This document shows positions 1 to 64,000 of a stretch of 64,000 nt of DNA, in pieces (the first letter of the stretch is position 1; each line of letters starts with the position of its first letter). The DNA comes from Fontibacillus panacisegetis. GTDB taxonomy: Bacteria; Bacillota; Bacilli; Paenibacillales; Paenibacillaceae. The notes under the pieces were generated by a model. That model saw nothing but the letters and a program-made list of their open reading frames with translations, made no database searches and was not told the origin of the DNA. The translations under genes and the position numbers were made by a program. Location of the stretch: NCBI RefSeq assembly GCF_900102215.1, contig NZ_FNBG01000005.1, positions 1 to 64,000 of the forward strand. Direction: 5' to 3'.

Positions 1-305
1 CCTGATTTGTACATCTGGATGACCGCCTCCTCCAGCCATCCATCCCGTCTTTGGTACGGCTCAAAGACTTGCGTCTGGAACAGACCTTGGCGGTCACGGG
101 GAACCTCTAGATCCTCCAGATTGCCGTATTTCGTGTGCAGGTTTCGAGTGTAGTATCCGTTGCGGCTATTACGTGTACCCGCTTCCTCGCTCGACATGAA
201 GGCCCCAATTTCAGCACGCATGATCGATTCTAGATTGTCCTTAACGAAGTCAGTGACAAGTTTTTCAAATAGATTATTAAGCATATTTTCGGGTATAATA
301 GTCAT
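1..305 (-). CDS. IS256-family transposase, N-terminal part (cut by window edge)
   Basis: The reverse strand from 305 to the left edge reads about 101 codons without a stop. It contains the IS256/Mutator transposase N-terminal pattern (RNGYYTRNLHTKYGNLEDL, then VPRDRQGLFQTQVFEPYQRR and WLEEAVIQMYKS). These enzymes catalyse cut-and-paste or copy-out transposition with a DDE domain that would lie outside the window. The ATG at 305 is preceded by AAGGAA. The visible part has no frameshift, so the copy could be intact. Confidence 0.93.
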   Translation of the reverse strand, partial: MTIIPENMLNNLFEKLVTDFVKDNLESIMRAEIGAFMSSEEAGTRNSRNGYYTRNLHTKYGNLEDLEVPRDRQGLFQTQVFEPYQRRDGWLEEAVIQMYKS

Positions 306-412
306 CGAGTAGGGTTCCTTTCTTGGTGGACTTTGACAATCCCGAGAATACCCTACTTTTTTGTGCCTTGACTAGGCTCCAAATCTTGGTACACAACTTA
401 TTTTACGCCATC
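1..412 (-). mobile_element. IS256-like insertion sequence, one end
   Basis: The transposase gene starts at 305 and about 100 bases lie beyond its start codon. A TGTGTA-containing stretch near 390-410 resembles the terminal inverted repeats of IS256-type elements, so the tip is placed near 410 by analogy. The opposite end and target duplication cannot be seen. From about 412 to 628 no gene or RNA could be supported. Confidence 0.5.
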
Positions 413-628
413 CATGCTTGCCAATATGAGTTAAAGGAGTGGTCATTGTGGCGGCTCTTTTTTTTATGAACAACAACAGTTGTGGTAAGTTTTGACTGTT
501 CTCGTATTAATGCGAATAAGCATGGAAAAAGGAACGTTAATAAATTAAGGTCTTGAAAACGAGAGTATATATTGATTTGCAGTTTTAACTCTATCTTCCG
601 CAATAATTAGTGCTTTTTCTTCAAAATG

Positions 629-834
629 CGTTATTTATTCCGTAAATACCGTAATATCGCTATGGGAATCGACAGTTTTGGTGTCGAGGCTATTTCGTGG
701 ATACAGTGGACGAAACAGGAAAGTCATCACCGAATACATTCGGAATTAACTAACAGAAGATAAGAACTACGAACAAATCACCATGAAAGAACTGTTCGAC
801 CCGTTAACGGGTGAGTCGGTAGGAAAGGGTAAAT
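629..834 (+). pseudogene. IS200/IS605-family TnpA relic (C-terminal end)
   Basis: Joining two frames gives the end of a Y1 HUH transposase: FRKYRN, then RQFWCRGYFVDTVDETGK, then VITEYIRN, a TAA where Gln is expected, then LTEDKNYEQITMKELFDP. At least two frameshifts and one stop break it, and the N-terminal catalytic HUH and Tyr part is gone, so it is dead. The first copy of a 30-bp repeat lies about 90 bp downstream (921-950). Confidence 0.75.
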
Positions 835-920
835 AAAGAAGCCCCTTTAAGGGCTGGGCCCGGAACAGCTTTGCGGTTGGAAGACTTTCAGTGCGCCTTC
901 TTAGGCGGCTTGCTAGTACC

Positions 921-950
921 ATGCCCTCGGAGCCGATCTGGGGGTTATTT
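921..950 (+). repeat. 30-bp phage-associated repeat, copy 1
   Basis: This segment differs at one position from 61232-61261 and resembles 61601-61630. It can fold with an 8-bp stem (CCCTCGGA with TCTGGGGG, two G-T pairs) around GCCGA. Read as codons it gives MPSEPIWGLF. It lies just before the prophage lysis relic. It may be a small phage ORF start, a terminator-like hairpin or an IS200 right end. Confidence 0.6.
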
Positions 951-966
951 GAATTGGGGTGATGGG

Positions 967-1237
967 ATGGAATGGACTGTAGTGTGCTTGCAGCCTTAAG
1001 CGATATGGCTCTTGGGTGGGCAAGTCGTGCCAGATCAGTACGACAAGATATTGTACAAGAGTCCACTAGTGAGGCTATGCGTCGAGCAGACGTTGAATAC
1101 ATCAAGCGAGGTGTTGATGATTTCCGTGTTGATGTGCGGATGCAGGGGCAAAAAGTGACGGCCTAGCCGAACGTGTGACGCGAGTCGAGGAATTTGCTAA
1201 ACAAGCGCACAAGCGACTCGATAGATTGGAAGAATAG
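967..1237 (+). pseudogene. XhlA/BhlA-like small phage lysis-module protein, frameshifted
   Basis: The reading starts at ATG 967 (MEWTVV), shifts frame near 984, continues through SEAMRRADVEYIKRGVDDF, and shifts again in the AAAAA run near 1150-1154 to end SDGLAERVTRVEEFAKQ...RLDRLEE with a stop at 1237. The intact product would be about 90 aa, with a short N-terminal hydrophobic part and a coiled-coil C-terminus, as in small proteins coded just before phage endolysins. The endolysin starts 20 bp downstream. The family assignment is by layout and pattern. Confidence 0.6.
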
Positions 1238-1257
1238 AATGATAGGGGGTGATTAAA

Positions 1258-1866
1258 TTGAGGTACGACACACGTAACAGAGCCAACTTGGATAAACTGG
1301 CTCCTAACACTCGCAAGGCTGCTTATGCTTGGTATGAGTATTGCATCAAGATCGGAGCTGACATTCTCATTTACGAGACGATCCGGACGATTGAGACGCA
1401 AAAGAAATACTTAGCTGACGGTAAGAGTAAAACACTGAAAAGTTACCACCTTGTAGGGCAGGCTTTGGACTTTGTTCCCGTGACTGCTGCCGGATCTGCG
1501 GACTATAACGGGTACGGAAATGCTGCAATTAAGAAAGCCATATCTGAAGCGAAACGGCTTGGCTTTGAGTGGGGCGGCGACTGGAAAACTTTTGTGGATA
1601 AACCTCATTTGCAGTTTAATTACGAGGGCTATGGCACTGACAAGGTGCTAGATGTTGTTAAGGAATCAGATACCGAGGAGGATGAGGATAAAATGAAGCT
1701 GACTACATCTCAAAAAACCATATTGGTTGCAGCTCTTAAGGGACTGCTGGAGCAGAAGGTCATAACGGACACATCATGGATTGAGAAAGCTGAGAAGGGA
1801 ACGCTGACTGTATCCGAACTTACTTGGCTTAATACTATTATTCTAACTCGTAAGGAGACTAAATAA
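1258..1866 (+). CDS. M15-family peptidase, phage endolysin
   Basis: A cell-wall peptidase of about 202 aa. The Zn-binding M15 pattern is visible: SYHLVGQALDF (His then Asp), WGGDW and PHLQF (second His). Phage members cut peptide cross-bridges or L-Ala-D-Glu bonds in peptidoglycan. The last 55 residues look like a small helical tail that may bind the wall. TTG at 1258 is preferred because AGGGGGTGA ends 5-6 bases upstream; the GTG at 1249 lies inside that SD. A holin gene follows after 2 bases, which is a normal phage lysis pair. The gene is intact although its surroundings are decayed. Confidence 0.85.
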   Translation: MRYDTRNRANLDKLAPNTRKAAYAWYEYCIKIGADILIYETIRTIETQKKYLADGKSKTLKSYHLVGQALDFVPVTAAGSADYNGYGNAAIKKAISEAKRLGFEWGGDWKTFVDKPHLQFNYEGYGTDKVLDVVKESDTEEDEDKMKLTTSQKTILVAALKGLLEQKVITDTSWIEKAEKGTLTVSELTWLNTIILTRKETK

Positions 1867-1868
1867 CG

Positions 1869-2090
1869 ATGAATAAGAAAAGATGGCGGAACTATGCGTT
1901 GTGGATTAGTATCGTATCTCAGGTTTTGTTGTTGCTGCAGTTGATCGGCAGTACCACCGGAGCATTTACACTCACCGACCTGATGCGTGAGGACATCCTT
2001 ACTATCGTAAATGTGTTCCTTGGATTGTTGGCTACGCTTGGGATCATCTCTAATCCGACAAAGCCAGATAGTTCAGGATACAATCTTTAA
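1869..2090 (+). CDS. Phage holin, phi-LC3-like
   Basis: A 73-aa membrane protein with two hydrophobic segments (about residues 9-30 and 44-64), the short loop TLTDLMREDI between them and the end ATLGIISNPTKPDS, as in phage_holin_1 (phi LC3) proteins. It would pierce the inner membrane to time endolysin release. AAGGAG precedes ATG 1869. It sits directly behind the endolysin and ahead of a strong terminator, so it closes the lysis module. Confidence 0.82.
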   Translation: MNKKRWRNYALWISIVSQVLLLLQLIGSTTGAFTLTDLMREDILTIVNVFLGLLATLGIISNPTKPDSSGYNL

Positions 2091-2181
2091 ATTTGGGAAT
2101 ATTGTTTACAGATAGTTCCAAATTGATTTAAATATCCATAACATATACGGACGCACCTTTGTGCAATCCGATAGCATCGGT

Positions 2182-2226
2182 AAAAAAATCCCACTAACCT
2201 CTAAGGTCGATGGGATTTTTGTTTTT
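2182..2226 (+). terminator. Rho-independent terminator after the lysis module
   Basis: AAAAATCCCA pairs with TGGGATTTTT around a loop of about 20 bases, followed by a T-rich run. Confidence 0.85.
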
Positions 2227-2362
2227 CACCATTTAACCACTAAGATGATTGTATTCACTATGCCGCTCGCATGAACGACGCATAGGGTGAAGCTGCTCAT
2301 CACATAATACTACTTGAGAACCAGTGAATTACCGATTCTCACGACATGAGGAGGTGTATGTG

Positions 2363-2521
2363 ATGAACAAGCAGAATAATGCGAAGCATAAATCCAAGCA
2401 AGTAAGAAAGAAATTAGGCGTTCCAAATCCTGATGCAGAATTTGCGGCAGAAACAGGCGCTGCTGTAGCTGGTGCAGATGCAAAAGCCTCTAAAGGAGCG
2501 ACCCAAAAGGCGAAGCAATAG
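2363..2521 (+). CDS. Probable gamma-type small acid-soluble spore protein
   Basis: A 52-aa lysine-rich protein (MNKQNNAKHKSKQVRKK at the start) with EFAAETGAAVAGADAKA, which resembles the EFASETN repeat of gamma-type SASPs. These proteins act as an amino acid store broken down at germination. ATG 2363 is chosen because GAGGAGGTG ends five bases before it; an upstream in-frame ATG lacks an SD. It is monocistronic, with a terminator just after it. The match to the family is short, so the assignment is moderate. Confidence 0.6.
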   Translation: MNKQNNAKHKSKQVRKKLGVPNPDAEFAAETGAAVAGADAKASKGATQKAKQ

Positions 2522-2532
2522 GCAGAATGAGC

Positions 2533-2568
2533 AAAAGACCACCGAGAAATAACCTTAGTGGTCTTTTG
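2533..2568 (+). terminator. Rho-independent terminator
   Basis: AAAAGACCAC pairs with GTGGTCTTTT and is followed by T-rich sequence. It ends the SASP gene. Confidence 0.85.
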
Positions 2569-2598
2569 TCGTCAATATAGTTGTTTATGTAAATGTAA

Positions 2599-2841
2599 TT
2601 AATATCGAACCATTTCAATATCTATCAGTTTGATATCGGTATGAAGCTGGTTATTTTTCTGATATGTTCGAGTTACTTCTAAATAGATGGTTACACCATT
2701 TAAACTATCAACAACCTTGCATTTACCATCCAATCCTTGTAATAATACTTCTTCCTCGATCCATTCCCAGACCATTTCCCCATCTGAGAAACCATAACCT
2801 TTTTTTGAAAACATTTTTTCAAATTCTTTAGCTCTGTCCAA
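2599..2841 (-). CDS. Hypothetical protein, 80 aa
   Basis: Not recognised. It is acidic at the N-terminus (EFEKMFSKKGYGFSDGEMVWEW) with a beta-rich C-terminal half ending DIKLIDIEMVRY. The start is TTG at 2841 with AAGGAG about nine bases upstream. It stands alone between two convergent or unrelated genes. No signal peptide or membrane segment. Confidence 0.6.
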   Translation of the reverse strand: MDRAKEFEKMFSKKGYGFSDGEMVWEWIEEEVLLQGLDGKCKVVDSLNGVTIYLEVTRTYQKNNQLHTDIKLIDIEMVRY

Positions 2842-3017
2842 TGTATATCGCTCCTTTGTTCTGTTAAAAAGGATGTTGCTACCTTATTTAAGATGTAAAC
2901 ATTAGTCTATCAAAACTAGGAAAAGATAACTACCCTTCTTATACATTTGGTACACTGGTTTTACTTTTTTATTAACAAGATCATTGAAATAACATCCTTA
3001 GTGGTCTTTATTTCTTA

Positions 3018-3062
3018 TTGCATATAAAACATTCGTCAGCGTATAATACAAACAAACGTTCG
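3018..3062 (+). promoter_or_regulatory. SigA-type promoter with LexA/DinR-like box
   Basis: TTGCAT (3018-3023) and TATAAT (3042-3047) are 18 bp apart. Immediately after the -10, 3049-3062 read on the reverse strand give CGAACGTTTGTTTG, one base off the Firmicute LexA box CGAAC-N4-GTTCG. A repressor bound there would block the start, so the gene at 3082 may be SOS-controlled. This is inference from the site only. Confidence 0.5.
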
Positions 3063-3081
3063 TATTATTTGAGGTGATGAA

Positions 3082-3360
3082 ATGTTGAATGATTTGGAAA
3101 GGAAGTTGTTAAGGGTCTTATATAATTTTAGTACTCAAAAACGGAGGATGCCTTTTAAACCAGAGTTAGAAAGACTGACTGGGCGAAGGTACGCTGATAT
3201 AGATAAGGCCTTAAATGAACTCGTCCAGCAGCAGTATATATTTTGGCCGGATCGACCTCATCTGCAAACTATAGTGATCTTGGAAGGCTGGGAAAGAGAT
3301 CAGCCTTTAAAACCTAAGACGCAGCTATCTAGCAACCTGGATTATTGGACAAAGTACTAA
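3082..3360 (+). CDS. Small winged-helix-like protein, 92 aa
   Basis: The sequence MLNDLERKLLRVLYNFS ... KPELERLTGRRYADIDKALNEL reads like a DNA-binding winged helix (helix, turn, recognition helix) followed by IILEGWERD as a wing. The family was not recognised. GAGGTGATGAA precedes ATG 3082. A LexA-like box lies 20 bp upstream, so it may be DNA-damage induced. Single gene. Confidence 0.6.
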   Translation: MLNDLERKLLRVLYNFSTQKRRMPFKPELERLTGRRYADIDKALNELVQQQYIFWPDRPHLQTIVILEGWERDQPLKPKTQLSSNLDYWTKY

Positions 3361-3740
3361 GGAGACAAAGGCAAATATGTGGACATTAATAATCAATGAA
3401 GTTCACATATGTAGATTAATAGAAATAAACTGGATCAGGAACATGAGTTAATCCCATACAATGACTTTCAAATTTGCTAACCAAAGCATCAAAATAGACA
3501 ACAACTAAATTTATATAAATAGCTATAATTACAGAGGAAAATAAACTTAATCTATGACGAAGGTTTGCAAATATCTTGTATGGGATTATGAAGCCACCAA
3601 ATATGAAATGCCTGAATCTTATTGGGATTAACATCAACCCTGGCATTATCACTTTGAATTACTGAAGGAAGATTAATAGGGTTGAAAAAAAAGTAACAGC
3701 GCGTTAATATGATGTATCCAAATTTTTAAGGGGGATTCAC
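3361..3740. other. Non-coding gap
   Basis: No gene is supported. A reverse-strand 78-codon hydrophobic reading (3416-3652) starts with GTG and lacks an SD. The last 15 bases carry AGGGGG, the SD for the gene at 3741. Confidence 0.4.
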
Positions 3741-4372
3741 ATGAAGGATATATTAACGTTTGCGGTCTTACTTATCTTTATTGTCATGTCTCCTGGTATT
3801 GATTTTGCTTTAATAACAAAGCGAACACTCACTGGAGGAAAAAGGGATGGGATCAAAATTGCTTTAGGAATAACAAGCGGAGTGCTTATTCACACAACCG
3901 CTGCCGCCCTAGGACTTTCGTTAATTTTGATGAAGTCAGCACTCGCATTTGAAGTGATAAGGTATGCAGGTGCTATCTATCTAATATATATGGGAGCACT
4001 ATCCTTCATAAAGAGAGGAAAGCAAACCACAAAAGACGATCACGATCTAAATATAGTGAACACAAAGAAATCAGCTTTTTTCAAGGACTTGTTTCAAATA
4101 CCTTGAATCCCAAAGTGGCAATATTTTTCCTAACATTTTTACCGCAATTTGTTGTATCTGATTATGATCCAAAACTACAGTTCTTACTAATGGGATTGTG
4201 CTATGCAGCGCTTTCTATAGTTTGGTTTACTACCATTGTATTGTTACTTAGTGTCGTTAGAAAATGGTTATTGTCTCCTAGAGTTCAGAATGCTATTGAA
4301 AAGGTAACAGGAGTTGTCCTGATTGGCTTTGGACTGAATATGATCTTTAAGGTTCAAAGAACAGGGCATTGA
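3741..4372 (+). pseudogene. LysE/RhtB-family exporter, frameshifted
   Basis: Two overlapping frames together make one LysE translocator of about 210 aa. The first part has the family start (VMSPGIDFALITKRTLTGGKRDG) and ends in KSAFFKDLFQIP with a stop. Restoring one T in the TTTTTT run near 4077-4082 gives SAFFQGLVSNTLNPKVA and runs on to VQRTGH. The intact protein would export amino acids or similar solutes with about six membrane helices. Either a real one-base loss or a sequence error; everything else is well kept. Confidence 0.85.
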
Positions 4373-4511
4373 AATAGAAGAGCTAGTAAACTGGACATGG
4401 TTCAACCGACATGAGGCGGGAAAAGCTATGAAGGTAGTTCAAAAGGTTTAGAACTACAGTTGAAAGTGAGAGATGAGCGCCAGCTCCACCAAATTTTACG
4501 GCTAGTGCGGA

Positions 4512-4540
4512 TTGAGGTATATTGTACGATATGCTAAGAT
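4512..4540 (+). promoter_or_regulatory. Promoter of the predicted antisense antitoxin RNA
   Basis: TTGAGG (4512-4517), a 17-bp spacer and TAAGAT (4535-4540), with TGC just before the -10 (extended -10). Predicted start near 4547. Confidence 0.55.
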
Positions 4541-4546
4541 AACAAT

Positions 4547-4662
4547 AGAAGCAAGGAGGCTGCGCCACAGCCTCCCCGGTACAACACTTGGATGGGAAAC
4601 CTCCAGAGATTGATCAGAGATATAACCCGCACCTTGGCGCTAACCTGGGCGGGTTATTTTCG
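4547..4662 (+). ncRNA. Predicted antitoxin RNA, antisense to the 3' part of the toxin mRNA
   Basis: Transcription from the promoter at 4512-4540 would make an RNA of about 115 nt. It has a 5' hairpin (GGAGGCTG with CAGCCTCC) and ends at a hairpin (AACCCGC with GCGGGTT, 4624-4655) followed by ATTTT. That hairpin also terminates the toxin mRNA from the other strand, so the two RNAs overlap tail to tail as in TxpA/RatA and BsrG/SR4. No transcript data; inferred from layout. Confidence 0.55.
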
Positions 4663-4734
4663 TTTGTTCAGATAGGTGAGCAGAGCAAGGACAAACATCC
4701 CTAGCATCAGCACTTCTTGAAACGAAAATTGCAT
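4654..4734 (-). CDS. Type I toxin, small holin-like membrane peptide
   Basis: A 26-aa peptide, MQFSFQEVLMLGMFVLALL then TYLNKRK: one membrane helix and a basic tail, matching the putative holin-like toxins (TxpA/BsrE/Hol-Tox type) common in Bacilli. Such peptides insert in the membrane and stop growth unless an antisense RNA blocks them. ATG 4734 follows GGAGG (4743-4747) by eight bases. That SD is paired with an exact CCTCC at 4753-4757 five bases further upstream, so translation is likely gated by RNA folding. Promoter: TATAAT at 4795-4800 (reverse) with TGG before it. Confidence 0.75.
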   Translation of the reverse strand: MQFSFQEVLMLGMFVLALLTYLNKRK

Positions 4735-4742
4735 AGGCATCA

Positions 4743-4800
4743 CCTCCAATCCGGAGGCAATACTTTTCCACCCAAGTTCAGTTGTACATGTTAAATTATA
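4743..4800 (-). promoter_or_regulatory. Toxin promoter and SD-masking hairpin
   Basis: On the reverse strand TATAAT (4800-4795) is preceded by TGG (extended -10), giving a start near 4788. The leader carries CCTCC-GGATT-GGAGG, which folds the toxin SD into a 5-bp stem. Confidence 0.6.
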
Positions 4801-4866
4801 CCACATAGGTAAGTGCTTTCGAATCCTTGCATTTTTTTTATTTCGAATATGTAGAAGATGCTTCGC

Positions 4867-4910
4867 TCCCTATAAGCAGCAGTTCATCATGTGCCTACTA
4901 CTTATAGGGA
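4867..4910. repeat. Perfect inverted repeat, 10-bp arms, downstream of cotD
   Basis: TCCCTATAAG and CTTATAGGGA with a 24-base loop. It lies just past the stop of the reverse-strand coat gene and may act as its terminator, but no strong T run follows. Confidence 0.5.
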
Positions 4911-4923
4911 TGAAAGCTAATCA

Positions 4924-5142
4924 TTATTTTCTTTTCTTACGTTTTTTAACGCTCGACACATGACACATAACATCTTTGACACAGTATTTGTAAATGTGAT
5001 TAGGCACAGGTACACAATGATGTTGTTTGATAATTTCGATAGGGTGGATAACATTAACTACTTGGGGATGGTAATAGTTTTCGTAAAACGTTTGAGGTGG
5101 GTCGACGATTTCTTGCTCCGGACATGTTGGACAAAAAGCCAT
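4924..5142 (-). CDS. cotD: Inner spore coat protein, CotD-like
   Basis: A 72-aa protein with the CotD pattern: Cys pairs near the start (CPTCPEQ), then PPQTFYENYYHPQVVNVIHP, Pro, His and Val rich, and a basic tail VKKRKKRK. CotD proteins sit in the inner coat of the spore and are cross-linked via His and Cys. AGAGGAGATGAG precedes ATG 5142. Probably under a late mother-cell sigma factor; the site was not resolved. Single gene. Confidence 0.78.
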   Translation of the reverse strand: MAFCPTCPEQEIVDPPQTFYENYYHPQVVNVIHPIEIIKQHHCVPVPNHIYKYCVKDVMCHVSSVKKRKKRK

Positions 5143-5312
5143 TTGAACTCATCTCCTCTATACTGGATTTACCGCATTATATGCTTGGAGAAATAACCTG
5201 ACTGTTCATTTGTCCATGCTGTTGCAAAAGCCTTTGTTTATATTATAGATCAGTTAGTTAATCATCCATTTTTATTGTTTAATTTATAGTCATTTGGGGA
5301 GGAAACAGGAAC

Positions 5313-5747
5313 ATGAAAGCCATCACGATTATTCAACCCTTCGCGACATTGGTAGCACTTGAAGAGAAACAATTGGAGACACGTAGTTGGTCTACTAAGC
5401 ATCGTGGACCGCTTGCTATACATGCTGGTAAGAAAATAGACAAAAAAATTTGTCAGCAGGAGCCTTATAAATCTGTTCTAGCGAAGCACGGTTATACTGC
5501 AAATAACTTGCCGACCGGAGCTGTTGTGGCTATATGCCAGTTGGTGGATTGTCATAAAGTTTTAGTCGATAAGGAAGATCACGCAATATTAGAAGACAAT
5601 ACGGTGGTAAGCGGGCATGAGTATTTGTTTGGTGATTATAGCCTTGGACGCTATGCGTGGAGATTAATCGATATGAATAGACTTCAGGAACCGATCATGG
5701 TGAAGGGAATGCAGGGACTTTGGAATTTCAGCAATGGAATCAAGTGA
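5313..5747 (+). CDS. ASCH-domain protein
   Basis: A 144-aa protein beginning MKAITIIQPFATLVALEEKQLETRSW with RGPLAIHAGKK, typical of ASCH domains (an RNA-binding fold related to PUA). The mid part GAVVAICQLVDC and the end VKGMQGLWNF also fit. ASCH proteins bind RNA or modified nucleosides; the substrate here is unknown. GGGGAGGAAACAGGAAC precedes the ATG. Single gene. Confidence 0.85.
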   Translation: MKAITIIQPFATLVALEEKQLETRSWSTKHRGPLAIHAGKKIDKKICQQEPYKSVLAKHGYTANNLPTGAVVAICQLVDCHKVLVDKEDHAILEDNTVVSGHEYLFGDYSLGRYAWRLIDMNRLQEPIMVKGMQGLWNFSNGIK

Positions 5748-5779
5748 AACGCGGAAAGAATCTTAGGGCTTTTGTCTAA

Positions 5780-5834
5780 AAAAATGAGCATAATAAACAT
5801 CCGTTCACAGACAGATGTCTATTATGCAGCTTCA
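5780..5834 (-). terminator. Terminator for the reverse-strand gene at 5838
   Basis: GCATAATAGACATC pairs with GATGTTTATTATGC, followed on the reverse strand by TCATTTTTTT. Confidence 0.7.
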
Positions 5835-5837
5835 TAG

Positions 5838-5996
5838 TTATTTTGAGCCTTTGTTTTCCGTTTTTTCATACGCGATGAGCGTAATTTTGTTACCCGTAAT
5901 TCGATTGATAGTTGCTTCAGCTTCCTGAATCACTGTTACTGCTTGCTCGTCATTATTAAGTGAAGCGAGCTTGTAGTTGTCAGTAAGAATATTCAT
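5838..5996 (-). CDS. Hypothetical protein, 52 aa
   Basis: A small soluble protein, MNILTDNYKLASLNNDEQAV ... ITLIAYEKTENKGSK. Not recognised. ATG 5996 is preferred to an upstream in-frame ATG because AGGAGGAGAGCAGC directly precedes it. A clear terminator follows. Confidence 0.65.
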   Translation of the reverse strand: MNILTDNYKLASLNNDEQAVTVIQEAEATINRITGNKITLIAYEKTENKGSK

Positions 5997-6205
5997 GCTG
6001 CTCTCCTCCTGTAGATGAAGTGTTTGGTTTGATTTTAGCTTTGCCAAAATAGTGATTTAAAATTATACAATACGAAATGATTTGTCTCTTGCGTGATTGT
6101 GAAGAAATATGATACAATCAACTTCGCAGGATTTTTTCAAAAGTATCGTTTGAATACAAATGATTTTGGGAAGATTTTGTTAAGTAAAAGGCACTTTTTG
6201 TATAT

Positions 6206-6291
6206 GCCGGGGTGGCGGAATAGGCAGACGCACAGGACTTAAAATCCTGCGGTACGTGAGTACCGTACGGGTTCGACCCCCGTCCTCGGCA
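6206..6291 (+). tRNA. tRNA-Leu (anticodon TAA)
   Basis: An 86-nt class II tRNA: acceptor GCCGGGG with CCTCGGC, anticodon loop CTTAAAA giving TAA, a long variable arm (GGTACGTGAGTACC) and T loop GGTTCGACCC. The CCA end is not encoded. Its 3' half is the attachment site of island 1, and the complete gene is kept on the left. Confidence 0.97.
6236..6291 (+). repeat. attL of island 1 (tRNA-Leu 3' end)
   Basis: 56 bases from the anticodon region to the discriminator recur at 21259-21314 with two mismatches. Similarity continues about 50 bp further through the tRNA terminator. The segment between is about 15 kb and starts with an integrase reading towards the tRNA. Confidence 0.9.
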
Positions 6292-6300
6292 CTAGAACAA

Positions 6301-6343
6301 CAAGGGTTTCAGCTCTAATGAGCTGAAACCCTTGTTTGTTTTT
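6301..6343 (+). terminator. Terminator after tRNA-Leu
   Basis: AAGGGTTTCAGCT pairs with AGCTGAAACCCTT and is followed by TTTGTTTTT. A decayed version sits after attR at 21326-21365. Confidence 0.9.
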
Positions 6344-6350
6344 AAGCTGG

Positions 6351-6370
6351 TTTGCTAACATTTTGCTAAC
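6351..6370. repeat. Candidate integrase arm sites, left (TTTGCTAAC twice)
   Basis: Two TTTGCTAAC units in tandem lie 60 bp inside attL. The same pair occurs at 21108-21128 near attR in the same orientation. Tyrosine integrases of this class bind short direct repeats near both ends. The role is inferred. Confidence 0.45.
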
Positions 6371-6454
6371 GGTGCCTCTTTTTTGGTGTGGATTCGAGGT
6401 TTCCGGTACGCTCGGAATGATGCTTAAATCGACTTCACGACGAATAGTTCTAGC

Positions 6455-6649
6455 TCATGCTTTACGTTCGAGAATTCTGTCACGCTCCATTCTCAGTCGC
6501 AGGATTTCTGCTCTAATGACTTCTTTACGACAAGGTAAAGTATTCTTGTTGCTATGCTCCAATGCAAGCTTTACGTGGAGTATGGCAATGCTCAGCAGCT
6601 CAGATTGGATGGCTGCATCATCTAATGCTCTCCATACTGTGCGCTTCAT
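6455..6649 (-). CDS. Small protein coupled to the integrase, 64 aa
   Basis: The start ATG (6649) overlaps the integrase stop as ATGA, so translation is likely coupled. The product (MKRTVWRALDDAAIQSELLS ... EVIRAEILRLRMERDRILE) is mostly helical and charged at the end, like a small DNA-binding or partner protein. Family unknown. Confidence 0.5.
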   Translation of the reverse strand: MKRTVWRALDDAAIQSELLSIAILHVKLALEHSNKNTLPCRKEVIRAEILRLRMERDRILERKA

Positions 6650-7815
6650 TGAGTCGCTTCCTTTGGCTTTTTGGAAAATAGATCGTTGATCTTTTGTGCT
6701 GTATCTTTTTTAGTCTCCATGTCGATGTGTGTATAGGTATTGGCTGTAATGCTAATGGTTGAATGCCCAAGCCATACCTGAATTTCTTTCAGGCTTACTC
6801 CATGCTTAATCAAATAGCTGGCTGTTGAGTGCCTGAGATCGTGGAATCTGATATGCGGCAATTCATTCTTTGCGAGTATGTCCTTAAATTTGTGGTTCAG
6901 GTATTCTGTCTTCATGGGACTGCCATCAGGCCAGCAGCATACAAGACCGCTATCGACGTAATCTTTGCCGTATTGCTGTTTGTATTTTTTTCTCTGTTTT
7001 TTGAGATGTAATAAGTAATCTTCGAGTTTTTCCATTAAAGGCAGAATGCGCTGGCTACTCTCGCTTTTTGGTTTTTTTATGACAACTTTTTTGCCGATCT
7101 TTACACGAACTTCTCTAATTGATATAGTCTTATCTTCGAAATTGATGCAATCCCACTTTAATCCAAGTACCTCGGAACGTCGAAGTCCATAATGAGCTGC
7201 GAGATATACTGCCGATTCTATCGGTGTACCCAAGCAAACCTCAAATAGCTTTTCAAGCTGTTCGACAGTGTAGTAGCTGGCATCGAACTTCTCCTGCTTC
7301 GGAAGTACGATTCGATCAGCGGGATTAAAGAAGATCAAGTTCATTCGTAATGCGAATTTTAATGCACTTCTGATATTAGCGTGGTGTCTTCTTAATGTTT
7401 TAGCGGATAATCCTTTTTTGCCAGTCGATGGATCATCTTGAAACTTTGTCTCATAATATTTTTGCAGATGCATGGGTTGTAATTCTTGTAGGAGTATATC
7501 ATTCTTACTCATGAAGTATGGGATGATATGCTTTGTTACGATCATCTCATAACCTTCCCAAGTCGTTTCCTCGACCTCGCTTTTAATAACGTTATTAAGC
7601 CAATTCAGCATAAATTCAGTGAATTTGAGTTTTGGCTGTGGCATAACGAAACTGTTGTTGTCTATCTTCGTAAGTGTTTCTCGCAGAAACTTTTCTGCAT
7701 CTGATTTCTTCTCGCACTTGGTATTAATCCACTTTGGCTTTCGCTTACCGGACTCGTCCTTCATTTCAACAATGATGTACCAGTATTTATTGCGTTTAAG
7801 TAAACTGCCTTTCAT
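6646..7815 (-). CDS. Tyrosine integrase of island 1
   Basis: A protein of about 389 aa that inserts and excises the island at tRNA-Leu. N-terminal AP2-like arm-binding domain (KRNKYWYIIVEMKDESGKRK), SAM-like core-binding domain (about 65-170) and catalytic domain with Arg in YGLRRSEVLGLKW, HDLRHS, LGHSTISITANTY and the Tyr in NTYTH. ATG 7815 is preferred because GGAGG lies nine bases upstream; a TTG three codons earlier overlaps it. The order xis, int, then att is usual for ICEs and phages of Firmicutes. Confidence 0.93.
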   Translation of the reverse strand: MKGSLLKRNKYWYIIVEMKDESGKRKPKWINTKCEKKSDAEKFLRETLTKIDNNSFVMPQPKLKFTEFMLNWLNNVIKSEVEETTWEGYEMIVTKHIIPYFMSKNDILLQELQPMHLQKYYETKFQDDPSTGKKGLSAKTLRRHHANIRSALKFALRMNLIFFNPADRIVLPKQEKFDASYYTVEQLEKLFEVCLGTPIESAVYLAAHYGLRRSEVLGLKWDCINFEDKTISIREVRVKIGKKVVIKKPKSESSQRILPLMEKLEDYLLHLKKQRKKYKQQYGKDYVDSGLVCCWPDGSPMKTEYLNHKFKDILAKNELPHIRFHDLRHSTASYLIKHGVSLKEIQVWLGHSTISITANTYTHIDMETKKDTAQKINDLFSKKPKEATQ

Positions 7816-7895
7816 GTGCTTCAACCTCCAATGATTTATTTGGATATGAAAAAGACAGGAGCGTAATTGCCCCTGCCTGCGAAACTGCTATTTGA

Positions 7896-8099
7896 TTACA
7901 TGTATTTAGATAAGTCCATTCTTGCTTTGCTTAGAATAAATTCTTTAACACTTAGTATGGGGATTCTGTACGTATGTCCAATTTTTATCGACTTAATTTC
8001 GCCAGATTTCAGTAGTCTATAGGCAGAGTTTCTGCCAATTAATAATATGTCTAAGAGCTCTTCGACAGTAATAACTTCTGGATAATCTTGCAGCATCAA
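7896..8099 (-). CDS. Excisionase, MerR/HTH_17-like
   Basis: A 67-aa protein: VITVEELLDILLIGRNSAYR (helix-turn-helix) then SGEIKSIKIGHTYRIPILSV (wing), the usual form of Firmicute excisionases. It should bend attachment-site DNA and direct the integrase to excision. AGGAGGTGA precedes TTG 8099 (ATG 8096 also possible). It lies 80 bp upstream of the integrase on the same strand. Confidence 0.82.
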   Translation of the reverse strand: MMLQDYPEVITVEELLDILLIGRNSAYRLLKSGEIKSIKIGHTYRIPILSVKEFILSKARMDLSKYM

Positions 8100-8447
8100 T
8101 GCTAATCACCTCCTGTTCGTGGTAATAATATATATTTGTCTGTTACGACAGTACGGTTCTGAAATCGTTATCCCGTACCTTATGTTATTTGTTCATGCCT
8201 TTTATTGTTGTTTTTCACCTTTCTCGGTTATTGTCTGTATGTCATGGACTTCAAAAACATATCAAGTTATAGTGAAAATACGGATTCCCAAAAATCCCAA
8301 GTATCCCGGAATTCCCAAAAGAATTTGAGCTCCAGTTATTGCTGTAAAATGTATACGATAATATGCTTGCAAACATAAATCTTATTTGATTATCTCAATG
8401 TAAGAGGATAAATTATTTATTACTCACGACGACAAAAGGGTGACATT

Positions 8448-9512
8448 ATGGTTAATGACGTAGGTATCTATTGCTCTGAGAAGTACGTGCATTATATCAA
8501 TCGAAAAAAGAACCGAGAAGCATTCAGAAGAGTTGAAGAGAATATGGCTGAAATGAATGCTATCTTCTCGGAAATGAGCGAGGATTTTCTTATTGAAGAT
8601 TACAAGATGATGAAAGTAGTACGCAAAAGGATTAATCAAGCAAGAAATGAAATAGAGGATATTGATGAATCGAAGTCGGAGGTAAAGAAGGGTAAAGGAA
8701 CAGCACAAGGTGTATTTTTTTGTAACTTCTTCGTTGTACCAACAAACCGTCTTCGTGTTTATGATTTACAACAGGATAAGCTAAAAGAAATCGGTTTAAG
8801 TATTAAAGTCTTCACTCGGATCAACAAGAAGTTATATAAATGTGTCGAGCTGGACTTATTGAATGAAACCTTAGCTAACTCAAAGTGGATTGACCCTAAT
8901 TATCTTGATTATGATTTCTTTCTCTACAGAGAGAATATATACCCTTATTTATTACGGGCTATTAGACTTGCTACTCGGTTGTTGGATGACGATGATGCAA
9001 AAGTTATATTCAATGATGAAATTGGTTGGGTAGATAACTTTTATGGAAGAGACGATTCGGGCTATTTGCGATATATAAAAGATTTTAGAGGTTATAAATG
9101 GATGGAATCAGAAGATATGCCAATTGAGATTGATCCTCTGAAATTCAATGCGGTTATCTTTTTAAAAGCTGTTCAAGGGCTTATTCATAAATCTGAATTT
9201 CTTGAAATGGATAATAGCTCAAAGCTTCAAGAAGGCTTTATAGGATGGGAAAATGAAACAACATGGGCTATAAAATTCAGTTTGGTTAAGTCACATGTAG
9301 CAAGCGAAGTAAAGAGAGCAGGGCGGAATTTCAAAATTGACTCTAAAATTTACGCGTTCCTGTATAAACAAGGCATACTATTTATTGATGGGGATGTTAA
9401 AGGCGATTTTCGACCTGACAAGAAATTTGGGAATGGTAACAAAAGGGCTTTTGTTTTGGATAAAATGCGATTCCATGAGTTTATAGAGGAGAACCAACAT
9501 ATTATAGAATAA
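8448..9512 (+). CDS. Island 1 protein, 354 aa, possible replication or mobilisation accessory
   Basis: Not recognised. The N-terminus is helical and charged; the middle has Phe and Tyr rich stretches; the C-terminal 60 residues (FKIDSKIYAFLYKQGILFID ... NKRAFVLDKMRFHEF) resemble a winged-helix end of element-encoded primase or helicase-like proteins. AAAAGGGTGACATT precedes the ATG. It is the first rightward gene of the island and stands before the Rep gene, so a role in replication or transfer is guessed. Confidence 0.45.
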   Translation: MVNDVGIYCSEKYVHYINRKKNREAFRRVEENMAEMNAIFSEMSEDFLIEDYKMMKVVRKRINQARNEIEDIDESKSEVKKGKGTAQGVFFCNFFVVPTNRLRVYDLQQDKLKEIGLSIKVFTRINKKLYKCVELDLLNETLANSKWIDPNYLDYDFFLYRENIYPYLLRAIRLATRLLDDDDAKVIFNDEIGWVDNFYGRDDSGYLRYIKDFRGYKWMESEDMPIEIDPLKFNAVIFLKAVQGLIHKSEFLEMDNSSKLQEGFIGWENETTWAIKFSLVKSHVASEVKRAGRNFKIDSKIYAFLYKQGILFIDGDVKGDFRPDKKFGNGNKRAFVLDKMRFHEFIEENQHIIE

Positions 9513-9658
9513 ATAAATGAAGTACATGACAGCAATAGCCTGCTGAAATGTGCTTTTTTATTTTTCTTGTAACAGTACCTTGACTTAGATAATAATACCC
9601 CTCCGCCAACTAGATGTTGTCATGTAGGCTTTGGGGGTGTTGGAGGTGCTGTTCATTC

Positions 9659-10687
9659 ATGGTGGATATGATGTATCTGGTATATGCAATGACTAGGAGA
9701 GAACATGATAAAGCCTTTACATTAATGCAAACATACTTAAAAAAATACTTCAATACGGGCCAACTCCGTAAAGATAAGTATGATAAAAATGCCCGTATCA
9801 CAAATGCATTCTCTGAGTTTGGTTTTCAAGAAATTCGACTGCGAGCTGCGTCTTGGGGCCACTATTCTATAGAGGTGCGTTTACGTCCCAAACTTACTAT
9901 TGATAAAGATGGATACTATTGCGTAACAAAAGTATCTGAATTTGAAGGGGTTCGTAATGTCTTTAATTATGTATTACAGGATATTCTCTCCTTGAAAGTC
10001 CCCGATTTTTTTGATTGGACAGCTAAAAGAATAGAAGCTGCTGTGGATATAAAGCTACCAGAACAGTTAATTCCCAAATATTTATCCTTATTTAAAAAGG
10101 GATTCATTCCAGATTACTTCTGGAATAATCATAAAACCAAGGCATACTTCTCTTCCATTACTAACTGTTACTTGATGTCAGAGAATAAAACGGTCAATTG
10201 GTATAATCGTTATGAGACACTTTTAATCAAAGAGAAGGAATCAAGCAAGAAATTCAGAGATTTTACAATGACAAAGGGAATACTCCGATTTGAAACACAA
10301 GTTCGAGATGGAAAAGAAACTGTGAAGGAATTATTAAGCCAAGAAAGATTGAAAAATGAAGTCATAAAGTTTTACAAACTGATCGTTGGAAAAGGTGATT
10401 ACCATACCTTAAAAAGGGCAGAGCAAATAATAAATCAAAGGGTAAGCAATTTTCAGAAGCGTCGAACACTCATTTCTTTGCTTAAATTTATCGAACATTG
10501 CGGTGGAATCACTAAAGCAAAAGAAGCTTATAATAATGCTGGCAATGCTAAGAAATCTGCAGATAAATTTGGTAAGCTTCTTAAGAAACTTAGGGATTTG
10601 AATATTAATCCTGTGCTAATTCCTGAGGATTGGGAAATTAACTTTATTGAAAATCTTTACGCAAAAATTGAGGAGGGATTTGAATGA
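9659..10687 (+). CDS. Rolling-circle-type replication initiator (CRI/Rep_trans-like)
   Basis: A protein of about 342 aa with the order seen in phage CRI and Rep_trans initiators: DWTAKRIEAAVDI, VNWYNRYETLLIK and GILRFETQVRDGKE, followed by a helical C-terminal part. Such enzymes nick one strand at an origin through a tyrosine and start rolling-circle replication, letting an excised element persist. The start is uncertain: ATG 9659 follows GGAGGTG by about 12 bases. An imperfect hairpin follows the stop. The catalytic Tyr was not fixed. Confidence 0.6.
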   Translation: MVDMMYLVYAMTRREHDKAFTLMQTYLKKYFNTGQLRKDKYDKNARITNAFSEFGFQEIRLRAASWGHYSIEVRLRPKLTIDKDGYYCVTKVSEFEGVRNVFNYVLQDILSLKVPDFFDWTAKRIEAAVDIKLPEQLIPKYLSLFKKGFIPDYFWNNHKTKAYFSSITNCYLMSENKTVNWYNRYETLLIKEKESSKKFRDFTMTKGILRFETQVRDGKETVKELLSQERLKNEVIKFYKLIVGKGDYHTLKRAEQIINQRVSNFQKRRTLISLLKFIEHCGGITKAKEAYNNAGNAKKSADKFGKLLKKLRDLNINPVLIPEDWEINFIENLYAKIEEGFE

Positions 10688-10690
10688 AAT

Positions 10691-10720
10691 GAAGCCCGCC
10701 AAATTAATTCGCGGGCTTCA
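10691..10720. terminator. Hairpin between convergent genes
   Basis: GAAGCCCGC pairs exactly with GCGGGCTTC, directly after the Rep stop and before the end of the reverse-strand gene. T tracts are weak on both sides. Confidence 0.55.
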
Positions 10721-10736
10721 AATGAGCTAATTCTGG

Positions 10737-10862
10737 TTATTCTTCTTCTCTATACTTATCATTCAAATCTTGTGTAGTTTCGACCACATCGAAATTGTTT
10801 TCAATCGTTTGGTTCACTGCATCTACAGCAGACTCTACTACACGTTCCCAAAAATCATTCAT
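10737..10862 (-). CDS. Small acidic protein, 41 aa
   Basis: MNDFWERVVESAVDAVNQTI then ENNFDVVETTQDLNDKYREE: one amphipathic helix and an acidic tail. GGAGGAATTAAACG precedes ATG 10862. It is the last of a leftward run of small genes (10.7-12.0 kb). Not recognised. Confidence 0.6.
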   Translation of the reverse strand: MNDFWERVVESAVDAVNQTIENNFDVVETTQDLNDKYREEE

Positions 10863-10892
10863 CGTTTAATTCCTCCAATTACTTTATTTTGA

Positions 10893-11072
10893 TTAATGTT
10901 TCCAAGATTTAAGTCCGCTGAGTGTTCCGTATCCAATACCTAATAAATAACCTATGGCTGTTCCTGCACCAGGGAATATTGCTGTGCCAAGTGCTGCTCC
11001 TGCTCCTCCTCCGATTAGTGCGCCCGCTGCGGTCAGCGCTGTCTTCCCGGCAGTTTCAATTACTTTATCCAT
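10893..11072 (-). CDS. Glycine-zipper membrane peptide, 59 aa
   Basis: After MDKVIETAGKTALTAA the sequence is a Gly/Ala zipper (GALIGGGAGAALGTAI, PGAGTAIGYLLGIGYG) with a short basic end. Glycine zippers of this sort form membrane helices that pack into oligomers. It could be a bacteriocin-like or toxin peptide, or a structural subunit; no double-glycine leader is visible. AGGAGGTGAGAATT precedes ATG 11072. A GTG nine bases earlier lies inside that SD. Confidence 0.65.
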   Translation of the reverse strand: MDKVIETAGKTALTAAGALIGGGAGAALGTAIFPGAGTAIGYLLGIGYGTLSGLKSWKH

Positions 11073-11106
11073 AATTCTCACCTCCTCTCAGGGATTAACG
11101 CAAAAT

Positions 11107-11136
11107 AAACGGGAAGAGCGTTGCTCTCCCCGTTGC
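11107..11136 (-). terminator. Terminator within the small membrane-gene cluster
   Basis: AACGGGGAGAGC pairs with GCTCTTCCCGTT and on the reverse strand is followed by TATTTTG. Confidence 0.6.
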
Positions 11137-11146
11137 ATTGATGATT

Positions 11147-11374
11147 CTATTTTGTTTGCTGCTTAGTCTTTGAGGGTGAATTAAACATTCGAACAAACTT
11201 AAAGAGGTATCCGATCAAGTAAAACGGTGTTACCGCCCAACCAACAAATACAGACAAGATTATTTTGTAAACGATGTAATTAGAAATTGTCGTAAATACG
11301 GTGATGTTACGTTGTAGCTTGCTTATGAATTTCCAACCAAACGGTATAGAAAGAAAAACGTATATTTCAATCAT
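11147..11374 (-). CDS. Small membrane protein, 75 aa
   Basis: MIEIYVFLSIPFGWKFISKL ... KIILSVFVGWAVTPFYLIGY then a basic tail SPSKTKQQTK. At least one clear and one weaker hydrophobic segment. GGAGG lies ten bases before ATG 11374. It starts 28 bp after the stop of the 189-aa membrane protein and is likely in one transcript with it. Function unknown. Confidence 0.6.
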   Translation of the reverse strand: MIEIYVFLSIPFGWKFISKLQRNITVFTTISNYIVYKIILSVFVGWAVTPFYLIGYLFKFVRMFNSPSKTKQQTK

Positions 11375-11402
11375 GGCTCTATATCCTCCAATACAATCTG
11401 AA

Positions 11403-11972
11403 TTAGGCTTTTTGAAGAATAGTAGCTTCTTGTTTTTTGAAGGATAGAGTTGCTGAATTAACGGCATTTTGAATAATAGGGTTGGCATTATAGGCATGTA
11501 TGTATTCTTTGATACCGGAATTATGCCGATTAGTGATCATACTCTTTTTCTTGAATTTTGAAATGACAGAATAAGTCTGCTTTTTCTCGTCAAGCCAGAT
11601 TGTATGCACAGTCTTATTTTTAAATACAAAGCGAACACGTCCCATCCCTTTTTCAACTGTGAAATCAGGATGGGCGAAAGTACCCAATCGCTCGTATAAC
11701 TGTTCATTTGTAATCAGTGCCGACATAGGATGATTTGCGAAGTTTAACTTCAATAATCTCACTCCGGCTATTCCGTTTACAATCATATAGGCCAAAGCCC
11801 ATCCAATAATAAAACCAATAAACAAACCAAATCCCATACCCCCGATTATCATAAAAGAAATGCATGATACAGGAATTATGCTGTAGTACCATTTTCTATA
11901 GCCCTTCATAGGATTCTCTAAGACTATAAGTTCTTGGACAAATGTATGTTTCTCTGAAACGCTGTTCGTCAT
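11403..11972 (-). CDS. Two-helix membrane protein, 189 aa
   Basis: Two adjacent hydrophobic helices (about residues 30-68, with GGMGFGLFIGFIIGWALAY) follow a short cytoplasmic start. A soluble tail of about 120 aa contains VEKGMGRVRFVFKNKTVHTI. The shape is similar to small membrane components of mobile-element transfer modules, but no family match is claimed. It heads the leftward operon of small genes. Confidence 0.55.
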   Translation of the reverse strand: MTNSVSEKHTFVQELIVLENPMKGYRKWYYSIIPVSCISFMIIGGMGFGLFIGFIIGWALAYMIVNGIAGVRLLKLNFANHPMSALITNEQLYERLGTFAHPDFTVEKGMGRVRFVFKNKTVHTIWLDEKKQTYSVISKFKKKSMITNRHNSGIKEYIHAYNANPIIQNAVNSATLSFKKQEATILQKA

Positions 11973-12032
11973 TATAGTGCCTCCAATATGGTTGATATGC
12001 TATTTTTCAATAACTAAATGACTAAAAGCCCT

Positions 12033-12374
12033 TTAAGTTTCTTTCTTGTTTTCAATAATCATATTTGTGTTGTCCATCAATACTTCCAGTAGACACTGCT
12101 TAATGGTTTCAGGGGTTATAGTTAAAGCTGACGGATGGCAACCGCTTCTCACACCTCCCTTCGGATCATATAAAGTCAATAAGTCAACTAAGGTGATCTC
12201 CAGAGCAGCAGAGATTTGTTCTAGTATTTTGATCGTAGGGTTCTTTTCTCCACGTTCGATCTGCCCAATGTAAGATGTGTTTACCCCTGCACTTAGTGCA
12301 AGCTGCTCCTGACTGAAACCATTTTTCAATCGCAAAATCCTGATATTTTCCCCAATAGATTCGATGCTGTTCAT
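12033..12374 (-). CDS. XRE-family regulator of island 1
   Basis: A 113-aa protein. Residues 8-62 form a Cro/C1 helix-turn-helix (IRILRLKNGFSQEQLALSAG, SYIGQIERGEKNPTIKILEQ). The C-terminal 50 residues have no known domain. The likely role is to control island genes, as the immunity-type repressor does in ICEs. The ATG is at 12374, and the 189-aa membrane protein lies 60 bp downstream in the same direction. Confidence 0.82.
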   Translation of the reverse strand: MNSIESIGENIRILRLKNGFSQEQLALSAGVNTSYIGQIERGEKNPTIKILEQISAALEITLVDLLTLYDPKGGVRSGCHPSALTITPETIKQCLLEVLMDNTNMIIENKKET

Positions 12375-12562
12375 TTCCCTTCACCCCTAATCAAACGATA
12401 GATTTTTTTGGTAGGAGGCTCAACAGGATATAGTGTGGATTTCAATGCTTATAGTAGAGAATTGATACGGAGTGTGGTTAAACCGTGGATAAAAGCATTT
12501 AAGAGGAGTCTTTTTACATCTCATTATCTGAGGGACAAACAAATAAAAGCTGTTAGTGAATT

Positions 12563-13171
12563 TTAGAAATGGCCATGCTCTTTCAAACTGTAGAAGCGAT
12601 TGCCGCCGATGATTACATGATCAAGGACTTCTATTCCTATGATTTCCCCAGCGGCTATGAGCCGTTTTGTTAAATTAATGTCCTCCATGGATGGCTCCGG
12701 GTCTCCACTCGGGTGGTTGTGAGCACAAATGAGCGAGGCGCTACAGCGTCTTATAGCTGCATGGAATACTTCTCTGGGATGGACGATTGCGGCGTTCAGA
12801 GAGCCTATTGAGATGGTTTCTTTGAAGATGAGGCGGTTCTTGGTATTGAGGAAGAGGCAGATGAAGTGTTCTTTTTGCTCATGACAAAGTTCTGCTTCGA
12901 GGAGTTTAAAAACATCTTGGGGTGTGCGAATAATACAGTTTTTTTGATCTTGGATGGTGATAGATTTAGCTAATTGGATCAGTGCGTATATTTGTAGTGC
13001 TTTCTTTTTACCAATACCTTTTATAGATGTTAATTGTTGCTCAGATGCATTTATAAGTTCTGCTCTAGTTGGAAAAATATCTAGTAAATTACCAATTTCA
13101 TCGTTATCATGCTTATCTCTTAATATTTGAGCCAATAACTTAATGATATCTTCTTTTTGCTCACTACACAT
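12563..13171 (-). CDS. radC: RadC-family JAB/MPN protein
   Basis: A 202-aa protein: an N-terminal helix-hairpin-helix region (LTSIKGIGKKKALQIYALIQ) and a JAB metal site (HNHPSGDPEPSMED) in the C-terminal half. RadC-like genes are common in phages, ICEs and islands, and a role in DNA processing or as an accessory of mobile DNA is proposed but unsettled. The metal ligands are intact. It is read away from the ABC-3C cluster. Confidence 0.88.
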   Translation of the reverse strand: MCSEQKEDIIKLLAQILRDKHDNDEIGNLLDIFPTRAELINASEQQLTSIKGIGKKKALQIYALIQLAKSITIQDQKNCIIRTPQDVFKLLEAELCHEQKEHFICLFLNTKNRLIFKETISIGSLNAAIVHPREVFHAAIRRCSASLICAHNHPSGDPEPSMEDINLTKRLIAAGEIIGIEVLDHVIIGGNRFYSLKEHGHF

Positions 13172-13363
13172 TCAAGCATTCCCTCTCCTTAGGTTAATAA
13201 TATATTAAATAGTTAATGCAAAGTTATAATATAGATTTAAAATCCATGAATATACTCTTGGGAAAGATACGATTGTAAATTTTTTCTTGTCGATCTTTCT
13301 GTTTATTAGTATTATTGAACTAGTTTTTATCAAAGGAACGTAGAAAAAGGAGCTGGATTCTCT

Positions 13364-13612
13364 ATGGATATAACTATGTTGATTATCAGTATCGCATCAA
13401 TGATTGCAACAATCATATCGACAATATTTGCGATCAAAGCTAAAAATGAAGCGAGACTAATATTAACTCAAATCAAAAATACCGAGATCAATTCTGATCT
13501 TCAAAAACACGACATAAAAAATAGTGGAAAAATTGATGTTGAAAATAGTGGGAAAAATAATGGTATAATGGCTGGTATTGTCACAGGAGGAATTGATAAG
13601 CGTGATAGATAA
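13364..13612 (+). CDS. Membrane protein preceding the ABC-3C genes, 82 aa
   Basis: An N-terminal membrane helix (MDITMLIISIASMIATIIST plus IFAIKAK), a charged linker, then NSGKNNGIMAGIVTGGI near the C-terminus. The next gene product carries NTGENNGLMTGDVYGGI near its start: 11 of 17 positions are the same. The genes overlap by 11 bp if the next starts at GTG 13602, so they are co-translated. The motif looks like a shared assembly tag that would let this helix act as the membrane part of the system. AAAAAGGAGCTGG precedes the ATG. Confidence 0.7.
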   Translation: MDITMLIISIASMIATIISTIFAIKAKNEARLILTQIKNTEINSDLQKHDIKNSGKIDVENSGKNNGIMAGIVTGGIDKRDR

Positions 13613-14219
13613 AAAACGCAATTTCACAATTACCAATACAGGAGAAAACAACGGACTTATGACAGGGGATGTGTATGGTGGTATTACATACATACAACCA
13701 GAGAATACCGTCAGTACTTTTTCTTTAATTCCATCCTTAATTGAAAAGTTAGCCGAACTAGCAAATGTTGATGATGAAGACATGGAACGGTCTTACAAAT
13801 TGAATCCGATTGACTTGATGAGTTATACCATTGAAGAAAAGATAAAATACAATGATGTCATAAAGTATAAAGAGTTAATTAGGGAATATAGCTTATATGG
13901 AAGTATTTGTGAGCAAGCATTTAATATAATTGACAATAACAATGTAGGGATAAAAAGAAAGGTTTTAAGAAGCGTTTCTGTTCTTTACAGAGAATGCAAA
14001 GGTGGGATTTTACTTGAAAATAGAGCGAGTACACAACCTGAAATGGACATTGTCAGATTAAATGCGGATAGAATTTTAGATTTTGTCAAGAGGGACTTAG
14101 AAAGTCGAATTACTAGAAATGATAATTTATTTGTTGAAGAAATTGATGAAGCACTAATGAGAATAATTTGTTATGCTTTTGTGGAATGTAAGATATTGGA
14201 GAAACCGCAGGTGGTTTGA
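13602..14219 (+). CDS. ABC-3C system, C-terminal-domain (CTD-type) component
   Basis: A product of about 205 aa. Residues 1-25 carry TNTGENNGLMTGDVYGGI. The rest fits the C-terminal domain of ABC-three-component systems: IEEKIKYNDVIKYKELIREY, SVLYRECKGGILLE and the end YAFVECKILEKP. In these conflict systems this component carries or recruits the effector. Here no enzymatic domain is fused, so the upstream membrane protein may be a split effector. GTG 13602 is chosen from AGGAGG 11 bases upstream; TTG starts at 13578 and 13593 are possible. Confidence 0.78.
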   Translation: MIDKKRNFTITNTGENNGLMTGDVYGGITYIQPENTVSTFSLIPSLIEKLAELANVDDEDMERSYKLNPIDLMSYTIEEKIKYNDVIKYKELIREYSLYGSICEQAFNIIDNNNVGIKRKVLRSVSVLYRECKGGILLENRASTQPEMDIVRLNADRILDFVKRDLESRITRNDNLFVEEIDEALMRIICYAFVECKILEKPQVV

Positions 14220-14221
14220 AA

Positions 14222-14449
14222 ATGATAATAAATATAGATAGAGAACCGAAATATTCACTGTATTACATTGGTGGAATAATTTTAGATTTATTAAAAAAAC
14301 ATGACTCCTTATCTATTGACGAGCTTTATGAAAAGACTAAATCTATCATAGATAGTAATCTGTATATTGATTTTATTTATTATTCATTAGATTGGTTATA
14401 TATGCTTTCTCTAATAAATATTGAGCAAGATAAGGTGAAAATATGCTAA
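14222..14449 (+). CDS. ABC-3C system, middle component (MC6-like)
   Basis: A 76-aa protein: MIINIDREPKYSLYYIGG then IILDLLKK, LSIDELYEKTK and YYSLDWLYMLSLINIEQD, the pattern of the short middle component 6. It should bridge the ATPase and the CTD partner. ATG 14222 follows AGGTGG and overlaps the previous stop region. It overlaps the ATPase gene by 7 bp. Confidence 0.8.
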   Translation: MIINIDREPKYSLYYIGGIILDLLKKHDSLSIDELYEKTKSIIDSNLYIDFIYYSLDWLYMLSLINIEQDKVKIC

Positions 14450-16152
14450 TTCATAGGCTAATCGTAAGAAAAACGAAACCCGAAATTGAGATTATTAGGG
14501 ATATTTCCTTCAATCATAAAGGGTTAAGTCTTATTGTTGATAACACAAGTGATTCAGCAAAAGACAGCGGTAATAACGTCGGTAAAACCACAGTTGTTAA
14601 AATAATTGACTTATGCCTTGGAGCTAAATCGGTTAGAAGTTTATATTTTGATGTAGACACAAAAAGTGAGAATCATGAAATAAGAGAATTCCTAATGGAG
14701 CATAAAGTTGAAGCTGAGTTAATTCTAGTTGATCCGAATAAAAAAAAGAAAAGCAGTATTGTTAGACAATTATTTAATAGAGGAAAAAGAATCATTGATT
14801 CTATTGAATTCACCCAAGAAGAATTCTGGGGAAAACTGAAGCTTTTATTGTTTGATTTAGATGAGCACAACCCCACTTTAAGACAGTTGATCCCTAAGTT
14901 CGTTAGAGTTGATAATATAACCTCTGAAAATATGATTAAATATCTTGGAAATACAACATCTAACGATACATATGATTCAATCTATCTGTTCCTCTTTAGA
15001 ATAATAAAAAATGATTTACTCAGTAAAAAAGACACTCTTTCAGCAAATCTAAAAGAAGTAGAAACAAAAATTAGACTTTTACAACATGACGAGAATATCA
15101 GTTCGCTCGATATTTTAGAGCAACGAAAACAACTTATAGATAGCGATTTAGTAGAACTTTCAACAAAAAGAAAAAACCTTGATTATATGGAGACCTATAA
15201 GGAGGAATTGAAAAATAAAAGAAATATTATTAATTCAATTAATGAAGTAGAAGCTGAAATGCAGATGTTACAATTTGAAATAAAACAAATAACTGTAAAT
15301 ATAGAAAAATTAGAGAATGAAAAAAGCAATATAAATCATAGTCAAATAAGTTATATTTATAATGAAGCCAAAGCCTATATTGGCACAGTTAATAAAACAT
15401 TTGAAGACTTACTCCTATTTCATAATAAGATGATTCAAAATAGAATAGATTTTGTAAAGGATCAATTAACAATCAAAGAAAAGCGCTATACTGAACTGGA
15501 ATACGGAAGAGATACACTGTTAGAACAGAATAAAAACTTAACAATTGATTTACTTGATGAAGGACTACTTGAAGAGTTGAATTCTATAAACCAAAAAATA
15601 GAAGCACTTGTCCTAGAAAAAGGTGCTATAAACCAAACTATAAAAATATTAACAAGTGCTGAAACCTTAAAAGATAATTTGACTAATGATATCAAACAAA
15701 TTAGCCAACAGATGGATTCAAATAATATCAATGATATTATAGGTAAGTTTAACGTATATTTTTCGGATTACTGTGAAAAATTGTATGGTGAAAAATATTT
15801 ATTTGTATACAATAGCAAATGGAAGGAACAGAATAAATTCCCTGTTTCGCTGGATTTATTTAAGGGGAATGTAGGAACCGGAATGAAAAAGGGCATAATT
15901 GTAGCCTTTGATTTAGCTTATATAAAGTTTGCAGAAGAAATGAGCATTGTTTCTCCAAGATTTGTAATACATGATAAGTTAGAGAATACCCATATCAATC
16001 AATTGAGAACAATATTTGAATTATCTAGAGATATCAATGGCCAGTATATTGTTCCTATTCTTAGAGAAAGGGTCGACAAAATCGAATCCGCGCTAATTGA
16101 AGAGTGTAAAGTACTAGAGCTTAGTAAGGATGAAAAGTTCTTTAAAGTATAG
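14443..16152 (+). CDS. ABC-3C system ATPase (DUF2326, SMC/RecN-like)
   Basis: A 569-aa ATPase. Walker A SGNNVGKTT at about 42-50, a central coiled coil (about 200-440, rich in Glu, Lys and Leu) and the C-terminal DUF2326 block (FKGNVGTGMKKGIIVAFDLA, FVIHDKLENTH). In ABC-three-component systems such ATPases are thought to sense foreign DNA or replication structures and license the effector. It is the last gene of a four-gene overlapping operon with a strong terminator 40 bp later. The coding region is AT-richer than the surrounding chromosome, which fits transfer. Confidence 0.85.
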   Translation: MLIHRLIVRKTKPEIEIIRDISFNHKGLSLIVDNTSDSAKDSGNNVGKTTVVKIIDLCLGAKSVRSLYFDVDTKSENHEIREFLMEHKVEAELILVDPNKKKKSSIVRQLFNRGKRIIDSIEFTQEEFWGKLKLLLFDLDEHNPTLRQLIPKFVRVDNITSENMIKYLGNTTSNDTYDSIYLFLFRIIKNDLLSKKDTLSANLKEVETKIRLLQHDENISSLDILEQRKQLIDSDLVELSTKRKNLDYMETYKEELKNKRNIINSINEVEAEMQMLQFEIKQITVNIEKLENEKSNINHSQISYIYNEAKAYIGTVNKTFEDLLLFHNKMIQNRIDFVKDQLTIKEKRYTELEYGRDTLLEQNKNLTIDLLDEGLLEELNSINQKIEALVLEKGAINQTIKILTSAETLKDNLTNDIKQISQQMDSNNINDIIGKFNVYFSDYCEKLYGEKYLFVYNSKWKEQNKFPVSLDLFKGNVGTGMKKGIIVAFDLAYIKFAEEMSIVSPRFVIHDKLENTHINQLRTIFELSRDINGQYIVPILRERVDKIESALIEECKVLELSKDEKFFKV

Positions 16153-16191
16153 TGTTTAAACTGGTTCAAAGATCTACATGCTTAATTTAGA

Positions 16192-16226
16192 GAAAAACCC
16201 TTAATACTTAAGGGTTTTTCGTTTGT
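16192..16226 (+). terminator. Terminator of the ABC-3C operon
   Basis: GAAAAACCCTTAA pairs with TTAAGGGTTTTTC, followed by GTTTG. Confidence 0.88.
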
Positions 16227-16360
16227 TTAGGGTAAGTTGAAGTATGGAAAGACGAGTGAAATCAAGGTTTTTAAAAAATGTTTTCTTGAATGTTTTTTTG
16301 GTGAAAACTGCTTTTATATCAGGCTTTATTGCTTGAAAAAACAAGCTTTTACAGATGAGA

Positions 16361-16397
16361 AAAGCCGATCTTAGAGGGTCGGTCTTCTTTGTTTTGG
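16361..16397 (+). terminator. Second hairpin terminator
   Basis: GCCGATC and GGTCGGT form a short GC stem with a six-base loop, followed by CTTCTTTGTTTT. Confidence 0.55.
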
Positions 16398-16530
16398 TAT
16401 AGTTGTTCTAATTTAATTTAAAATAAATTAAATTATCGCTGAAATAAATAATTTTTTAATCCCGTTACTCAAATTACATACAACAAGCATATCAGCCATT
16501 CCTCGCTCGACAAATACACTGTTAACTCTT

Positions 16531-18456
16531 TTATTTTAGAATTTGCTCTGAATAATATTTATTAAGCAAATCTTCATCTAGATCGTTAATTTCATTTCCC
16601 ATATAAACTGTTTTATTTGTTTTAGCATGTCTACAAATGTCAAATAAATCAAGTTTCATAACCCGCTTTGAATAAAATGACTTTAATATTTCTATTTGAG
16701 GAGGTGATTTAAGAAAATCAATTATTTTATTTACCGTTATACTGCCATGATATACATCGAATTTTTGAGTGAAGTGCTGTTTAAAAGCTCCTTCATTAAT
16801 CAACATCAATGAAGGAGGAGTCCTACTTAAAAACATATTAAATGAAGACTCATCAATTATGTATACTCCATTAACCTCTAGTGGTCTACCTATCATAGAA
16901 GTTGTTATTAAAATGCGATGATAATTTTCAATTTGAAAATCATTATCTAAAGTTAATTGCTCTTTAATAAGAGTAGGATTGTTACTGAAAAAGTCAGCTA
17001 TTCTATTAATTTGCGCTGTCTCTTTATAGAGTTTAAATAAATGATTAGCATGTTGTCTTGTAGTGTATGGCTGAACATGGGCTTTACATTCGACAAAAAA
17101 TATATCATTCTCCATAACAAAAGCCACATCACATTCATATTCAGTATCGTTTACTCTTTTGTACAAAGATGAATATTTTATTTTATTTATTTTAAATCCA
17201 GCTTTCAATCTATCTTCAAACCCTTTTCCCTTAAAATTCAGTTTACTATTTCTGGTTAAAAAGTTTGAAGAAAGTGCTCTTGCCGGGTCAGCATATATCA
17301 TTAGCGAAGGTATTAGTACAAACTGATCATCCACTTTAATTAACGGGCAATCCAAGATATCTTGCGATTTGTTATTAAATGTAAATATATTAAAAATACT
17401 TTCAAATTCTATGTTTGAAAAACCATTTTTTAAATATAATTCTTTCCACATTTTCTTTGTTTTACTAATGCAATAATTTTTAATTCTATATCCATTTCTT
17501 CTAGCATGTGTAGCAAGAAATCTTTTGCATTCATTAATGAGTAATTGATATGCCTTAATCCATTTTGAAAGTTTAATATTTTCCACCTTTTCTTCCAAGG
17601 TTGGTGTACCGAAATACAACGTAGAGAATAGATACGTTAACTTTTCTAGCTCATCAGACAATTCATAATCTGATTCCTTATTCAATACTTTTCCCACAGC
17701 ACTCATTTGCCAACCTTCACGCAAGTTAACAAACCTTTCATTTGAAATGATATTATTCAACTCAAATTCATTGTCTGAAATCTCAAATGTTATTTTGTTG
17801 TGAATTTCACCTAGAATATTTACTTTAGAATACTTCCAGTACTCAATCATATCGTTTATTTCGTTCCAGTATGTACTAAAGAATATATGTTTACTTGATA
17901 TATCAAGATATTGAGCTTCAATAAATTTATTACTTCCGCAAAATTCATAGTTATTGAACATAAAGAACTTTAAAATCATTCCTGTAGACTCGATTGCAGA
18001 ATCCCTCAACGCAACTTTTAAATTGAAATTTTTACTTTTATCTGTATTCCCACTTAGGCCATATAGATATCTTTCAAGAGAAAGCAAATAAGAAACCACT
18101 TGATATTTATCTACTTCTTTCCCTAGTTTATCGAAATATGCTGAACGCATTTGATTAAATTTAGCAATAATATCTTCAATAATTTCTGATTCAGTAATTA
18201 AGTTATTTACTTTTCTTTTTTCATCATCTTTAATCAATGGCAAAAGCGTATCAATTATTTTATTAAATATCTCTTTGTTTTTTGTATCTTCATAAAAACT
18301 AACAGCGATACCTGATGCCTTTATAATTGATATTACCTTGTCAATTCCTTGAGATTCTAAAATACTTAATAAATATGCCAGTATGTTATCAAAGCCTTTT
18401 TTTATTTCGTTTTCAAATTTATAAAAATTATAATTGTCTGGATCTAAAAGATTCAT
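16531..18456 (-). CDS. PD-(D/E)XK-like nuclease candidate, 641 aa
   Basis: A large protein with a helical N-terminal 400 residues of no known family. Then, around residues 425-475, GKGFEDRLKAGF, TEYECDVAFVMENDIFFVEC and K follow: the Glu, Asp, Glu-X-Lys order of the PD-(D/E)XK nuclease fold (NERD/Mrr-like). It could be a restriction-type effector. ATG 18456 is preferred because AGGAG is eight bases upstream. It is divergent from the SMC-like ATPase gene at 18804. The whole gene is AT-rich, as island cargo often is. Confidence 0.6.
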   Translation of the reverse strand: MNLLDPDNYNFYKFENEIKKGFDNILAYLLSILESQGIDKVISIIKASGIAVSFYEDTKNKEIFNKIIDTLLPLIKDDEKRKVNNLITESEIIEDIIAKFNQMRSAYFDKLGKEVDKYQVVSYLLSLERYLYGLSGNTDKSKNFNLKVALRDSAIESTGMILKFFMFNNYEFCGSNKFIEAQYLDISSKHIFFSTYWNEINDMIEYWKYSKVNILGEIHNKITFEISDNEFELNNIISNERFVNLREGWQMSAVGKVLNKESDYELSDELEKLTYLFSTLYFGTPTLEEKVENIKLSKWIKAYQLLINECKRFLATHARRNGYRIKNYCISKTKKMWKELYLKNGFSNIEFESIFNIFTFNNKSQDILDCPLIKVDDQFVLIPSLMIYADPARALSSNFLTRNSKLNFKGKGFEDRLKAGFKINKIKYSSLYKRVNDTEYECDVAFVMENDIFFVECKAHVQPYTTRQHANHLFKLYKETAQINRIADFFSNNPTLIKEQLTLDNDFQIENYHRILITTSMIGRPLEVNGVYIIDESSFNMFLSRTPPSLMLINEGAFKQHFTQKFDVYHGSITVNKIIDFLKSPPQIEILKSFYSKRVMKLDLFDICRHAKTNKTVYMGNEINDLDEDLLNKYYSEQILK

Positions 18457-18803
18457 TTTTACCACTCCTATAATAAAAATTTATTGGAGAATATCAAATA
18501 AAGATTGATTATTATCACCCTGAAAATAATATCATGCAAATATTTAATTTATACAATAAGAGATTGAATTAAATTATACAGACCCTTAGATATTCTTACT
18601 ATGATCAACTACCTTTATCTGATCTAAAAAAGGAAAATGCCGGAAAACGTCGAATTTAGTTCTTAAGTTTATGTAGAATAAAACGTTTTTCATAGTGGGA
18701 TGCCTTGCTGAATATCTTGATTTAGAGCTAATAGAAAAAGCAGTATTAAAAATAAGAAACCAAGTTATAAAGGTGAAGAATAAAGAGAAATCGGGGTGTT
18801 ATC
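18457..18803. other. AT-rich divergent intergenic region
   Basis: About 350 bases between the divergent 641-aa gene and the SMC-like ATPase. No ORF with an SD, no tRNA and no clear repeat were seen. It should hold the promoters for both flanking units, though no convincing -35/-10 pair was fixed. Confidence 0.4.
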
Positions 18804-19946
18804 TTGAGTAAAATTATTATTAAGAGGCTTTATATTAACCCGCAACTTACAATAAATTTCAATGAGGGACAAAACTATATTATCGGATTAAATGGTTCAG
18901 GTAAAACAACTTTGTTCAACTTGATTCAATATTTATTAGGTCTGAAAGGTAACTTTACGAGATTAATAAATTACTGGTCATTCGATTCCCCTTATCTGGA
19001 ATGCAAGTTTAAAGATAAGAGTGTGCGTATTTCGAGAAAATCACCTTCTAATATGATTTTTTTTGAAGGGGATATACATAGGCAAGCCAAAGCAAACTCA
19101 ATTGAGTTAAATCAAATATATACTGAATTAATGAATATAAAATTTGTTTCACCATTTAATGAGCTTGCTACGCTTGATATATTGGGACATTCTTTTTATG
19201 CTGAACTGGATATTAAAGGGAATAGCAAAGAGAAGCAGGACACATACCATAAGATTGTTGGCTATAATTCAGAATACCTAGACTCAATAGAAAAGGATAT
19301 TAAAACAATTGAAAATGAAGTAGCATTTGATAACCATGGATTGAAAATGGTTGAGAAATACAAAAACGGCGTAGAGAATTCCATAGCAAAAATCATCGAA
19401 GATAATACATTAAACAAGTTGAATGACATAATAGGTTTTGAATATAAAAAAATCAAAGAAAAAATAATAGAAAATTATAATTTAATGGAAAGAGCACGTA
19501 CTATATTAATACAAGAAAAGGAATTTAGCGAAGAGTTTATCAATGAACAATTATCAATTATTGATGCTTTTTTTTATCATACTATAAATCATTTAACCAA
19601 ACGGAACGAGAATTTCTATAATTTTAAAGACGTCATGAAGCAAAGGAATATTAATGTCTTTTCATATGGGGAGAAGAATATTATTCTTTTCGTTTTACGG
19701 TTAACTTTTTGTAGAGATGTAAAAGATTTAAAATATAATAATGGTGCGGGAATATTAGTAACAGATGATTTGCTTTCTGTAAACGATGCTGATTCTTCTA
19801 CAGGAGTTACTGAAAAAATTACTGAAGTTGTGAATGAAGGGGCGCTCCAATATATCAGTTTCAGCCGTTATAATAGCTATATTCCCAAGGAGCATGTGGT
19901 TTTTGAGATGCCTGGCATACAAGGAGGAGGTATCTTTGAAAGATAA
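18804..19946 (+). CDS. SMC-like ABC ATPase, 380 aa
   Basis: Walker A GLNGSGKTT at 28-36, a central helical region without a long coiled coil, FSYGEKNIILFVLRL as the signature-like segment (about 290-305) and ILVTDDLLSVND as Walker B (two acidic residues). The short, coil-poor build is like OLD or AAA_23-type defence ATPases rather than a true SMC. The start is TTG 18804 behind GGGGTG. Its last codons overlap the next gene by 11 bp, so the two products probably work together at the membrane. Confidence 0.75.
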   Translation: MSKIIIKRLYINPQLTINFNEGQNYIIGLNGSGKTTLFNLIQYLLGLKGNFTRLINYWSFDSPYLECKFKDKSVRISRKSPSNMIFFEGDIHRQAKANSIELNQIYTELMNIKFVSPFNELATLDILGHSFYAELDIKGNSKEKQDTYHKIVGYNSEYLDSIEKDIKTIENEVAFDNHGLKMVEKYKNGVENSIAKIIEDNTLNKLNDIIGFEYKKIKEKIIENYNLMERARTILIQEKEFSEEFINEQLSIIDAFFYHTINHLTKRNENFYNFKDVMKQRNINVFSYGEKNIILFVLRLTFCRDVKDLKYNNGAGILVTDDLLSVNDADSSTGVTEKITEVVNEGALQYISFSRYNSYIPKEHVVFEMPGIQGGGIFER

Positions 19947-20703
19947 AAGTAAACTTTCTGTGATAGTTGCTATTATAAGTTCTTTCATATCTTTATTAGT
20001 ATTATTATTTGGTAATAATATATACGATAGATTAAATAATAACTCTACGTTAATAATTGAAACTAGTAAGACCAACCAATTTTTACCTGACAAGCTACTC
20101 GAAATAATGAATGATAATACTCTCAAGAATAATAACAGGCCATCTGCTGATTCATTAAGAGTCATAAAAATTAAAAATAAAGGAATTTCTTCGAAAAATT
20201 TAAGAATCCAGTTAGATTTAGATGGTTCAATATTCGATTATAAAATAGAAAGTACTGAATCAATTAAAGACAGCAGCATTAGTTCTAACTCAACAGTAAT
20301 TGTTAATATGGATAGGTTATCTCAAAATGCTTCTATAGAATTAATAATATGGTTTCATGAAGACTATAAAAACTTCTATGCCTCTTATTCCGATGATATT
20401 TCGAGTAATATAATTCCATATAACGAGAATAAAAATACAACTAAAAGGTCAATTGTTATCATAATTTTAGTTGTAATATTTATTGAGTCTGTATTATTTA
20501 TAATAAATTCACTTAGACGAATGAATATAGCTAAAAAAGAACGAGAAAAGACTGAACTTCTAGACTATGTTTTAACTGGAATCAATAATAGCTTTTCAGA
20601 AGAAGATACAACAATTAGTGAATCTGAAAGTAAATCACCTGGTCCATCAGAGAAAGACCACGCTTTGGAAAGATTAAGTAAATTAATAGAGAAGAAAAGC
20701 TAA
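19936..20703 (+). CDS. Membrane partner of the SMC-like ATPase, 255 aa
   Basis: TTG 19936 is chosen because AAGGAGGAGG ends five bases before it. An earlier in-frame ATG (19834) would lie deep in the ATPase gene without an SD. Product: helix at 7-26, an extracytoplasmic-like domain of about 140 residues, a second helix (SIVIIILVVIFIESVLFII) and a charged cytoplasmic tail with an acidic end (SFSEEDTTISESESKSPGPS). Possibly the membrane effector of an ATPase-triggered system. Not a known family. Confidence 0.65.
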   Translation: MKDKSKLSVIVAIISSFISLLVLLFGNNIYDRLNNNSTLIIETSKTNQFLPDKLLEIMNDNTLKNNNRPSADSLRVIKIKNKGISSKNLRIQLDLDGSIFDYKIESTESIKDSSISSNSTVIVNMDRLSQNASIELIIWFHEDYKNFYASYSDDISSNIIPYNENKNTTKRSIVIIILVVIFIESVLFIINSLRRMNIAKKEREKTELLDYVLTGINNSFSEEDTTISESESKSPGPSEKDHALERLSKLIEKKS

Positions 20704-21258
20704 TCTTATTGGATTGGTAGATTAAGATGGAGTCTTTCCAGAATACATAATAGGGTACCTCGGGGTTACGATGCCATTAAGAAAAAAATGCTCAATGATA
20801 CTAACCGTTGAGAAACGGGTTCATCTTGACCGCAAATAATTATTCAGACACTTCTTTTCAAGCCATTCCAGCATAGAAAATGTTGCTTGAATGAAGCCAG
20901 CATTCACAGGTACAAAGGTGGCATCAGCGCATGCAAGGTCGCCAAGTTTATTGGTTTGCCGGAATCCCTTGTCCAGACTGTATCTACAGTCGATGATTCC
21001 GATACTTAGAACAAGCTCAAAACACCAATTTTAAAATTCAGGATCTAATTGATGTGATTCAAACAAGGATAAAAAAAGAGCAGAAGCATTTAGCTCCTGC
21101 TCAATTATTTGCTAACATTTTTGCTAACATGGCTGCATATCCCAATCCTCGAACATAGAGAGTATGGAACACAAAAAAGTGCCTTAAACCAGCATGGCTA
21201 AAGGCTTTAAGCTCGATTTTCTCGTAGTGTAGAAAAGGCACTAAAAGAACTACTTCAA
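20704..21258. other. Right flank of island 1, decayed sequence
   Basis: No intact gene. A 38-codon rightward reading near 20900-21010 (ISACKVAKFIGLPESLVQTV) looks like the tail of a helical protein, without a start. A hairpin at 21074-21100 (GAGCAGAAGC, then GCTCCTGCTC) and two TTTGCTAAC units at 21108-21128 match the left end of the island. Confidence 0.4.
21108..21128. repeat. Candidate integrase arm sites, right (TTTGCTAAC twice)
   Basis: Tandem pair matching 6351-6370, same orientation, 130 bp inside attR. One extra T separates the units. Confidence 0.45.
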
Positions 21259-21314
21259 GACTTAAAATCCTGCGGTACGTGAGTACCGTACAGGTTCGCC
21301 CCCCGTCCTCGGCA
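21259..21314 (+). repeat. attR of island 1 (partial tRNA-Leu)
   Basis: The 3' 56 bases of tRNA-Leu with two changes (both in the T arm region). The acceptor 5' half and D arm are missing, so it is not a tRNA gene. The sequence after it, to about 21365, still resembles the tRNA terminator with decay. From 21366 to 21646 no gene was seen. Confidence 0.9.
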
Positions 21315-21646
21315 TCAATGAAATCAAGGGTTTCAGCTCATTTGGGCTGGAACCTTTGTTCGTTCAAAAAAGGTTGAAGAGGGGATTTTGTTATGCTGAA
21401 TTCCTGTTATTCAGACTTTTATGACAAAAAGCAACATTACTTAATATATAAGAAATGCTACTTTTTTACTATTTACATAAAATTTAGCTAGAGTTATTGT
21501 TGAATAGGAAATAATTAACTTACAGAAAATTTCAAATTTTTTCGTAATGTAACAAGGAGGGATGTAAGAACAATAAAGCGTGCGAATCTATGTCTTCTTT
21601 GTCGGCAGACTGTGGTGTAAAAATCTGAATTAGAGGAGCGAGAACT

Positions 21647-22414
21647 GTGAAAGCAATGAAAAAACTATTTGCTGGATTAATGCTGTTTACTCTGATTTTT
21701 GGTATTTCTTTTGCTGGATCGGCATTTGCCAGCGGCAACGAGGTCAAGCTTATCGACTCTGAAGTCAGCGTTATTTATAAACCTGGGTATGTCGGATTCA
21801 GCGGCAATATTGAAGTTGCGAATCTGGGACCCGTGAAGAATGTAACTGTCCATTACACAACAGATGACACAACTTGGTATGATACGAGTGCGTATTATGT
21901 AGGGCCGACGGATGCAAGCAATGAGAAATGGCATTTTAGCATCTCCACAAATGGTTCTACCACAGATCATTCCGAGTTGAAGAATCTGAACTTCATAAAG
22001 TTTGCCATTAAATACGAAGTGAATAACCAGACCTATTGGGATAACAACGGGTCAGCGAACTATTACAATGAAGTGAATAGTACATTTCCCCTAAGATCCG
22101 TCATTTTGGGCGCACCAAATGTGCTTAACGCCAATAGTACTCTGAGCAATGGTACATTCAGCGGCAATATCTATGTGAAAAACCTGAATCCGACGAAAAC
22201 AGTAAAAATACGGTACACCACGGACAACTGGGCAACGACTCATGAGGGCTACGCCACTTATAATGGCTCCTTGAATAATTTCAACAGTGTTGAAAACTGG
22301 AACTACAGCATCAACGTTCCGGGTGCTACAAATGTTAAATATGCGATTGAGTATACAACTGGCGGGCAAACCTATTGGGATAATAACTATGGCAATAATT
22401 ACGAGGTACAATAA
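21647..22414 (+). CDS. Secreted protein with two CBM21 starch-binding modules
   Basis: A 255-aa protein with a signal peptide (KKLFAGLMLFTLIFGIS, cut after SAFA). Two similar modules follow (about 32-140 and 145-255), each with the CBM21 pattern: V(E/K)NLxPxKxVxxxYTTD, W, then YWDNN near the end. CBM21/53 modules bind alpha-glucans. No catalytic domain is attached, so it likely serves as a surface or secreted polysaccharide binder. GTG 21647 has GAGGAG eight bases upstream. Single gene with its own terminator. Confidence 0.85.
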   Translation: MKAMKKLFAGLMLFTLIFGISFAGSAFASGNEVKLIDSEVSVIYKPGYVGFSGNIEVANLGPVKNVTVHYTTDDTTWYDTSAYYVGPTDASNEKWHFSISTNGSTTDHSELKNLNFIKFAIKYEVNNQTYWDNNGSANYYNEVNSTFPLRSVILGAPNVLNANSTLSNGTFSGNIYVKNLNPTKTVKIRYTTDNWATTHEGYATYNGSLNNFNSVENWNYSINVPGATNVKYAIEYTTGGQTYWDNNYGNNYEVQ

Positions 22415-22433
22415 TTCATTTTAATATTCAATA

Positions 22434-22486
22434 AGAGAGGATCACAGGCGGTAACTATTCCGCTCTGTGATCCTTTTCTCTGTGAA
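22434..22486 (+). terminator. Terminator after the CBM21 gene
   Basis: GAGAGGATCACAG pairs with CTGTGATCCTTTTCTC. It may work in both directions. Confidence 0.85.
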
Positions 22487-22513
22487 TTAACGCATGTTTG
22501 TTTCTGAGTTTAT

Positions 22514-22657
22514 TTAGGGAAGGTGTCCTTTTTCTTCACCTGTAGACCCTCTGCCTTTGCGCAGGGCTTCCTCCTCATGGCTTAGTTCCCGTTGATCATG
22601 CCCAGAAAAAGGGTGAAATGGTAGATTCCCATCGGCATACTGTACTGAGCTCTGCAC
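22514..22657 (-). CDS. Possible small protein, 47 aa
   Basis: A reverse-strand reading from GTG 22657: [20 protein letters not shown] then [20 protein letters not shown]. The composition looks coding, but the SD is poor, so it may be a small protein or a gene tail. Not recognised. Confidence 0.3.
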
Positions 22658-22742
22658 ATCCTAGTCCACTCTCAGCTAGAAGAGGTTTTTTTAGGACCAA
22701 TGTATTATTTTTTTCATATGTCTTACGAAATTTAGCCCATTT

Positions 22743-22750
22743 GCCGATAA
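22743..22750 (+). promoter_or_regulatory. Candidate SigD (FliA-type) -10 element
   Basis: GCCGATAA differs by one base from the SigD -10 GCCGATAT and lies 64 bp before the Big_2 gene. The -35 (TAAA expected) is poor. TTGCCG (22741-22746) can also pair with CGGCAA (22777-22782). Confidence 0.35.
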
Positions 22751-22813
22751 AGTACGCATAGGGCTGGATGAGTCTCCGGCAACGATGACTACCAAATTAA
22801 AGGAGAGAAATGA

Positions 22814-25039
22814 ATGACTGTTAACAGGAAGTTTACGAAATGCCTCCTTGTTATGGCGCTAATCCTTGCCGCAGTATTTCCTGCAAGCGCCTTTGCAGCT
22901 ACTGGAGATGTTATTTCTATTGAAATTGAAGGATCAAGTTCAGGTTTGGAACTAACGATTGGCAAAACGACTAAGCAGTTAAAGGTATGGGGAACAGTAG
23001 AAGGTTCATCTACTAAACGTGATGTTACTGGAGTTGTAGACTGGACTTCCAGTAATCCCGAAGTTGTAAAGGTGCTTAATGGCGTAGTTACACCATTGCA
23101 GAGTGGTAGTGCAGTTATTAAGGCAGTTTATAATGGTTCAGCAGTATCAACGATTGAAGTTAAAGCAATCGATACTTATAAGGAATTAAAACTGGAATAC
23201 TTGCAAAGCGGCAATTACGTACTTGGCGATGATGAAGCATCATTGAAAGCTACTGCGATTGCGATTATCGATAATGCTACTGGTTCAAATAAAGATGTTA
23301 CTAAGGATGCAACATGGTCTTCATCCAATTCCGCCGTTCTTACGGTTGATAAAGGGATTATTAAACTTTTGGGTGAAGGTTCGGCAACCATTACTGTCAA
23401 ATACGCTGGTTTGACGGCTACCTTTGAGGCTAAGGTAACCTCGCCTTATTCCAAACTGAAATTATTCCAAGGCACTTCAAGTGAGCCGGCAAAAGATATT
23501 GAGCTTCTTGTTGATGACACTGATGTTCAGCTAAAAGCTCTATCAACTCTAGTTAGTGACCAATCGACTTTAGATGTTACAGACAAAGCAACTTGGACAT
23601 CCTCGGATACAGCAGTTGCAACAGTTGAGAATGGTAAACTGAAAGTACTGTCGAGCGGTAAAACAACAATAACGGCTGCATATCATGGAGTTAAAGCACA
23701 GGTAGACGTATATGTACGTTCCCCATTTGAAGCAATTCTGCTTGATCCTTCCTCCGATCAAATTATGTTTATCGGTGAGAAGATTAACGCAACTGCAGAA
23801 ATGAGAAGCCATGCCAATGCAAACGAACAAGTGACTGCTTCAGCCGAATGGTCCTCCTCAAATCAAATGGCGGCTACTGTATCATCGGGAGAGATTACTG
23901 CAAAAGCTGTTGGCTCCTCAAACATAAAAGTCAATCATCTTGGTATTAGTAAAAGCTTTAAAATTACTGTCTACCCTACGATTACAAAGTGGGTTGTAGA
24001 GAAAACGAAATTAGAGATGTTTAAAGGTGAGACTTTAGCATATCCAAAGGTAAAGGCAACAAAGCTGGACGGTGAAGAAACTGATTTCAGTAAGGAAGTT
24101 GTATGGACATCCAGCAATGAGGAAGTAGCGAAGGTTGAAGATGGCAAAATCGTAGCCAAGGGATCTGGTACGGTAACACTAACTGCCAAGCTTCCTGACT
24201 CAAAAGTGGTAGATAGCACCAAGCAATCGATTCGCGGTGAATCTGTAAGTGTTGAAATTACCGTGAAAGAAAAAGTACTTGCCTTGATTACACCTGTCGA
24301 GAAGATGAATATTGTGCTCGGCGAAGAAACAGCACTTCCTGAAGTAACTGCTGTTTGGGAAGATGGTGGTGAAGCTGTTGTCACTAGTGATGTTGAATGG
24401 ACATTGTCCGGTTCTAATGCAGTCATTAAGAGTGGAGCTTCCGGTAAAGTCATCAAGGGCTTGACGAAGGGGTCGGCTACGTTAAAAGGAACCTACAGCA
24501 ACAAAACGATTACGATTCCAGTTAGCATTGAACAGAAAATTACGAAAATTGTTGTTGATCCATCAGCGATCGAATTGAACATCAAGAAATCGAAAGCTAT
24601 TAAAGTAACAGGCTATTATACAGATGGAACGAAAGTAGTGTTGTCTAGTAAAGTAGGCTGGAAATCTTCTAATGATGAAATAGCCACTGTGACTTCGACT
24701 TCCGTTAAAGCGATTGCTGAAGGTACTGCCACATTAAGTGGTTCATATCAAGGACACAGCGTAAGTGTAAAAGTAAATGTTGTGCCAAAATTGACGAGTC
24801 TGACTGTAAATGAGAAGAAGTTAGCTCTGGCGCCTGGTGCTTCCAAGACGCTCGTGCTGACAGCTGCTTATGATACAGGTAAAACCTCTTCTGTAGCTAG
24901 CAGCGCAGTTTGGACAAGTTCGAAGCCTTCTGTAGCAACTGTTACGGATGGCAAAATAGTAGCTGTGGCAAAAGGAAGTACAAGCATAAAGGCTAAGTTT
25001 GGCGGAAAAACAGTTACAATACGAGTTACGGTTAAATAG
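22814..25039 (+). CDS. Secreted multi-domain Big_2 (Ig-like) surface protein
   Basis: A 741-aa protein. A signal peptide ends near AFA-ATGDV (residue 28). The rest is a chain of about eight bacterial Ig-like group 2 domains of 80-90 aa, each with a W(T/S)SSNxxVAxVxxGxV and GxATIT/ITAxYxG pattern. Big_2 repeats form stalks in adhesins and wall-associated enzymes. No LPXTG motif or SLH domain is visible, so the wall link is unknown. AAAGGAGAGAAATGA precedes the ATG. A possible SigD site upstream hints at co-control with motility. Confidence 0.88.
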   Translation: MTVNRKFTKCLLVMALILAAVFPASAFAATGDVISIEIEGSSSGLELTIGKTTKQLKVWGTVEGSSTKRDVTGVVDWTSSNPEVVKVLNGVVTPLQSGSAVIKAVYNGSAVSTIEVKAIDTYKELKLEYLQSGNYVLGDDEASLKATAIAIIDNATGSNKDVTKDATWSSSNSAVLTVDKGIIKLLGEGSATITVKYAGLTATFEAKVTSPYSKLKLFQGTSSEPAKDIELLVDDTDVQLKALSTLVSDQSTLDVTDKATWTSSDTAVATVENGKLKVLSSGKTTITAAYHGVKAQVDVYVRSPFEAILLDPSSDQIMFIGEKINATAEMRSHANANEQVTASAEWSSSNQMAATVSSGEITAKAVGSSNIKVNHLGISKSFKITVYPTITKWVVEKTKLEMFKGETLAYPKVKATKLDGEETDFSKEVVWTSSNEEVAKVEDGKIVAKGSGTVTLTAKLPDSKVVDSTKQSIRGESVSVEITVKEKVLALITPVEKMNIVLGEETALPEVTAVWEDGGEAVVTSDVEWTLSGSNAVIKSGASGKVIKGLTKGSATLKGTYSNKTITIPVSIEQKITKIVVDPSAIELNIKKSKAIKVTGYYTDGTKVVLSSKVGWKSSNDEIATVTSTSVKAIAEGTATLSGSYQGHSVSVKVNVVPKLTSLTVNEKKLALAPGASKTLVLTAAYDTGKTSSVASSAVWTSSKPSVATVTDGKIVAVAKGSTSIKAKFGGKTVTIRVTVK

Positions 25040-25065
25040 TGATATAAATACAGATTTGCTGTAAA

Positions 25066-25113
25066 ATAAAAGAACTGTTTGCCTTCATTGTAGAGGGTAA
25101 GCAGTTCTTTTAA
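25066..25113 (+). terminator. Terminator after the Big_2 gene
   Basis: AAAAGAACTG pairs with CAGTTCTTTT around a 24-base loop, with a T run. Confidence 0.82.
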
Positions 25114-25158
25114 ATTAAGAGTAACTAGAAATCTATACAGAAAAGGAATATTTCATCT

Positions 25159-26085
25159 ATGATCAAACGCAATGTAAGGCTTCCCGGAAAAATGAAGCGA
25201 GTAAAACAGATGTTTTTATTGACGGTATCTACTATTCTATTAAGCCTTTCACTATCAGGCTGTGCCATTGATGAATGGGTGCTTGAAGGCTCTACAAATT
25301 CGGTCTCACATGAAGAGCTGCCTCAGCAAGATCGACTCAGAGTGATTTTTCTAGATGTTGGACAAGGAGCTTCTCAGCTGTTGATCAGTCCTTCTGGAAG
25401 GACGATGTTAATTGATGCAGGGAATAATGATCAGGAGCAAGTCATGGTCGATTATTTAAAGCAGTATGGTGTAAAGCGCCTGGATATTGTTATTGGAACG
25501 CATCCGGATGCAGACCATATCGGAGGCCTTGATCGAGTAATTGACAACTTCGAGGTCGGAGAAATCTATATGCCGAAGATTCAGGCAAACACAAAGACGT
25601 TCGAGTATTTACTGAAGTCGATTAGCAACAAGGGGCTTAAAGTGAAGAGTGCAAAGGCCGGGCTAACCCTAAATTGGGATGAGCAGGTTCAGGTTAAAAT
25701 GATTGCTCCCGTGAATACAAGCGACGACAAGAACAATATGAGTGCTGTTGTTAAATTGACCTATGGCAGTACTTCATTTCTTTTAACAGGTGATGCTGAA
25801 CGCGAGAGTGAACAGGATATGATTTCTTCTGGTGTTGATTTACAGGCAGATGTAATGCTTGTTGGACACCATGGCTCCAAATCCTCAACAACTGCTGCTT
25901 TTTTAAAAAAGGTGAGTCCTGAATATGCAGTAATTCAGGTTGGAGAGAATACTTACGGGCATCCGAAACAGACGATTCTGGATCGACTTAGCAAGGCTGG
26001 GGTTGAGGTATATCGTAATGATTTGCAAGGTACAATAGAAATTGATTCGGATGGTCAAAAGTATACGGTTAACACGGAAAGGTAG
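25159..26085 (+). CDS. ComEC/Rec2-type metallo-beta-lactamase-fold lipoprotein
   Basis: A 308-aa protein with an N-terminal export signal and lipobox LSGC (Cys about 36). It then carries the MBL fold of the ComEC C-terminal type: IFLDVGQGASQLL, THPDADHIGGLDR (metal ligands), LLTGDAERESE and VGHHGSKSS. Homologues are secreted nucleases or phosphodiesterases acting outside the cell. AAGGAA lies 12 bases before the ATG. The DUF3006 gene follows 20 bp later; the pair is widely found together in Firmicutes. Confidence 0.9.
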   Translation: MIKRNVRLPGKMKRVKQMFLLTVSTILLSLSLSGCAIDEWVLEGSTNSVSHEELPQQDRLRVIFLDVGQGASQLLISPSGRTMLIDAGNNDQEQVMVDYLKQYGVKRLDIVIGTHPDADHIGGLDRVIDNFEVGEIYMPKIQANTKTFEYLLKSISNKGLKVKSAKAGLTLNWDEQVQVKMIAPVNTSDDKNNMSAVVKLTYGSTSFLLTGDAERESEQDMISSGVDLQADVMLVGHHGSKSSTTAAFLKKVSPEYAVIQVGENTYGHPKQTILDRLSKAGVEVYRNDLQGTIEIDSDGQKYTVNTER

Positions 26086-26105
26086 CACAGAAAGGTGATG
26101 AACTC

Positions 26106-26318
26106 ATGACGGGTATCATTGAGGAGTTTGAAGGAAACCTCTGCATTATAGAGGTTGATGGGAAAACGCGCGACTTTAGCAGAGATTTAGTAGATTCTTC
26201 TGCGAAAGCGGGAGATGTGGTAGAATGGAATGGAACAAAATGGGTAGTGAACTGTGAACGGACCGTGGAAAGAACAAAAGAAATTAAAGATTTAATGGAT
26301 CAGCTTTGGGAAGATTAG
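26106..26318 (+). CDS. DUF3006 protein
   Basis: A 70-aa small beta protein: MTGIIEEFEGNLCIIEVDG, FSRDLVDSSAKAGDVVEW, typical of DUF3006. It is the usual neighbour of ComEC-like MBL proteins and may modulate that partner. AAAGGTGATGAACTC precedes the ATG, in operon with the MBL gene. Confidence 0.85.
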   Translation: MTGIIEEFEGNLCIIEVDGKTRDFSRDLVDSSAKAGDVVEWNGTKWVVNCERTVERTKEIKDLMDQLWED

Positions 26319-26363
26319 TCACCGATTCAACTATCAATTAAAGATTTATTGTGAGAGGAGATC

Positions 26364-26888
26364 ATGTCTATGCTGGCAAGACCGCTTACGGGAGAATTTC
26401 CTGATCATTTTGAAGGCTACATTAATGAAGTTCCGGAAGGTTCAGTGCTAGCGTTGCTTCAGGCACAGATTGAAGAGGCACGAGCTTCTTTGGGCAGCTT
26501 GACTGAAGAGCAAGGTAGCTTCCGTTATGCAGAAGGAAAATGGAGCCTGAAGGAAGTGCTGGGGCATATTGCTGATACAGAAAGAGTTATGAGCTATCGA
26601 CTGCTTCGGATTGCGAGAGGTGATACAACACCACTGCCTGGATTTGAAGAAGAGTTATTTGTTAGCCATGCGAATTTTGATAATCGTACGGTACAGGATT
26701 TGTTGGATGAGTTCGCAGTTGTGCGGACATCAACTATATCACTTGTGAAGCATTTGACCGATGAAGCCTGGCTGAGAGTAGGAAGCTATAGTGGTGATAA
26801 CGGCTCCGCCCGTGGCTTAGTCTATATCATTGCAGGTCATGCACTTCATCATTTTAAAATCATTAATGAACGTTACATACAGGCATAA
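26364..26888 (+). CDS. DinB-family protein
   Basis: A 174-aa four-helix-bundle protein with the DinB metal pattern: VLGHIADTERVMSYR (first His) and GHALHHFKIINERY (two His). Family members include bacillithiol S-transferases and other thiol-dependent enzymes; the exact substrate is unknown. TGAGAGGAGATC precedes the start. The strong terminator after it separates it from the reverse-strand manA. Confidence 0.85.
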   Translation: MSMLARPLTGEFPDHFEGYINEVPEGSVLALLQAQIEEARASLGSLTEEQGSFRYAEGKWSLKEVLGHIADTERVMSYRLLRIARGDTTPLPGFEEELFVSHANFDNRTVQDLLDEFAVVRTSTISLVKHLTDEAWLRVGSYSGDNGSARGLVYIIAGHALHHFKIINERYIQA

Positions 26889-26904
26889 AAAAACTACGAG
26901 GAAT

Positions 26905-26955
26905 AAAAAAGAAAGAACCACTGGAAAATTCCTTTTCCGATGGTTCTTTCTTTAG
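26905..26955. terminator. Bidirectional terminator between dinB-like gene and manA
   Basis: AAGAAAGAACCA pairs with TGGTTCTTTCTT, with A and T runs on both sides. Confidence 0.88.
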
Positions 26956-26962
26956 TTCCAGC

Positions 26963-27907
26963 CTATTCGTGAGATATGATCAGCTCAAGCTGACCGTCCA
27001 TTTGATAAGGGCCGAAATTAGCAGGGAGGATGAAATGATCCCCTTTGCTCAGTGGATAGGTTATATCTTCCAGCGTTAACTGACCTTGTCCATCTAATAC
27101 ACTGCAGATTATATATTTGGGTTGCTCCTGAAAATGAGTTAAGCTGCTAATGTTCCATTTCTCTACAGTGAAGAAGGAATTGGAAACAAAAGTAGTTACG
27201 GAAAGACCTTCTTTTTGAGCAACTTTGTATTCTTGTGGCTGATAGGACTGAGGGATCGTCGTTACATCAATTGCTTTGTTTAAATGCAGCTCACGTGAGT
27301 TCCCGTCTTTATCTTTACGATCATAATCATATACACGGTAGGTCGTATCGGAGCTTTGTTGGGTTTCAAGGATAACAATCCCTTTGCCAATAGCGTGAAT
27401 GGTGCCGCTTGGTACGTAGAAGAAGTCTCCTGCCTTGACAGGTACCTTGGTCAGAAATTCATCCCAATGGCCGTTTTCAACCATTTGCACGAGCTGCTCT
27501 TTACTGGTTGCTTCATGACCGTAAATAATTTCTGCTCCTGGGTCAGCTGCGACAATGTACCAGCATTCGGTTTTGCCAAGCTCACCATTCTCATGTATTC
27601 CAGCGTATTCATCGTCCGGATGTACTTGAACGGATAGATCGTCGGAGGCATCCAAAATTTTAGTCAAAAGAGGGAACACTGCTGATTGCGAACGGAACAG
27701 CTCAGGCCGGGAAGTCCATAGCTCACCAAGAGTTTTGCCCTCATAGGGTCCACTTTTAATTACGCTTTGACCGTTAGGATGAGCCGACACTGCCCAGCAT
27801 TCGCCAGTGCGCTCATAAGGAATAGAGTAACCGAACAGATCCTTCAGCTTTTGTCCTCCCCAGATTCTTTCTTGAAAAACAGGTGTTAGAAATAGAGGCG
27901 TAGTCAT
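26963..27907 (-). CDS. manA: Mannose-6-phosphate isomerase, class I
   Basis: A 314-aa cupin enzyme converting mannose-6-P to fructose-6-P. Type I PMI motifs: FQERIWGGQKL, LSVQVHPDDEYA (Zn ligands), KTECWYIV and VPSGTIHAIG. ATG 27907 is chosen because AAAGGAG lies eight bases upstream; a longer in-frame reading would enter the kinase gene. It lies 19 bp after the ROK kinase on the same strand, so both form a sugar-use operon, probably controlled by the divergent LacI regulator. Confidence 0.93.
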   Translation of the reverse strand: MTTPLFLTPVFQERIWGGQKLKDLFGYSIPYERTGECWAVSAHPNGQSVIKSGPYEGKTLGELWTSRPELFRSQSAVFPLLTKILDASDDLSVQVHPDDEYAGIHENGELGKTECWYIVAADPGAEIIYGHEATSKEQLVQMVENGHWDEFLTKVPVKAGDFFYVPSGTIHAIGKGIVILETQQSSDTTYRVYDYDRKDKDGNSRELHLNKAIDVTTIPQSYQPQEYKVAQKEGLSVTTFVSNSFFTVEKWNISSLTHFQEQPKYIICSVLDGQGQLTLEDITYPLSKGDHFILPANFGPYQMDGQLELIISHE

Positions 27908-27926
27908 TTTAATGTCTCCTTTAAAT

Positions 27927-28841
27927 TTAATAAGGTATATGAACAAGAGCTGCTGCCCCAATGAGTCCGGCATCCTGCAGCAAAGCGGCTGGCATAATTA
28001 GCGTATTACGGCCGGTAGGGTTCAGCGCATGTCGTGATACATAATCTCTAATACAATCGAATAATGGATCTCCTACTTGTGAGACTCCACCGCCAATTAC
28101 CAGTAGTTCTGGATCAAATGTATTAATCAAAGTAACGCATCCAATACCGATATATCGGAACACTTGATCAACTAGAGCTTTCATCTGTACATGCCCATCA
28201 TCAGCAAGATCAAATACCTCTTTGGTGGATACGTCCCGTCCAAGAAGTTGACTGGCTTGTCTTGCAATAGCTGTCCCAGACGCGATATATTCCCAGCATC
28301 CTTGTTGACCGCATACGCATGCACCTGCTGCCGGATCAATGACGAGATGCCCAACATCGCCAGCGTTGCCTGTAGACCCGGTTATTAGCCGTCCATGACT
28401 GTAGATGCCGGCACCGATTCCCGTACTAATGGTGATGTAAACAAAGTTTTCTGCTTCTTTAGCAGCTCCCAGCCATTTTTCAGCAAGGGCTGCCGCTGTG
28501 GCGTCATTCTCAAAATGTATAGGCACAGTAAAATGCCGCTCAAAAGAGGACACTATGGCAAAATCCCACCATCCCCGCAGATTAGGCGGCTTCACGATAG
28601 TGCCTTTTTTTGTGTTAAGTGGCCCTGGTGCTCCAATCCCGATACCAATAAGCTCTGCTTCATCTATTTTTGTATCCTGAATGAGTTCTTTGAGAGCATC
28701 AGCGATTCTGTCCACCATAACATCTGGAGTAACGGATTGGTCGGTGGGTAAAGTCCTTTTTGCAATAACGGTTCCTTGTTGATCAACAATACCTATGGCA
28801 GACTTAGTTCCGCCAATATCGATACCAGCTGCATACCGCAT
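27927..28841 (-). CDS. ROK-family sugar kinase (glucokinase-like)
   Basis: A 304-aa protein. The N-terminal phosphate site AGIDIGGTKSAIGIVD, GAPGPLN, ENDATAAALAEKWLG, and the ROK signature GHLVIDPAAGACVCGQQGCW with Zn-binding Cys. It phosphorylates glucose, fructose or a related hexose in the cytoplasm; with manA next to it, a fructo- or mannokinase role is possible. First gene of the leftward operon. Confidence 0.9.
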   Translation of the reverse strand: MRYAAGIDIGGTKSAIGIVDQQGTVIAKRTLPTDQSVTPDVMVDRIADALKELIQDTKIDEAELIGIGIGAPGPLNTKKGTIVKPPNLRGWWDFAIVSSFERHFTVPIHFENDATAAALAEKWLGAAKEAENFVYITISTGIGAGIYSHGRLITGSTGNAGDVGHLVIDPAAGACVCGQQGCWEYIASGTAIARQASQLLGRDVSTKEVFDLADDGHVQMKALVDQVFRYIGIGCVTLINTFDPELLVIGGGVSQVGDPLFDCIRDYVSRHALNPTGRNTLIMPAALLQDAGLIGAAALVHIPY

Positions 28842-28882
28842 GTTTTATTCCTCCATAAAACAATTCAATTTACTTGACGAAC

Positions 28883-28912
28883 TTGACAAATTATTATTTT
28901 GTAAAGTATATT
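28883..28912 (+). promoter_or_regulatory. SigA promoter of the LacI-type regulator
   Basis: TTGACA (28883-28888), 18-bp spacer, TATATT (28907-28912). It lies in the 110-bp divergent region shared with the kinase operon. Confidence 0.65.
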
Positions 28913-28951
28913 GAGCTTAGTTTATCATGTTTTGAAGGGAATGAAAAGAAT

Positions 28952-29986
28952 TTGGCCCGTAAAAAGAAAATATCTATGCAGGACATTGCGGAGAAATTGC
29001 AAATTTCTAAAAACGCTGTATCCCTCGCCTTGCAAAATAAGAAGGGGGTCAGTGATGAACTTCGCTTACAAGTTATAAACACGGCCAAACAATTGGGTTA
29101 TGGTCATTTTGCCGAAAAAGAGTCATTAGTGTCTAACATTTTGGTAATTGTTCCTGAACGGATCATGAGCTATCAGGATAACGATCATTTTCAGTTTTTT
29201 CATGACATGATATGGGGACTTGAGAAAAGTATTCGCAAAAAAGGATTAAATGCTGTGATCACACCGATTGATCAAGAGATGGAAAAAGATTTGATTTTGC
29301 CGGGAGTATTTAAGGATATTCCATATCATGGTGTAATTTTGTTCGGAATTGTGGATAAGGAATATGCCCGGTTGATTTGGGAAATGGACATTCCACTTGT
29401 TATTTTGGATTCCTATTATCGGGATTTGTCTTGTCCAGTCGTTACTTCTTCCAACATCGAAGGTGCGTGTGAGGCGGTGTCGTACCTGATTTCTGAGGGG
29501 CATCGTGATATAGGTTTTATTGGGCCGACGAACTTGACGACGAGCCATGAAGAGCGGTGGTTTGGATATTGGTTAGCTATGCAAAATCATAAGCTGCGAA
29601 TTAATGATTTATTCTGTCTGAAGTTTTCGGATGGATTTCATGATACAGAAAAAGAAATTGCAGCTTTTTTAGATGGATTAGAAAAGATGCCTTCTGCATT
29701 TTTTTGCGGGAATGACCGGATTGCCTATATTTTGTCTCAGCAGCTCAGACAGCGTAATTTATTAGTACCAGATGACATATCCATTGCAGGTTTTGACGAT
29801 CTTCATTATGTGGAAGAGGCGGGGCTTAAAATGACTACGATGAGGGTGGAGAAGGCGGAAGTATGTGATGCAGCTGCGTCATTGCTGCTTTCAATAACTG
29901 ATCGCAACAGAGAAACTGTTCGTGTATACGTTCCTCCAACACTTGTTGTTCGTGAATCGGTGAGAAGAGTACAATCAACAAATTAA
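28952..29986 (+). CDS. LacI/GalR-family transcription regulator
   Basis: A protein of about 344 aa. The LacI headpiece is at the N-terminus (ISMQDIAEKLQISKNAVSLA, then LQNKKGVSDELRLQV), followed by a periplasmic-binding-like sugar domain with the typical end DDISIAGFDDLHYVE and TTMRVEK. TTG 28952 is preferred because LARKKKIS is the usual LacI start; a longer reading from 28874 adds 26 residues not found in the family. Divergent to the ROK kinase/manA operon, its likely target. Confidence 0.87.
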   Translation: MARKKKISMQDIAEKLQISKNAVSLALQNKKGVSDELRLQVINTAKQLGYGHFAEKESLVSNILVIVPERIMSYQDNDHFQFFHDMIWGLEKSIRKKGLNAVITPIDQEMEKDLILPGVFKDIPYHGVILFGIVDKEYARLIWEMDIPLVILDSYYRDLSCPVVTSSNIEGACEAVSYLISEGHRDIGFIGPTNLTTSHEERWFGYWLAMQNHKLRINDLFCLKFSDGFHDTEKEIAAFLDGLEKMPSAFFCGNDRIAYILSQQLRQRNLLVPDDISIAGFDDLHYVEEAGLKMTTMRVEKAEVCDAAASLLLSITDRNRETVRVYVPPTLVVRESVRRVQSTN

Positions 29987-30032
29987 AAAGGATACCCCGG
30001 GATCAAAAACGATCTCTAGGATATCCTTTTTA
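29984..30032. terminator. Terminator after the LacI-type gene
   Basis: AAAAAGGATA...GGATC pairs imperfectly with GATC...TATCCTTTTT. It lies between the regulator and convergent sodA. Confidence 0.75.
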
Positions 30033-30062
30033 TTAGCGATGTAAGTTTCTTATATTTGATTC

Positions 30063-30680
30063 TTATTTGTTCAAAGCTGCTTCGTAACGCTTTTCAACCT
30101 CAGACCAGTTCACTACGTTGAAGAAAGCTGCAATGTAGTCAGGGCGTTTGTTTTGATATTTCAGGTAGTAAGCATGCTCCCACACGTCCAAACCAAGGAT
30201 AGGAGTTTTGCCTTCCATGATGGGGGAGTCTTGGTTAGGCAGGCTGTATACGGACAGTTTGCCGTTAGCATCTACAGTAAGGAAAGCCCAGCCGCTGCCA
30301 AAACGAGTTGTAGCTGCTTTGGAGAAATCTTCTTTGAATTTGTCAAAACCGCCGAGCTCATTATTGATAGCGTCAGCAAGCTTGCCGGATGGTTGGCCGC
30401 CACCGTCAGGACCGATTGTTTCCCAGAACAGGGAGTGGTTAGCATGACCGCCGCCATTGTTACGAACTGCAGTACGGATGCTTTCAGGTACGTTGTCCAA
30501 ATTTGCGATTAACTCTTCAACAGATTTGGATTGAAGCTCAGGCGCTGATTCCAGTGCAGCATTCAGGTTAGTTACATAAGTGTTGTGGTGACGATCGTGG
30601 TGAATCATCATAGTAGTTTCATCGATATGAGGTTCAAGAGCATTGTTAGCGTAAGGTAGTGCAGGCAATTGATGTGCCAT
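30063..30680 (-). CDS. sodA: Superoxide dismutase (Mn/Fe)
   Basis: A 205-aa enzyme turning superoxide into H2O2 and O2. All family features are present: [15 protein letters not shown], the metal ligands His in [15 protein letters not shown], and [16 protein letters not shown] 30680 is used because [10 protein letters not shown] is the standard start and GAGAGGATG precedes it. Promoter at 30730-30758 on the reverse strand; its upstream block (30743-30783) is shared with trhO, suggesting common redox control. Confidence 0.97.
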
Positions 30681-30729
30681 TATTATCATCCTCTCCATTA
30701 GATATGTAGTAATTATCTCAACAATACCT

Positions 30730-30783
30730 ATTATAGATATATTTAGTAACTTAGTCAACATAAATGTATGTTAAGTATGTTAA
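30730..30783 (-). promoter_or_regulatory. sodA promoter with conserved 41-bp operator-like block
   Basis: Reverse strand: TTGACT (30758-30753), 17 bp, TATAAT (30735-30730). The stretch 30743-30783 matches 32800-32840 at 35 of 41 positions. Upstream of the -35 it holds an exact tandem repeat of TTAACATAC (30766-30783). Confidence 0.7.
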
Positions 30784-30798
30784 TTCATTGTTTAGTTA

Positions 30799-30827
30799 TT
30801 GACAAATAGTATGCTGTTCATCATAAT
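30799..30827 (+). promoter_or_regulatory. yuzB promoter
   Basis: TTGACA (30799-30804), 17-bp spacer, CATAAT (30822-30827), starting 15 bp to the right of the shared block. Confidence 0.65.
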
Positions 30828-30872
30828 GATTGATCGAATAAGAATATTTAGATTAAGCGGGGTGACAGTAGA

Positions 30873-31127
30873 GTGGGTATGGGCATCGTTGTCGTAGAAG
30901 TCTGCGACAGCAATCTGATGAGCGCGCTTGATTTGGAAAAGCTGGAGGAGGAGTATCCTGAGATTGCGGTGCTCCGAACTGACTGCCTGAATTTATGCGG
31001 CCTGTGTAAAATTAGACCTTATGCTATGGTTAACGGTACTCGAGTCTTCGCGAAAACGACAGAAGAGTGCGTAACGTTGATCAAGCAAAAAATAGAAGAA
31101 GAATTACAGGCTTTTCATGAGCTGTAA
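30873..31127 (+). CDS. yuzB: YuzB-family protein (DUF1450)
   Basis: An 84-aa protein with VVEVCDSNLM, RTDCLNLCGLCKIRPYAMVN and VFAKTTEECVTLIK. The Cys pattern (C-X3-C-X2-C) fits a thioredoxin-like or metal-binding fold, as in DUF1450. Function unknown, probably redox related. GGGGTGACAGTAGA precedes GTG 30873. Divergent from sodA and followed by a strong terminator. Confidence 0.85.
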   Translation: MGMGIVVVEVCDSNLMSALDLEKLEEEYPEIAVLRTDCLNLCGLCKIRPYAMVNGTRVFAKTTEECVTLIKQKIEEELQAFHEL

Positions 31128-31132
31128 TGAAC

Positions 31133-31187
31133 AAAACCTCCGGCTGCTTAAGTGCGTTAATATGCGCATTAAACTACCGGAGGTGTT
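31133..31187. terminator. Bidirectional terminator
   Basis: AACCTCCGG pairs with CCGGAGGTGTT, with an inner GTGCGTTAATATGCGCAT hairpin. It separates convergent yuzB and the SufR-like gene. Confidence 0.8.
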
Positions 31188-31192
31188 TATTG

Positions 31193-31831
31193 TTAGGCTC
31201 GACTGCGAATAACGTATACACATCGATTGCCATCCTGAGCGAGACATTCTGTTCTTTCCACGCTTGCCTCCAGCAAGGATTCAAACAATTTTAGCTCACA
31301 TTGACAAGCGTGAGTATATTGATTCGCAATTTGCGAGATCGGACAATTGTGCTCTTTCAGAATAAAGTGACCCTCTTCTACCTGCTCACATTCGGTCATA
31401 TATCCATTTTCATTTTGAATTTCAGCAAGCTTGCGCACTTTGTCTGGAAGGGATTTGCCCTGCATTTGTGGTTCATATTTGCGATTCAGTTTATCTTTAC
31501 GCCGCTCAAACAGATGATTGACGTATTCTTCGCCTGACTCATCAGCTAGTTCACCGAGTAAATCCAAGGTTAAAGTATGATATTTCTTAGGAAATATATT
31601 TTCAGCTAATTCGGTCAAACCGTACACGGCTGTAGGTCTACCGAGTGTTTGGCGGATCATTTTGGATTCTATGAGTCCATCTCTCTCCATCGTACCGAGA
31701 TGACGACGAACAGCCATTTCTGTAATCCCAAGCTGCACGGTGATCTCCCTTGTACTTAGAGGACCGGATGTTTTCATCATTTGCATAATTTGGTCTCTTG
31801 TTGAGAGATCTTTCTCTTTTGGTTGATTCAT
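31193..31831 (-). CDS. SufR-like winged-helix regulator with Fe-S-type cysteines
   Basis: A 212-aa protein. N-terminal winged helix (residues 8-60: LSTREITVQLGITEMAVRRH), a dimer helix region, then six Cys at about 148, 163, 176, 178, 196 and 204 (HNCPI, ACQCEL, TECLAQDGNRC), as in SufR-type sensors that bind an Fe-S cluster. The spacing is not the exact cyanobacterial one, so the cofactor is inferred. It lies 27 bp after trhO on the same strand, so one transcript is likely and the promoter block at 32787-32840 would control it too. Confidence 0.75.
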   Translation of the reverse strand: MNQPKEKDLSTRDQIMQMMKTSGPLSTREITVQLGITEMAVRRHLGTMERDGLIESKMIRQTLGRPTAVYGLTELAENIFPKKYHTLTLDLLGELADESGEEYVNHLFERRKDKLNRKYEPQMQGKSLPDKVRKLAEIQNENGYMTECEQVEEGHFILKEHNCPISQIANQYTHACQCELKLFESLLEASVERTECLAQDGNRCVYVIRSRA

Positions 31832-31858
31832 ACAGACACTCCTTTCGGGGCGTAACTA

Positions 31859-32752
31859 TTAGTGCTGCCTGGCTGGCTGAGCCGCATCTCTACAGGCATC
31901 AGAGCAAAAACCATGATGCTCATGCTCGCAATCGTCACAGCAGATATATTGCAGATTGCAGACTGGACAATTTATATATCGGTCATTGCTTACTCCGCAA
32001 TGGTAACAGTGTCCGATGACTACATCCTCATCTGTCCGGTTAATCGGTACGGAGATGCGTTCATCGAAAACATAACATTTGCCGTCAAAGAGACGGCCTT
32101 GAACCTCTGGATCTTTACCGTAAGTAATGATTCCGCCATCAAGCTGGGCTACATCCTGAAAGCCTTCATGAATAAGAAATCCGGTCAATTTTTCACAGCG
32201 GATACCACCTGTACAATATGTCAGCACTTTTTTGTCCTTGAATTGTCCCATGTTGTTACGAATCCATTCCGGAAATTCGCGGAAGGATTCTACATCTGGA
32301 CGAATCGCACCACGGAAATGACCGAGATCGTATTCATAATCATTACGTCCATCGATTACGACGACATCCTCGTCTTGCAGCTGTTCGTAGAATTCTGCAG
32401 GAGATAATCTTTTACCGCTAATTGTGTTAGGATCAAGCTCACGTTCATATCTGAAAGTAACGAGTTCTTTTTTGTGGCGGACGAACATTTTTTTGAAGGC
32501 ATGACCTTCAGATTCATCGATTTTAAATACAATATCACTAAATTGCGGCATATCACGGAGATCAGCCATATAGCGATCCGTTTGATCAATCGTTCCGGAT
32601 ACCGTACCATTAATTCCTTCGGAAGCGATGAGAATACGTCCCTTTAGGCCAAGCTCCTTGCAATATTGCAAATGCCGGGCGGTAAACTCTTCTGGTGCTT
32701 CGATAGGTGCAAATTTATAATATAAAAGAATTCGATATGCATTTTGGTTCAT
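31859..32752 (-). CDS. trhO: tRNA uridine(34) hydroxylase, rhodanese-type
   Basis: A 297-aa protein: N-terminal acylphosphatase-like domain ([33 protein letters not shown]), a rhodanese domain with active Cys in [12 protein letters not shown], and a Cys-rich C-terminus (HCYHCG, NCPVC, CCDDC) that probably binds Zn. TrhO hydroxylates U34 of tRNAs as the first step to mo5U-type bases using O2. First gene of a two-gene unit with the SufR-like regulator. Confidence 0.93.
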
Positions 32753-32786
32753 TATTTTATCACCTTACTATTATAGATTCTACTGA

Positions 32787-32840
32787 ATTGTAGTGAATTT
32801 TAATAACTTAGTCAATATTAAAGTATAGTAAGTATGTTAA
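32787..32840 (-). promoter_or_regulatory. trhO promoter with second copy of the 41-bp block
   Basis: Reverse strand: TTGACT (32815-32810), 17 bp, TACAAT (32792-32787). The block 32800-32840 matches the sodA one and has the tandem TTAACATAC / TTACTATAC. Its right edge lies near where a -35 of bshB2 would be (GATAAT -10 at 32853). Confidence 0.65.
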
Positions 32841-32873
32841 ATTAGTCTACAGGATAATTTAGGGGGAGACTTC

Positions 32874-33572
32874 ATGAATAGAAATAGAACCGTAGCATTC
32901 ATATATGCACATCCAGATGACGAGACGTTTGGCTGTTCTTTTTGGATAAGACATATTGCAGATGAAGGAGGCTATCCGATTTTGCTTTCCGCTACACTTG
33001 GAGACGCTGGAAAGTCAGGACGCCTCGGTGAAATGAATAAAGAGCAGCTAGCTGTTAAAAGAGAACAAGAACTGCGTAATGCGGCTGGAATTCTCGGGCT
33101 TGCTGAGATCGAACATTTGAGATTGCCGGATGGCAAGCTTAAGGAAGTTGATCCTGTTAAACTGAGGGAGTCCATTGCAGATTTTTTGCGTCGTCATGGG
33201 GCGGATATCGTAGTTACTTTTCCTGAGGATGGTATTTCAGGTCATGCGGATCATATTGTCATTCATCATGCAGTGAATGATGTGGTTTTTAGTGGGGAAG
33301 TTGCTACGGTGCAGAAACTTTATTATAACGGGATTAGACCAGAGACGAACCGGAGCTGTATGAAAATGTCGGGGGATCAATATTGGGAAATGAAGCGCCG
33401 CGCGCTGGAGTGTCATGAATCCCAAGTATTCTCCATTGAACGTGCTTTTGGAGACATCGCTAATTTTGGAGCAGCATCCTTCTCACCAGAATATTTAGTG
33501 TTAGTTTGGGAGCGGGGCGAGCATTTTCCTAAAAAGACAGAATCGACGATTTATGATGATTTGAACTCATAG
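32874..33572 (+). CDS. bshB2: Bacillithiol biosynthesis deacetylase
   Basis: A 232-aa PIG-L/LmbE-family Zn enzyme: IYAHPDDETFG (metal ligands), LPDGKLKEVDP, TFPEDGISGHADHIVIHHAV and ALECHESQV. It removes the acetyl group from GlcNAc-malate in making bacillithiol, the main low-molecular-weight thiol of Bacilli. The BshB2 label rests on similarity of type; other LmbE amidases are possible. AGGGGGAGACTTC precedes the ATG. Divergent from trhO, sharing the conserved promoter block. Confidence 0.82.
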   Translation: MNRNRTVAFIYAHPDDETFGCSFWIRHIADEGGYPILLSATLGDAGKSGRLGEMNKEQLAVKREQELRNAAGILGLAEIEHLRLPDGKLKEVDPVKLRESIADFLRRHGADIVVTFPEDGISGHADHIVIHHAVNDVVFSGEVATVQKLYYNGIRPETNRSCMKMSGDQYWEMKRRALECHESQVFSIERAFGDIANFGAASFSPEYLVLVWERGEHFPKKTESTIYDDLNS

Positions 33573-33589
33573 TGACGCCAGGATTTAGA

Positions 33590-33648
33590 AAAAGGGACCT
33601 GCCTCACTACTGCAGCAATTTTTTTGTACGCAGTGGAGGAGTCCCTCT
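33590..33648. terminator. Terminator between bshB2 and the deacetylase gene
   Basis: AAAGGGAC...CCTCACT pairs with AGTGGAGG...GTCCCTCTTT, with an internal T run. Confidence 0.75.
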
Positions 33649-33652
33649 TTAG

Positions 33653-34417
33653 CTAATGATTGACTTTAATGTGGTTACGTGGAGCAACTTTGTGAGATAA
33701 CAGCTCGGATACTGTGACAAAGGAGTAGCCTTGTTTTTTGAGCTCTGGCAAAATGATCTTCAATGCTTCAGCCGTTTGCGAGCTTCTGTATACAAAATCG
33801 TGCATCAGAATGATATCACCGTTTCTGGCATTATTCAGCACTTTGTTCACGATTCGTTGCACACCGGGAGCACGCCAGTCATTAGTATCCTGATGCCAAG
33901 ACCAAAGAATCAGCTGCAAATGATTTTGCTTGGAAATATTGATGAGTCTTTCATTATAAAATCCCCCAGGTGGACGAAATAGCGTAGGAGTATGTCCGGT
34001 TGCTTGAGTGATAATTTCTTGGGTTCGTGAAATTTCCTTTGACATGGAGTCCTGATTCAAGCCTTGAAATGAGGGATGGTGAAGGGAATGGTTAGCCACC
34101 TCATGCCCTAGTCTCAGCTCTTCCCGAACGATTTCCGGATTTCGTTCTACTCTGTCTCCAATGACAAAGAACGTAGCTTTGGCCTGATATTCCTCTAGAA
34201 TTTTCAATATTTCCGGGGTCTGTCTGGGAGCTGGTCCATCATCAAACGTAAACGCAATGAACTTGTCCGTCGTCGGCACTTCCCAGACAATATCTCCACG
34301 CTCCTCGTAGTACCTTCTGTCCTTCAACTGGGTAGCGGGTTTAGCCTCAGTACTCACAGGAAACAACGCCCAAACCACGGCAAATGCCAGAGCCAGAGCT
34401 ATTTTTGTTTTCAGCAT
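33653..34417 (-). CDS. Secreted polysaccharide deacetylase (NodB domain)
   Basis: A 254-aa protein with signal peptide (LALAFAVVWALFPVSTEA) and a NodB domain: FTFDDGPAPR, HEVANHSLHHPS (metal His), FRPPGGFYNE and ILMHDFV. It removes acetyl groups from peptidoglycan or other surface sugars; the spore-related PdaB type is possible. Alone on the reverse strand next to tRNA-Val. Confidence 0.9.
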   Translation of the reverse strand: MLKTKIALALAFAVVWALFPVSTEAKPATQLKDRRYYEERGDIVWEVPTTDKFIAFTFDDGPAPRQTPEILKILEEYQAKATFFVIGDRVERNPEIVREELRLGHEVANHSLHHPSFQGLNQDSMSKEISRTQEIITQATGHTPTLFRPPGGFYNERLINISKQNHLQLILWSWHQDTNDWRAPGVQRIVNKVLNNARNGDIILMHDFVYRSSQTAEALKIILPELKKQGYSFVTVSELLSHKVAPRNHIKVNH

Positions 34418-34590
34418 CGGTGCACATCCTCCAACACAATATTTGTATTATGTTGCTTCCAGAGGGGAAATTTTATGCTGAGTGAAATGAATGGATGGAT
34501 GTCGGTATTCATTTTCTAATGTATCTCTTTACAATTGGCTGTATTCACTGTATATTAAATATTAGTCTCCTTTGTAAAAATTAATAATTT

Positions 34591-34663
34591 GATCTGTTAG
34601 CTCAGCTGGGAGAGCACTATCTTGACAGGGTAGGGGTCAGTGGTTCGAACCCACTACAGATCA
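34591..34663 (+). tRNA. tRNA-Val (anticodon GAC)
   Basis: A 73-nt tRNA with acceptor GATCTGT / ACAGATC, D arm TAGCTCAGCTGGGAGAGCA, anticodon stem CTATC / GGTAG with loop TTGACAG (GAC) and T arm GTGGTTCGAACCCAC. No encoded CCA. Its 3' part is the attachment site of island 2. Confidence 0.95.
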
Positions 34664-34664
34664 T
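34620..34664 (+). repeat. attL of island 2 (tRNA-Val 3' end)
   Basis: 45 bases repeated at 56003-56047 with one mismatch. The integrase starts about 1.3 kb inside and reads towards this site. Confidence 0.9.
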
Positions 34665-34744
34665 AGAGAAAAACCCTTGTGTATCAAGGGTTTTTGGCTT
34701 TTTATGGGTTGTTTTTGTACTCAAATAAGCATCCAAAACAGTCA

Positions 34745-34818
34745 TCTGGTGCCGAATTGGTGCCCTTTATTAGACTAAAGCGTTATTTTTTATGTTTTTG
34801 GTGCCATCTGGTGCCGAG
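34745..34818. repeat. Candidate arm sites, left (TGGTGCCGA-type repeats)
   Basis: CTGGTGCCGAATTGGTGCCC at 34746-34765 and TTGGTGCCATCTGGTGCCGA at 34798-34817 (the second pair inside the integrase 3' end). The same unit occurs near attR (55864-55907). Confidence 0.45.
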
Positions 34819-35966
34819 AAGAACATTTCCCCGAATGCATCAGCTGTCTCTTGCTGCATGTGCGGCGTGATATGAGAATAACGGTCAAGCATCTTGATAC
34901 TGGACCAGCCCATACGCTCGGCAATGCGCTTGCTATTCTCCCGCATCTTAAGCAGCATGACTACATGAGTATGCCGGAGATCGTGGAAACGGATCTTCTT
35001 CAATGGCTCAATCTGTTCTCCAATTGCTCGGCGCTGTTCAAGTCCTACATTCACCTTTTCAATAATACGGTAGAACGATCGATTCAAGTTGCGCGGTGAA
35101 AGCGGCGTTCCCAATGACGTGCAAATCAGCAGACCATTGTCTTGGTATATATCCCTATTCTTCATCTTTTCTTCCTTCACCCGATGGCTCAGCTTCTCCA
35201 GCTCTATGGACGTGACCTTATCGATTCCAATAGCTCGAACCCCTGAGGCCGTCTTTGCTCCTGGTTCAATACTCTTCCCGTTATGATTTAGCACCTGCCG
35301 GACAGAAATGGTTCTGTTCTTGAAATCAATGTCCTGATACCGGAGCCCAAGGATCTCACCTTGTCTCATGCCGGTAGTTATGGCCAGAAGGAAGGCGCAG
35401 AATAAATTGTCACCTCGGGCAGCCTCCAGAAATAAATGTGACTCCTCATCGGTCCAGTACATCATTTCCTTAGGAGTAGCCTTAGGTCGGTCAACCACCG
35501 CGGCGGGGTTCTTGATAATCATATCCCAACCTGCAGCTTTCTTTAAGCTCTCATTGATCAGGGTATGAACCTTTTGCAGATTTTCTCCGGATAGACGGCC
35601 AGATTCCAAAATGTCGTTGTATAGGTTCTGAATATGGCGAGGTTTGATCTCTCCCAGCTGTAGGTCTCCAAGTGTAGGTAGAATGTGCTTGTTTACTAGA
35701 AAGGTGTAAGTGTCCAGTGTCTGTTGCTTAATCTTAGCCTTCTTATCCCGGAGATAGTCCTGCATAAAATCGCGGTAAAGTGTCTTAGAAGCGTTCAGGT
35801 CAAGCCCCTTCTTCAACTCATTTAGCAGCTCTCTTTCAGCGTCTAGAGCGTCCTGCCTAATACGGAATCCCCTGCGCTTTATTCTTTTCCGATTCTTTCC
35901 ATCACCGACTTCAATGACAAAGTACCAGGCATTCTTTTTGACGTTCTTGTCTTTAATTACGGTCAT
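34770..35966 (-). CDS. Tyrosine integrase of island 2
   Basis: A protein of about 398 aa for insertion at tRNA-Val. N-terminal arm-binding domain (WYFVIEVGDGKNRKRIKR), core-binding domain, and catalytic residues in ATTGMRQGEILGLRYQDI, RFHDLRHTHVV, RMGWSSIKML and DRYSHI (Tyr); Trp replaces the second His. ATG 35966 follows GAGAGGAG by eight bases. An earlier GTG (35984) overlaps the DinD stop. Confidence 0.93.
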   Translation of the reverse strand: MTVIKDKNVKKNAWYFVIEVGDGKNRKRIKRRGFRIRQDALDAERELLNELKKGLDLNASKTLYRDFMQDYLRDKKAKIKQQTLDTYTFLVNKHILPTLGDLQLGEIKPRHIQNLYNDILESGRLSGENLQKVHTLINESLKKAAGWDMIIKNPAAVVDRPKATPKEMMYWTDEESHLFLEAARGDNLFCAFLLAITTGMRQGEILGLRYQDIDFKNRTISVRQVLNHNGKSIEPGAKTASGVRAIGIDKVTSIELEKLSHRVKEEKMKNRDIYQDNGLLICTSLGTPLSPRNLNRSFYRIIEKVNVGLEQRRAIGEQIEPLKKIRFHDLRHTHVVMLLKMRENSKRIAERMGWSSIKMLDRYSHITPHMQQETADAFGEMFFSAPDGTKNIKNNALV

Positions 35967-35980
35967 TGTCTTCACTCCTC

Positions 35981-36817
35981 TCACTCATCTAGTGGCAAAT
36001 CAATCTGCTGCTTCTGCAGCCGTCTCTCAACTTTCTTCACATCCTCATGCGTTGGGAGCTCCTCCGGCATGGTCCCGCCCAGTTCCTTAATGGTTTGTCT
36101 TACCTTGGCACCTACATCAAAATGAGCCTGGTTAGCTTCGTCCTTGCCCTGAATGTTCTCTCTCCGGATCTTCTCCTCTGTCTGAGTAGCTCGGAACAGA
36201 TTAGCGGCCAGTTCCGTGCTCCCCATGTGGTCAAGAATCTTTTGGCTCTTCTTCAAACCCTTGCGGGCATGAATACCCTTGGCATCCAAACCACCATACA
36301 GGCCCTTGTAGCCATGATTTTGAAATACGCCAAAGTCAACGGTGGTGAGCACACCAGCTTGGTATGCTGCATCTGCAAGCTGTGAATTATGCTTGCGCAG
36401 CTCATCACGCAGCATGATACGTCGCTCGTCTTCCGTAGCCTGTTCGAATACTTCTTGCTTGCGAGTTTGAACAGCGAAGTATGTTTGTCCAAGAGCTACG
36501 ATCTCTTTCGAAGGGTCTGCATTCTGAATGATGAGGTAGCAGGCGTAGCGGGATAAGCGATAGTCCTTGATGGATCGCTTTGCCCCAGATCCGATCTCAA
36601 CCATTTCGTTGGACTCAACAAAATGGTCAGGAATGTTCTGTCCGCTGTTTTCACAGGCAACTTGGGCCTTCTTTATAGCTTTCTCAAAGTTTCGAAAATC
36701 GGTGTAGTCCAGAATCTTTGCCAGAGTACGGGCTGTCCAATATTCATTACCATACTCATCAATCTGCCGAGCCTCTTCAAATGGTGAAATATGCTCATTG
36801 ATAGGCTTATCTGTCAT
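35981..36817 (-). CDS. dinD: DNA-damage-inducible protein D
   Basis: A 278-aa protein: BRO-N-like start (ARQIDEYGNEYWTARTLAKI then LDYTDFRNFEKAI) and the DinD C-terminal block (ILDHMGSTELAANLFRATQT, QAHFDVGAKVRQTIKELGGT). E. coli DinD inhibits RecA filaments; in mobile elements it may temper SOS. ATG 36817 follows AGGAGAG; an earlier in-frame ATG lacks an SD. It lies directly upstream of the integrase in one transcript. Confidence 0.9.
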   Translation of the reverse strand: MTDKPINEHISPFEEARQIDEYGNEYWTARTLAKILDYTDFRNFEKAIKKAQVACENSGQNIPDHFVESNEMVEIGSGAKRSIKDYRLSRYACYLIIQNADPSKEIVALGQTYFAVQTRKQEVFEQATEDERRIMLRDELRKHNSQLADAAYQAGVLTTVDFGVFQNHGYKGLYGGLDAKGIHARKGLKKSQKILDHMGSTELAANLFRATQTEEKIRRENIQGKDEANQAHFDVGAKVRQTIKELGGTMPEELPTHEDVKKVERRLQKQQIDLPLDE

Positions 36818-37017
36818 TCTCAAATCTCTCCTCATAAATAGAATAGATAATCTATGATTGCAGCATTCATAATTAAATGCGTACAAATTTGGTAGCGATG
36901 CCCCAGCCTATATATTTATCCCTTCCAGCCATGTCATGTTGAATTTCCTATGTTCATTATCATGAATCTCAGCTTAAACGGCGTGTTAGTAACTATCATA
37001 TAGATGGCATAGGTTTT

Positions 37018-37062
37018 AAACATTCTCCTTTGCAACATTCTCCTTTGCAACATTCTTCTTTA
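37018..37062. repeat. 15-bp tandem repeat, three units
   Basis: AACATTCTCCTTTGC twice exactly and a third unit with changes (AACATTCTTCTTTAA). Read on the reverse strand it codes NVAKENVAKENV. Confidence 0.8.
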
Positions 37063-37078
37063 ATACCTTCTTCTTTCT

Positions 37079-37429
37079 GTGGACGCTCTGCTGGTCAGTG
37101 TGCTGGTCACTTTGCTGGACATTCATGTACATACCTGGAAAACGTATGAGGTGCATGATTGCTCCCCTCATGAGGTGCATGATCGTGCACCTAATAGCGT
37201 TTTTGAGGGACACGATTGTACCCCCATAAATAGATATAAAGATTTAAAGATAAGTATTAAAGATAAATATGCTCGTTGTAATAGGCAAATCGTCATTTTT
37301 ACGACTAGCTTACCCGAATTAATCGGGGAACAGTACCATCTTCAAAACGAGAACAATTCAAGAGAATTCATTGCGCCTTTTAGACTAGTTCTTTACGGTA
37401 TAGAGCTACTTAGATCCACTAACCCATGA
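37079..37429 (+). pseudogene. Relic of a replication-initiator gene (repeat linker and tail)
   Basis: The readable segment has three degenerate repeats, EVHDCSPH, EVHDRAPN and EGHDCTPI, followed by NRYKDLKISIKDKYARC. This is the typical linker between the winged-helix N-terminal part and the tail of phage or plasmid initiators, where the DNA repeats double as iterons. The N-terminal domain is missing, so the gene is dead. The rest of 36818-37518 holds no gene I can support. Confidence 0.4.
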
Positions 37430-37518
37430 TTTATATTCCCTCTTGAATTTTACCTCTAAAAACCTCTCAGAATGGCTCATAGAGCGTCTGGTGATATGCC
37501 ATTCCAATCACGTTAGAT

Positions 37519-37689
37519 TTACGTGATATATTTATCGAGAATCTCTTCAAGATTGTGACAAACGACTCCATGCTTCGCAAAAACTTTATTCGTTTCAACC
37601 CGTACTAAATTTTTGACTATTTCAACTGATAGTGAATGATCCTCTACGCATTGGAAATGGAGAGTAAAAGCTTCTTTCCTCTTCTTCAT
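37519..37689 (-). CDS. Small element protein, 56 aa
   Basis: MKKRKEAFTLHFQCVEDHSL ... VFAKHGVVCHNLEEILDKYI. Similar in build to the product at 55329 (KKEIDIEVIY ... GAVANNLDNVLDNF), so both are copies of one family carried by the element. GGGAG precedes ATG 37689. Function unknown; the size fits a recombination or DNA-binding accessory. Confidence 0.55.
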   Translation of the reverse strand: MKKRKEAFTLHFQCVEDHSLSVEIVKNLVRVETNKVFAKHGVVCHNLEEILDKYIT

Positions 37690-37810
37690 GATCTCAACTC
37701 CCGTCAAAACACTATATATATTTAAATCTTTTTCTTTTATATACATTGTTATTATTGTTCCGCGTTTGTTCCAAGTTCCGTTCCAAGTCCATCAGACCAG
37801 CACAGCAAAA

Positions 37811-37846
37811 GCCCTATCAATACAAGCTTCTATCCTTGATAGGGGT
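37811..37846. terminator. Hairpin, possible terminator
   Basis: CCCTATCAA and TTGATAGGGG pair around a 16-base loop, followed by TGTTTC. Confidence 0.5.
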
Positions 37847-37897
37847 GTTTCAAGTTAGGACATTTTCGGGCACGTGATGTGCAACAGTTGGGTGATT

Positions 37898-38027
37898 TTT
37901 TGCGTATGTTCGCAAAATAGATTCTCGCAAATTGCGAAGAACTAGCCAGATTAAACCATAATCGTCTGCATTCCCCGCACCCCGCAGCATGTTCTCATTT
38001 GGAATTGCACCAATTGATCAATTGGTG
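37898..38027. repeat. Cluster of three palindromes
   Basis: TTTTGCG-N6-CGCAAAA (37898-37917), TCGCAA-A-TTGCGA (37925-37937) and the perfect 20-bp CACCAATTGATCAATTGGTG (38008-38027) in a gene-free stretch. They look like protein-binding sites. Confidence 0.6.
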
Positions 38028-38055
38028 ATGGCGTCGATTGAAACTAGATCATCTA

Positions 38056-38241
38056 TTAAGTGGGTTCTGTATTCTGAATATCTTCAGTAAGCTTTCTTTC
38101 TTTAACTACCTTAATGACATTTACAGTGATATTCAAACCGTATTCACGCTTAGCGAATTTTTCAATGTTGCGTTCAAGCCATTCGTTAATGGGCTTTGTA
38201 CCGTTAATTTCAATGATGTTGAACTTCTTATCCTTTTTCAT
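38056..38241 (-). CDS. Small element protein, 61 aa
   Basis: MKKDKKFNIIEINGTKPINE then WLERNIEKFAKREYGLNITV. ATG 38241 follows AAGGAGGG by eight bases; a longer reading lacks an SD. It resembles short phage proteins encoded beside recombinases. Function unknown. Confidence 0.6.
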   Translation of the reverse strand: MKKDKKFNIIEINGTKPINEWLERNIEKFAKREYGLNITVNVIKVVKERKLTEDIQNTEPT

Positions 38242-38464
38242 TAGAAAAGCCCTCCTTGGATATAAGTGTTGAAAACATTGTTTAGGTAAATCATGTTCCA
38301 TTAAGGCTGCAAATTATCAACAGCTATTGGTGGATGATTGTCTACCACTAATTTTTCGCTTACTGGAGGACAGTACTCTACCACTAGCAGAGAGATGGTT
38401 GTCCACCAAGGAGCTCATCGATAAGCCTACTGATTGATTCAGGGATGGGGTATGAACGGTACCT

Positions 38465-39043
38465 TCAAAAAGAATCTAGTCCCTTATTCTTACGGAACTG
38501 ATTTGAGACGATCCTATGAAGTTCATCAATTGGGCTCATCATCAAAACCGAAGAAATATCCCCACTTTTTACTGTTTTACCGTTGATTCTATATCCCTTC
38601 TCATTGAGCTTCTCTGCGGCAACAGCTACATTCCCATGTATTGCGTACTCATGAATGATGGCCGTTTCAAGTGAATATGGCTTGTACGTCTCGATCATAT
38701 CAACATAACTCTGAAAAATAGAGGCTTGTCGTTTTGCATAGAACAGGCTTAATGATAGTTGGCTGCTTTGTATGGACATGATGTCTTTTACATTTTGGTT
38801 ATCATTATTTGGTGGAGTTAAAGGTTCAAAATAATATACAGCATCGTATAGACCTATTTCTCTAGCTATTACTTTGCGAATGTATTCTTCACGCGAGATT
38901 GTTATTTTGTATCGATTCTTTTTTGCTACCTCCATAAGACAGAAGTCATAGAAAATCCCTAAAACAATTTCTTCAGAGCTCTTGCCCGATGGGTGAGGGG
39001 AATAAACTACTTCGATCTTGATGTCCGCCTTTTTCTTCTTCAT
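38465..39043 (-). CDS. Element protein, 192 aa, possible recombinase-like
   Basis: MKKKKADIKIEVVYSPHPSG at the start is like the 55329 family; the rest is helical with a C-terminal domain (NEKGYRINGKTVKSGDISSV then LMMSPIDEL) that could bind DNA. GGAGGTTACG precedes ATG 39043. Leftward, between the repressor and the integrase side. No known family. Confidence 0.55.
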   Translation of the reverse strand: MKKKKADIKIEVVYSPHPSGKSSEEIVLGIFYDFCLMEVAKKNRYKITISREEYIRKVIAREIGLYDAVYYFEPLTPPNNDNQNVKDIMSIQSSQLSLSLFYAKRQASIFQSYVDMIETYKPYSLETAIIHEYAIHGNVAVAAEKLNEKGYRINGKTVKSGDISSVLMMSPIDELHRIVSNQFRKNKGLDSF

Positions 39044-39113
39044 CGTAACCTCCAATCAATATCGGCCTGAGGCCTCGAATCAGATCCATCAAGTGGTGAC
39101 GGATTAGACATCG

Positions 39114-39605
39114 CTAGGTGTCCTGGCGATCTTCAGGGAGGATTAATTCTAGCTGCTCTCCTTCTCTTTTTGCAAATAGCCCATCGAGGTAAGCCAGAAT
39201 CAGTTTTCTCTCTTCGTTTGTAATTAAGAAATCTCTATAAGTAATATGCGGCTCCTTAGTAAGAAGGTTGTTAAGATCTGTCCAATAGGGCTCTTCATCA
39301 TCAAAATCATCCATGTCCATATTCTTTTCTCTGTCATATCGTTCCATGTCCAATTGTTCATTATAACCATCCAGATCTTCGTCCCAAAGATACCCCGCAT
39401 GTTTAAGAAGTTCAGCGTAATAAACACCAAGAGGACCAGAAAGGTTTATTAACATTTCACTTGAAGGGAAGTTTTGCTTTTTACCGTTTTCAATTTGTGA
39501 AAGATAGGAATGCGAAGTCTTTGCTTCCATAGCTAACTGCGAAAGAGTAAGTCCTCTGTTTTTTCTGAGCTTTTTTAGATACTGACCAAATTCCACTAAA
39601 TCCAA
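39114..39605 (-). CDS. Phage-type repressor (XRE)
   Basis: A 163-aa protein. Residues 5-62 are a Cro/C1 domain (LKKLRKNRGLTLSQLAMEAK, SYLSQIENGKKQNFPSSEML); the C-terminal half is acidic with no peptidase motif. It should hold the element silent by binding the CAGGAACATT sites in the 160-bp gap to the divergent Cro-like gene. Confidence 0.88.
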   Translation of the reverse strand: MDLVEFGQYLKKLRKNRGLTLSQLAMEAKTSHSYLSQIENGKKQNFPSSEMLINLSGPLGVYYAELLKHAGYLWDEDLDGYNEQLDMERYDREKNMDMDDFDDEEPYWTDLNNLLTKEPHITYRDFLITNEERKLILAYLDGLFAKREGEQLELILPEDRQDT

Positions 39606-39650
39606 CCTTTATCACTCTCCTTAACTATCATAATACACTAATTATCGCTA

Positions 39651-39740
39651 CAGGAACATTATTTATAAATACAGTGTTGCCCCAAGAACATTATTGTGAT
39701 ATCTTTATTTCAGGAACAAAAATGTTACTACAGGAACATT
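39651..39740. promoter_or_regulatory. Operator repeats of the repressor/Cro switch
   Basis: Four related sites: CAGGAACATT (39651), CAAGAACATT (39683), CAGGAACAAA (39711) and CAGGAACATT (39731). 39721-39740 also form AATGTT...AACATT. They fill the divergent promoter region. Confidence 0.7.
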
Positions 39741-39765
39741 TATAGAAGTGAACGGGGGTGATTAC

Positions 39766-39999
39766 ATGAGAATCCAAGTAAAAAGTATAGAACATTTGAA
39801 TCAACTTATTATTATGAACGGTTTCACTAAAACGGACTTTGGCAAGGAGATCAAACTATCAACTCCTATGACCATTCAAATCACCAATGGCGACCGTCAT
39901 CCTTCACCGAGAACAGCCAAACGTATCTGCGAAGTTTTGAAATGCGAATGGTCGGAGTTGTTCGAGATCGTCAAAACGCCGCAAGCTGCCAGGAAGTAA
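39766..39999 (+). CDS. Cro-like XRE protein
   Basis: A 77-aa protein with a helix-turn-helix (IIMNGFTKTDFGKEIKLSTP, NGDRHPSPRTAKRICEVL). First rightward gene opposite the repressor, so it likely acts as Cro in the switch. ATG 39766 has GGGGGTGATTAC before it; a GTG at 39748 is less likely. Confidence 0.8.
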   Translation: MRIQVKSIEHLNQLIIMNGFTKTDFGKEIKLSTPMTIQITNGDRHPSPRTAKRICEVLKCEWSELFEIVKTPQAARK

Positions 40000-40007
40000 C
40001 CATGTAC

Positions 40008-40030
40008 CTGATCTTTGAAAACTGAACAGC
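40008..40030 (+). promoter_or_regulatory. BoxA-like sequence
   Basis: CTGATCTTTGAAAACTGAAC resembles the boxA of Bacillus rRNA leaders (CTTTGAAAACT core). It lies 35 bp before the antirepressor gene and may recruit Nus factors; not proven. Confidence 0.4.
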
Positions 40031-40064
40031 ATCACAAATCAATTTCCCAGAGAGGAGAACGCAA

Positions 40065-40913
40065 ATGAACAAACCACAAATATTCAACAATCAAATTTTT
40101 GGTGATCTACCTGTACTCATTGTAGAAGGAACTGAATGGTTCGGAGGGACGGAAGCTGCGCGATCATTATCATTCTCTGATCCGCACAAAGCAATCCAAA
40201 ATCACGTTGAGGAGGATGATTCGACGATCCATCCAGTGGGGGTAACGACAGGGAAAAAGACGGACGGTAGCGATGCTGTCCAAACTGTTCAAAAGAAGTT
40301 TATTAATGAATCCGGTCTATACAGTCTGATCTTCGGAGCAGCCAGACAAGGCAATAATCCAGAAATTCAAGCTAAAGCTAGGGAATTTAAGCAGTGGGTA
40401 ACATCCCAAATCCTCCCGACCATCCGGCGAACCGGTGGCTATGTTTCGAATGATGATCAGTTCATGGAAACCTATTTGCCTTTCGCCGATGAGCAGACCC
40501 GCAGTCTGTTCCGTTCAACTCTGGTTACGGTCCGGCAGCAGAATGAGTTGATCAAGGAGCAGCGTGCTGAGATCGATCATAAGGAGAATGTGATTGTTGG
40601 GCTGGTGGATGATATCGACCTTGCAGCCAAGCGCCAGGTATTGAACCGGGTTGTTCGCAAGGCAGGGAATGACAAGGTACAGCTCCGCTGGAATGAACTG
40701 TATCGGCAGTTTGAAATGAAGTACCACCTGAACCTGAAGAGCAAGCTGGAGTCCTATAACGAGAGCCATAAGCCTAAGTTGAAGAACAAGCTGGATTACA
40801 TCGACAAGGTCATGGACAAGCTGCCCCAGCTTTACGAGATTGCCTGCAAGATATACGAGGCTGACGTAAAGGAACTGGTTGCTGAGCTATATGAACTGCA
40901 AGGGGCCAATTAG
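40065..40913 (+). CDS. Phage antirepressor (BRO-N plus ORF6C-type C-terminus)
   Basis: A 282-aa protein. N-terminal BRO domain (GDLPVLIVEGTEWFGGTEAA, FINESGLYSLIFGAARQG, FKQWVTSQILPTIRRTGGYV) and a helical C-terminal half (LNRVVRKAGNDKVQLRWNEL, YRQFEMKYHLNL) of the ORF6C/KilA-C type. It would counter the repressor during induction. GAGAGGAGAACGCAA precedes the ATG. Confidence 0.88.
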   Translation: MNKPQIFNNQIFGDLPVLIVEGTEWFGGTEAARSLSFSDPHKAIQNHVEEDDSTIHPVGVTTGKKTDGSDAVQTVQKKFINESGLYSLIFGAARQGNNPEIQAKAREFKQWVTSQILPTIRRTGGYVSNDDQFMETYLPFADEQTRSLFRSTLVTVRQQNELIKEQRAEIDHKENVIVGLVDDIDLAAKRQVLNRVVRKAGNDKVQLRWNELYRQFEMKYHLNLKSKLESYNESHKPKLKNKLDYIDKVMDKLPQLYEIACKIYEADVKELVAELYELQGAN

Positions 40914-40930
40914 CCAGAAAGGAGTTCACT

Positions 40931-41482
40931 ATGCAAAAACAAGGATTAAGCCTGAAGCAGGCCCGAGTCAATCTCGGCTACAGCATCGAGCAAGTGGCTC
41001 AATTAACAGGTATTCCCACCCATGAGATCAGCGCATGTGAGGACAACAGCAGCAAGGCCGATGCTTATCAAGTTCATGCGCTTCTGAAGCTGTATAAGAT
41101 TGACCTGGCTCACATCGATTTGAATCCAGTACAGAGTGTGGAAAGATCGCAGGATTTAAAGGGTAACTTGGAACTGACGTGCATTAAGAAGCGGATCAAG
41201 TTGGAGAATAAGCATTTTCCTGATGGAATGTACCCGAAGGATATCAAGTTGATGGATGATGTTCAGGATCTGCTGCAGCAAGCATATCAAGTAGGGGCCG
41301 GTTCACCGGAAGACTCTCAAACTTGGTTCAATCAAGCTGCATTCGGATATGCGATCTTGGCGGCCGAGCGTGTCGGTCTCAGCGAAAACGATATTCATCG
41401 GCTAGTCCGGGTAATGAACAGCCAGTTCGATATGAAGACATTGGAGGAAGCATTGGAGCATTATCGCAGATCGCCTTATTGA
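40931..41482 (+). CDS. XRE-type regulator, 183 aa
   Basis: N-terminal helix-turn-helix (LSLKQARVNLGYSIEQVAQL, IPTHEISACEDN) of the Cro/C1 type, then a helical domain without a clear family. It starts 17 bp after the antirepressor with AGAAAGGAG, in one early operon. Possibly a second switch protein. Confidence 0.65.
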   Translation: MQKQGLSLKQARVNLGYSIEQVAQLTGIPTHEISACEDNSSKADAYQVHALLKLYKIDLAHIDLNPVQSVERSQDLKGNLELTCIKKRIKLENKHFPDGMYPKDIKLMDDVQDLLQQAYQVGAGSPEDSQTWFNQAAFGYAILAAERVGLSENDIHRLVRVMNSQFDMKTLEEALEHYRRSPY

Positions 41483-41622
41483 TTCTTAGCTCTAATTCGC
41501 AACTACGAAGTCACGGAATAGATGGCGTTACAGTTATCGGCTCCATTGTATCCCTAAGTACTATGTATTTCTAAAAAGCTACTCGGAAGTTTTGAAATTC
41601 AGATTAGAAAGGAAGATAGCGC

Positions 41623-41736
41623 ATGTACACATCAGAAGAACGCGAAACTACAGCGGTTTTTGACTACGTGAGCAATAATTTGGTTGATTTACACCTGCGT
41701 TCCACGGCATATGACAAAGCTTCGGAAGATCGCTAA
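41623..41736 (+). CDS. Small protein, 37 aa
   Basis: MYTSEERETTAVFDYVSNNL then VDLHLRSTAYDKASEDR, with AGAAAGGAAGATAGCGC as SD. It overlaps the next frame (41711), so the two may be coupled or may be halves of a frameshifted gene. Not recognised. Confidence 0.5.
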   Translation: MYTSEERETTAVFDYVSNNLVDLHLRSTAYDKASEDR

Positions 41737-41914
41737 ACCAATTTGGGAAGAGATTACCGACGGGAAAGTCACAGCAGCCAAATGGGAGCTCAAGGGCAGT
41801 CAGGTCATTTTTGCTAACGAGAGAGTTTCAAATCTGAGCCCTGAACAAAAGGAAGTTGCTAGGTTGAGAATGAAAGAACGGCAAGCAAAACGTGGCTTGG
41901 AAGTTACAAATTAG
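41711..41914 (+). CDS. Small protein, 67 aa
   Basis: MTKLRKIAKPIWEEITDGKV ... NLSPEQKEVARLRMKERQAK: basic and helical at the end. No SD before ATG 41711; coupling to the overlapping gene at 41623 is likely. Unknown function. Confidence 0.45.
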   Translation: MTKLRKIAKPIWEEITDGKVTAAKWELKGSQVIFANERVSNLSPEQKEVARLRMKERQAKRGLEVTN

Positions 41915-41947
41915 CACTTATATCTCGATTTGAGGAGGTAAGGAACA

Positions 41948-42154
41948 ATGTCTCTTTCTGAGAAGAACTTATTAACTGTTAAAGAAGCTCGTTCTGAATT
42001 ATTCGATAATGCCATTTCTGAATACAAGCTTTATGAAATGCTTCGCCAAGGAGAATTGCCCGCGGTAAAAGTAGGAGCAAAATACCTTCTTCGCCGGAGC
42101 TCGATCATTGAATGGATGGCAGCTCAAGAACAAAGCGCTCTCGCTGGAAAGTAG
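41948..42154 (+). CDS. Helix-turn-helix (excisionase-type) protein
   Basis: A 68-aa protein: NLLTVKEARSELFDNAISEY, KLYEMLRQGELPAVKVGAKY then LLRRSSIIEWM, the HTH_17 form used by excisionases and small regulators. GAGGAGGTAAGGAAC precedes the ATG. It is the best candidate for the excisionase of island 2, but it lies far from the integrase. Confidence 0.75.
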   Translation: MSLSEKNLLTVKEARSELFDNAISEYKLYEMLRQGELPAVKVGAKYLLRRSSIIEWMAAQEQSALAGK

Positions 42155-42161
42155 GTCTTAT

Positions 42162-42431
42162 ATGAACATCAAACGTACCGTAACCCTTCGCCTGCTGCAG
42201 CTTATCCGCGATCTGACCAACAAAGCCGCTGAGTTTGAAGGTGTAGGAATTAAGCTGGCCGCCACGGATGAACTGATTGAGCAAGTCGCTTCAACGCTCT
42301 TTGAAATCAATGGCATTGTTCCAGCGGCCGCTGGTCCGCTGTATATTTCCTTATCAGATTACTCGAGCGGAGCTATTGAAGCAGCTGACTTTATGAGCTT
42401 AATGCATGGACAGGCGGTGAGTCTGCAATGA
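42162..42431 (+). CDS. Element protein, 89 aa
   Basis: MNIKRTVTLRLLQLIRDLTN ... LFEINGIVPAAAGPLYISLS. Not recognised. ATG 42162 lies just after the HTH gene stop; its last bases overlap the next gene start. Part of a run of tightly packed early genes. Confidence 0.55.
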   Translation: MNIKRTVTLRLLQLIRDLTNKAAEFEGVGIKLAATDELIEQVASTLFEINGIVPAAAGPLYISLSDYSSGAIEAADFMSLMHGQAVSLQ

Positions 42432-42727
42432 ACGACAAGGCAGATATTGCAATCCCATTATTGATTGCTTCTGAGCATTTACTTAGGGTGGCCCGGGATG
42501 TGGAAAGCAGAGCGGATCGGGATTCGGAAAGTAATCAGGTCTATCACATAATTGATGCCATCGATCGTGAAGTGCTCATGACCTATGGGATTAATGTTGA
42601 CGAATTGGTCCCTGTGGGTGTTGATGCTGCACTCGGCATAATTTTCAATTATCGCAATGAGGAATTGACGATTAGTGAGTGTCTGAATCAGTTGGAGAAA
42701 TTTGCTGCTCAGGCATGTAGGGGGTGA
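42428..42727 (+). CDS. Element protein, 99 aa
   Basis: A helical acidic protein (IAIPLLIASEHLLRVARDVE ... NEELTISECLNQLEKFAAQA). ATG 42428 overlaps the previous stop. It shares a form (short helical, with a C-terminal (I/L)xECLxxLE/xIAE segment) with the next product, so the two may be distant copies. Function unknown. Confidence 0.55.
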   Translation: MNDKADIAIPLLIASEHLLRVARDVESRADRDSESNQVYHIIDAIDREVLMTYGINVDELVPVGVDAALGIIFNYRNEELTISECLNQLEKFAAQACRG

Positions 42728-42732
42728 GTTCA

Positions 42733-43011
42733 TTGAATGAAATTGCAAGAAAGGCTGGTCGTGATCTACTCGAGACAACGAAAAAGCTTTGCCAGTTGAA
42801 TAACGTGATTCGCTCTGAACCGATCGAAGGGATAATCGATGACATGGACAGGATTGTATATGAACTTCTTGACATTCAACTTGATTCCTTTCCGTGCCCT
42901 GATTGTATTCATGAAACGGTTCATGCTTATCATTCCGGAGAAATCGGAATCGATGAATGTCTAGATTATATCGCCGAGCTAAAAGAAGAGCTTCTGGAGG
43001 ATAGAAGGTGA
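42733..43011 (+). CDS. Element protein, 92 aa
   Basis: A helical acidic protein ending GEIGIDECLDYIAELKEELL, echoing TISECLNQLEKFAAQ of the gene before. CPDCIH gives one possible metal pair. TTG 42733 is preferred because GGGGG lies eight bases upstream; GTG 42724 lies at the SD. Confidence 0.5.
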   Translation: MNEIARKAGRDLLETTKKLCQLNNVIRSEPIEGIIDDMDRIVYELLDIQLDSFPCPDCIHETVHAYHSGEIGIDECLDYIAELKEELLEDRR

Positions 43012-43016
43012 GGTGA

Positions 43017-43424
43017 ATGGCAAGCGCAAAATCAAAGGTTCAGAAATTAAAAGCAAAGGACTATGGATTCAAGCCATTCCAGAAGATGCCTGGAACCCAG
43101 CAGAAGAAATTCCACAAGTTTCATGAATCGCTGTTTGAATCGCCCGCATGGAATGACTTAACTATCCATTCCAAAATGCTCTACATCGAGATGAGCCGCA
43201 AATTCAACGGTACAAATGAAAATGAAATCTTGTTTCTCCAAAAGGAAGGCATTCAGATCATGGGCAAGAACACGTTCCACAAGTGTATCAAGCAACTTGA
43301 AGATCATGGATTCATTGATTATGTGCAGCGGAATAAGTATAACTGCCTTGCAAACGTGTATGGACTCAGCACACGATGGCACACGTTCATTCCTGAACAG
43401 ACTGGAAAGTCCGATAGCTCATAA
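43017..43424 (+). CDS. Replication initiator, winged-helix N-terminal domain
   Basis: A 135-aa protein with a winged helix of the phage replisome-organiser type (FHESLFESPAWNDLTIHSKM then LYIEMSRKFNGTN, EGIQIMGKNTFHKCIKQLED then HGFIDYV). Full-size members carry a repeat linker and a C-terminal domain; here two stops follow at 43422-43427, yet the repeat DNA continues past them as iterons. Either a short natural form or a truncated one. GAAGGTGAGGTGA precedes the ATG. Confidence 0.7.
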   Translation: MASAKSKVQKLKAKDYGFKPFQKMPGTQQKKFHKFHESLFESPAWNDLTIHSKMLYIEMSRKFNGTNENEILFLQKEGIQIMGKNTFHKCIKQLEDHGFIDYVQRNKYNCLANVYGLSTRWHTFIPEQTGKSDSS

Positions 43425-43448
43425 TAGTGCAACTGAAATTTTTTACGA

Positions 43449-43636
43449 GTCACCAATCAGTGACACAATGTGTCTTCAATTTGCGACACTAAACCTTACA
43501 TGAGGACTCAAATAGTGGTTTTTGTGTCTTCAATTAGTGACACGTGTAAATCCCATCTTCCCTTACTGCGTATGGGCTGGACGGCATTTTTTGAAATTAT
43601 CCTAATTCTCTGTTTTGTGTCTTCAATTAGTGACAT
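43449..43636. repeat. Iterons, likely replication origin of island 2
   Basis: TGTCTTCAATTAGTGACAC at 43525 (43618 reads the same except the last base), TGTCTTCAATTTGCGACAC at 43471 and AGTCACCAATCAGTGACAC at 43449. The last is a palindrome (GTCAC...GTGAC). They sit just after the initiator, as expected for an origin. Confidence 0.65.
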
Positions 43637-43800
43637 CTTTATATATTACCATCCCATAGGGCATTTTACGGCTTCTTAGAGGGGGTGAGGCAATGAAATG
43701 AAGGGTGGAAATAAAAGCGGCCCGACCGGCATAAAAAAAGCTCTTCCAAAGTGGAAAAGCGGTCTCGACAACCACAATTCTACCACAGGAGGGCTCGAAA

Positions 43801-44094
43801 ATGCCACCACTTGATAAAAAGACGGAAGAAACGGTCGTTTCGCTTCTCAGTGAGGTCAATTTAGCGCTTTTTCTGGAACGTTCGAATGACCAGGTAAGTC
43901 GAATTCTGGAGCTTGTTGAAAAAATGCCGGAGCTTGAGCGGGAAGTTATCACTCGTAGGTATCTTAGTGTGAATGCTAATTATACCAGTCATCAGGAGAT
44001 TTACCGCGGCATGGGCATATCCAGCCCGTTTTATACAAAAATTCGGCGTTCGGCCATCGGAAAAATTGCTGCAGAGTTTGGGAGCTTGTCTTAG
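43801..44094 (+). CDS. Sigma-region-4-like regulator, 97 aa
   Basis: A helical protein with MPELEREVITRRYLSVNANY then TSHQEIYRGMGIS and FYTKIRRSAIGKIA, like sigma-70 region 4 and short ArpU relatives. AGGAGGGCTCGAAA precedes the ATG. It and the next gene probably control the rest of the element. Confidence 0.6.
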   Translation: MPPLDKKTEETVVSLLSEVNLALFLERSNDQVSRILELVEKMPELEREVITRRYLSVNANYTSHQEIYRGMGISSPFYTKIRRSAIGKIAAEFGSLS

Positions 44095-44187
44095 GGGAGG
44101 TGAATACCGGCAAAGGGTAAAAGAAAAGCACCCTTGGTAGGATGCGGATCAGACAAGTCCATTCTACCGCAAAAAGGGGTTGTTGTC

Positions 44188-44655
44188 ATGAAATCTATAG
44201 ATAGATTGTCTGCTGCTGTTAAGAAAGAGATTAAGAGGACGTTGGAAGAGTTGCTGGAGCGGTACCATCTGTCAAAATACACGCTATTCAAGGCTCGTGA
44301 ATCAAACATCACAACTAGCTATTCGGACAGACCAAATGGGCCAACAAACGTGATTAGCGACCCGACAGCTCGGATTGCAGTGTATAACGTGGATGAACCA
44401 GCTCGCCGTAAAGCCTTCTGTGAGCAGGTAGAACAGGCAGTAAGCCAGCTTCCAGAGAAGGAACGGTTCTTGATTACTGAACGCTACATGCAGCGTGATC
44501 TTCCCTATGACTTTGTGGTCTATGAAATGAGGATGGACCCACCGATCGGGGATAGAACCTACGATAAAATGAGAACTCGAGCCTTTACCCTACTCGCCTT
44601 AATGTTCGGTCTGGAGATCGAGGGGCTTGAGCAGTTCTATAAAAAAACCATATGA
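44188..44655 (+). CDS. ArpU-family late regulator
   Basis: A 155-aa protein with the ArpU pattern: LEELLERYHLSKYTLFKARE, RKAFCEQVEQAVSQLPEKER, LITERYMQRDLPYDFVVYEM. ArpU-type proteins switch on packaging and lysis genes in Gram-positive phages. ATG 44188 is chosen from AGGGGTTGTTGTC; an earlier frame extension lacks an SD. In a satellite it could respond to, or mimic, helper-phage control. Confidence 0.78.
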   Translation: MKSIDRLSAAVKKEIKRTLEELLERYHLSKYTLFKARESNITTSYSDRPNGPTNVISDPTARIAVYNVDEPARRKAFCEQVEQAVSQLPEKERFLITERYMQRDLPYDFVVYEMRMDPPIGDRTYDKMRTRAFTLLALMFGLEIEGLEQFYKKTI

Positions 44656-44670
44656 AAAGGATGATAAACC

Positions 44671-45171
44671 ATGAAAAAATTGAGCGAACTGGCACCAAAG
44701 ATTGTTGAAAAGGAAACCGGCAAGGAGATTACTTTTGAAGAGTTTTTAGAAGGTCAATCCGGGAACGGCGAACTATATTCCCCTTTGATCGGCAAGATGC
44801 TTATAAGCGCCTCAGACCCGGAAACAGGCTGGATAGAAGCGGATGATCTCCTTGCTCCAATTGCTCGCGAGATCATCTTGGAAGCAGTGCAGTTGGATAA
44901 TAAGGGAATTTATCGCAAGCTGGTAGCTGCCCTCCATGATGCTTGGCAGTCGCTTTGCTTTCAGCCAGAGGTAGCTGATGGGATTGCAAGGGAATATCTT
45001 CTCAATGAATCGGCTCCGGACTATGAAGCTCAGGCGAAGGCTCTGGCAGAGGATATGGCATACACCAAGACAGTTGTAAAAGTCTTTGAACCAGTCTCAA
45101 CCGGTGGGTTCCGTGCGGTGGTTGGTTATCCGGTGGGTGTGCAGGAAGGTGACAGCCATGTCGCTGAATGA
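44671..45171 (+). CDS. Element protein, 166 aa (paralogue 1)
   Basis: Helical, acidic; NGELYSPLIGKMLISAS, ADDLLAPIAREIILEAVQ, GIYRKLVAALHDAWQSL. The protein at 46163 has the same order (SGEIYESYFSTILETAL, AYEILAPIASELLRF, EIYRLLLLDIKKAHDRLL), so they are diverged copies. SD is AAAAGGATGATAAACC, nearly the same as that of the second copy. Function unknown. Confidence 0.55.
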   Translation: MKKLSELAPKIVEKETGKEITFEEFLEGQSGNGELYSPLIGKMLISASDPETGWIEADDLLAPIAREIILEAVQLDNKGIYRKLVAALHDAWQSLCFQPEVADGIAREYLLNESAPDYEAQAKALAEDMAYTKTVVKVFEPVSTGGFRAVVGYPVGVQEGDSHVAE

Positions 45172-45286
45172 GCTGGCCAGACTGTGGCGGGATCGCAGCC
45201 CCCTGCAGCATCGGGTGATTCTTTGGAATTTGGAGAGACAGGAACGCGGATATTCCCCTGCTAGCCGCGATGGTCACGATCAATAA
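45158..45286 (+). CDS. Small protein, 42 aa
   Basis: MSLNELARLWRDRSPLQHRV then ILWNLERQERGYSPASRDGH. ATG 45158 overlaps the previous stop, and its TAA overlaps the next ATG at 45286, so it is translated in series. Not recognised. Confidence 0.5.
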   Translation: MSLNELARLWRDRSPLQHRVILWNLERQERGYSPASRDGHDQ

Positions 45287-46100
45287 TGTACTGCGTGATT
45301 CAGAAGGTACAGAACAAACGGCCCGATCCCGATGCTGCTTACAAAGAAATACTGTCTGATGAGCAAGAGGTTTTCTTCGACTCCAAACACCGCATTAAAT
45401 ACAGCTATCGGTATAGCTACGAACGGTTTGAGCGCCCAATTCGCGACGCTTACAAGATAAGTATTCATGAAAGCAGCCGGGAAAATGGAAAAGTGAAAAA
45501 GCGCCAATGGTCGATTTGTACGTTGGGTTATTATGACCTAGCTACATCCCGGCTCAAGGATCTGATCGATCCTCAAGTTTTTCACAGCAGGCTGCTGGAA
45601 TTAGGAATCACGGAGCGTCAGTTGATGGAAATGATCCATCAAAAGCTTGATCCAATCATCGCTGTTATCAAAGCTGAGTTTGAAGCCACTGAGGAATATC
45701 GTGCTATTGAGTATCAGAAAAAGCAATTGAAAGCCTGGCGCCTTAGAAAAACGGTATTCAAAAAGTCACATGGCGTGGATTATACTGCTTCGATTTCTTC
45801 AATAACCCAAAGGACTACGAATACGAATGGAATCTGCGAGATGCCTATGACAGGAAGAAACGTCAGGAGGCGCGGGAGCGGGAAGCTCAGGAAGAGGAGA
45901 AACGAAAACAGAGTAACTACTACAGTAACTACAGTTGCACGCCCCCTTCCTACTCTTTACAGAAATATACGGATGCGGAAAAGTCCATACTGAAGAAATT
46001 TTATCGTCATCTGGCCAAATCCTTTCACCCTGATATTGCTCAGGATGATGGAGAAATGATGAAGCTGATCATCAAGCTTAAGGAAGAGTGGGGATTATAA
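45286..46100 (+). pseudogene. J-domain protein, frameshifted
   Basis: The first frame runs from ATG 45286 through SYRYSYERFERPIRDAYKIS to HGVDY. One missing T near 45781-45783 (GATTATAC where GATTATTAC is expected) shifts it. The other frame continues CFDFFNNPKDYEYEWNLRDA and ends KKFYRHLAKSFHPDIAQDDG ... LKEEWGL (stop 46098-46100), with the HPD motif of a J domain at the C-terminus. The restored protein would be about 270 aa. Such phage proteins may recruit host DnaK. A sequence error is possible. Confidence 0.75.
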
Positions 46101-46162
46101 AAGTTCGTCAACTGAAGATTCAATGAATGACACCATATACCCAAATGAAAAGGATGATGAAA

Positions 46163-46648
46163 ATGAGTAAATTGAGAGAAGTAATTGCCCCAATGCTGGC
46201 TGAATCTGGTGAAAAAACCTTTGAGGATTATATGATCCCTTTTTCGAATAGCGGTGAGATATATGAGTCATATTTCTCCACTATTCTGGAGACCGCTTTG
46301 CAAACAAAACATGGTCAGGATGATGCTTATGAAATTCTTGCTCCAATTGCTTCTGAACTTTTGAGATTTACTAAGGATGACCAGCCGGAGATTTATCGAT
46401 TGCTGTTATTGGACATTAAAAAGGCACATGATCGATTACTGGCATGCCAGGAGCGCAAGGAAGTCGTAATTGACTTGAACCTTGATTCGGATGAAGTAGC
46501 ACAGTCCAAGTTCAAGAGCATTAATAACGATTTGGACAACGGTTGGATTCTCGAAGTGTACGAAGACCGATTTGAAGAGTCAGGACGTGTTCGTGCTGTA
46601 CTGCTACGAGTAGTCAAATTCCAGGGTGATGCCCATGAACGCAACTGA
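46163..46648 (+). CDS. Element protein, 161 aa (paralogue 2)
   Basis: A copy of the gene at 44671 in the N-terminal 110 residues; the C-terminus (VVIDLNLDSDEVAQSKFKSI, SGRVRAVLLRVVKFQGD) is different. ATG 46163 with AAAAGGATGATGAAA. Unknown role. Confidence 0.55.
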   Translation: MSKLREVIAPMLAESGEKTFEDYMIPFSNSGEIYESYFSTILETALQTKHGQDDAYEILAPIASELLRFTKDDQPEIYRLLLLDIKKAHDRLLACQERKEVVIDLNLDSDEVAQSKFKSINNDLDNGWILEVYEDRFEESGRVRAVLLRVVKFQGDAHERN

Positions 46649-46838
46649 TAACCTTTGCTCTAATTGCAAAATACTTCTCCCCGGTTCTGCCTCCCGTTAT
46701 TACACGGAAGACGGTACTGCAATCGATGCTGAGAAATTGCTTGAAGGCATACGGGAGTTGGGAGCTGATACTACAGAGATCGAAGCATATTTGAACAGCT
46801 TGGATACGGGAGAGGATTGTCATGGGAAGCTTTATTGA
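46635..46838 (+). CDS. Small protein with a CxxC pair, 67 aa
   Basis: MNATDNLCSNCKILLPGSAS: one Cys pair that may bind a metal with DCHG near the end. ATG 46635 overlaps the previous gene. Not recognised. Confidence 0.5.
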   Translation: MNATDNLCSNCKILLPGSASRYYTEDGTAIDAEKLLEGIRELGADTTEIEAYLNSLDTGEDCHGKLY

Positions 46839-47013
46839 TGCCTTGGCCGAACTGAACGGTCATAGCCGACAAGAAGTGCTGCACGTATTTCAATCCTGTG
46901 CTACCACAGATCCGGATCGTCCAGATGCTCGCCTAAGCATAGAACTGACTGATGTGGAGAAAGCATTGGGGATGCCTCCAGGGTGCTTTAGAATTGCAAT
47001 TGGGAGAGCATAA
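46822..47013 (+). CDS. Small protein, 63 aa
   Basis: MGSFIDALAELNGHSRQEVL ... LTDVEKALGMPPGCFRIAIG. GGGAGAGGATTGTC precedes the ATG, inside the end of the previous gene. Unknown. Confidence 0.5.
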   Translation: MGSFIDALAELNGHSRQEVLHVFQSCATTDPDRPDARLSIELTDVEKALGMPPGCFRIAIGRA

Positions 47014-47103
47014 GACGCTGTAGGTAGTATGACAGGGTTATCGCCTGTCAATAGGAAATTCCTATTAATGAAGTCACGTTTATTGGGAAAGGCGGTGAGA
47101 AAA

Positions 47104-47439
47104 ATGCAAACTGAGAGTTATGGCGAAGTGGCCCGGCCGCCTCCCAATTATGGGAATTTAAATGCAGGTCAACTTCGTAGGTATCTCAATGAAATGAGAA
47201 AGGTGGATAACATGAGCAATCCGCAGGAAATTGAAAAAATGAAGATTGAAGCTCAACGTCTCACCGCTTTAGAGTTGCTTCGAACTTCCGAAAACAGTCA
47301 CTTTATCGATGCCGGCATAGTTTCTGGTGAAGCTGCTGGTGATGTAGCTTTGAAAATTGTCAACGAAGCCATTGAAGAAGAAAAATCAATTGAAATGATG
47401 GTGGAAGAAGCTAAAAGAATTATTGCAAGCAGAGGGTAA
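47104..47439 (+). CDS. Element protein, 111 aa
   Basis: MQTESYGEVARPPPNYGNLN, then LNAGQLRRYLNEMRKVD and a helical tail (EAIEEEKSIEMMVEEAKRII). ATG 47104 follows AGGCGGTGAGAAA; in-frame starts up to 47029 are possible. Unknown. Confidence 0.5.
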   Translation: MQTESYGEVARPPPNYGNLNAGQLRRYLNEMRKVDNMSNPQEIEKMKIEAQRLTALELLRTSENSHFIDAGIVSGEAAGDVALKIVNEAIEEEKSIEMMVEEAKRIIASRG

Positions 47440-47496
47440 CCCTAATAGCTCAATTTCTCTGCCCATTGAAATAATAATTTATTAGGAGTGATATTC

Positions 47497-48144
47497 ATGT
47501 TTGAGAAGAAAACTTTGCAGCAGCATATCAATGAATTTACACGCAAGGTAGATTCCAGGGAGTCGAAAATCCATTCAAAGATCAGAGAGCTTGGAGAGCA
47601 AGCCGCATCCATTCAATCTCAAATCAAATTGCAGGCTGATAAAATTGTAGAGCTCGAGTTGAACAGCGGAAGTCCGGAACAGATTGATGCAGCGAAGAAA
47701 TCCAATCGTGAGTTGCGCCTTCAATTGGATGAGCTTCAAGATTCAATCGTTGGCTATCAGAATCAATTAGAACGTGACCCTTCCCTGTATGCCAAAGATT
47801 TAGAGGGCATTAGACAAGCTGCAAATAAGGCTGCTGCAGATCGAAAAAGGGAAATGGAAAAGCTTAGTTCAACGGTAGATGATAAGAAGGCTCAAATTCA
47901 AGCATTAGAAAAAGAGCTGGCGCAAGTTAGACATGAATGGAATGTCTTGTATCATCATGATGATTACTACACTTTCAGTTCGATGCTTTCTTACATCGAT
48001 CCCCGCGTCACTAAATTAGATCATTCAAAAAAGGAGCAATTCCTTAAAGATTGGTTGTCTGGCTCATCTTCACTCGAAAGATACTTTAAAGAACAGCCAC
48101 TGTCACATCAAGGTATTCAAAGAACAGTGATACCAAGGCAATAG
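47497..48144 (+). CDS. Coiled-coil protein, 215 aa
   Basis: Long heptad-rich helices span about residues 5-155 (QSQIKLQADKIVELELNSGS, KLSSTVDDKKAQIQALEKEL). The C-terminal 60 residues are compact (YTFSSMLSYIDPRVTKLDHS). TTAGGAGTGATATTC precedes ATG 47497. Possibly a scaffold or capsid-size factor; pure guess from shape. Confidence 0.6.
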   Translation: MFEKKTLQQHINEFTRKVDSRESKIHSKIRELGEQAASIQSQIKLQADKIVELELNSGSPEQIDAAKKSNRELRLQLDELQDSIVGYQNQLERDPSLYAKDLEGIRQAANKAAADRKREMEKLSSTVDDKKAQIQALEKELAQVRHEWNVLYHHDDYYTFSSMLSYIDPRVTKLDHSKKEQFLKDWLSGSSSLERYFKEQPLSHQGIQRTVIPRQ

Positions 48145-48192
48145 AAATTGTTAAAGGCTTCATAGGGCCTGAGGTAAAGGAGGAAACAGCTA

Positions 48193-48381
48193 ATGGCATC
48201 GACACGTGAGCAGAAAGATGTCTCTCGTAAGAGTTTTGCGCAATGGAAAGCCAGAAACATGAAACGGTTAGCTAGCGGACCGCGGCACCGTGGCTATCCC
48301 AGTAGGAAAGAGCTTGAGGATCAGCATCAGCCTGCATCGAAATTATCTTCCAAACGTTCTTTGGGTCCTTCTGGGAGTTAA
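48193..48381 (+). CDS. Small basic protein, 62 aa
   Basis: MASTREQKDVSRKSFAQWKA then RNMKRLASGPRHRGYPSRKE: strongly basic. AAAGGAGGAAACAGCTA precedes the ATG. It ends 8 bp before the 28-bp repeat. A DNA-binding role is guessed only from charge. Confidence 0.6.
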   Translation: MASTREQKDVSRKSFAQWKARNMKRLASGPRHRGYPSRKELEDQHQPASKLSSKRSLGPSGS

Positions 48382-48388
48382 AATTGAC

Positions 48389-48416
48389 TGCGGGTGCGCG
48401 TGACCCCGAAATGGCG
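48389..48416. repeat. 28-bp direct repeat, copy 1
   Basis: Identical to 53415-53442. It contains GGGT-GCGCGTG-ACCC, a dyad with GC-rich centre reminiscent of phage cos or pac sites. The flanks are also similar for about 40 bp on each side. Confidence 0.85.
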
Positions 48417-48437
48417 CTAGATTTTAATTAAAAAAAC

Positions 48438-48544
48438 CACTTTCGCTTTCCTTTACAATTTTTTTGAAGAGATGGCCGGAAAAAATCACTTCGAATTAAG
48501 TCGTCAAGTGATTCCGGCCTTCTTCCATATCAAAAGCGAAAGTG
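48438..48544. repeat. Long nested inverted repeat
   Basis: Outer arms CACTTTCGCTTT / AAAGCGAAAGTG (12 bp), inner GGCCGGAA / TTCCGGCC (8 bp), innermost TCACTT / AAGTGA. As RNA this makes a rod of about 107 nt. The second repeat copy is followed by a like structure (53472-53569). Confidence 0.8.
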
Positions 48545-48930
48545 AGTGTGTTTCAAAAATGAAAGTTGATAGGAGGGAAATAGATGGCATCAAAAAACAA
48601 TATGAGATGTCCTTTGAACTAAATGGAGATATCGACCCCCGACTCACTTGGTTGTTTGACGATCTTTCCCAGATGTGATCACACGGAGCTACCAAGATGA
48701 TGATGGAGAATATGATTTTATTAGTTGTTGAGAAATGGACTTGAAGTTACTATTGGCACTGACGGTGTGGTGTATAGCGTTTCCGGTTAATTACCGAGAA
48801 ATTACCTTATCGTTGCCATGCGTTGGACTTTCTGGGTGGCATATTTGTATTGTAGAGAACAGGCGAGAATAACACGCACGGCTGCATGAATACGGCATTG
48901 AACCGGGGCGCAACTCTTCTCGCCTGATAT
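48545..48930. other. Decayed small-gene remnant
   Basis: AGGAGGGAAATAG before an ATG (MASKNNMRCP) near 48583 runs only 12 codons. Shifted frames show RSYQDDDGEYDFI and NGLEVTIGTDGVVYSVSG ending at 48790, so a small phage gene has decayed here. AGGCGAGA / TCTCGCCT (48863-48924) is a long-loop inverted repeat before the reverse-strand gene end. Confidence 0.4.
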
Positions 48931-50175
48931 TTACTGGATGAAAGGAAGTAAGTAGTCTACAAAATCATTGTATTTCTCATCTGAAGGCCTCTTTTTACCA
49001 TCGTCCGGTTTGCCTCTTGAACTCAAGTTAAGCCTAATATGAGCTGTATCAATTTTTAGTTCTAGGTTGGCGTCAATGAATCCAGAAGGTATTACTGTAC
49101 CAATTTTTAAAAACTCAATTTTTCTTTGTTCAAGTAATGTGGCTAGATTACTCCAATATAATTTATCCGTTGATATGCATTTAAAACCTTTATCTGAAAT
49201 GGAGACCTCTGCAAAGCTAGAATTATCCTCAGTTCGTTGGTTTCGAAATTTTATGCCTACAACATCTCCTAACTGCTCCAAATTTAAGGAAGAGGATATA
49301 ATAGCCAGCACAGTATTTGAAATGTAATCCGATGTAGTAACGTCATTTTCATGTTCGGTAGGAAATTTTGAATCAATAAGGTTAGAAAAATCATTAATAT
49401 GAGGCTGAAAATGGACTAATTTGGAACGTGCCGTATCTCTTTTGGGTTGTAATACATGCTCCTCTAGATTAAATAAAGATGTCCTGAAATTTGATATTTT
49501 TTTATAGCTAACGGTTGGCTTTAAGCTATCAATAAATTTTAAGGTTCGTTCAATGCGTCCTTCTTGAGTTCTAACTTCTGTAGCACTACTTTCAATTTTA
49601 TCAACATCTTTTATTCTGATATGGATTAAATCCCGCTTAAAGTCAAATTCAATCAGTGTTGCATATACAACATACTCAGGATCTTTGTTTTTTTCTTTTA
49701 TGGTTATCAAATTTTTATCAAGTAGCAAAATTCTGAATGAATCAGATTCGTTAATTCTGTAACCTACAATCACAAAATTTTCAACAGTTGCTTTTTGTGC
49801 CAATCCCTCGAGTATAACGTTCTGTTCAGGAGCTCCCCATTTCTTCAGAGCATTCTTAATAGAACCAGGATCATTAGGTACTATACTTGTAGCGTCAAGC
49901 TTGTATAAGAAGGAGTCGAACAATCTGTCCTCAATTAAAAGGAACAGAAGCTCATCGAGATCTTTTCCATTTAATTTAGTGGTTTCTAACCCAGCTGCAA
50001 GTGTCATGCAAATATTTTCAACCACGTCTATATTTTCATTATCCTGTCTATTCTTAGAATAGTCGTTCTTAAAATCCGGATATTTGCCCATGATTCTCAA
50101 ATGATCTTGAACTAAATTGTACTTTAGGAATGGTTTAAAATACATCAAGCTATCGAAAACGTCATTTTGATTCAT
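48931..50175 (-). CDS. Cargo protein of unknown family, 414 aa
   Basis: Not recognised. Helical start (DVFDSLMYFKPFLKYNLVQD), a beta-rich middle (NFVIVGYRINESDSFRILLL) and a C-terminal domain (SSRGKPDDGKKRPSDEKYND at the end). It reads against the rest of the element, which is usual for added cargo. AGGTGGGGTGAAA precedes ATG 50175. Lying between the two 28-bp repeats and near a SIR2 gene, an anti-phage role is possible. Confidence 0.5.
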   Translation of the reverse strand: MNQNDVFDSLMYFKPFLKYNLVQDHLRIMGKYPDFKNDYSKNRQDNENIDVVENICMTLAAGLETTKLNGKDLDELLFLLIEDRLFDSFLYKLDATSIVPNDPGSIKNALKKWGAPEQNVILEGLAQKATVENFVIVGYRINESDSFRILLLDKNLITIKEKNKDPEYVVYATLIEFDFKRDLIHIRIKDVDKIESSATEVRTQEGRIERTLKFIDSLKPTVSYKKISNFRTSLFNLEEHVLQPKRDTARSKLVHFQPHINDFSNLIDSKFPTEHENDVTTSDYISNTVLAIISSSLNLEQLGDVVGIKFRNQRTEDNSSFAEVSISDKGFKCISTDKLYWSNLATLLEQRKIEFLKIGTVIPSGFIDANLELKIDTAHIRLNLSSRGKPDDGKKRPSDEKYNDFVDYLLPFIQ

Positions 50176-50217
50176 TTTCACCCCACCTAACTATTTTTTA
50201 TAAAGGAGAACGATACC

Positions 50218-50394
50218 ATGAATTTTGAAATTTTTAAAAACAACCAATATGTAGGGACTATTGATGGTCAAATGATTTTTAACGAAAATACAAATATTAT
50301 AGCTGTCGGTTCCTTGATCCACATCCACGAAAAAAAGCATGTTGTAAAAGATGTCGTTGTTAAAAAAGATGGAAATATAACATTAATCGTATAG
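50218..50394 (+). CDS. Small beta-rich protein, 58 aa
   Basis: MNFEIFKNNQYVGTIDGQMI, FNENTNIIAVGSLIHIHEKK, ending NITLIV. AAAGGAGAACGATACC precedes ATG 50218. It is divergent from the 414-aa gene by 42 bp and might be its partner. No known family. Confidence 0.55.
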   Translation: MNFEIFKNNQYVGTIDGQMIFNENTNIIAVGSLIHIHEKKHVVKDVVVKKDGNITLIV

Positions 50395-50741
50395 TGTAGT
50401 ATCCCCTCCTCTTTCAGGTCTTTCGACACACATAGAGGGAAATCCTTCCTTATCGACAATTATCTTGCTATCTTGCATACAGTTGTTTTTTCGAAGATTT
50501 ATTTCTGTTCAATTGATTTAGTAAGGAATTTGAAGATAATAAGCAGGATGAAATAGCTTTTACATGAATTGTTTGATGGGGGGAGATTGATAGTTATTTG
50601 ACCCCTCATTAAAATGCTTCTGATTACTAGAATAACAAAGTACGTATTCTTTTTAGCAAAGAGCAAGCGTTTTTGCTGCGACCGACACAGTCGCAATGCT
50701 CTGGACGGCCCTTTGTACACATGAATTCAATATATAAACTC

Positions 50742-50771
50742 AGGTCGTTCCTTTCTGGGAACGACCTTTTC
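50742..50771 (+). terminator. Terminator in the cargo segment
   Basis: AGGTCGTTCC pairs exactly with GGAACGACCT, then TTTCTATTT. The stretch 50395-50741 before it holds no gene I can support. Confidence 0.85.
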
Positions 50772-50797
50772 TATTTCCATAAACGGAGCTGAGGATC

Positions 50798-50992
50798 GTG
50801 AAGGTCATTAAGTGGCTGGTCAGCATTGCATACGGACGCTCAGGAGATACGCTGAGAAATCGAGATGAACGGACGACATGGCAGGGAAACGTAATAATCT
50901 TCAAAAGTCACGTTCGAAACCCAAGCAGCGAGAGCGACGCAAATCTTGTTATTTGGGGAACTTGGACGGGCACGAAGCAATTTTGTATGTAA
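50798..50992 (+). CDS. Doubtful small ORF, 64 aa
   Basis: GTG 50798 with GGAG nine bases upstream; MKVIKWLVSIAYGRSGDTLR then NRDERTTWQGNVIIF. A second frame from ATG 50878 gives a basic 44-aa peptide (MAGKRNNLQKSRSKPKQRER). At most one is likely real. Confidence 0.3.
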   Translation: MKVIKWLVSIAYGRSGDTLRNRDERTTWQGNVIIFKSHVRNPSSESDANLVIWGTWTGTKQFCM

Positions 50993-51042
50993 AGGAGGGG
51001 AATCCTTCCTGATGTCGAAATATGATGACAGGAGGGATATGT

Positions 51043-51504
51043 TTGAAAGAATGGATCGCATTGTATGCAGCGATTGTATCAACAGCAGCGCTTATCTGGA
51101 ATATCACGTTATGGGCACTGAGTAAAAAAGTTCTACGTTTAAGGTGTAGTATAATAAATAGATTTGATATTCGAGATGATGAATGTCGCCCTAATAGTTG
51201 GAATGCTGTTGAATACCAAATTATAAACAGGGGTGACAAACCGATAAAGATTACTTACCTCGGTGGCACTTTTTTTACTCCGTATGGAGAAGGGAAATTT
51301 GCACTTTCACCTAATGATTTCCCTAAAAAAATTGAAGCTATGGATTCAATAACTATATTTAGGGAAGCACCAGACGTATTCGATGACCACTTGAAAGAAA
51401 TATATGTTGAAGATTCGATAGGCAGAAGATACTCTCTATCTTCTAGAAAAATCAGAAAGATTAAAAATCACGTAAAAAGAATGGACGAATACCTAGAACA
51501 TTAA
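51043..51504 (+). CDS. Membrane-anchored protein, 153 aa, next to the SIR2 gene
   Basis: TTG 51043 follows AGGAGGG by six bases. One N-terminal helix (ALYAAIVSTAALIWNITLWA), then a beta domain (VEYQIINRGDKPIKITYLGG, FFTPYGEGKFALSP) facing the cytoplasm or outside. Similar anchored beta proteins occur beside phage-defence genes, but no family is claimed. SIR2 gene 218 bp downstream. Confidence 0.6.
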   Translation: MKEWIALYAAIVSTAALIWNITLWALSKKVLRLRCSIINRFDIRDDECRPNSWNAVEYQIINRGDKPIKITYLGGTFFTPYGEGKFALSPNDFPKKIEAMDSITIFREAPDVFDDHLKEIYVEDSIGRRYSLSSRKIRKIKNHVKRMDEYLEH

Positions 51505-51722
51505 TTACTCCTCTATTTATGAACCAATAGGAGCTAATTTCAGACGTCAAGTTTCTGAACGTCCGAATACAAGCAAAAGCCCATGGGATAGGGCAGCAGC
51601 GTTGTTGCACGGCTCTATTTTTTGCATAGACGTATATTAAACTATCCAACTTAAATAAATTCCGCAAAATGACTTTAATGATTTAGAATTAGGTTATTAA
51701 CCGTTAAGGGGAGATTGACTGG

Positions 51723-53207
51723 ATGGATATTCAACTGAAACTTGAAGAACACTTGAAGAAATTTCACGCTGCTCCTTTTCTTTTTGTGGGATCTGGTTTT
51801 TCTCGAAGATACCTAAATTCTGAAGACTGGGAGGGACTTCTGAGAAGGTTTGTTGAGTATATTCGACCTGGTGGATTTGCTTATTATAAATCAACGGCTG
51901 AAGGAAGATTGGAACGGGCTGCTGGACTTATGGCCAAGGAGTTTCATCAAAAGTGGTGGGATGATGAACAATTCACAGATAGTCGTGAAGAGTTTGGTGA
52001 GAGAGCTACAGATACTTCTAGTCCTTTGAAAATTGAAATTTCAAAGTATTTGAAAGAAAAGAAATATGAATATGGTGAAAGTACACAAAATGATATAGAG
52101 ATTGAAGCACTTAAAAAAGTTGTTATTGATGGCATAATAACAACCAACTGGGACACATTGCTTGAACAGATTTTCCCTGATGAATTCCATAAGTATGTTG
52201 GTCAAAAGGAACTGTTGTTTTCAGCAACACAAGAAGTTGGTGAAATTTATAAAATCCACGGTTGTTCTATGGATCCAGATTCGATTGTATTAACAGATAA
52301 TGATTATGGAGATTTCCAAAAAAATAATCCATATTTAGCGGCTAAATTACTAACCATCTTTATTGAACATCCCGTGCTCTTTATTGGATATTCAATGTCG
52401 GATGAAAACATTCAAAATATACTTACATCAATTACTTCTTGTTTGAGTAAAGAACACTTGGACAAGCTTCAAGACCGGTTGATATTCCTTCAACGAAAAG
52501 ACAAAGGAGAAGAGGATACTTTTTTTGCTGGACCATTAACTATTAATGGGAACTCAATAATTGTAACTACAATAAAAACAAATGATTTTTCTCTTGTGTA
52601 TAAGGCACTATCCAAATATAAACGTAAATTTAGCGCAAAACAATTACGCCAGATAAAATCACAACTTTATGAAATTGTTAAGACTAGCGATCCTCAGAAT
52701 CAAATATATGTAACAGATGTTGAGGGGAATATAAACTCTCCGGAAGTGCAATTTGTAATAGGTGTAGGTGTTGCTTCTAAACTTGGTGAAATTGGTTATG
52801 AGCCAATTCCAATCAAGCAGTTGTATGAAGATATTGTAAACGATAGTCCATCCTATGATTATGAAAAAGTGACACTAAATTTGAGTACCTTTTTGAGAAT
52901 AGACCGTTACCTCCCTATGTTTAAATTTATCTTATTTAGTGGTGTGGCTGTGGAGGAGTTAGATGAGCGAGTAAAAAAAAGACTGAGTGAGATCACAGGT
53001 GATAGTTTTATTACGCTGACTAACAGAAAAAAAATAGGCCATATTCAAACTAATTGTAAAACTATTGAGGGTTTAATAGAACAATATGATGAAGTAGGTA
53101 AGGTTATTGAATATATTCCTCTCTTGGATAAAGAGTCAATTGACCAGGCGTTGTTAAGTGAGTTTATTCAGGAGAATATGGAGATATTGGAATATAAGTC
53201 TGGTTAA
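51723..53207 (+). CDS. SIR2-family protein (NADase-type defence candidate)
   Basis: A 494-aa protein. The SIR2-like domain covers about 1-260: FLFVGSGFSRRYLNSEDW (NAD-binding loop), DGIITTNWDTLLEQIF, IYKIHGC (with the general-base His) and PVLFIGYSMSDENIQNIL. The C-terminal 230 residues are of unknown type and may sense the trigger or oligomerise. Many such stand-alone SIR2 proteins deplete NAD when a phage is sensed (Thoeris ThsA, DSR types); this one is not assigned to a named system. AAGGGGAGATTGACTGG precedes the ATG. AT-rich compared with the element core. Confidence 0.85.
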   Translation: MDIQLKLEEHLKKFHAAPFLFVGSGFSRRYLNSEDWEGLLRRFVEYIRPGGFAYYKSTAEGRLERAAGLMAKEFHQKWWDDEQFTDSREEFGERATDTSSPLKIEISKYLKEKKYEYGESTQNDIEIEALKKVVIDGIITTNWDTLLEQIFPDEFHKYVGQKELLFSATQEVGEIYKIHGCSMDPDSIVLTDNDYGDFQKNNPYLAAKLLTIFIEHPVLFIGYSMSDENIQNILTSITSCLSKEHLDKLQDRLIFLQRKDKGEEDTFFAGPLTINGNSIIVTTIKTNDFSLVYKALSKYKRKFSAKQLRQIKSQLYEIVKTSDPQNQIYVTDVEGNINSPEVQFVIGVGVASKLGEIGYEPIPIKQLYEDIVNDSPSYDYEKVTLNLSTFLRIDRYLPMFKFILFSGVAVEELDERVKKRLSEITGDSFITLTNRKKIGHIQTNCKTIEGLIEQYDEVGKVIEYIPLLDKESIDQALLSEFIQENMEILEYKSG

Positions 53208-53296
53208 CGTATAGTAACTTTCGAAAGTTAATTCGTTTTTATGACTGGTTAGTTTATGGTAAAGATGTCCAAAACAAATTAGTATAAACGAAATTT

Positions 53297-53331
53297 AAGA
53301 GACGACCTAGCGACAGGCTCGTCTCTTTTGT
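53297..53331 (+). terminator. Terminator after the SIR2 gene
   Basis: AAGAGACGA pairs with TCGTCTCTT, then TTGTTGG. Confidence 0.85.
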
Positions 53332-53414
53332 TGGTAATGATCAGAGAACGAGTCCCAAAAGGGATAAGAAAAACAAATGCAAAAGCATGGGTCCTTTCAG
53401 CACTTAAAATCGAG

Positions 53415-53442
53415 TGCGGGTGCGCGTGACCCCGAAATGGCG
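53415..53442. repeat. 28-bp direct repeat, copy 2
   Basis: Identical to 48389-48416. The upstream context GGGTCCTT...TTAAAAT is also shared. It bounds the cargo segment on the right. Confidence 0.85.
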
Positions 53443-53471
53443 TCAGAATTATTTTCAAAAATTCACTTCCG

Positions 53472-53569
53472 TTTCCGCTTAAGGTCCTTTGGACTGAGGC
53501 ATTTTGATTTTTCGCTTCGAATTTATACCCGGAAAATCAATCCTCTGATTTCTAATCAAAAAGCGGAAA
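53472..53569. repeat. Inverted repeat after repeat copy 2
   Basis: TTTCCGCTT pairs with AAGCGGAAA across about 80 bases, analogous to 48438-48544 but shorter and less regular. From 53570 to 53945 no gene is supported. Confidence 0.6.
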
Positions 53570-53945
53570 TGACATGCAGACTCTAAGCGGAAGGAAGGTG
53601 TAAAAATTACAGTGTCTGCAGCTGCTTGACAAGTGCGGCTAGTTGTAATCCCTCCACATCTGTCTTCTGCCGATTTATGTAAATGTAAAGTGAAAATTTT
53701 AATGTGTATCTATCCTTGTTCGGGGGGCGTTCGCACCCGCACCTCGATTTATTCTCCAGAAGAACCTATGAAGCCCAAATCCGCTGCATTAATCACTCAA
53801 AAACGAAATGTCTTCCACTTCAATGTTCTGTCGTTCCGAGATTGTTTTCCTTGCCTTCTCTCCTAGTTAAATATCCTCATATGCAAAAGCTGTTAATATA
53901 GACCTCTTAAAAGCCGATAAAAATATAAAATACTGGAGGTCAAGT

Positions 53946-54350
53946 ATGAGTTATGAACAGGTGCAAGAAATTGAGAAATACCTAAAATCAAAGAAGAGCA
54001 AATCTCCTGAAGATATTAGTTTTGCTCGATCTCATTTGAAATGTATTAAGAAGGAAATTGGGAAAGAGGAGTTAATGAATATAAAAGTTCTCTATCAAAG
54101 TAAATTGTCTGCTTCTCCATTTGCAGCGAATTATTTAGCGATAATTGCTATTCTTGTATCTGTTATTATATTCATGCTTAGCACCCTTTCTCCGTCATCT
54201 ATAGCTGACACAATCGTTGTTGGAATAGCTTCTCTCATAATAATTATACTGATGATTTATGTTAATCGGTCAAATGTGAAAAACATGCAACTAAATATCG
54301 TATATACAATACTTATCAATCTAATTGATGAGATATCAGTTAATAACTGA
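53946..54350 (+). CDS. Two-helix membrane protein, 134 aa
   Basis: An N-terminal charged coil of 55 residues (EIEKYLKSKKSKSPEDISFA), two membrane helices (NYLAIIAILVSVIIFMLSTL and IVVGIASLIIIILMIYVNRS) and a short tail. ACTGGAGGTCAAGT precedes the ATG. Alone between decayed sequence. A membrane effector or superinfection-exclusion role is possible but unproven. Confidence 0.6.
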   Translation: MSYEQVQEIEKYLKSKKSKSPEDISFARSHLKCIKKEIGKEELMNIKVLYQSKLSASPFAANYLAIIAILVSVIIFMLSTLSPSSIADTIVVGIASLIIIILMIYVNRSNVKNMQLNIVYTILINLIDEISVNN

Positions 54351-54434
54351 TTGAGAAGTTCCGAGCTGAAGAACAATAAGAGGCCCGCTCTAATTTGATT
54401 AATTGGGGGGATTTATTATATTCATGATGCGGAT

Positions 54435-54463
54435 CCAAAAGGAAAAGCACCGGTTAGGGTGCT
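54435..54463 (-). terminator. Terminator of the reverse-strand relic
   Basis: AGCACCCTAACCGGTGCT followed on the reverse strand by TTTCCTTTT. Confidence 0.75.
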
Positions 54464-54476
54464 CTATAAGCCTTCT

Positions 54477-54688
54477 CTATACGTTCATTTCCGCTTCTAT
54501 TTCCTCATACAATTTTTGAATGCTCATTTTTCTGCGTTTTAAATATTCAATATGTTCAAGAGCTGATTGAACATCAAATTCCCTAGAATATCGCTCAGAT
54601 ATTTCTATTAACTGATATGATATTTAATAGCCTCATCTGATAATTTTTGATCCTTTTCTAAAATCCTCAGTTTTTCCTCTGCTTCCAT
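54477..54688 (-). pseudogene. Small coiled-coil gene, frameshifted
   Basis: ATG 54688 with AAGGTGGGAGATGGTAAC reads MEAEEKLRILEKDQKLSDEA then IKYHIS and stops. Shifting frame at about 54617 continues QLIEISERYSREFDVQSALE ... KLYEEIEAEMNV to the stop at 54477. The restored product is about 70 aa and helical. Confidence 0.6.
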
Positions 54689-55273
54689 GTTACCATCTCC
54701 CACCTTCAAACTTCGACACCCAGAGTCTACTTCCTCCTTCCATGGTGGATTGGAAAAGCTCATCAACTACAAGCAGATCGCGGGGCAGTTGGTATTTGAG
54801 ATTGGGAAGAGGCTCAAGCATGTGAAGGAGAATGATCTGGCACATGGACAGTGGGAAGTATGGCTTCAACAAATTGACTTAGTACCAAGAACTGCGCAGC
54901 GAATGATTCAAGCTTATGATCAATTTTCAAATACGACGACGTCGTCGCTATTGGAAACAAGCAAATCTTCGAAATGCTCTCTCTTCCTGATTCTATTGAT
55001 CGTAGCGAGTTCATCGAACAGGAACACGAGATACCCTCAACGGGCGAATCAAAGACGGTAGACGAGATGACGGTCAAGGAGCTGCGCGAGGTCAAGAAAT
55101 CCCTCAAAGCCGCAGAACAAGCCGCCGCAGAATCCGAACATCGAGCCGAGCAAGCCGAGGCATCCAAACAATTTGCTATTCAGCAGCATACGGAACAGCA
55201 GGGCAAGTTTCTGGCACATACCTGGATTGATGCTTCAGCGTGTTTACAGCCGTTCACCTATCTACATGTCTGA
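54687..55273 (+). pseudogene. DUF3102-like phage protein, frameshifted
   Basis: First frame: NYKQIAGQLVFEIGKRLKHV, HGQWEVWLQQIDLVPRTAQR, as in DUF3102. The frame shifts near 54945-54955 into [40 protein letters not shown]. The expected N-terminal domain and the true end (now [11 protein letters not shown]) are also missing. DUF3102 proteins occur in phage early regions and may bind DNA. Confidence 0.7.
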
Positions 55274-55328
55274 AAGTTTGGTAAAGTGGCGATGTCGCAA
55301 ATAAAAACAAGTGGGTGAACATAAACCG

Positions 55329-55532
55329 ATGACAAGAAAAAAAGAAATTGACATTGAGGTTATCTATGCTGGTACTCCTGAAGAATCAGCGGCTATTTTC
55401 AGAGCGCTTATAAAAAACACCATTGAAGCCGTCTTGAAGAGGAATGGGGCTGTGGCCAATAATTTGGATAATGTTTTGGATAATTTCGTCCAAGAATTGA
55501 TTCACAACTCTTCAAGTAAATATGGAGGATGA
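55329..55532 (+). CDS. Small element protein, 67 aa
   Basis: MTRKKEIDIEVIYAGTPEES ... NGAVANNLDNVLDNFVQELI. Related in pattern to the products at 37519 and the start of 38465. SD weak (GGGTG). Such proteins often sit beside the integrase of Firmicute elements. Function unknown. Confidence 0.55.
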   Translation: MTRKKEIDIEVIYAGTPEESAAIFRALIKNTIEAVLKRNGAVANNLDNVLDNFVQELIHNSSSKYGG

Positions 55533-55637
55533 ATAATTTATCTCAGGTCACTTTATTTATTATGAGTAGTTTGGTATTATCTTTTTTAAATGGATAGACT
55601 TACTGATTCTCCCTGGGAAATACGGAGTTGAATGCCC

Positions 55638-55733
55638 ATGAATCAGGAATTTCGTGATAGTTTAGTTATAGCCATTGTTATCCTTGCTGTTATCATTTGG
55701 TGTTGGTGGTATAACAGAAATCGCAAGAAATAA
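55638..55733 (+). CDS. Single-helix membrane peptide, 31 aa
   Basis: MNQEFRDSLVIAIVILAVII then WCWWYNRNRKK: one membrane helix and a basic end. GGAG lies about ten bases before ATG 55638. It could be a toxin-like peptide or a small phage membrane protein; no antisense RNA was identified. Confidence 0.5.
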   Translation: MNQEFRDSLVIAIVILAVIIWCWWYNRNRKK

Positions 55734-55802
55734 ATGAATCAACAAAAACAGTCTATCCAAGTATCCCCTCCCAGGGGGAACTTGGATAGGTGTGAAAAAT
55801 AT

Positions 55803-55836
55803 AAAATCCTGCAATTATTTGTGCAGGATTTTTGTT
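55803..55836 (+). terminator. Terminator near the right end of island 2
   Basis: AAAATCCTGCA pairs with TGCAGGATTTTT, then G and TTTC. Confidence 0.85.
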
Positions 55837-55863
55837 TCTCGTCTTCAGTATATATGCTAAAAA

Positions 55864-55907
55864 ATCTGGTGCCGAAATTGGTGCCGAAAGTTAAATATCG
55901 GCACCAA
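55864..55907. repeat. Candidate arm sites, right (TGGTGCCGA repeats)
   Basis: CTGGTGCCGAAATTGGTGCC at 55866-55885 followed by GAAAG, and an inverted TCGGCACCA at 55899-55907. Same unit as near attL (34745-34818). Confidence 0.45.
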
Positions 55908-56002
55908 AAAACAACAAACACGAACAACCATACGAACAAGAAAAACCCTTATACATCAAGGGATTCAGCATTCTGACAATATCCAACAACACAAAAAATT
56001 GG

Positions 56003-56047
56003 TCTTGACAGGGTAGGGGTCAGTGGTTCGAGCCCACTACAGATCAT
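56003..56047 (+). repeat. attR of island 2 (partial tRNA-Val)
   Basis: The last 45 bases of tRNA-Val with one change. D arm and 5' acceptor are missing, so it is not a tRNA gene. Confidence 0.9.
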
Positions 56048-56061
56048 CATTTCTCATTACT

Positions 56062-56090
56062 TAAACCCTTAATTTATAAGGGTTTTTTGT
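56062..56090 (+). terminator. Terminator after attR
   Basis: AAACCCTTA pairs with TAAGGGTTT, then TTTGTTTG. The stretch 56091-56345 shows no gene. Confidence 0.8.
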
Positions 56091-56345
56091 TTGCTCTAAT
56101 ATCCATCTAGTCCCAAAATATTAATCAGGGGGCGGATTGGGGGGGCGAACAATGGAATGCAAAATACTTTCCTTAATGCAACACTCTATAGACGAATTAA
56201 TAAACTTAATAAAATTGATTTGCTACAATGTTGAACAAAAAATCTTTTTTATTAATTTTATTTGTAATGTAAGTATTCATTTAATACAGAAATAAATAGT
56301 TTTTTTCATTCTATCAAATTATTGTTTATGGTAATATTATCCTAG

Positions 56346-56873
56346 ATGCTTCTAATACCTTTAGATCAATTTTTGAGCAAAGGAGTGTTAATAATTTTCC
56401 CTTGGAAGAAGAAAAATGATGCTGTTTCATCGGGAATGCTTTTTATACATGCTTTAGAATTATCAGACAAATTCGAACAAGCCATTCAACTTAAATACCC
56501 AAGTCATCCTTATGTAAACGGAAAGTCAGAATATTGGTATCGCTTTGTTTCTGTAGCTGCTATGTTGACTGCAATTCTAGATTTAGATTCCAAGAATTTC
56601 AATAGTTATTATAAAGCATTATTGTTAAGGATTGATAATTGGTGGATTGATGGCCGTGGAGTTTCAGATAAGTTTGTAAAACAGTTTAAACCAAATGTAT
56701 GGGTTAAAGATAGCACTAGTAATTTAAATGAGATTGTTTCATTATGGCTTATGGCAAATATAACTAGAACAAAAGATATTAAAGACATTGATCAAGAAGT
56801 TTTTATTGATGCGGGTAATTTTATCTTTGATTTTTTTCATCAGTGGTTTATCAAAAATGATATGCCAATATAA
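56346..56873 (+). CDS. Unknown accessory protein, up to 175 aa
   Basis: Not recognised. Helical, with YRFVSVAAMLTAILDLDSKN and LLLRIDNWWIDGRGVSDKFV. The start is unsure: ATG 56346 has no SD, while AAAGGAG at 56380 would fit a start about ten codons in that is not a standard codon. First of three short genes ahead of the SEFIR gene. Confidence 0.5.
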   Translation: MLLIPLDQFLSKGVLIIFPWKKKNDAVSSGMLFIHALELSDKFEQAIQLKYPSHPYVNGKSEYWYRFVSVAAMLTAILDLDSKNFNSYYKALLLRIDNWWIDGRGVSDKFVKQFKPNVWVKDSTSNLNEIVSLWLMANITRTKDIKDIDQEVFIDAGNFIFDFFHQWFIKNDMPI

Positions 56874-56892
56874 AGTATTGAGGTGACCACTT

Positions 56893-57111
56893 TTGATCAA
56901 AGTAATCGTTGATTACAGCACTAATCGGTTAATTGATCATGGTAAATTTTTATTTGAGCGTAAAGTAACAACTTTAGACATAGCAAACCACAACTGTACG
57001 AAGGAAGAATTACATACTATAGCAAAGCAAAGTGTAATAGGAATTGAACAGACTTGCTTCAGAGAATCAAATAAGAATAAATGGATGTATGACAATAAAT
57101 GCCTAGGATGA
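56893..57111 (+). CDS. Small accessory protein, 72 aa
   Basis: TTG 56893 after GAGGTGACCACTT: MIKVIVDYSTNRLIDHGKFL ... KEELHTIAKQSVIGIEQTCF. Not recognised. Its TGA overlaps the next ATG. Confidence 0.55.
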   Translation: MIKVIVDYSTNRLIDHGKFLFERKVTTLDIANHNCTKEELHTIAKQSVIGIEQTCFRESNKNKWMYDNKCLG

Positions 57112-57248
57112 GTGCTATAAATAATAAGGCGATTACTTATCAGGACGTTTGTGACTTTATTATGAGGTACTTCCCTATGCAAATTGAACCTTATTCAGCA
57201 ATTCTACATTCTCTGTTGTATGATGTTTCTATATCATTTTTTACATAA
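57108..57248 (+). CDS. Small accessory protein, 46 aa
   Basis: MSAINNKAITYQDVCDFIMR then YFPMQIEPYSAILHSLLYDV. It starts by ATGA overlap with the gene before. It may be complete or cut. No known family. Confidence 0.45.
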   Translation: MSAINNKAITYQDVCDFIMRYFPMQIEPYSAILHSLLYDVSISFFT

Positions 57249-57478
57249 AATCTTTAGAAGCTCACAATCATTCTTCGTGATCGGTTACGTTTTCAGAAAT
57301 TTTTATATTGATTTTATATCCATAGTTATAATTTTTGATCCATCATCGATTTCTTTGAAACCGTATATACCAACACAAATAGAATATTCGATTCTTTAAT
57401 CATCTCAATCATACAAATTATCTCATAATAGTATTCCGCACAGTAATAATACGCATTTAAAAAAAAGGAAGTGAGTAT

Positions 57479-58901
57479 ATGGTAGCCTCTCCTAATAATA
57501 ATCCTCCTACAGTATTTATATCCTACAGTTGGACAAGTCCTGAACATGAGCAATGGCTGTATGACTTAGCTGAAAGGTTGATGGCAAGTGATGGGGTTAA
57601 TGTTAAATTGGATAAATGGGGATTTAAAAGAAGGATATGATAAGTATGCACTCATGGAAAACATGGTTACTTCTTCAGATATAGATAAAGTTTTGATCAT
57701 TTGCGATAAGGGATATAAAGAAAAGGCAAACGAGAATAAGGGAGGAGTAGGTACAGAAAAACTATTAATCACCCCAGAAGTTTTTGATAATGTAGAACAG
57801 TCGAAGTTTATTCCGATAGTAGCTGAAAGAGATGAAAATGGTAAGGAGCATATGCCTACATTTATTAAGTCAAGGATCTATATTGATTTGTCAGATGTTA
57901 ATACTTTTGAAGAAAATTACGAGAAACTTGTAAGGACTCTGTATAATGCCCCACTTTATAGGAAGCCACCTTTAGGCAAGAGACCAGTTTTCCTCAACGA
58001 AGAAACAATAAATCAATATAAAACCACAAATATTATAAGGCAAATTAAAAGTGCTATAGATTCTAATCCACGCAGAATCAAAAGTTTAGCAAGAGCTTTT
58101 ACAGAACTTTATTTGGAAGAGTTGGATCAACTAAAACTAGAACACAAAGACTTTGATCCGAATGAAATTGATGAAAAAATTGTAGAAAAAATTAATGCGT
58201 CCATACCATTAAGAGACAACTTTATTGAAGTTGCTAAATTATTGAGTGAAAACGATATAATTGAATCAGATTGGATAATTGATCTTTTTGAAAAATTATA
58301 TGTGTTTACGGAATTTAATACCGATGGGACTTATTATGAGATTCAGTTTGATCATTATAAATTCTTAATACATGAAATGTTCTTATATACATGTGCAATT
58401 ATGCTGAAATATGAACAGTACCAGCCGTTGTCTGAAATATTAACATCTAGGTATTATTTGGAAACTAAGCGTGGGAACAGGGAAGTTGATTTTGTGGTAT
58501 TTAGATTTTATTTACGTTCTTTAGATAGTAGAAATGAAAGGTTAGGTTTAAGGAAAATTAGTTTGCAAGCCCAGATGCTTTTAGAACGGACTATTAATGA
58601 ATGTGATATATTACTTCATTATTTCTCAAGTATTTTATTGAAAGATAGATATAGTTGGTTTCCTATAACTTATATATATCGGGAAAATGACTCTAATCCT
58701 ATTAAATTTTTGGCTAAACTTAAATCAAAACGTAAGGCAACCCAAGTGCTGAAATTATTTAATGTTGCCAGTATAGAAGAATTGCAAGCATTGTTAGGTA
58801 GTTATTCGCAAGAAAATGGTTATGGATACAGGGGGGCGTTTTACAATGTACCTATCCTACAAACACATATAAAACCTGAAGAAATAGGAATTAATCCGTA
58901 A
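57479..58901 (+). pseudogene. SEFIR-domain protein, broken by one extra G
   Basis: ATG 57479 (SD AAGGAAGTGAG) reads PPTVFISYSWTSPEHEQWLY, DLAERL and VKLDKWG, then stops after 53 codons. Removing one G from GGGG at 57616-57619 gives LDKWDLKEGYDKYALMENMV and a frame open to 58901, for a protein of about 474 aa. The SEFIR (TIR-like) domain spans about 10-165; the C-terminal 300 residues are of unknown type. Bacterial SEFIR proteins are seen in defence contexts as likely NADase or signalling effectors. Either a recent knock-out or a sequence error. Confidence 0.8.
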
Positions 58902-58947
58902 TAAAGATATATAGTTTAACAGTTTAGTTCATATATATTAATTACTA

Positions 58948-58981
58948 GAGCCTCTCAATTTATGCATTGAGGGGCTTTTTA
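58948..58981 (+). terminator. Terminator after the SEFIR gene
   Basis: AGCCTCTCAAT pairs with ATTGAGGGGCT, then TTTT. Confidence 0.85.
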
Positions 58982-59066
58982 TGTTGAAGATTTTAGATGA
59001 ATAATAATTGAATTTATAGGAAATAATAAAAATTGTTAAGTATTAATGAATGGGGGATAGTACGAT

Positions 59067-59237
59067 ATGAAAACGAATAAAGAAGATAGAGTGGTGCGAG
59101 AAGAACGCATAGAATATATTAATGATGATCATATTATCACACACAGAACTGATGGCAGAACATTAATAATAAAAGGTACACCTTCGGTAGAAACTGTAAA
59201 AATTTATAGAAATATTATTGCTTGCAAAAAAAGCTAG
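59067..59237 (+). CDS. Small protein, 56 aa (copy A)
   Basis: EERIEYINDDHIITHRTDGR, TLIIKGTPSVETVKIYRNII. The reverse-strand gene at 59302 has the same core (EEYIEYLSDDQTIIHRKDGG, ILIINGSPSV), so the two are facing copies of one family. GGGGGATAGTACG precedes the ATG. Unknown role. Confidence 0.55.
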   Translation: MKTNKEDRVVREERIEYINDDHIITHRTDGRTLIIKGTPSVETVKIYRNIIACKKS

Positions 59238-59301
59238 AACAAAAAAACTCATTAAAATAATAGAAAAAACACCAAATTATAATAAGTAAAATGGCTTGAA
59301 T

Positions 59302-59571
59302 TCATGTGCTATTATTTTGATAAAGATATAGTCTTTGTTTTTCTAGTAATAATATTTTCACAAATGTTTTACAATTATCTACTGAAGGCGATCCATTTAT
59401 AATTAATATTCCACCATCTTTTCTATGTATAATAGTTTGATCATCGCTTAGATACTCTATGTATTCTTCTTTCATTTTTAATTCTTCTATATATTTTTGA
59501 ATTTGATTTTTCTTATTTTTCATATAATTTAATCGCTCCCTTAATTGCTTTAAGGTCATCTCGTCTAGCAT
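59302..59571 (-). CDS. Small protein, 89 aa (copy B)
   Basis: An N-terminal coiled coil (LKQLRERLNYMKNKKNQIQK) joined to the core shared with 59067. SD weak. The longer form suggests that copy A lost its coil. Probably of phage origin. Confidence 0.5.
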   Translation of the reverse strand: MLDEMTLKQLRERLNYMKNKKNQIQKYIEELKMKEEYIEYLSDDQTIIHRKDGGILIINGSPSVDNCKTFVKILLLEKQRLYLYQNNST

Positions 59572-59816
59572 TTTAGATTGACTAATAGAGGGGATTGTGT
59601 GAGGTTGCTGGATGATACAAGAGATTGAAGGAGAAGGATGAGATCGTTAAGTTTAATCAATCTTCTTGTTGTTCTTTCGTCTGAATTAATCATATCAGCA
59701 ACATCTCTCATAGATTTCTGAGCGACCAATGGGCGAGCAGAAACATTGTTATTATAATTCTTATTCCCCGATATTCCTTCAAAAAAATCCATTCCTAATA
59801 CTATCAATGTATTCAT
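59565..59816 (-). pseudogene. ParB-like protein relic (HTH part)
   Basis: The readable stretch KSMRDVADMINSDERTTRRL then IKLNDLILLLQSLVS is the helix-turn-helix following the nuclease-like domain of ParB/Spo0J-type phage prote­ins. The N-terminal partition domain is absent and the tail is cut, so this is a fragment. Confidence 0.5.
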
Positions 59817-59847
59817 TAGAGAGCGCCTTAATCAGCCTATCTTCTGC

Positions 59848-60507
59848 ATGAAAATCGGCTATACGACACATGTGGAATTACCTGAGAATATTAAAAAAAT
59901 ATTTAAAGTGATGTTATTTCCGATAGGCAACTTTCTAGCTGGAACTGTGAATATTTCTAATAATGGATTTGATATATTCACTTCCTTAAACGAAGGAAGC
60001 GATCTATCAATAGTCGGTGAAAATGGAAACATTATGTTTATGGTTAATTACAAGGGTGAGGATTATGAAATACCTTGGTTACACATGCTTCAATATGCTT
60101 TTGATCAATTAAGATCTGAAGAGTATTTAACCAGTATATTATTGAGTGAAGTAGCATTAGAAACTTATGTCGACTCAACGTTGACAAACGGATATTTAGA
60201 GAAGGGTTTAGATAAAGACAGTATCTCAAGGCTGCTAACATCTGCAGAAATTCCTACAAAAGTAAATCCGTTGATGAATAACTTATTTGAAGTAAAATTA
60301 GCAGCGGCATCATCCTGGCCAGTATGGGAGAGGAAAGTACTTAAATGGAGAAATGAGATTGTACACGGAACTAAAGTTACTGCAACTAAAGAAGAAGCAG
60401 TTGAAGCTTATGAAGTAGTAGTTGATTCCATCTTCCATTTCATTGAAGGTTTTGATAAATTTTTAAAGAAGAATGGTTCTTCACATGGAATGTTTTACAG
60501 GACATAA
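59848..60507 (+). CDS. HEPN-like protein, 219 aa
   Basis: A beta-rich start (VELPENIKKIFKVMLFPIGN) then a helical C-terminal domain with KWRNEIVHGTKVTATKEEAV: R-X4-H (RNEIVH), the catalytic pattern of HEPN RNases, close to ApeA-like C-termini. The start has no clear SD, so the N-terminus may be truncated. A defence or abortive-infection role is possible. Confidence 0.55.
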   Translation: MKIGYTTHVELPENIKKIFKVMLFPIGNFLAGTVNISNNGFDIFTSLNEGSDLSIVGENGNIMFMVNYKGEDYEIPWLHMLQYAFDQLRSEEYLTSILLSEVALETYVDSTLTNGYLEKGLDKDSISRLLTSAEIPTKVNPLMNNLFEVKLAAASSWPVWERKVLKWRNEIVHGTKVTATKEEAVEAYEVVVDSIFHFIEGFDKFLKKNGSSHGMFYRT

Positions 60508-60734
60508 ATTAAAGCTCTTTCGAGGGCTCTTTTTATTTCATTTTCGGACCATAATGCGACATAACGCCATAAGGCGTTTTTATTTTTCCCTCGGAGCTGA
60601 TCTAGAGATGTAAATTCCATTAAAGACTATTATTTTACAACATTTAGGATAATAGTCACATCAATTGGTAGATTTTTGAGGGTATAATAAAGTAGAATCG
60701 GCCGATTCAATTATACTTAGAAGGGTGGAAGGGC

Positions 60735-61193
60735 ATGAAACTTAAAAAGGTTTTAACGGTACTTTTTACAACTATGATGTTACTTACAATGTCGTCATCT
60801 GTATTTGCCGCTGATGTATCACCTAAAATTTCTGGAATAGGAGATACAAAGGAAACAGCAATAACTCTTATTCCCCATTCACAATATAATTTATTTTTAT
60901 CGAACAGTACTGATCAAGATTGGTATTCATGGACAAATAATACTGGCGGAGACGTATCTTCTGCAGGCTATTTAAACCAAGGGAACGTCAATCATCGGGT
61001 TGGTTTTATGATTAAATATGCTAATGGTTATGAATCTGATATGCTCTATGCGATGAACAAACCAAATCATTCTGTAACTTGGCTAGGTTTTATTATTCCA
61101 AATGGTGCTACTGTTTATCTTGTCGTTGAACAAGTAGGAGAGTTTAAAAACGAAGGATATCACCTGTTATTTTTCGGTTTTCCAATGGATTAA
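60735..61193 (+). CDS. Secreted protein, 152 aa
   Basis: Signal peptide KKVLTVLFTTMMLLTMSSSV with cleavage after VFA. The mature part (DWYSWTNNTGGDVSSAGYLN, LGFIIPNGATVYLVVEQVGE) looks like the pre-peptidase C-terminal-type beta domain found in secreted proteins. AGAAGGGTGGAAGGGC precedes the ATG. Function unknown. Confidence 0.7.
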   Translation: MKLKKVLTVLFTTMMLLTMSSSVFAADVSPKISGIGDTKETAITLIPHSQYNLFLSNSTDQDWYSWTNNTGGDVSSAGYLNQGNVNHRVGFMIKYANGYESDMLYAMNKPNHSVTWLGFIIPNGATVYLVVEQVGEFKNEGYHLLFFGFPMD

Positions 61194-61203
61194 ATAAATA
61201 AAG

Positions 61204-61231
61204 CAAAAAGCACCCGAGGGTGCTTTTTCTT
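61204..61231 (+). terminator. Terminator
   Basis: AAAAAGCACCC pairs with GGGTGCTTTTT. It directly precedes repeat copy 2. Confidence 0.85.
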
Positions 61232-61261
61232 ATGCCCTCAGAGCCGATCTGGGGGTTATTT
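61232..61261 (+). repeat. 30-bp phage-associated repeat, copy 2
   Basis: Matches 921-950 except one base (synonymous if translated as MPSEPIWGLF). Fully paired 8-bp hairpin CCCTCAGA / TCTGGGGG. Confidence 0.6.
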
Positions 61262-61311
61262 ATATTTAAAAAGGAAAGTTGTTGAAAAATGATTAGAATT
61301 TTTAAGTCTAA

Positions 61312-61560
61312 GAACGTGTTGAAGCAGTTGCCTTCTCTGATTCTAATAAGGATATCATTCAAGCAATCATTAAATTTACTGGACTATCTGTAACTGTAGA
61401 ATATGCAACTGATGGTACAGTTAGAGCAGGGATAATAAAAAATGCGACAGATGTTTATATAGTAAATCTAGGTCAGTTTATTTACAAGGACAGCGAAGGT
61501 AATATTGGTGTTTGTGATTTAGATTATCTCAGGAATAATTTTGAGGAAATAATTGAATAG
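61312..61560 (+). pseudogene. Prophage gene remnant, 82 codons without a start
   Basis: An open frame (ERVEAVAFSDSNKDIIQAII ... VYIVNLGQFIYKDSEGNIGV) to the stop at 61558-61560. No start codon with an SD; the upstream part is missing or shifted. Not recognised. Confidence 0.45.
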
Positions 61561-61600
61561 AGACCAAAGATCCGCACTGTAAAAGAAGCGGCGGTTTTTT

Positions 61601-61630
61601 ATGCTCTTAGAGCTAATCCAAGGGCTATTT
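61601..61630 (+). repeat. 30-bp repeat, diverged copy 3
   Basis: ATGCTCTTAGAGCTAATCCA then AGGGCTATTT: 21 of 30 positions as in copy 1, and like it followed by GA(A/G)TTG. It lies 62 bp before a holin gene, after a T-rich terminator-like run. Confidence 0.45.
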
Positions 61631-61691
61631 GAGTTGAGCAGTTAAATGAAATCTTAAAAACTTCTCAAAATATCACGGAGGTAAGCATGTT

Positions 61692-61919
61692 GTGAATATT
61701 AACGAAATATATCTTAAAATATCAAATTTCAAACTATTAGCAAATAAAGATTACTCATCTTTCTACGCGCTATCGGGAGTACTTGGGGGAATATTAACTT
61801 ATGCGTTTGGAGGATGGTCGGGTTTGTTGGAACTGCTAATTATAGTCTTTGCAGTAGATTATATTACTGGGTGTCTTGCTGCTTTAAAAACAGGAAAAGG
61901 ACTAATATGGTATACTTAG
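61692..61919 (+). pseudogene. Phage holin, truncated (Bacteriophage_holin_4/TcdE-like)
   Basis: 75 aa: FYALSGVLGGILTYAFGGWS, LLIIVFAVDYITGCLAALKT, GKGL then a stop. Family members are about 140 aa and continue with SSKVG and two more helices, so about half is missing. GTG 61692 follows CGGAGGTAAG. Confidence 0.75.
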
Positions 61920-61970
61920 GTGGAGAAATGATGACTCCACCTTTTTTGTTTTAAAAAGGGAGGATTATCA

Positions 61971-62537
61971 ATGCCAGTATATAGAGACGAAACAAAGAAG
62001 AAAAATCAGTTTTGGTACGAATTTGAAGCAGGGAAAAAGCTAGATGGTTCCAGAAGAAAGATCAGGAAAAAAGGGTTTCTAACAGAAAAGGAAGCAACTG
62101 TAGCTATGACTAAAGCAATGAATGATTTCTTCGAGGGGACTTATGTTGAACCTTCTAAGATTAAATTTATTGATTATCTGAATGACACATGGCTTCCTGC
62201 AAAAAAATCATTAAGTCAGCAAACAAGGGAAATGTATAACAGTTACATTAATCGTCATGTGAAAACTTCTTCATGTGGAAACATCGAACTAGGTAAACTC
62301 AATCCAACGCACATGCAAAAACTAATTGTTGAACTAAGAGAAAAAGGACTCGCAGAAAATACTGTAAAGAAAATTTATAGTATCGTCAATACTGCCTTGA
62401 ACAATGCTACGTACCAACTGAGACTTATCAAAGAGAATCCAGCATTATATGTGATTGATAAACCTCAAAATGTAAAAACTGAAATTTTAGTTTGGGATGC
62501 TGAGGAATCAAGAAAGTTTGTGAAGGAATCTGAATGA
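61971..62537 (+). pseudogene. Tyrosine integrase, N-terminal half only
   Basis: 188 aa with the arm-binding domain (QFWYEFEAGKKLDGSRRKIR) and core-binding domain (YLNDTWLPAKKSLSQQTREM) but no catalytic Arg, His or Tyr. It marks an old prophage end. The gap 62538-62920 shows no gene. Confidence 0.85.
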
Positions 62538-62920
62538 TACATTGATATAATCCATTCAGGTCTTGTCTTCTCATCACTTATTGGACGTGACAAATAAATT
62601 TACCTTGTTTTAAATGGTCATGATATGGTCTTTTATCAAAGTTAATGGCAGTTTCCTGCTGCATACTAGGAAGCAAAAGTATTCTTAATTCGACAAATTA
62701 CGATATATTTTCGATGGTATATCTGATAAAATAGCACTAATTTATAAGAATAGATAAATACATAGGGATAATAGAAAAAAGTGCGATTCTTTTTAAAAAT
62801 TTTCATAATTTTCAGAGTATTCACCAAAATGCCGAGCATGTCATTAGGCAATGAAAAACTTGATAAACAACCGCTAAACAAGGTGCGAACGCACTTGCTT
62901 ACGATTGGAGAGTTACAGAA

Positions 62921-63265
62921 TTGAAAAAGTGGATTTATGTAGTGCTTGCTGTTGCACTGGCTTTACGTGTTTATTACATCGTCACCACTACATTCCCACC
63001 GCTGGTTGGAGATGCGTTTGGTTACGACAAGATGGCTAAGCAGTTTCTTGAAACCGGTGTGCTCGGATACCTGGAATCAACAGCAAATTCTTTTGTTATG
63101 CCGGGTTTTCCTGTACTGCTATCCATGGTATACCTTGTATTTGGTACGAACTTGATCTGGTTTCAGCTTTTGCAAGTTATTTTCAGTGTCAGCACGATAG
63201 CTGTCATAAGGAGTTACCTTTACCGTTCATCAAGTGGATGTGAAGAAATACAAGTAGAGGTTTAG
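62921..63265 (+). pseudogene. GT39-type mannosyltransferase/ArnT-like protein, truncated
   Basis: TTG 62921 with GGAGAG: KKWIYVVLAVALALRVYYIV, GDAFGYDKMAKQFLETGVLG, ANSFVMPGFPVLLSMVY. This is the first membrane helix and catalytic first loop of dolichyl-phosphate-sugar-type transferases (full size over 400 aa). It ends after 114 aa in unrelated residues (SSSGCEEIQVEV), so the rest is lost. Confidence 0.75.
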
Positions 63266-63339
63266 GAGTGTTTTCACAAAATTCCTACCAATCAGCATGT
63301 AAAAAATACAGAAATTTCTGTCAACTAGTAGAGGTGTAT

Positions 63340-64000
63340 ATGAAGAGAATCTTGTTATCTATCCTATTGAGTCTATTTTTTGTCATCGTTTTTCCTATTG
63401 AAAGCAATGCAGCGGCCGATAACTCCAAAATCATTCTGGATGGCCAAGAGTTGATCCTTCCTGATAAAGTACAAGTAGCTAATGTCAACAAGAGTGTTAT
63501 GATTCCTATACGAGTTGTGGCAGAGAGCTTAAAGTTTAAGGTGGATTGGGATCAAAAATCCCGAAATGTCAAGATTCAACAGAATGCAAGAACGTTATCG
63601 TTAACAGTCGATCAAAAAGAAGCGTTAGTGGATAATAATATCGTTGAACTCAACAATACTCCTCTGATCATGAATAATACTGTAGTAGTTCCTATTCGTT
63701 TTGTGAGTGAACAAATGGGGCTTGAAGTAAGCTGGGACAATACGGATAAAATTGTGTATCTGACTAGAAAAAATAGTGAAGCTTCATCTGAAAATTCATC
63801 GACGGGTACTGTGCAAGATACTACGAGCTCTGTGAAACGTGTAAATGAAATCAATTTTTCGAGCAATCAATTGGTTATAGCTATGGATAGTTCAGTTACC
63901 CCGGTGATTTCTACATTAAATAATCCTGATCGTGTTGTAATCGATCTGCCTAATACTACTTTTGGTAATATGGCTCAATCAATAGATTCCAGTTCAAATG
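63340..64000 (+). CDS. Copper-amine-oxidase-N plus AMIN domain protein (cut by window edge)
   Basis: ATG 63340 after GAGGTGTAT. Signal peptide (LLSILLSLFFVIVFPIESNA), then a Cu_amine_oxidN1 stalk domain (KIILDGQELILPDKVQVANV ... MIPIRVVAESLKFKVDWDQK, VPIRFVSEQMGLEVSWDNTD), a Ser/Thr linker and the start of an AMIN domain (INFSSNQLVIAMDSSVTPVI). In this group the next domain is often an N-acetylmuramoyl-L-alanine amidase, which would lie beyond the window. Confidence 0.85.
   Translation, partial: MKRILLSILLSLFFVIVFPIESNAAADNSKIILDGQELILPDKVQVANVNKSVMIPIRVVAESLKFKVDWDQKSRNVKIQQNARTLSLTVDQKEALVDNNIVELNNTPLIMNNTVVVPIRFVSEQMGLEVSWDNTDKIVYLTRKNSEASSENSSTGTVQDTTSSVKRVNEINFSSNQLVIAMDSSVTPVISTLNNPDRVVIDLPNTTFGNMAQSIDSSSN

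Follow-up and report, generated by a model that had tools for sequence, protein, structure and literature searches.

A satellite in Fontibacillus panacisegetis probably carries two lambda-type cos sites that would serve as packaging addresses for two classes of helper phage and bracket exchangeable cargo. The window (the whole stretch of DNA analysed, 64,000 nt) was taken from assembly GCF_900102215.1 (contig NZ_FNBG01000005.1, positions 1 to 64,000, forward strand), and both sites lie inside a 21.4-kb satellite-like element, bounded by tRNA-Val att sites and with an integrase present. A probability of about 0.66 was given to this reading, in which the element would be a PICI-like phage satellite without packaging and head genes, the R3 of the first site (cos1) would suit a Gln-class TerS, and the R3 of the second (cos2) an Arg-class TerS. 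The direct observations behind it are the cos anatomy, the satellite gene content, the recurrence of the pair in other genomes, its homogenised core, its discordant R3 and the covariation of TerS and R3 in phages.

The preliminary description had reported an exact 28-bp direct repeat with similar flanks. Identical letters were found at 48389-48416 and 53415-53442, and the similarity spans 94 nt at 78% (start-to-start distance 5026 bp), so that the whole cosQ-cosN-R3 site is duplicated in the window, not merely the 28-mer. The 20-mer core occurred exactly twice with up to 3 mismatches allowed (48389-48408 and 53415-53434, both on the + strand). A chance origin of the repeat was rejected (0 expected in 100 shuffles). 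The cos features of the window are as follows:

48362-48458, + strand: cos1, recognised by the repeat, homology to phage DNA ends, lambda-like spacing and register
48363-48369, + strand: cosQ of cos1, GGGTCCT
48393-48404, + strand: cosN overhang of cos1, GGTGCGCGTGAC
about 48438-48452, + strand: R3 of cos1, ACTTTCGCTTTCC, with T at bp 51 (48443)
48533-48543, - strand: R2-like inverted copy of the cos1 R3 (11/11 letters, bp 141-151)
53388-53484, + strand: cos2, recognised by the repeat, spacing and register
53389-53395, + strand: cosQ of cos2
53419-53430, + strand: cosN overhang of cos2, GGTGCGCGTGAC
about 53464-53478, + strand: R3 of cos2, ACTTCCGTTTCCG, with C at bp 51 (53469)
53560-53570, - strand: candidate R2-like inverted element of cos2, AAAGCGGAAAT, read from the sequence
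53682-53767, - strand: third cos-like site, degenerate and inverted, with R3 CACTTTACATTTAC (model R1, 32.3 bits)

In both copies the GGGTCCT cosQ is followed after 23 nt by the predicted cut, a spacing identical to that of lambda (NC_001416). The predicted cosN overhang is 12 nt long and 5', and the window sequence can be aligned to the physical terminus of Lily's record. The R3 of each copy was aligned at about bp 46-60, which corresponds to the position of lambda R3, given as bp 50-65 (PMC9026076). Each repeat has the appearance of a complete lambda-type cos site, including an R3-like TerS-binding site. A second R2-like candidate of cos2, TAAGCGGAAGG, follows AAAGCGGAAAT and is the best-scoring inverted match (8/11). 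Across 18 sites, the R2-like inverted element fitted its own R3 better than the partner's in 11, equally well in 3 and worse in 4, including cos2 of the window.

A duplicated cos or pac site, a recombination footprint and an insertion hot-spot had all been proposed for the repeat. The core was found directly 5' of TerS and TerL in Paenibacillus phage Lily and in phiERICV, it forms the virion end of Lily, and the exact 20-mer also adjoins TerS in Brevibacillus fulvus, a genome of P. bouchesdurhonensis and contigs of IMG/VR; the core is thus neither confined to the window nor remote from packaging genes, and the cos option was supported. Lily is described as having 12-bp 5' cohesive ends, and the pac option was set aside because this phage is reported as a cos phage (PMC6070908). 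Both the insertion hot-spot, which is not needed, and a transposon footprint were rejected in view of the homology between the repeat and phage DNA ends. Further exact 20-mer matches, in high-GC genomes (L002-L008) and in G282 (L061) and G016 (L021), lie within coding sequence and were judged by context to be due to chance. No match was obtained by blastn with the 1.6-kb region around cos1 against phages or with 6.2 kb against plasmids, and the genome that holds the window yielded no phage with the same cos.

The remaining features of the element are as follows:

34620-34664, + strand: attL, the 3' part of the tRNA-Val gene at 34590-34664
34770-35984, - strand: tyrosine integrase, 404 aa, beside attL (Pfam Phage_integrase)
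35981-36886, - strand: Bro-N domain protein matching PADLOC PDC-S13
39114-39999: divergent repressor (39114-39605, - strand) and cro-like gene (39748-39999, + strand)
43017-43636, + strand: DnaD-like gene (43017-43424, PHROG 186) with candidate replication module
43469, 43523 and 43616: three 21-nt repeats 3' of the DnaD-like gene, in the candidate replication module
44134-44655, + strand: ArpU-family-like regulator, 47% identical to the phiERICV ArpU
47488-48144, + strand: coiled-coil-like protein of 218 aa, 5' of cos1; relatives occur in 6/394 family genomes
48193-48381, + strand: 62-aa ORF with an F.QWKARN motif, ending inside cos1
48931-50181, - strand: cargo protein of 416 aa, unmatched in the libraries used
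51022-51504, + strand: cargo protein of 160 aa (earlier "TM protein"), likewise unmatched
51723-53207, + strand: SIR2-domain cargo protein (Pfam SIR2_2; PADLOC PDC-S25, PDLC04968, E 2.4e-167)
56003-56047, + strand: attR, duplicating the 3' end of tRNA-Val (exact over 29 bp, followed by a single mismatch)

The integrase is 78% identical to its counterpart in the related element G398a, whose tRNA-Val att sequence is the same. Neither terminase, portal nor capsid was detected among the 20 window proteins scanned with Pfam, and ArpU was the sole match in the element when Lily and phiERICV proteins were used in tblastn. The three genes listed in the preliminary description between the repeats are present as stated, with the unknown ORF encoding 416 aa rather than 414. 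The PDC-S25 SIR2 gene is a candidate single-gene phage defence. Cargo swapping, one of the options raised at the outset, fits what was seen elsewhere: satellites with the same pair hold different cargo, mostly a tape-measure module, whose tape-measure gene is homologous to that of the phage and is absent from the window element. The stretch between the packaging sites would thus be a cargo slot, filled here with a candidate phage-defence gene and in most relatives with tail genes.

In total, 11 cos pairs (10 same-strand, 1 inverted; spacing 1.9 to 9.5 kb) were found in 10 genomes of two families, two of them, both from one genome, after the T/C pattern described below had been noticed. A single site was found in 19/19 terminase-linked 20-kb stretches scanned. 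For the genome scans, about 10 candidate sites were scored per genome, a depth at which weak second sites may escape. Contigs C50/C53 of G158 resemble a disrupted double-cos element that includes a TerS gene and were excluded from the pair count.

Within pairs, the overhangs were identical in 12/12 letters in 6/11 cases and in 11/12 letters in 4 more. The match within elements exceeded the permuted value (0/20000 permutations reaching it in each case) for positions -30 to -1 (0.779 vs 0.559), for the overhang (0.939 vs 0.822) and for bp 13-24 (0.765 vs 0.577), and with the set reduced to one element per genome (8 elements) the p values were 0.001, 0.006 and 0.00005, respectively. On these comparisons the cosQ-cosN part is homogenised inside each pair. 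The R3 match was 0.642 within elements vs 0.659 permuted (p 0.72 with 8 elements). In 11/11 pairs, one member has T at bp 51 and its partner has C. Since R3 as a whole is not significantly less alike within pairs than between elements, the claim of a split R3 rests on bp 51 and its neighbours. Elements G398a and G398b come from one genome, and the elements are related, so that the discordance is not independent of descent.

These figures bear on the view that only one site works and that the other is a drifting relic of recombination, satellite fusion or cargo capture. It finds some footing in the elements where a site is damaged or lost (one intact site in G050 and in G246; an overhang of 8/12 in cos1 of G174), in the third, inverted remnant in the window itself and in the varying cargo; G035, with a related backbone, keeps an 8-bit cos remnant only. 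We nevertheless hold it to be unlikely: cosQ, cosN, spacing and R3 are kept in both window copies and in most pairs, and a drifting relic would not be expected to keep the closely matched overhangs, and with them the matched core, together with the T/C difference in every pair.

R3 presumably determines which terminase binds. TerS and R3 were compared in phages as follows: 59 loci were found among 62 sources and were reduced to 42 distinct TerS, after removal of duplicates, of six loci that lacked a usable helix pattern or fell in the other class, and of the RR, KR and QR classes; bp 51 was read in register. Gln in the TerS recognition helix went with T at bp 51, and Arg with C, in 41/42. On a tree of the TerS body (G052 excluded), 7/7 independent pairs agreed (sign test p 0.0156). 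The R3 of Lily and of phiERICV is of the Gln class, like that of cos1. The T-sites of G136 and G235 (TTTAC) had no counterpart among the TerS classes seen.

In the two-helper reading, the satellite would depend for packaging on an infecting phage whose terminase is of the lambda type (Lily-like). The helper's TerS would start packaging at the site of its own class and its TerL would end it at either cosN once the head is full; given the common cosQ-cosN and 12-nt overhang, the ends left by cleavage at one site or the other would be mutually compatible. The pair would be kept because two helper classes could then package the satellite. We infer the use of both sites, the dependence on helper class and the packaging of dimers. 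The delimited elements (n=6) measure 18.8-22.6 kb, and dimers would thus reach 84-101% of Lily's 44,952 bp.

Alternatively, the two sites might serve packaging length, or release of the 5-kb cargo piece by the terminase, instead of helper choice. With a 21.4-kb unit and sites 5.0 kb apart, cos-to-cos lengths of about 37.7, 42.8 and 47.8 kb would be available, close to the genome size of Lily and phiERICV (45 kb). This appears improbable, as dimers near helper length would already arise from one site, the spacing varies among pairs by several kilobases, and the R3 difference in every pair is left unexplained.

An even more doubtful proposal is that a satellite-coded TerS partner redirects the terminase, the unaided phage enzyme using one site and a hybrid enzyme the other. 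Such a partner, Rpp, is known in E. coli PICIs (PMC6739421, PMC9026076), and in the window, G210 and G136 a small, basic ORF bearing a QWKA(K/R)N motif lies 5' of cos1 (the 62-aa ORF in the window; a motif ORF also occurs in G230). A profile search of 11 satellite-like loci (E up to 5), which a diverged Rpp could escape, detected no TerS-like protein, and both R3 of the window resemble helper-phage R3 and are unlike the cosB of EcCICFT073.

Keeping to the two-helper reading, we lean slightly towards a two-address system carried by Paenibacillaceae-related satellites, in which gene conversion or selection would keep the cores identical, R3 would be split between Gln and Arg, a cassette of tail or defence genes would be exchangeable, and helper range could be read from base 51. 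A one-letter code of this kind, pairing Gln/Arg in TerS with T/C in R3, would allow helper-satellite pairs to be predicted from sequence.

Double-cos satellites are already known (EcCICFT073, SaPIbov4); no report of matched cos cores with split specificity was found in the literature. Lily and phiERICV share with the window the cosN core, its place before TerS and the Gln-class R3 of cos1, but have a single site and a full phage genome including terminase and head genes. PLE satellites carry their own tape measure protein (PMC12987554), as do relatives of the window element between their cos sites, but belong to an unrelated satellite family, and the window element is without a tape-measure gene. 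SaPIbov4 and SaPIbov5 are likewise Gram-positive satellites with phage-like cos packaging, SaPIbov4 reportedly having two putative cos sites (PMC6092414, PMC5052747); they differ in their phi12/phiSLT-type helpers, size of about 14 kb and small heads, whereas the window element has lambda/Lily-type cos and about 20 kb. The E. coli PICI EcCICFT073, with two functional cos sites (PMC6092414, PMC6739421), is also a terminase-less satellite whose cosQ and cosN are like those of a lambda-like helper and which is packaged by the helper terminase. Its cosB is unlike the phage's and Rpp redirects TerS, whereas R3 in the window is helper-like and no TerS/Rpp-like gene was found there. Removal of its cos2 raised transfer (PMC6092414), so that a second site can be a cost. 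The accessible text of these sources describes no differing helper specificity for the two sites of EcCICFT073 and does not explain cos number in EcCICFT073 or SaPIbov4 by helper choice; a two-helper range would provide a testable reason.

The exact 28-bp direct repeat of the preliminary description, for which a duplicated cos or pac site had been one option, was identical at 48389-48416 and 53415-53442. The copies have the same orientation, are separated by 5026 bp and, in line with the similar flanks already seen, are embedded in a 94-nt repeat (78% identity). The proposed search in phages (blastn) located the repeat both beside terminase genes and at a virion end: in phiERICV directly 5' of the TerS-like (small subunit) and large-terminase genes, and in Lily as bases 1-62 of the record, ahead of annotated TerS and TerL (large subunit). 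The first letters of the Lily record are the window sequence from 48393 on. GGGTCCT, which we take to be the lambda cosQ, is present in both window copies. It is followed in each by 23 nt to the cut, a spacing equal to that of lambda (alignment with NC_001416), and an R3-like box, a putative TerS-binding site, lies at bp 46-60. Lambda R3 is reported at bp 50-65 (PMC9026076), and Lily DNA reportedly has 5' cohesive ends, with overhangs of 12 bp (PMC6070908). The copies, read as lambda-type sites cos1 and cos2, scored 82.4 and 71.2 bits with model R1, in which both were training rows. They lie in an element delimited as follows:

34590-34664: tRNA-Val
48389-48416: 28-mer of cos1
53415-53442: 28-mer of cos2
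53682-53767 (minus strand): third cos-like site, degenerate and inverted, just 3' of cos2
56003-56047: duplicate of the tRNA-Val 3' end

The R3 box of the third site is of the TTTACATT type, which is also present in genome G235.

Between the tRNA and the copy of its 3' end, the gene order is: integrase (adjoining the tRNA), divergent repressor/cro pair, DnaD-like gene with three 21-nt repeats, ArpU-like gene, cos1, cargo, cos2. No terminase, portal or capsid was found among the 20 element proteins (Pfam), and of the Lily and phiERICV proteins used as queries, ArpU alone matched the element. The layout is that of a phage satellite. No further site of this cos kind was present in the window's own genome, and thus no resident helper was found. 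A basic 62-aa ORF (48193-48381) with an F.QWKARN motif terminates within cos1; ORFs with a similar motif occur in G210, G230 and G136, and the product is a possible packaging accessory. Past attR, 56100-62600 looks like a second element, with a protein matching PADLOC bSEFIR (57588-58901, E 1.9e-76) and a short integrase-like ORF (61971-62537, 188 aa). The stretch 13000-21000 (GC 0.27-0.31 vs 0.35-0.47 in its surroundings) is possibly another island.

A sequence-only model built from 39 sites matched 52 of 394 family genomes (E 1e-3) and, at E 1e-5, 44 of 392 genomes sampled from the order, a set overlapping the former. Cos pairs at most 10 kb apart numbered 11 in 10 genomes (spacing 1.9-9.5 kb): same-strand in the window, G210, G230, G174, G136, G358, G047, G235 and two G398 elements (G398a, G398b), and opposite-strand in G331, whose element is satellite-like. 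Sites of the window, G210 and G230 had gone into building the model; outside it were the first G174 site and the pairs of G136, G358, G047, G331, G235 and G398. Satellite-like genes were present around the pairs (in G235 only as weak matches), and Lily TerL, portal and major capsid were not seen there; G358 carries a gene resembling the Lily protease. In contrast to the satellite pairs, all 19 terminase-linked 20-kb stretches scanned had a single site. One site was found in G050, one site plus a cosQ-like remnant in G246, and an 8-bit cos remnant in the related backbone of G035. G398a spans ~19.9 kb, with an integrase 78% identical to that of the window; its att repeat (44 bp) is similar to the window att. 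G158 contigs C50 (7.9 kb, half a cos at either end, encoding TerS and a tape-measure homologue) and C53 (loci L164 and L165) may represent a double-cos satellite that encodes its own TerS and was split by assembly.

The cargo of the window, described earlier as an unknown protein, a TM protein and SIR2, comprises a 416-aa unknown protein, a 160-aa protein and the SIR2 gene (PDC-S25). Comparison with other cargo, as had been suggested, revealed tape-measure homologues between the sites of G210 (L045), G230 (L047), G136, G358, G047, G398a and G398b, and weaker ones in G174 and G246. These proteins are homologous to that of phiERICV and are usually preceded by a ~170-aa protein; G358 also has tail protein phrog_52. 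Use of a satellite-encoded tape measure has recently been reported for PLE satellites (PMC12987554).

Within the 11 elements, cos1 and cos2 resembled each other more closely than permuted partners did over the cosQ-cosN stretch (0.779 vs 0.559), the overhang (0.939 vs 0.822) and bp13-24 (0.765 vs 0.577), values reached in 0/20000 permutations. No excess was seen just 5' of this core (0.290 vs 0.280) or in R3 (0.642 vs 0.659). When restricted to eight same-strand, delimited elements, one per genome, p was 0.001 (cosQ-cosN), 0.006 (overhang), 0.00005 (bp13-24) and 0.72 (R3). At R3 bp51, one site has T and its partner C in 11/11 pairs, G398a and G398b having been found by a search run after the pattern was seen in nine. 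Between cosQ and bp50 the two G398a sites have a single mismatch, and they next differ at bp51. With T and C independent at even odds, such a split has a probability of ~0.0005, which is too small because the elements share descent. In G137 (L052, L053) and G233 (L062, L063), two phages per genome are identical around cosN and diverge just beyond (~51 bp shared in G137, with the rare GCGCATGAG), as if cosN cores were converted between co-resident phages too.

TerS was surveyed at 59 TerS-bearing loci among 62 sources. Arg before the helix Trp (GK..RW) accompanied a TTCC box in 20/20 loci (duplicates included); Gln-class TerS (GK..QW; L086 and G158 C50 sites included) accompanied a TTT box, with G264 (CTAGC) the sole exception, and a third helix (GL.PRR) was paired with CTTCGTTTC in 5/5. 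The bp51 base agreed with Gln/Arg class in 41/42 distinct TerS. In a TerS-body tree that excludes the DNA-binding domain and whose long branches leave some joins unsure, class changed at least seven times on supported branches; bp51 changed with it in 7/7 independent pairs (sign test p 0.0156). The window cos1 box (bp51 T), ACTTTCGCTTTCC, is the Lily-class box, and the cos2 box (bp51 C), ACTTCCGTTTCCG, is that of Arg-class phages (e.g. L053, L056, L063).

A helper TerS would bind the site of its own class and packaging would start there, with DNA uptake running toward increasing coordinates, as it does in lambda, until TerL cut at a later cosN. Lambda terminase is reported to remain with the cosB end (PMC9026076). 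Because cos1 and cos2 leave the same overhang, ends from either would still join. Six repeat-delimited elements measure 18.8-22.6 kb each, two units equalling 84-101% of the Lily genome; this near-match suggests that full heads may hold dimers.

Neither two cos sites with different terminase specificity nor satellites in Paenibacillus were found in the open-access literature searched, outside which most subscription journals lie. Satellites with two cos sites are already known: SaPIbov4 is reported to have two putative sites, and EcCICFT073 two functional ones, where transfer was lowered by loss of cos1, raised by loss of cos2 and abolished by loss of both (PMC6092414).
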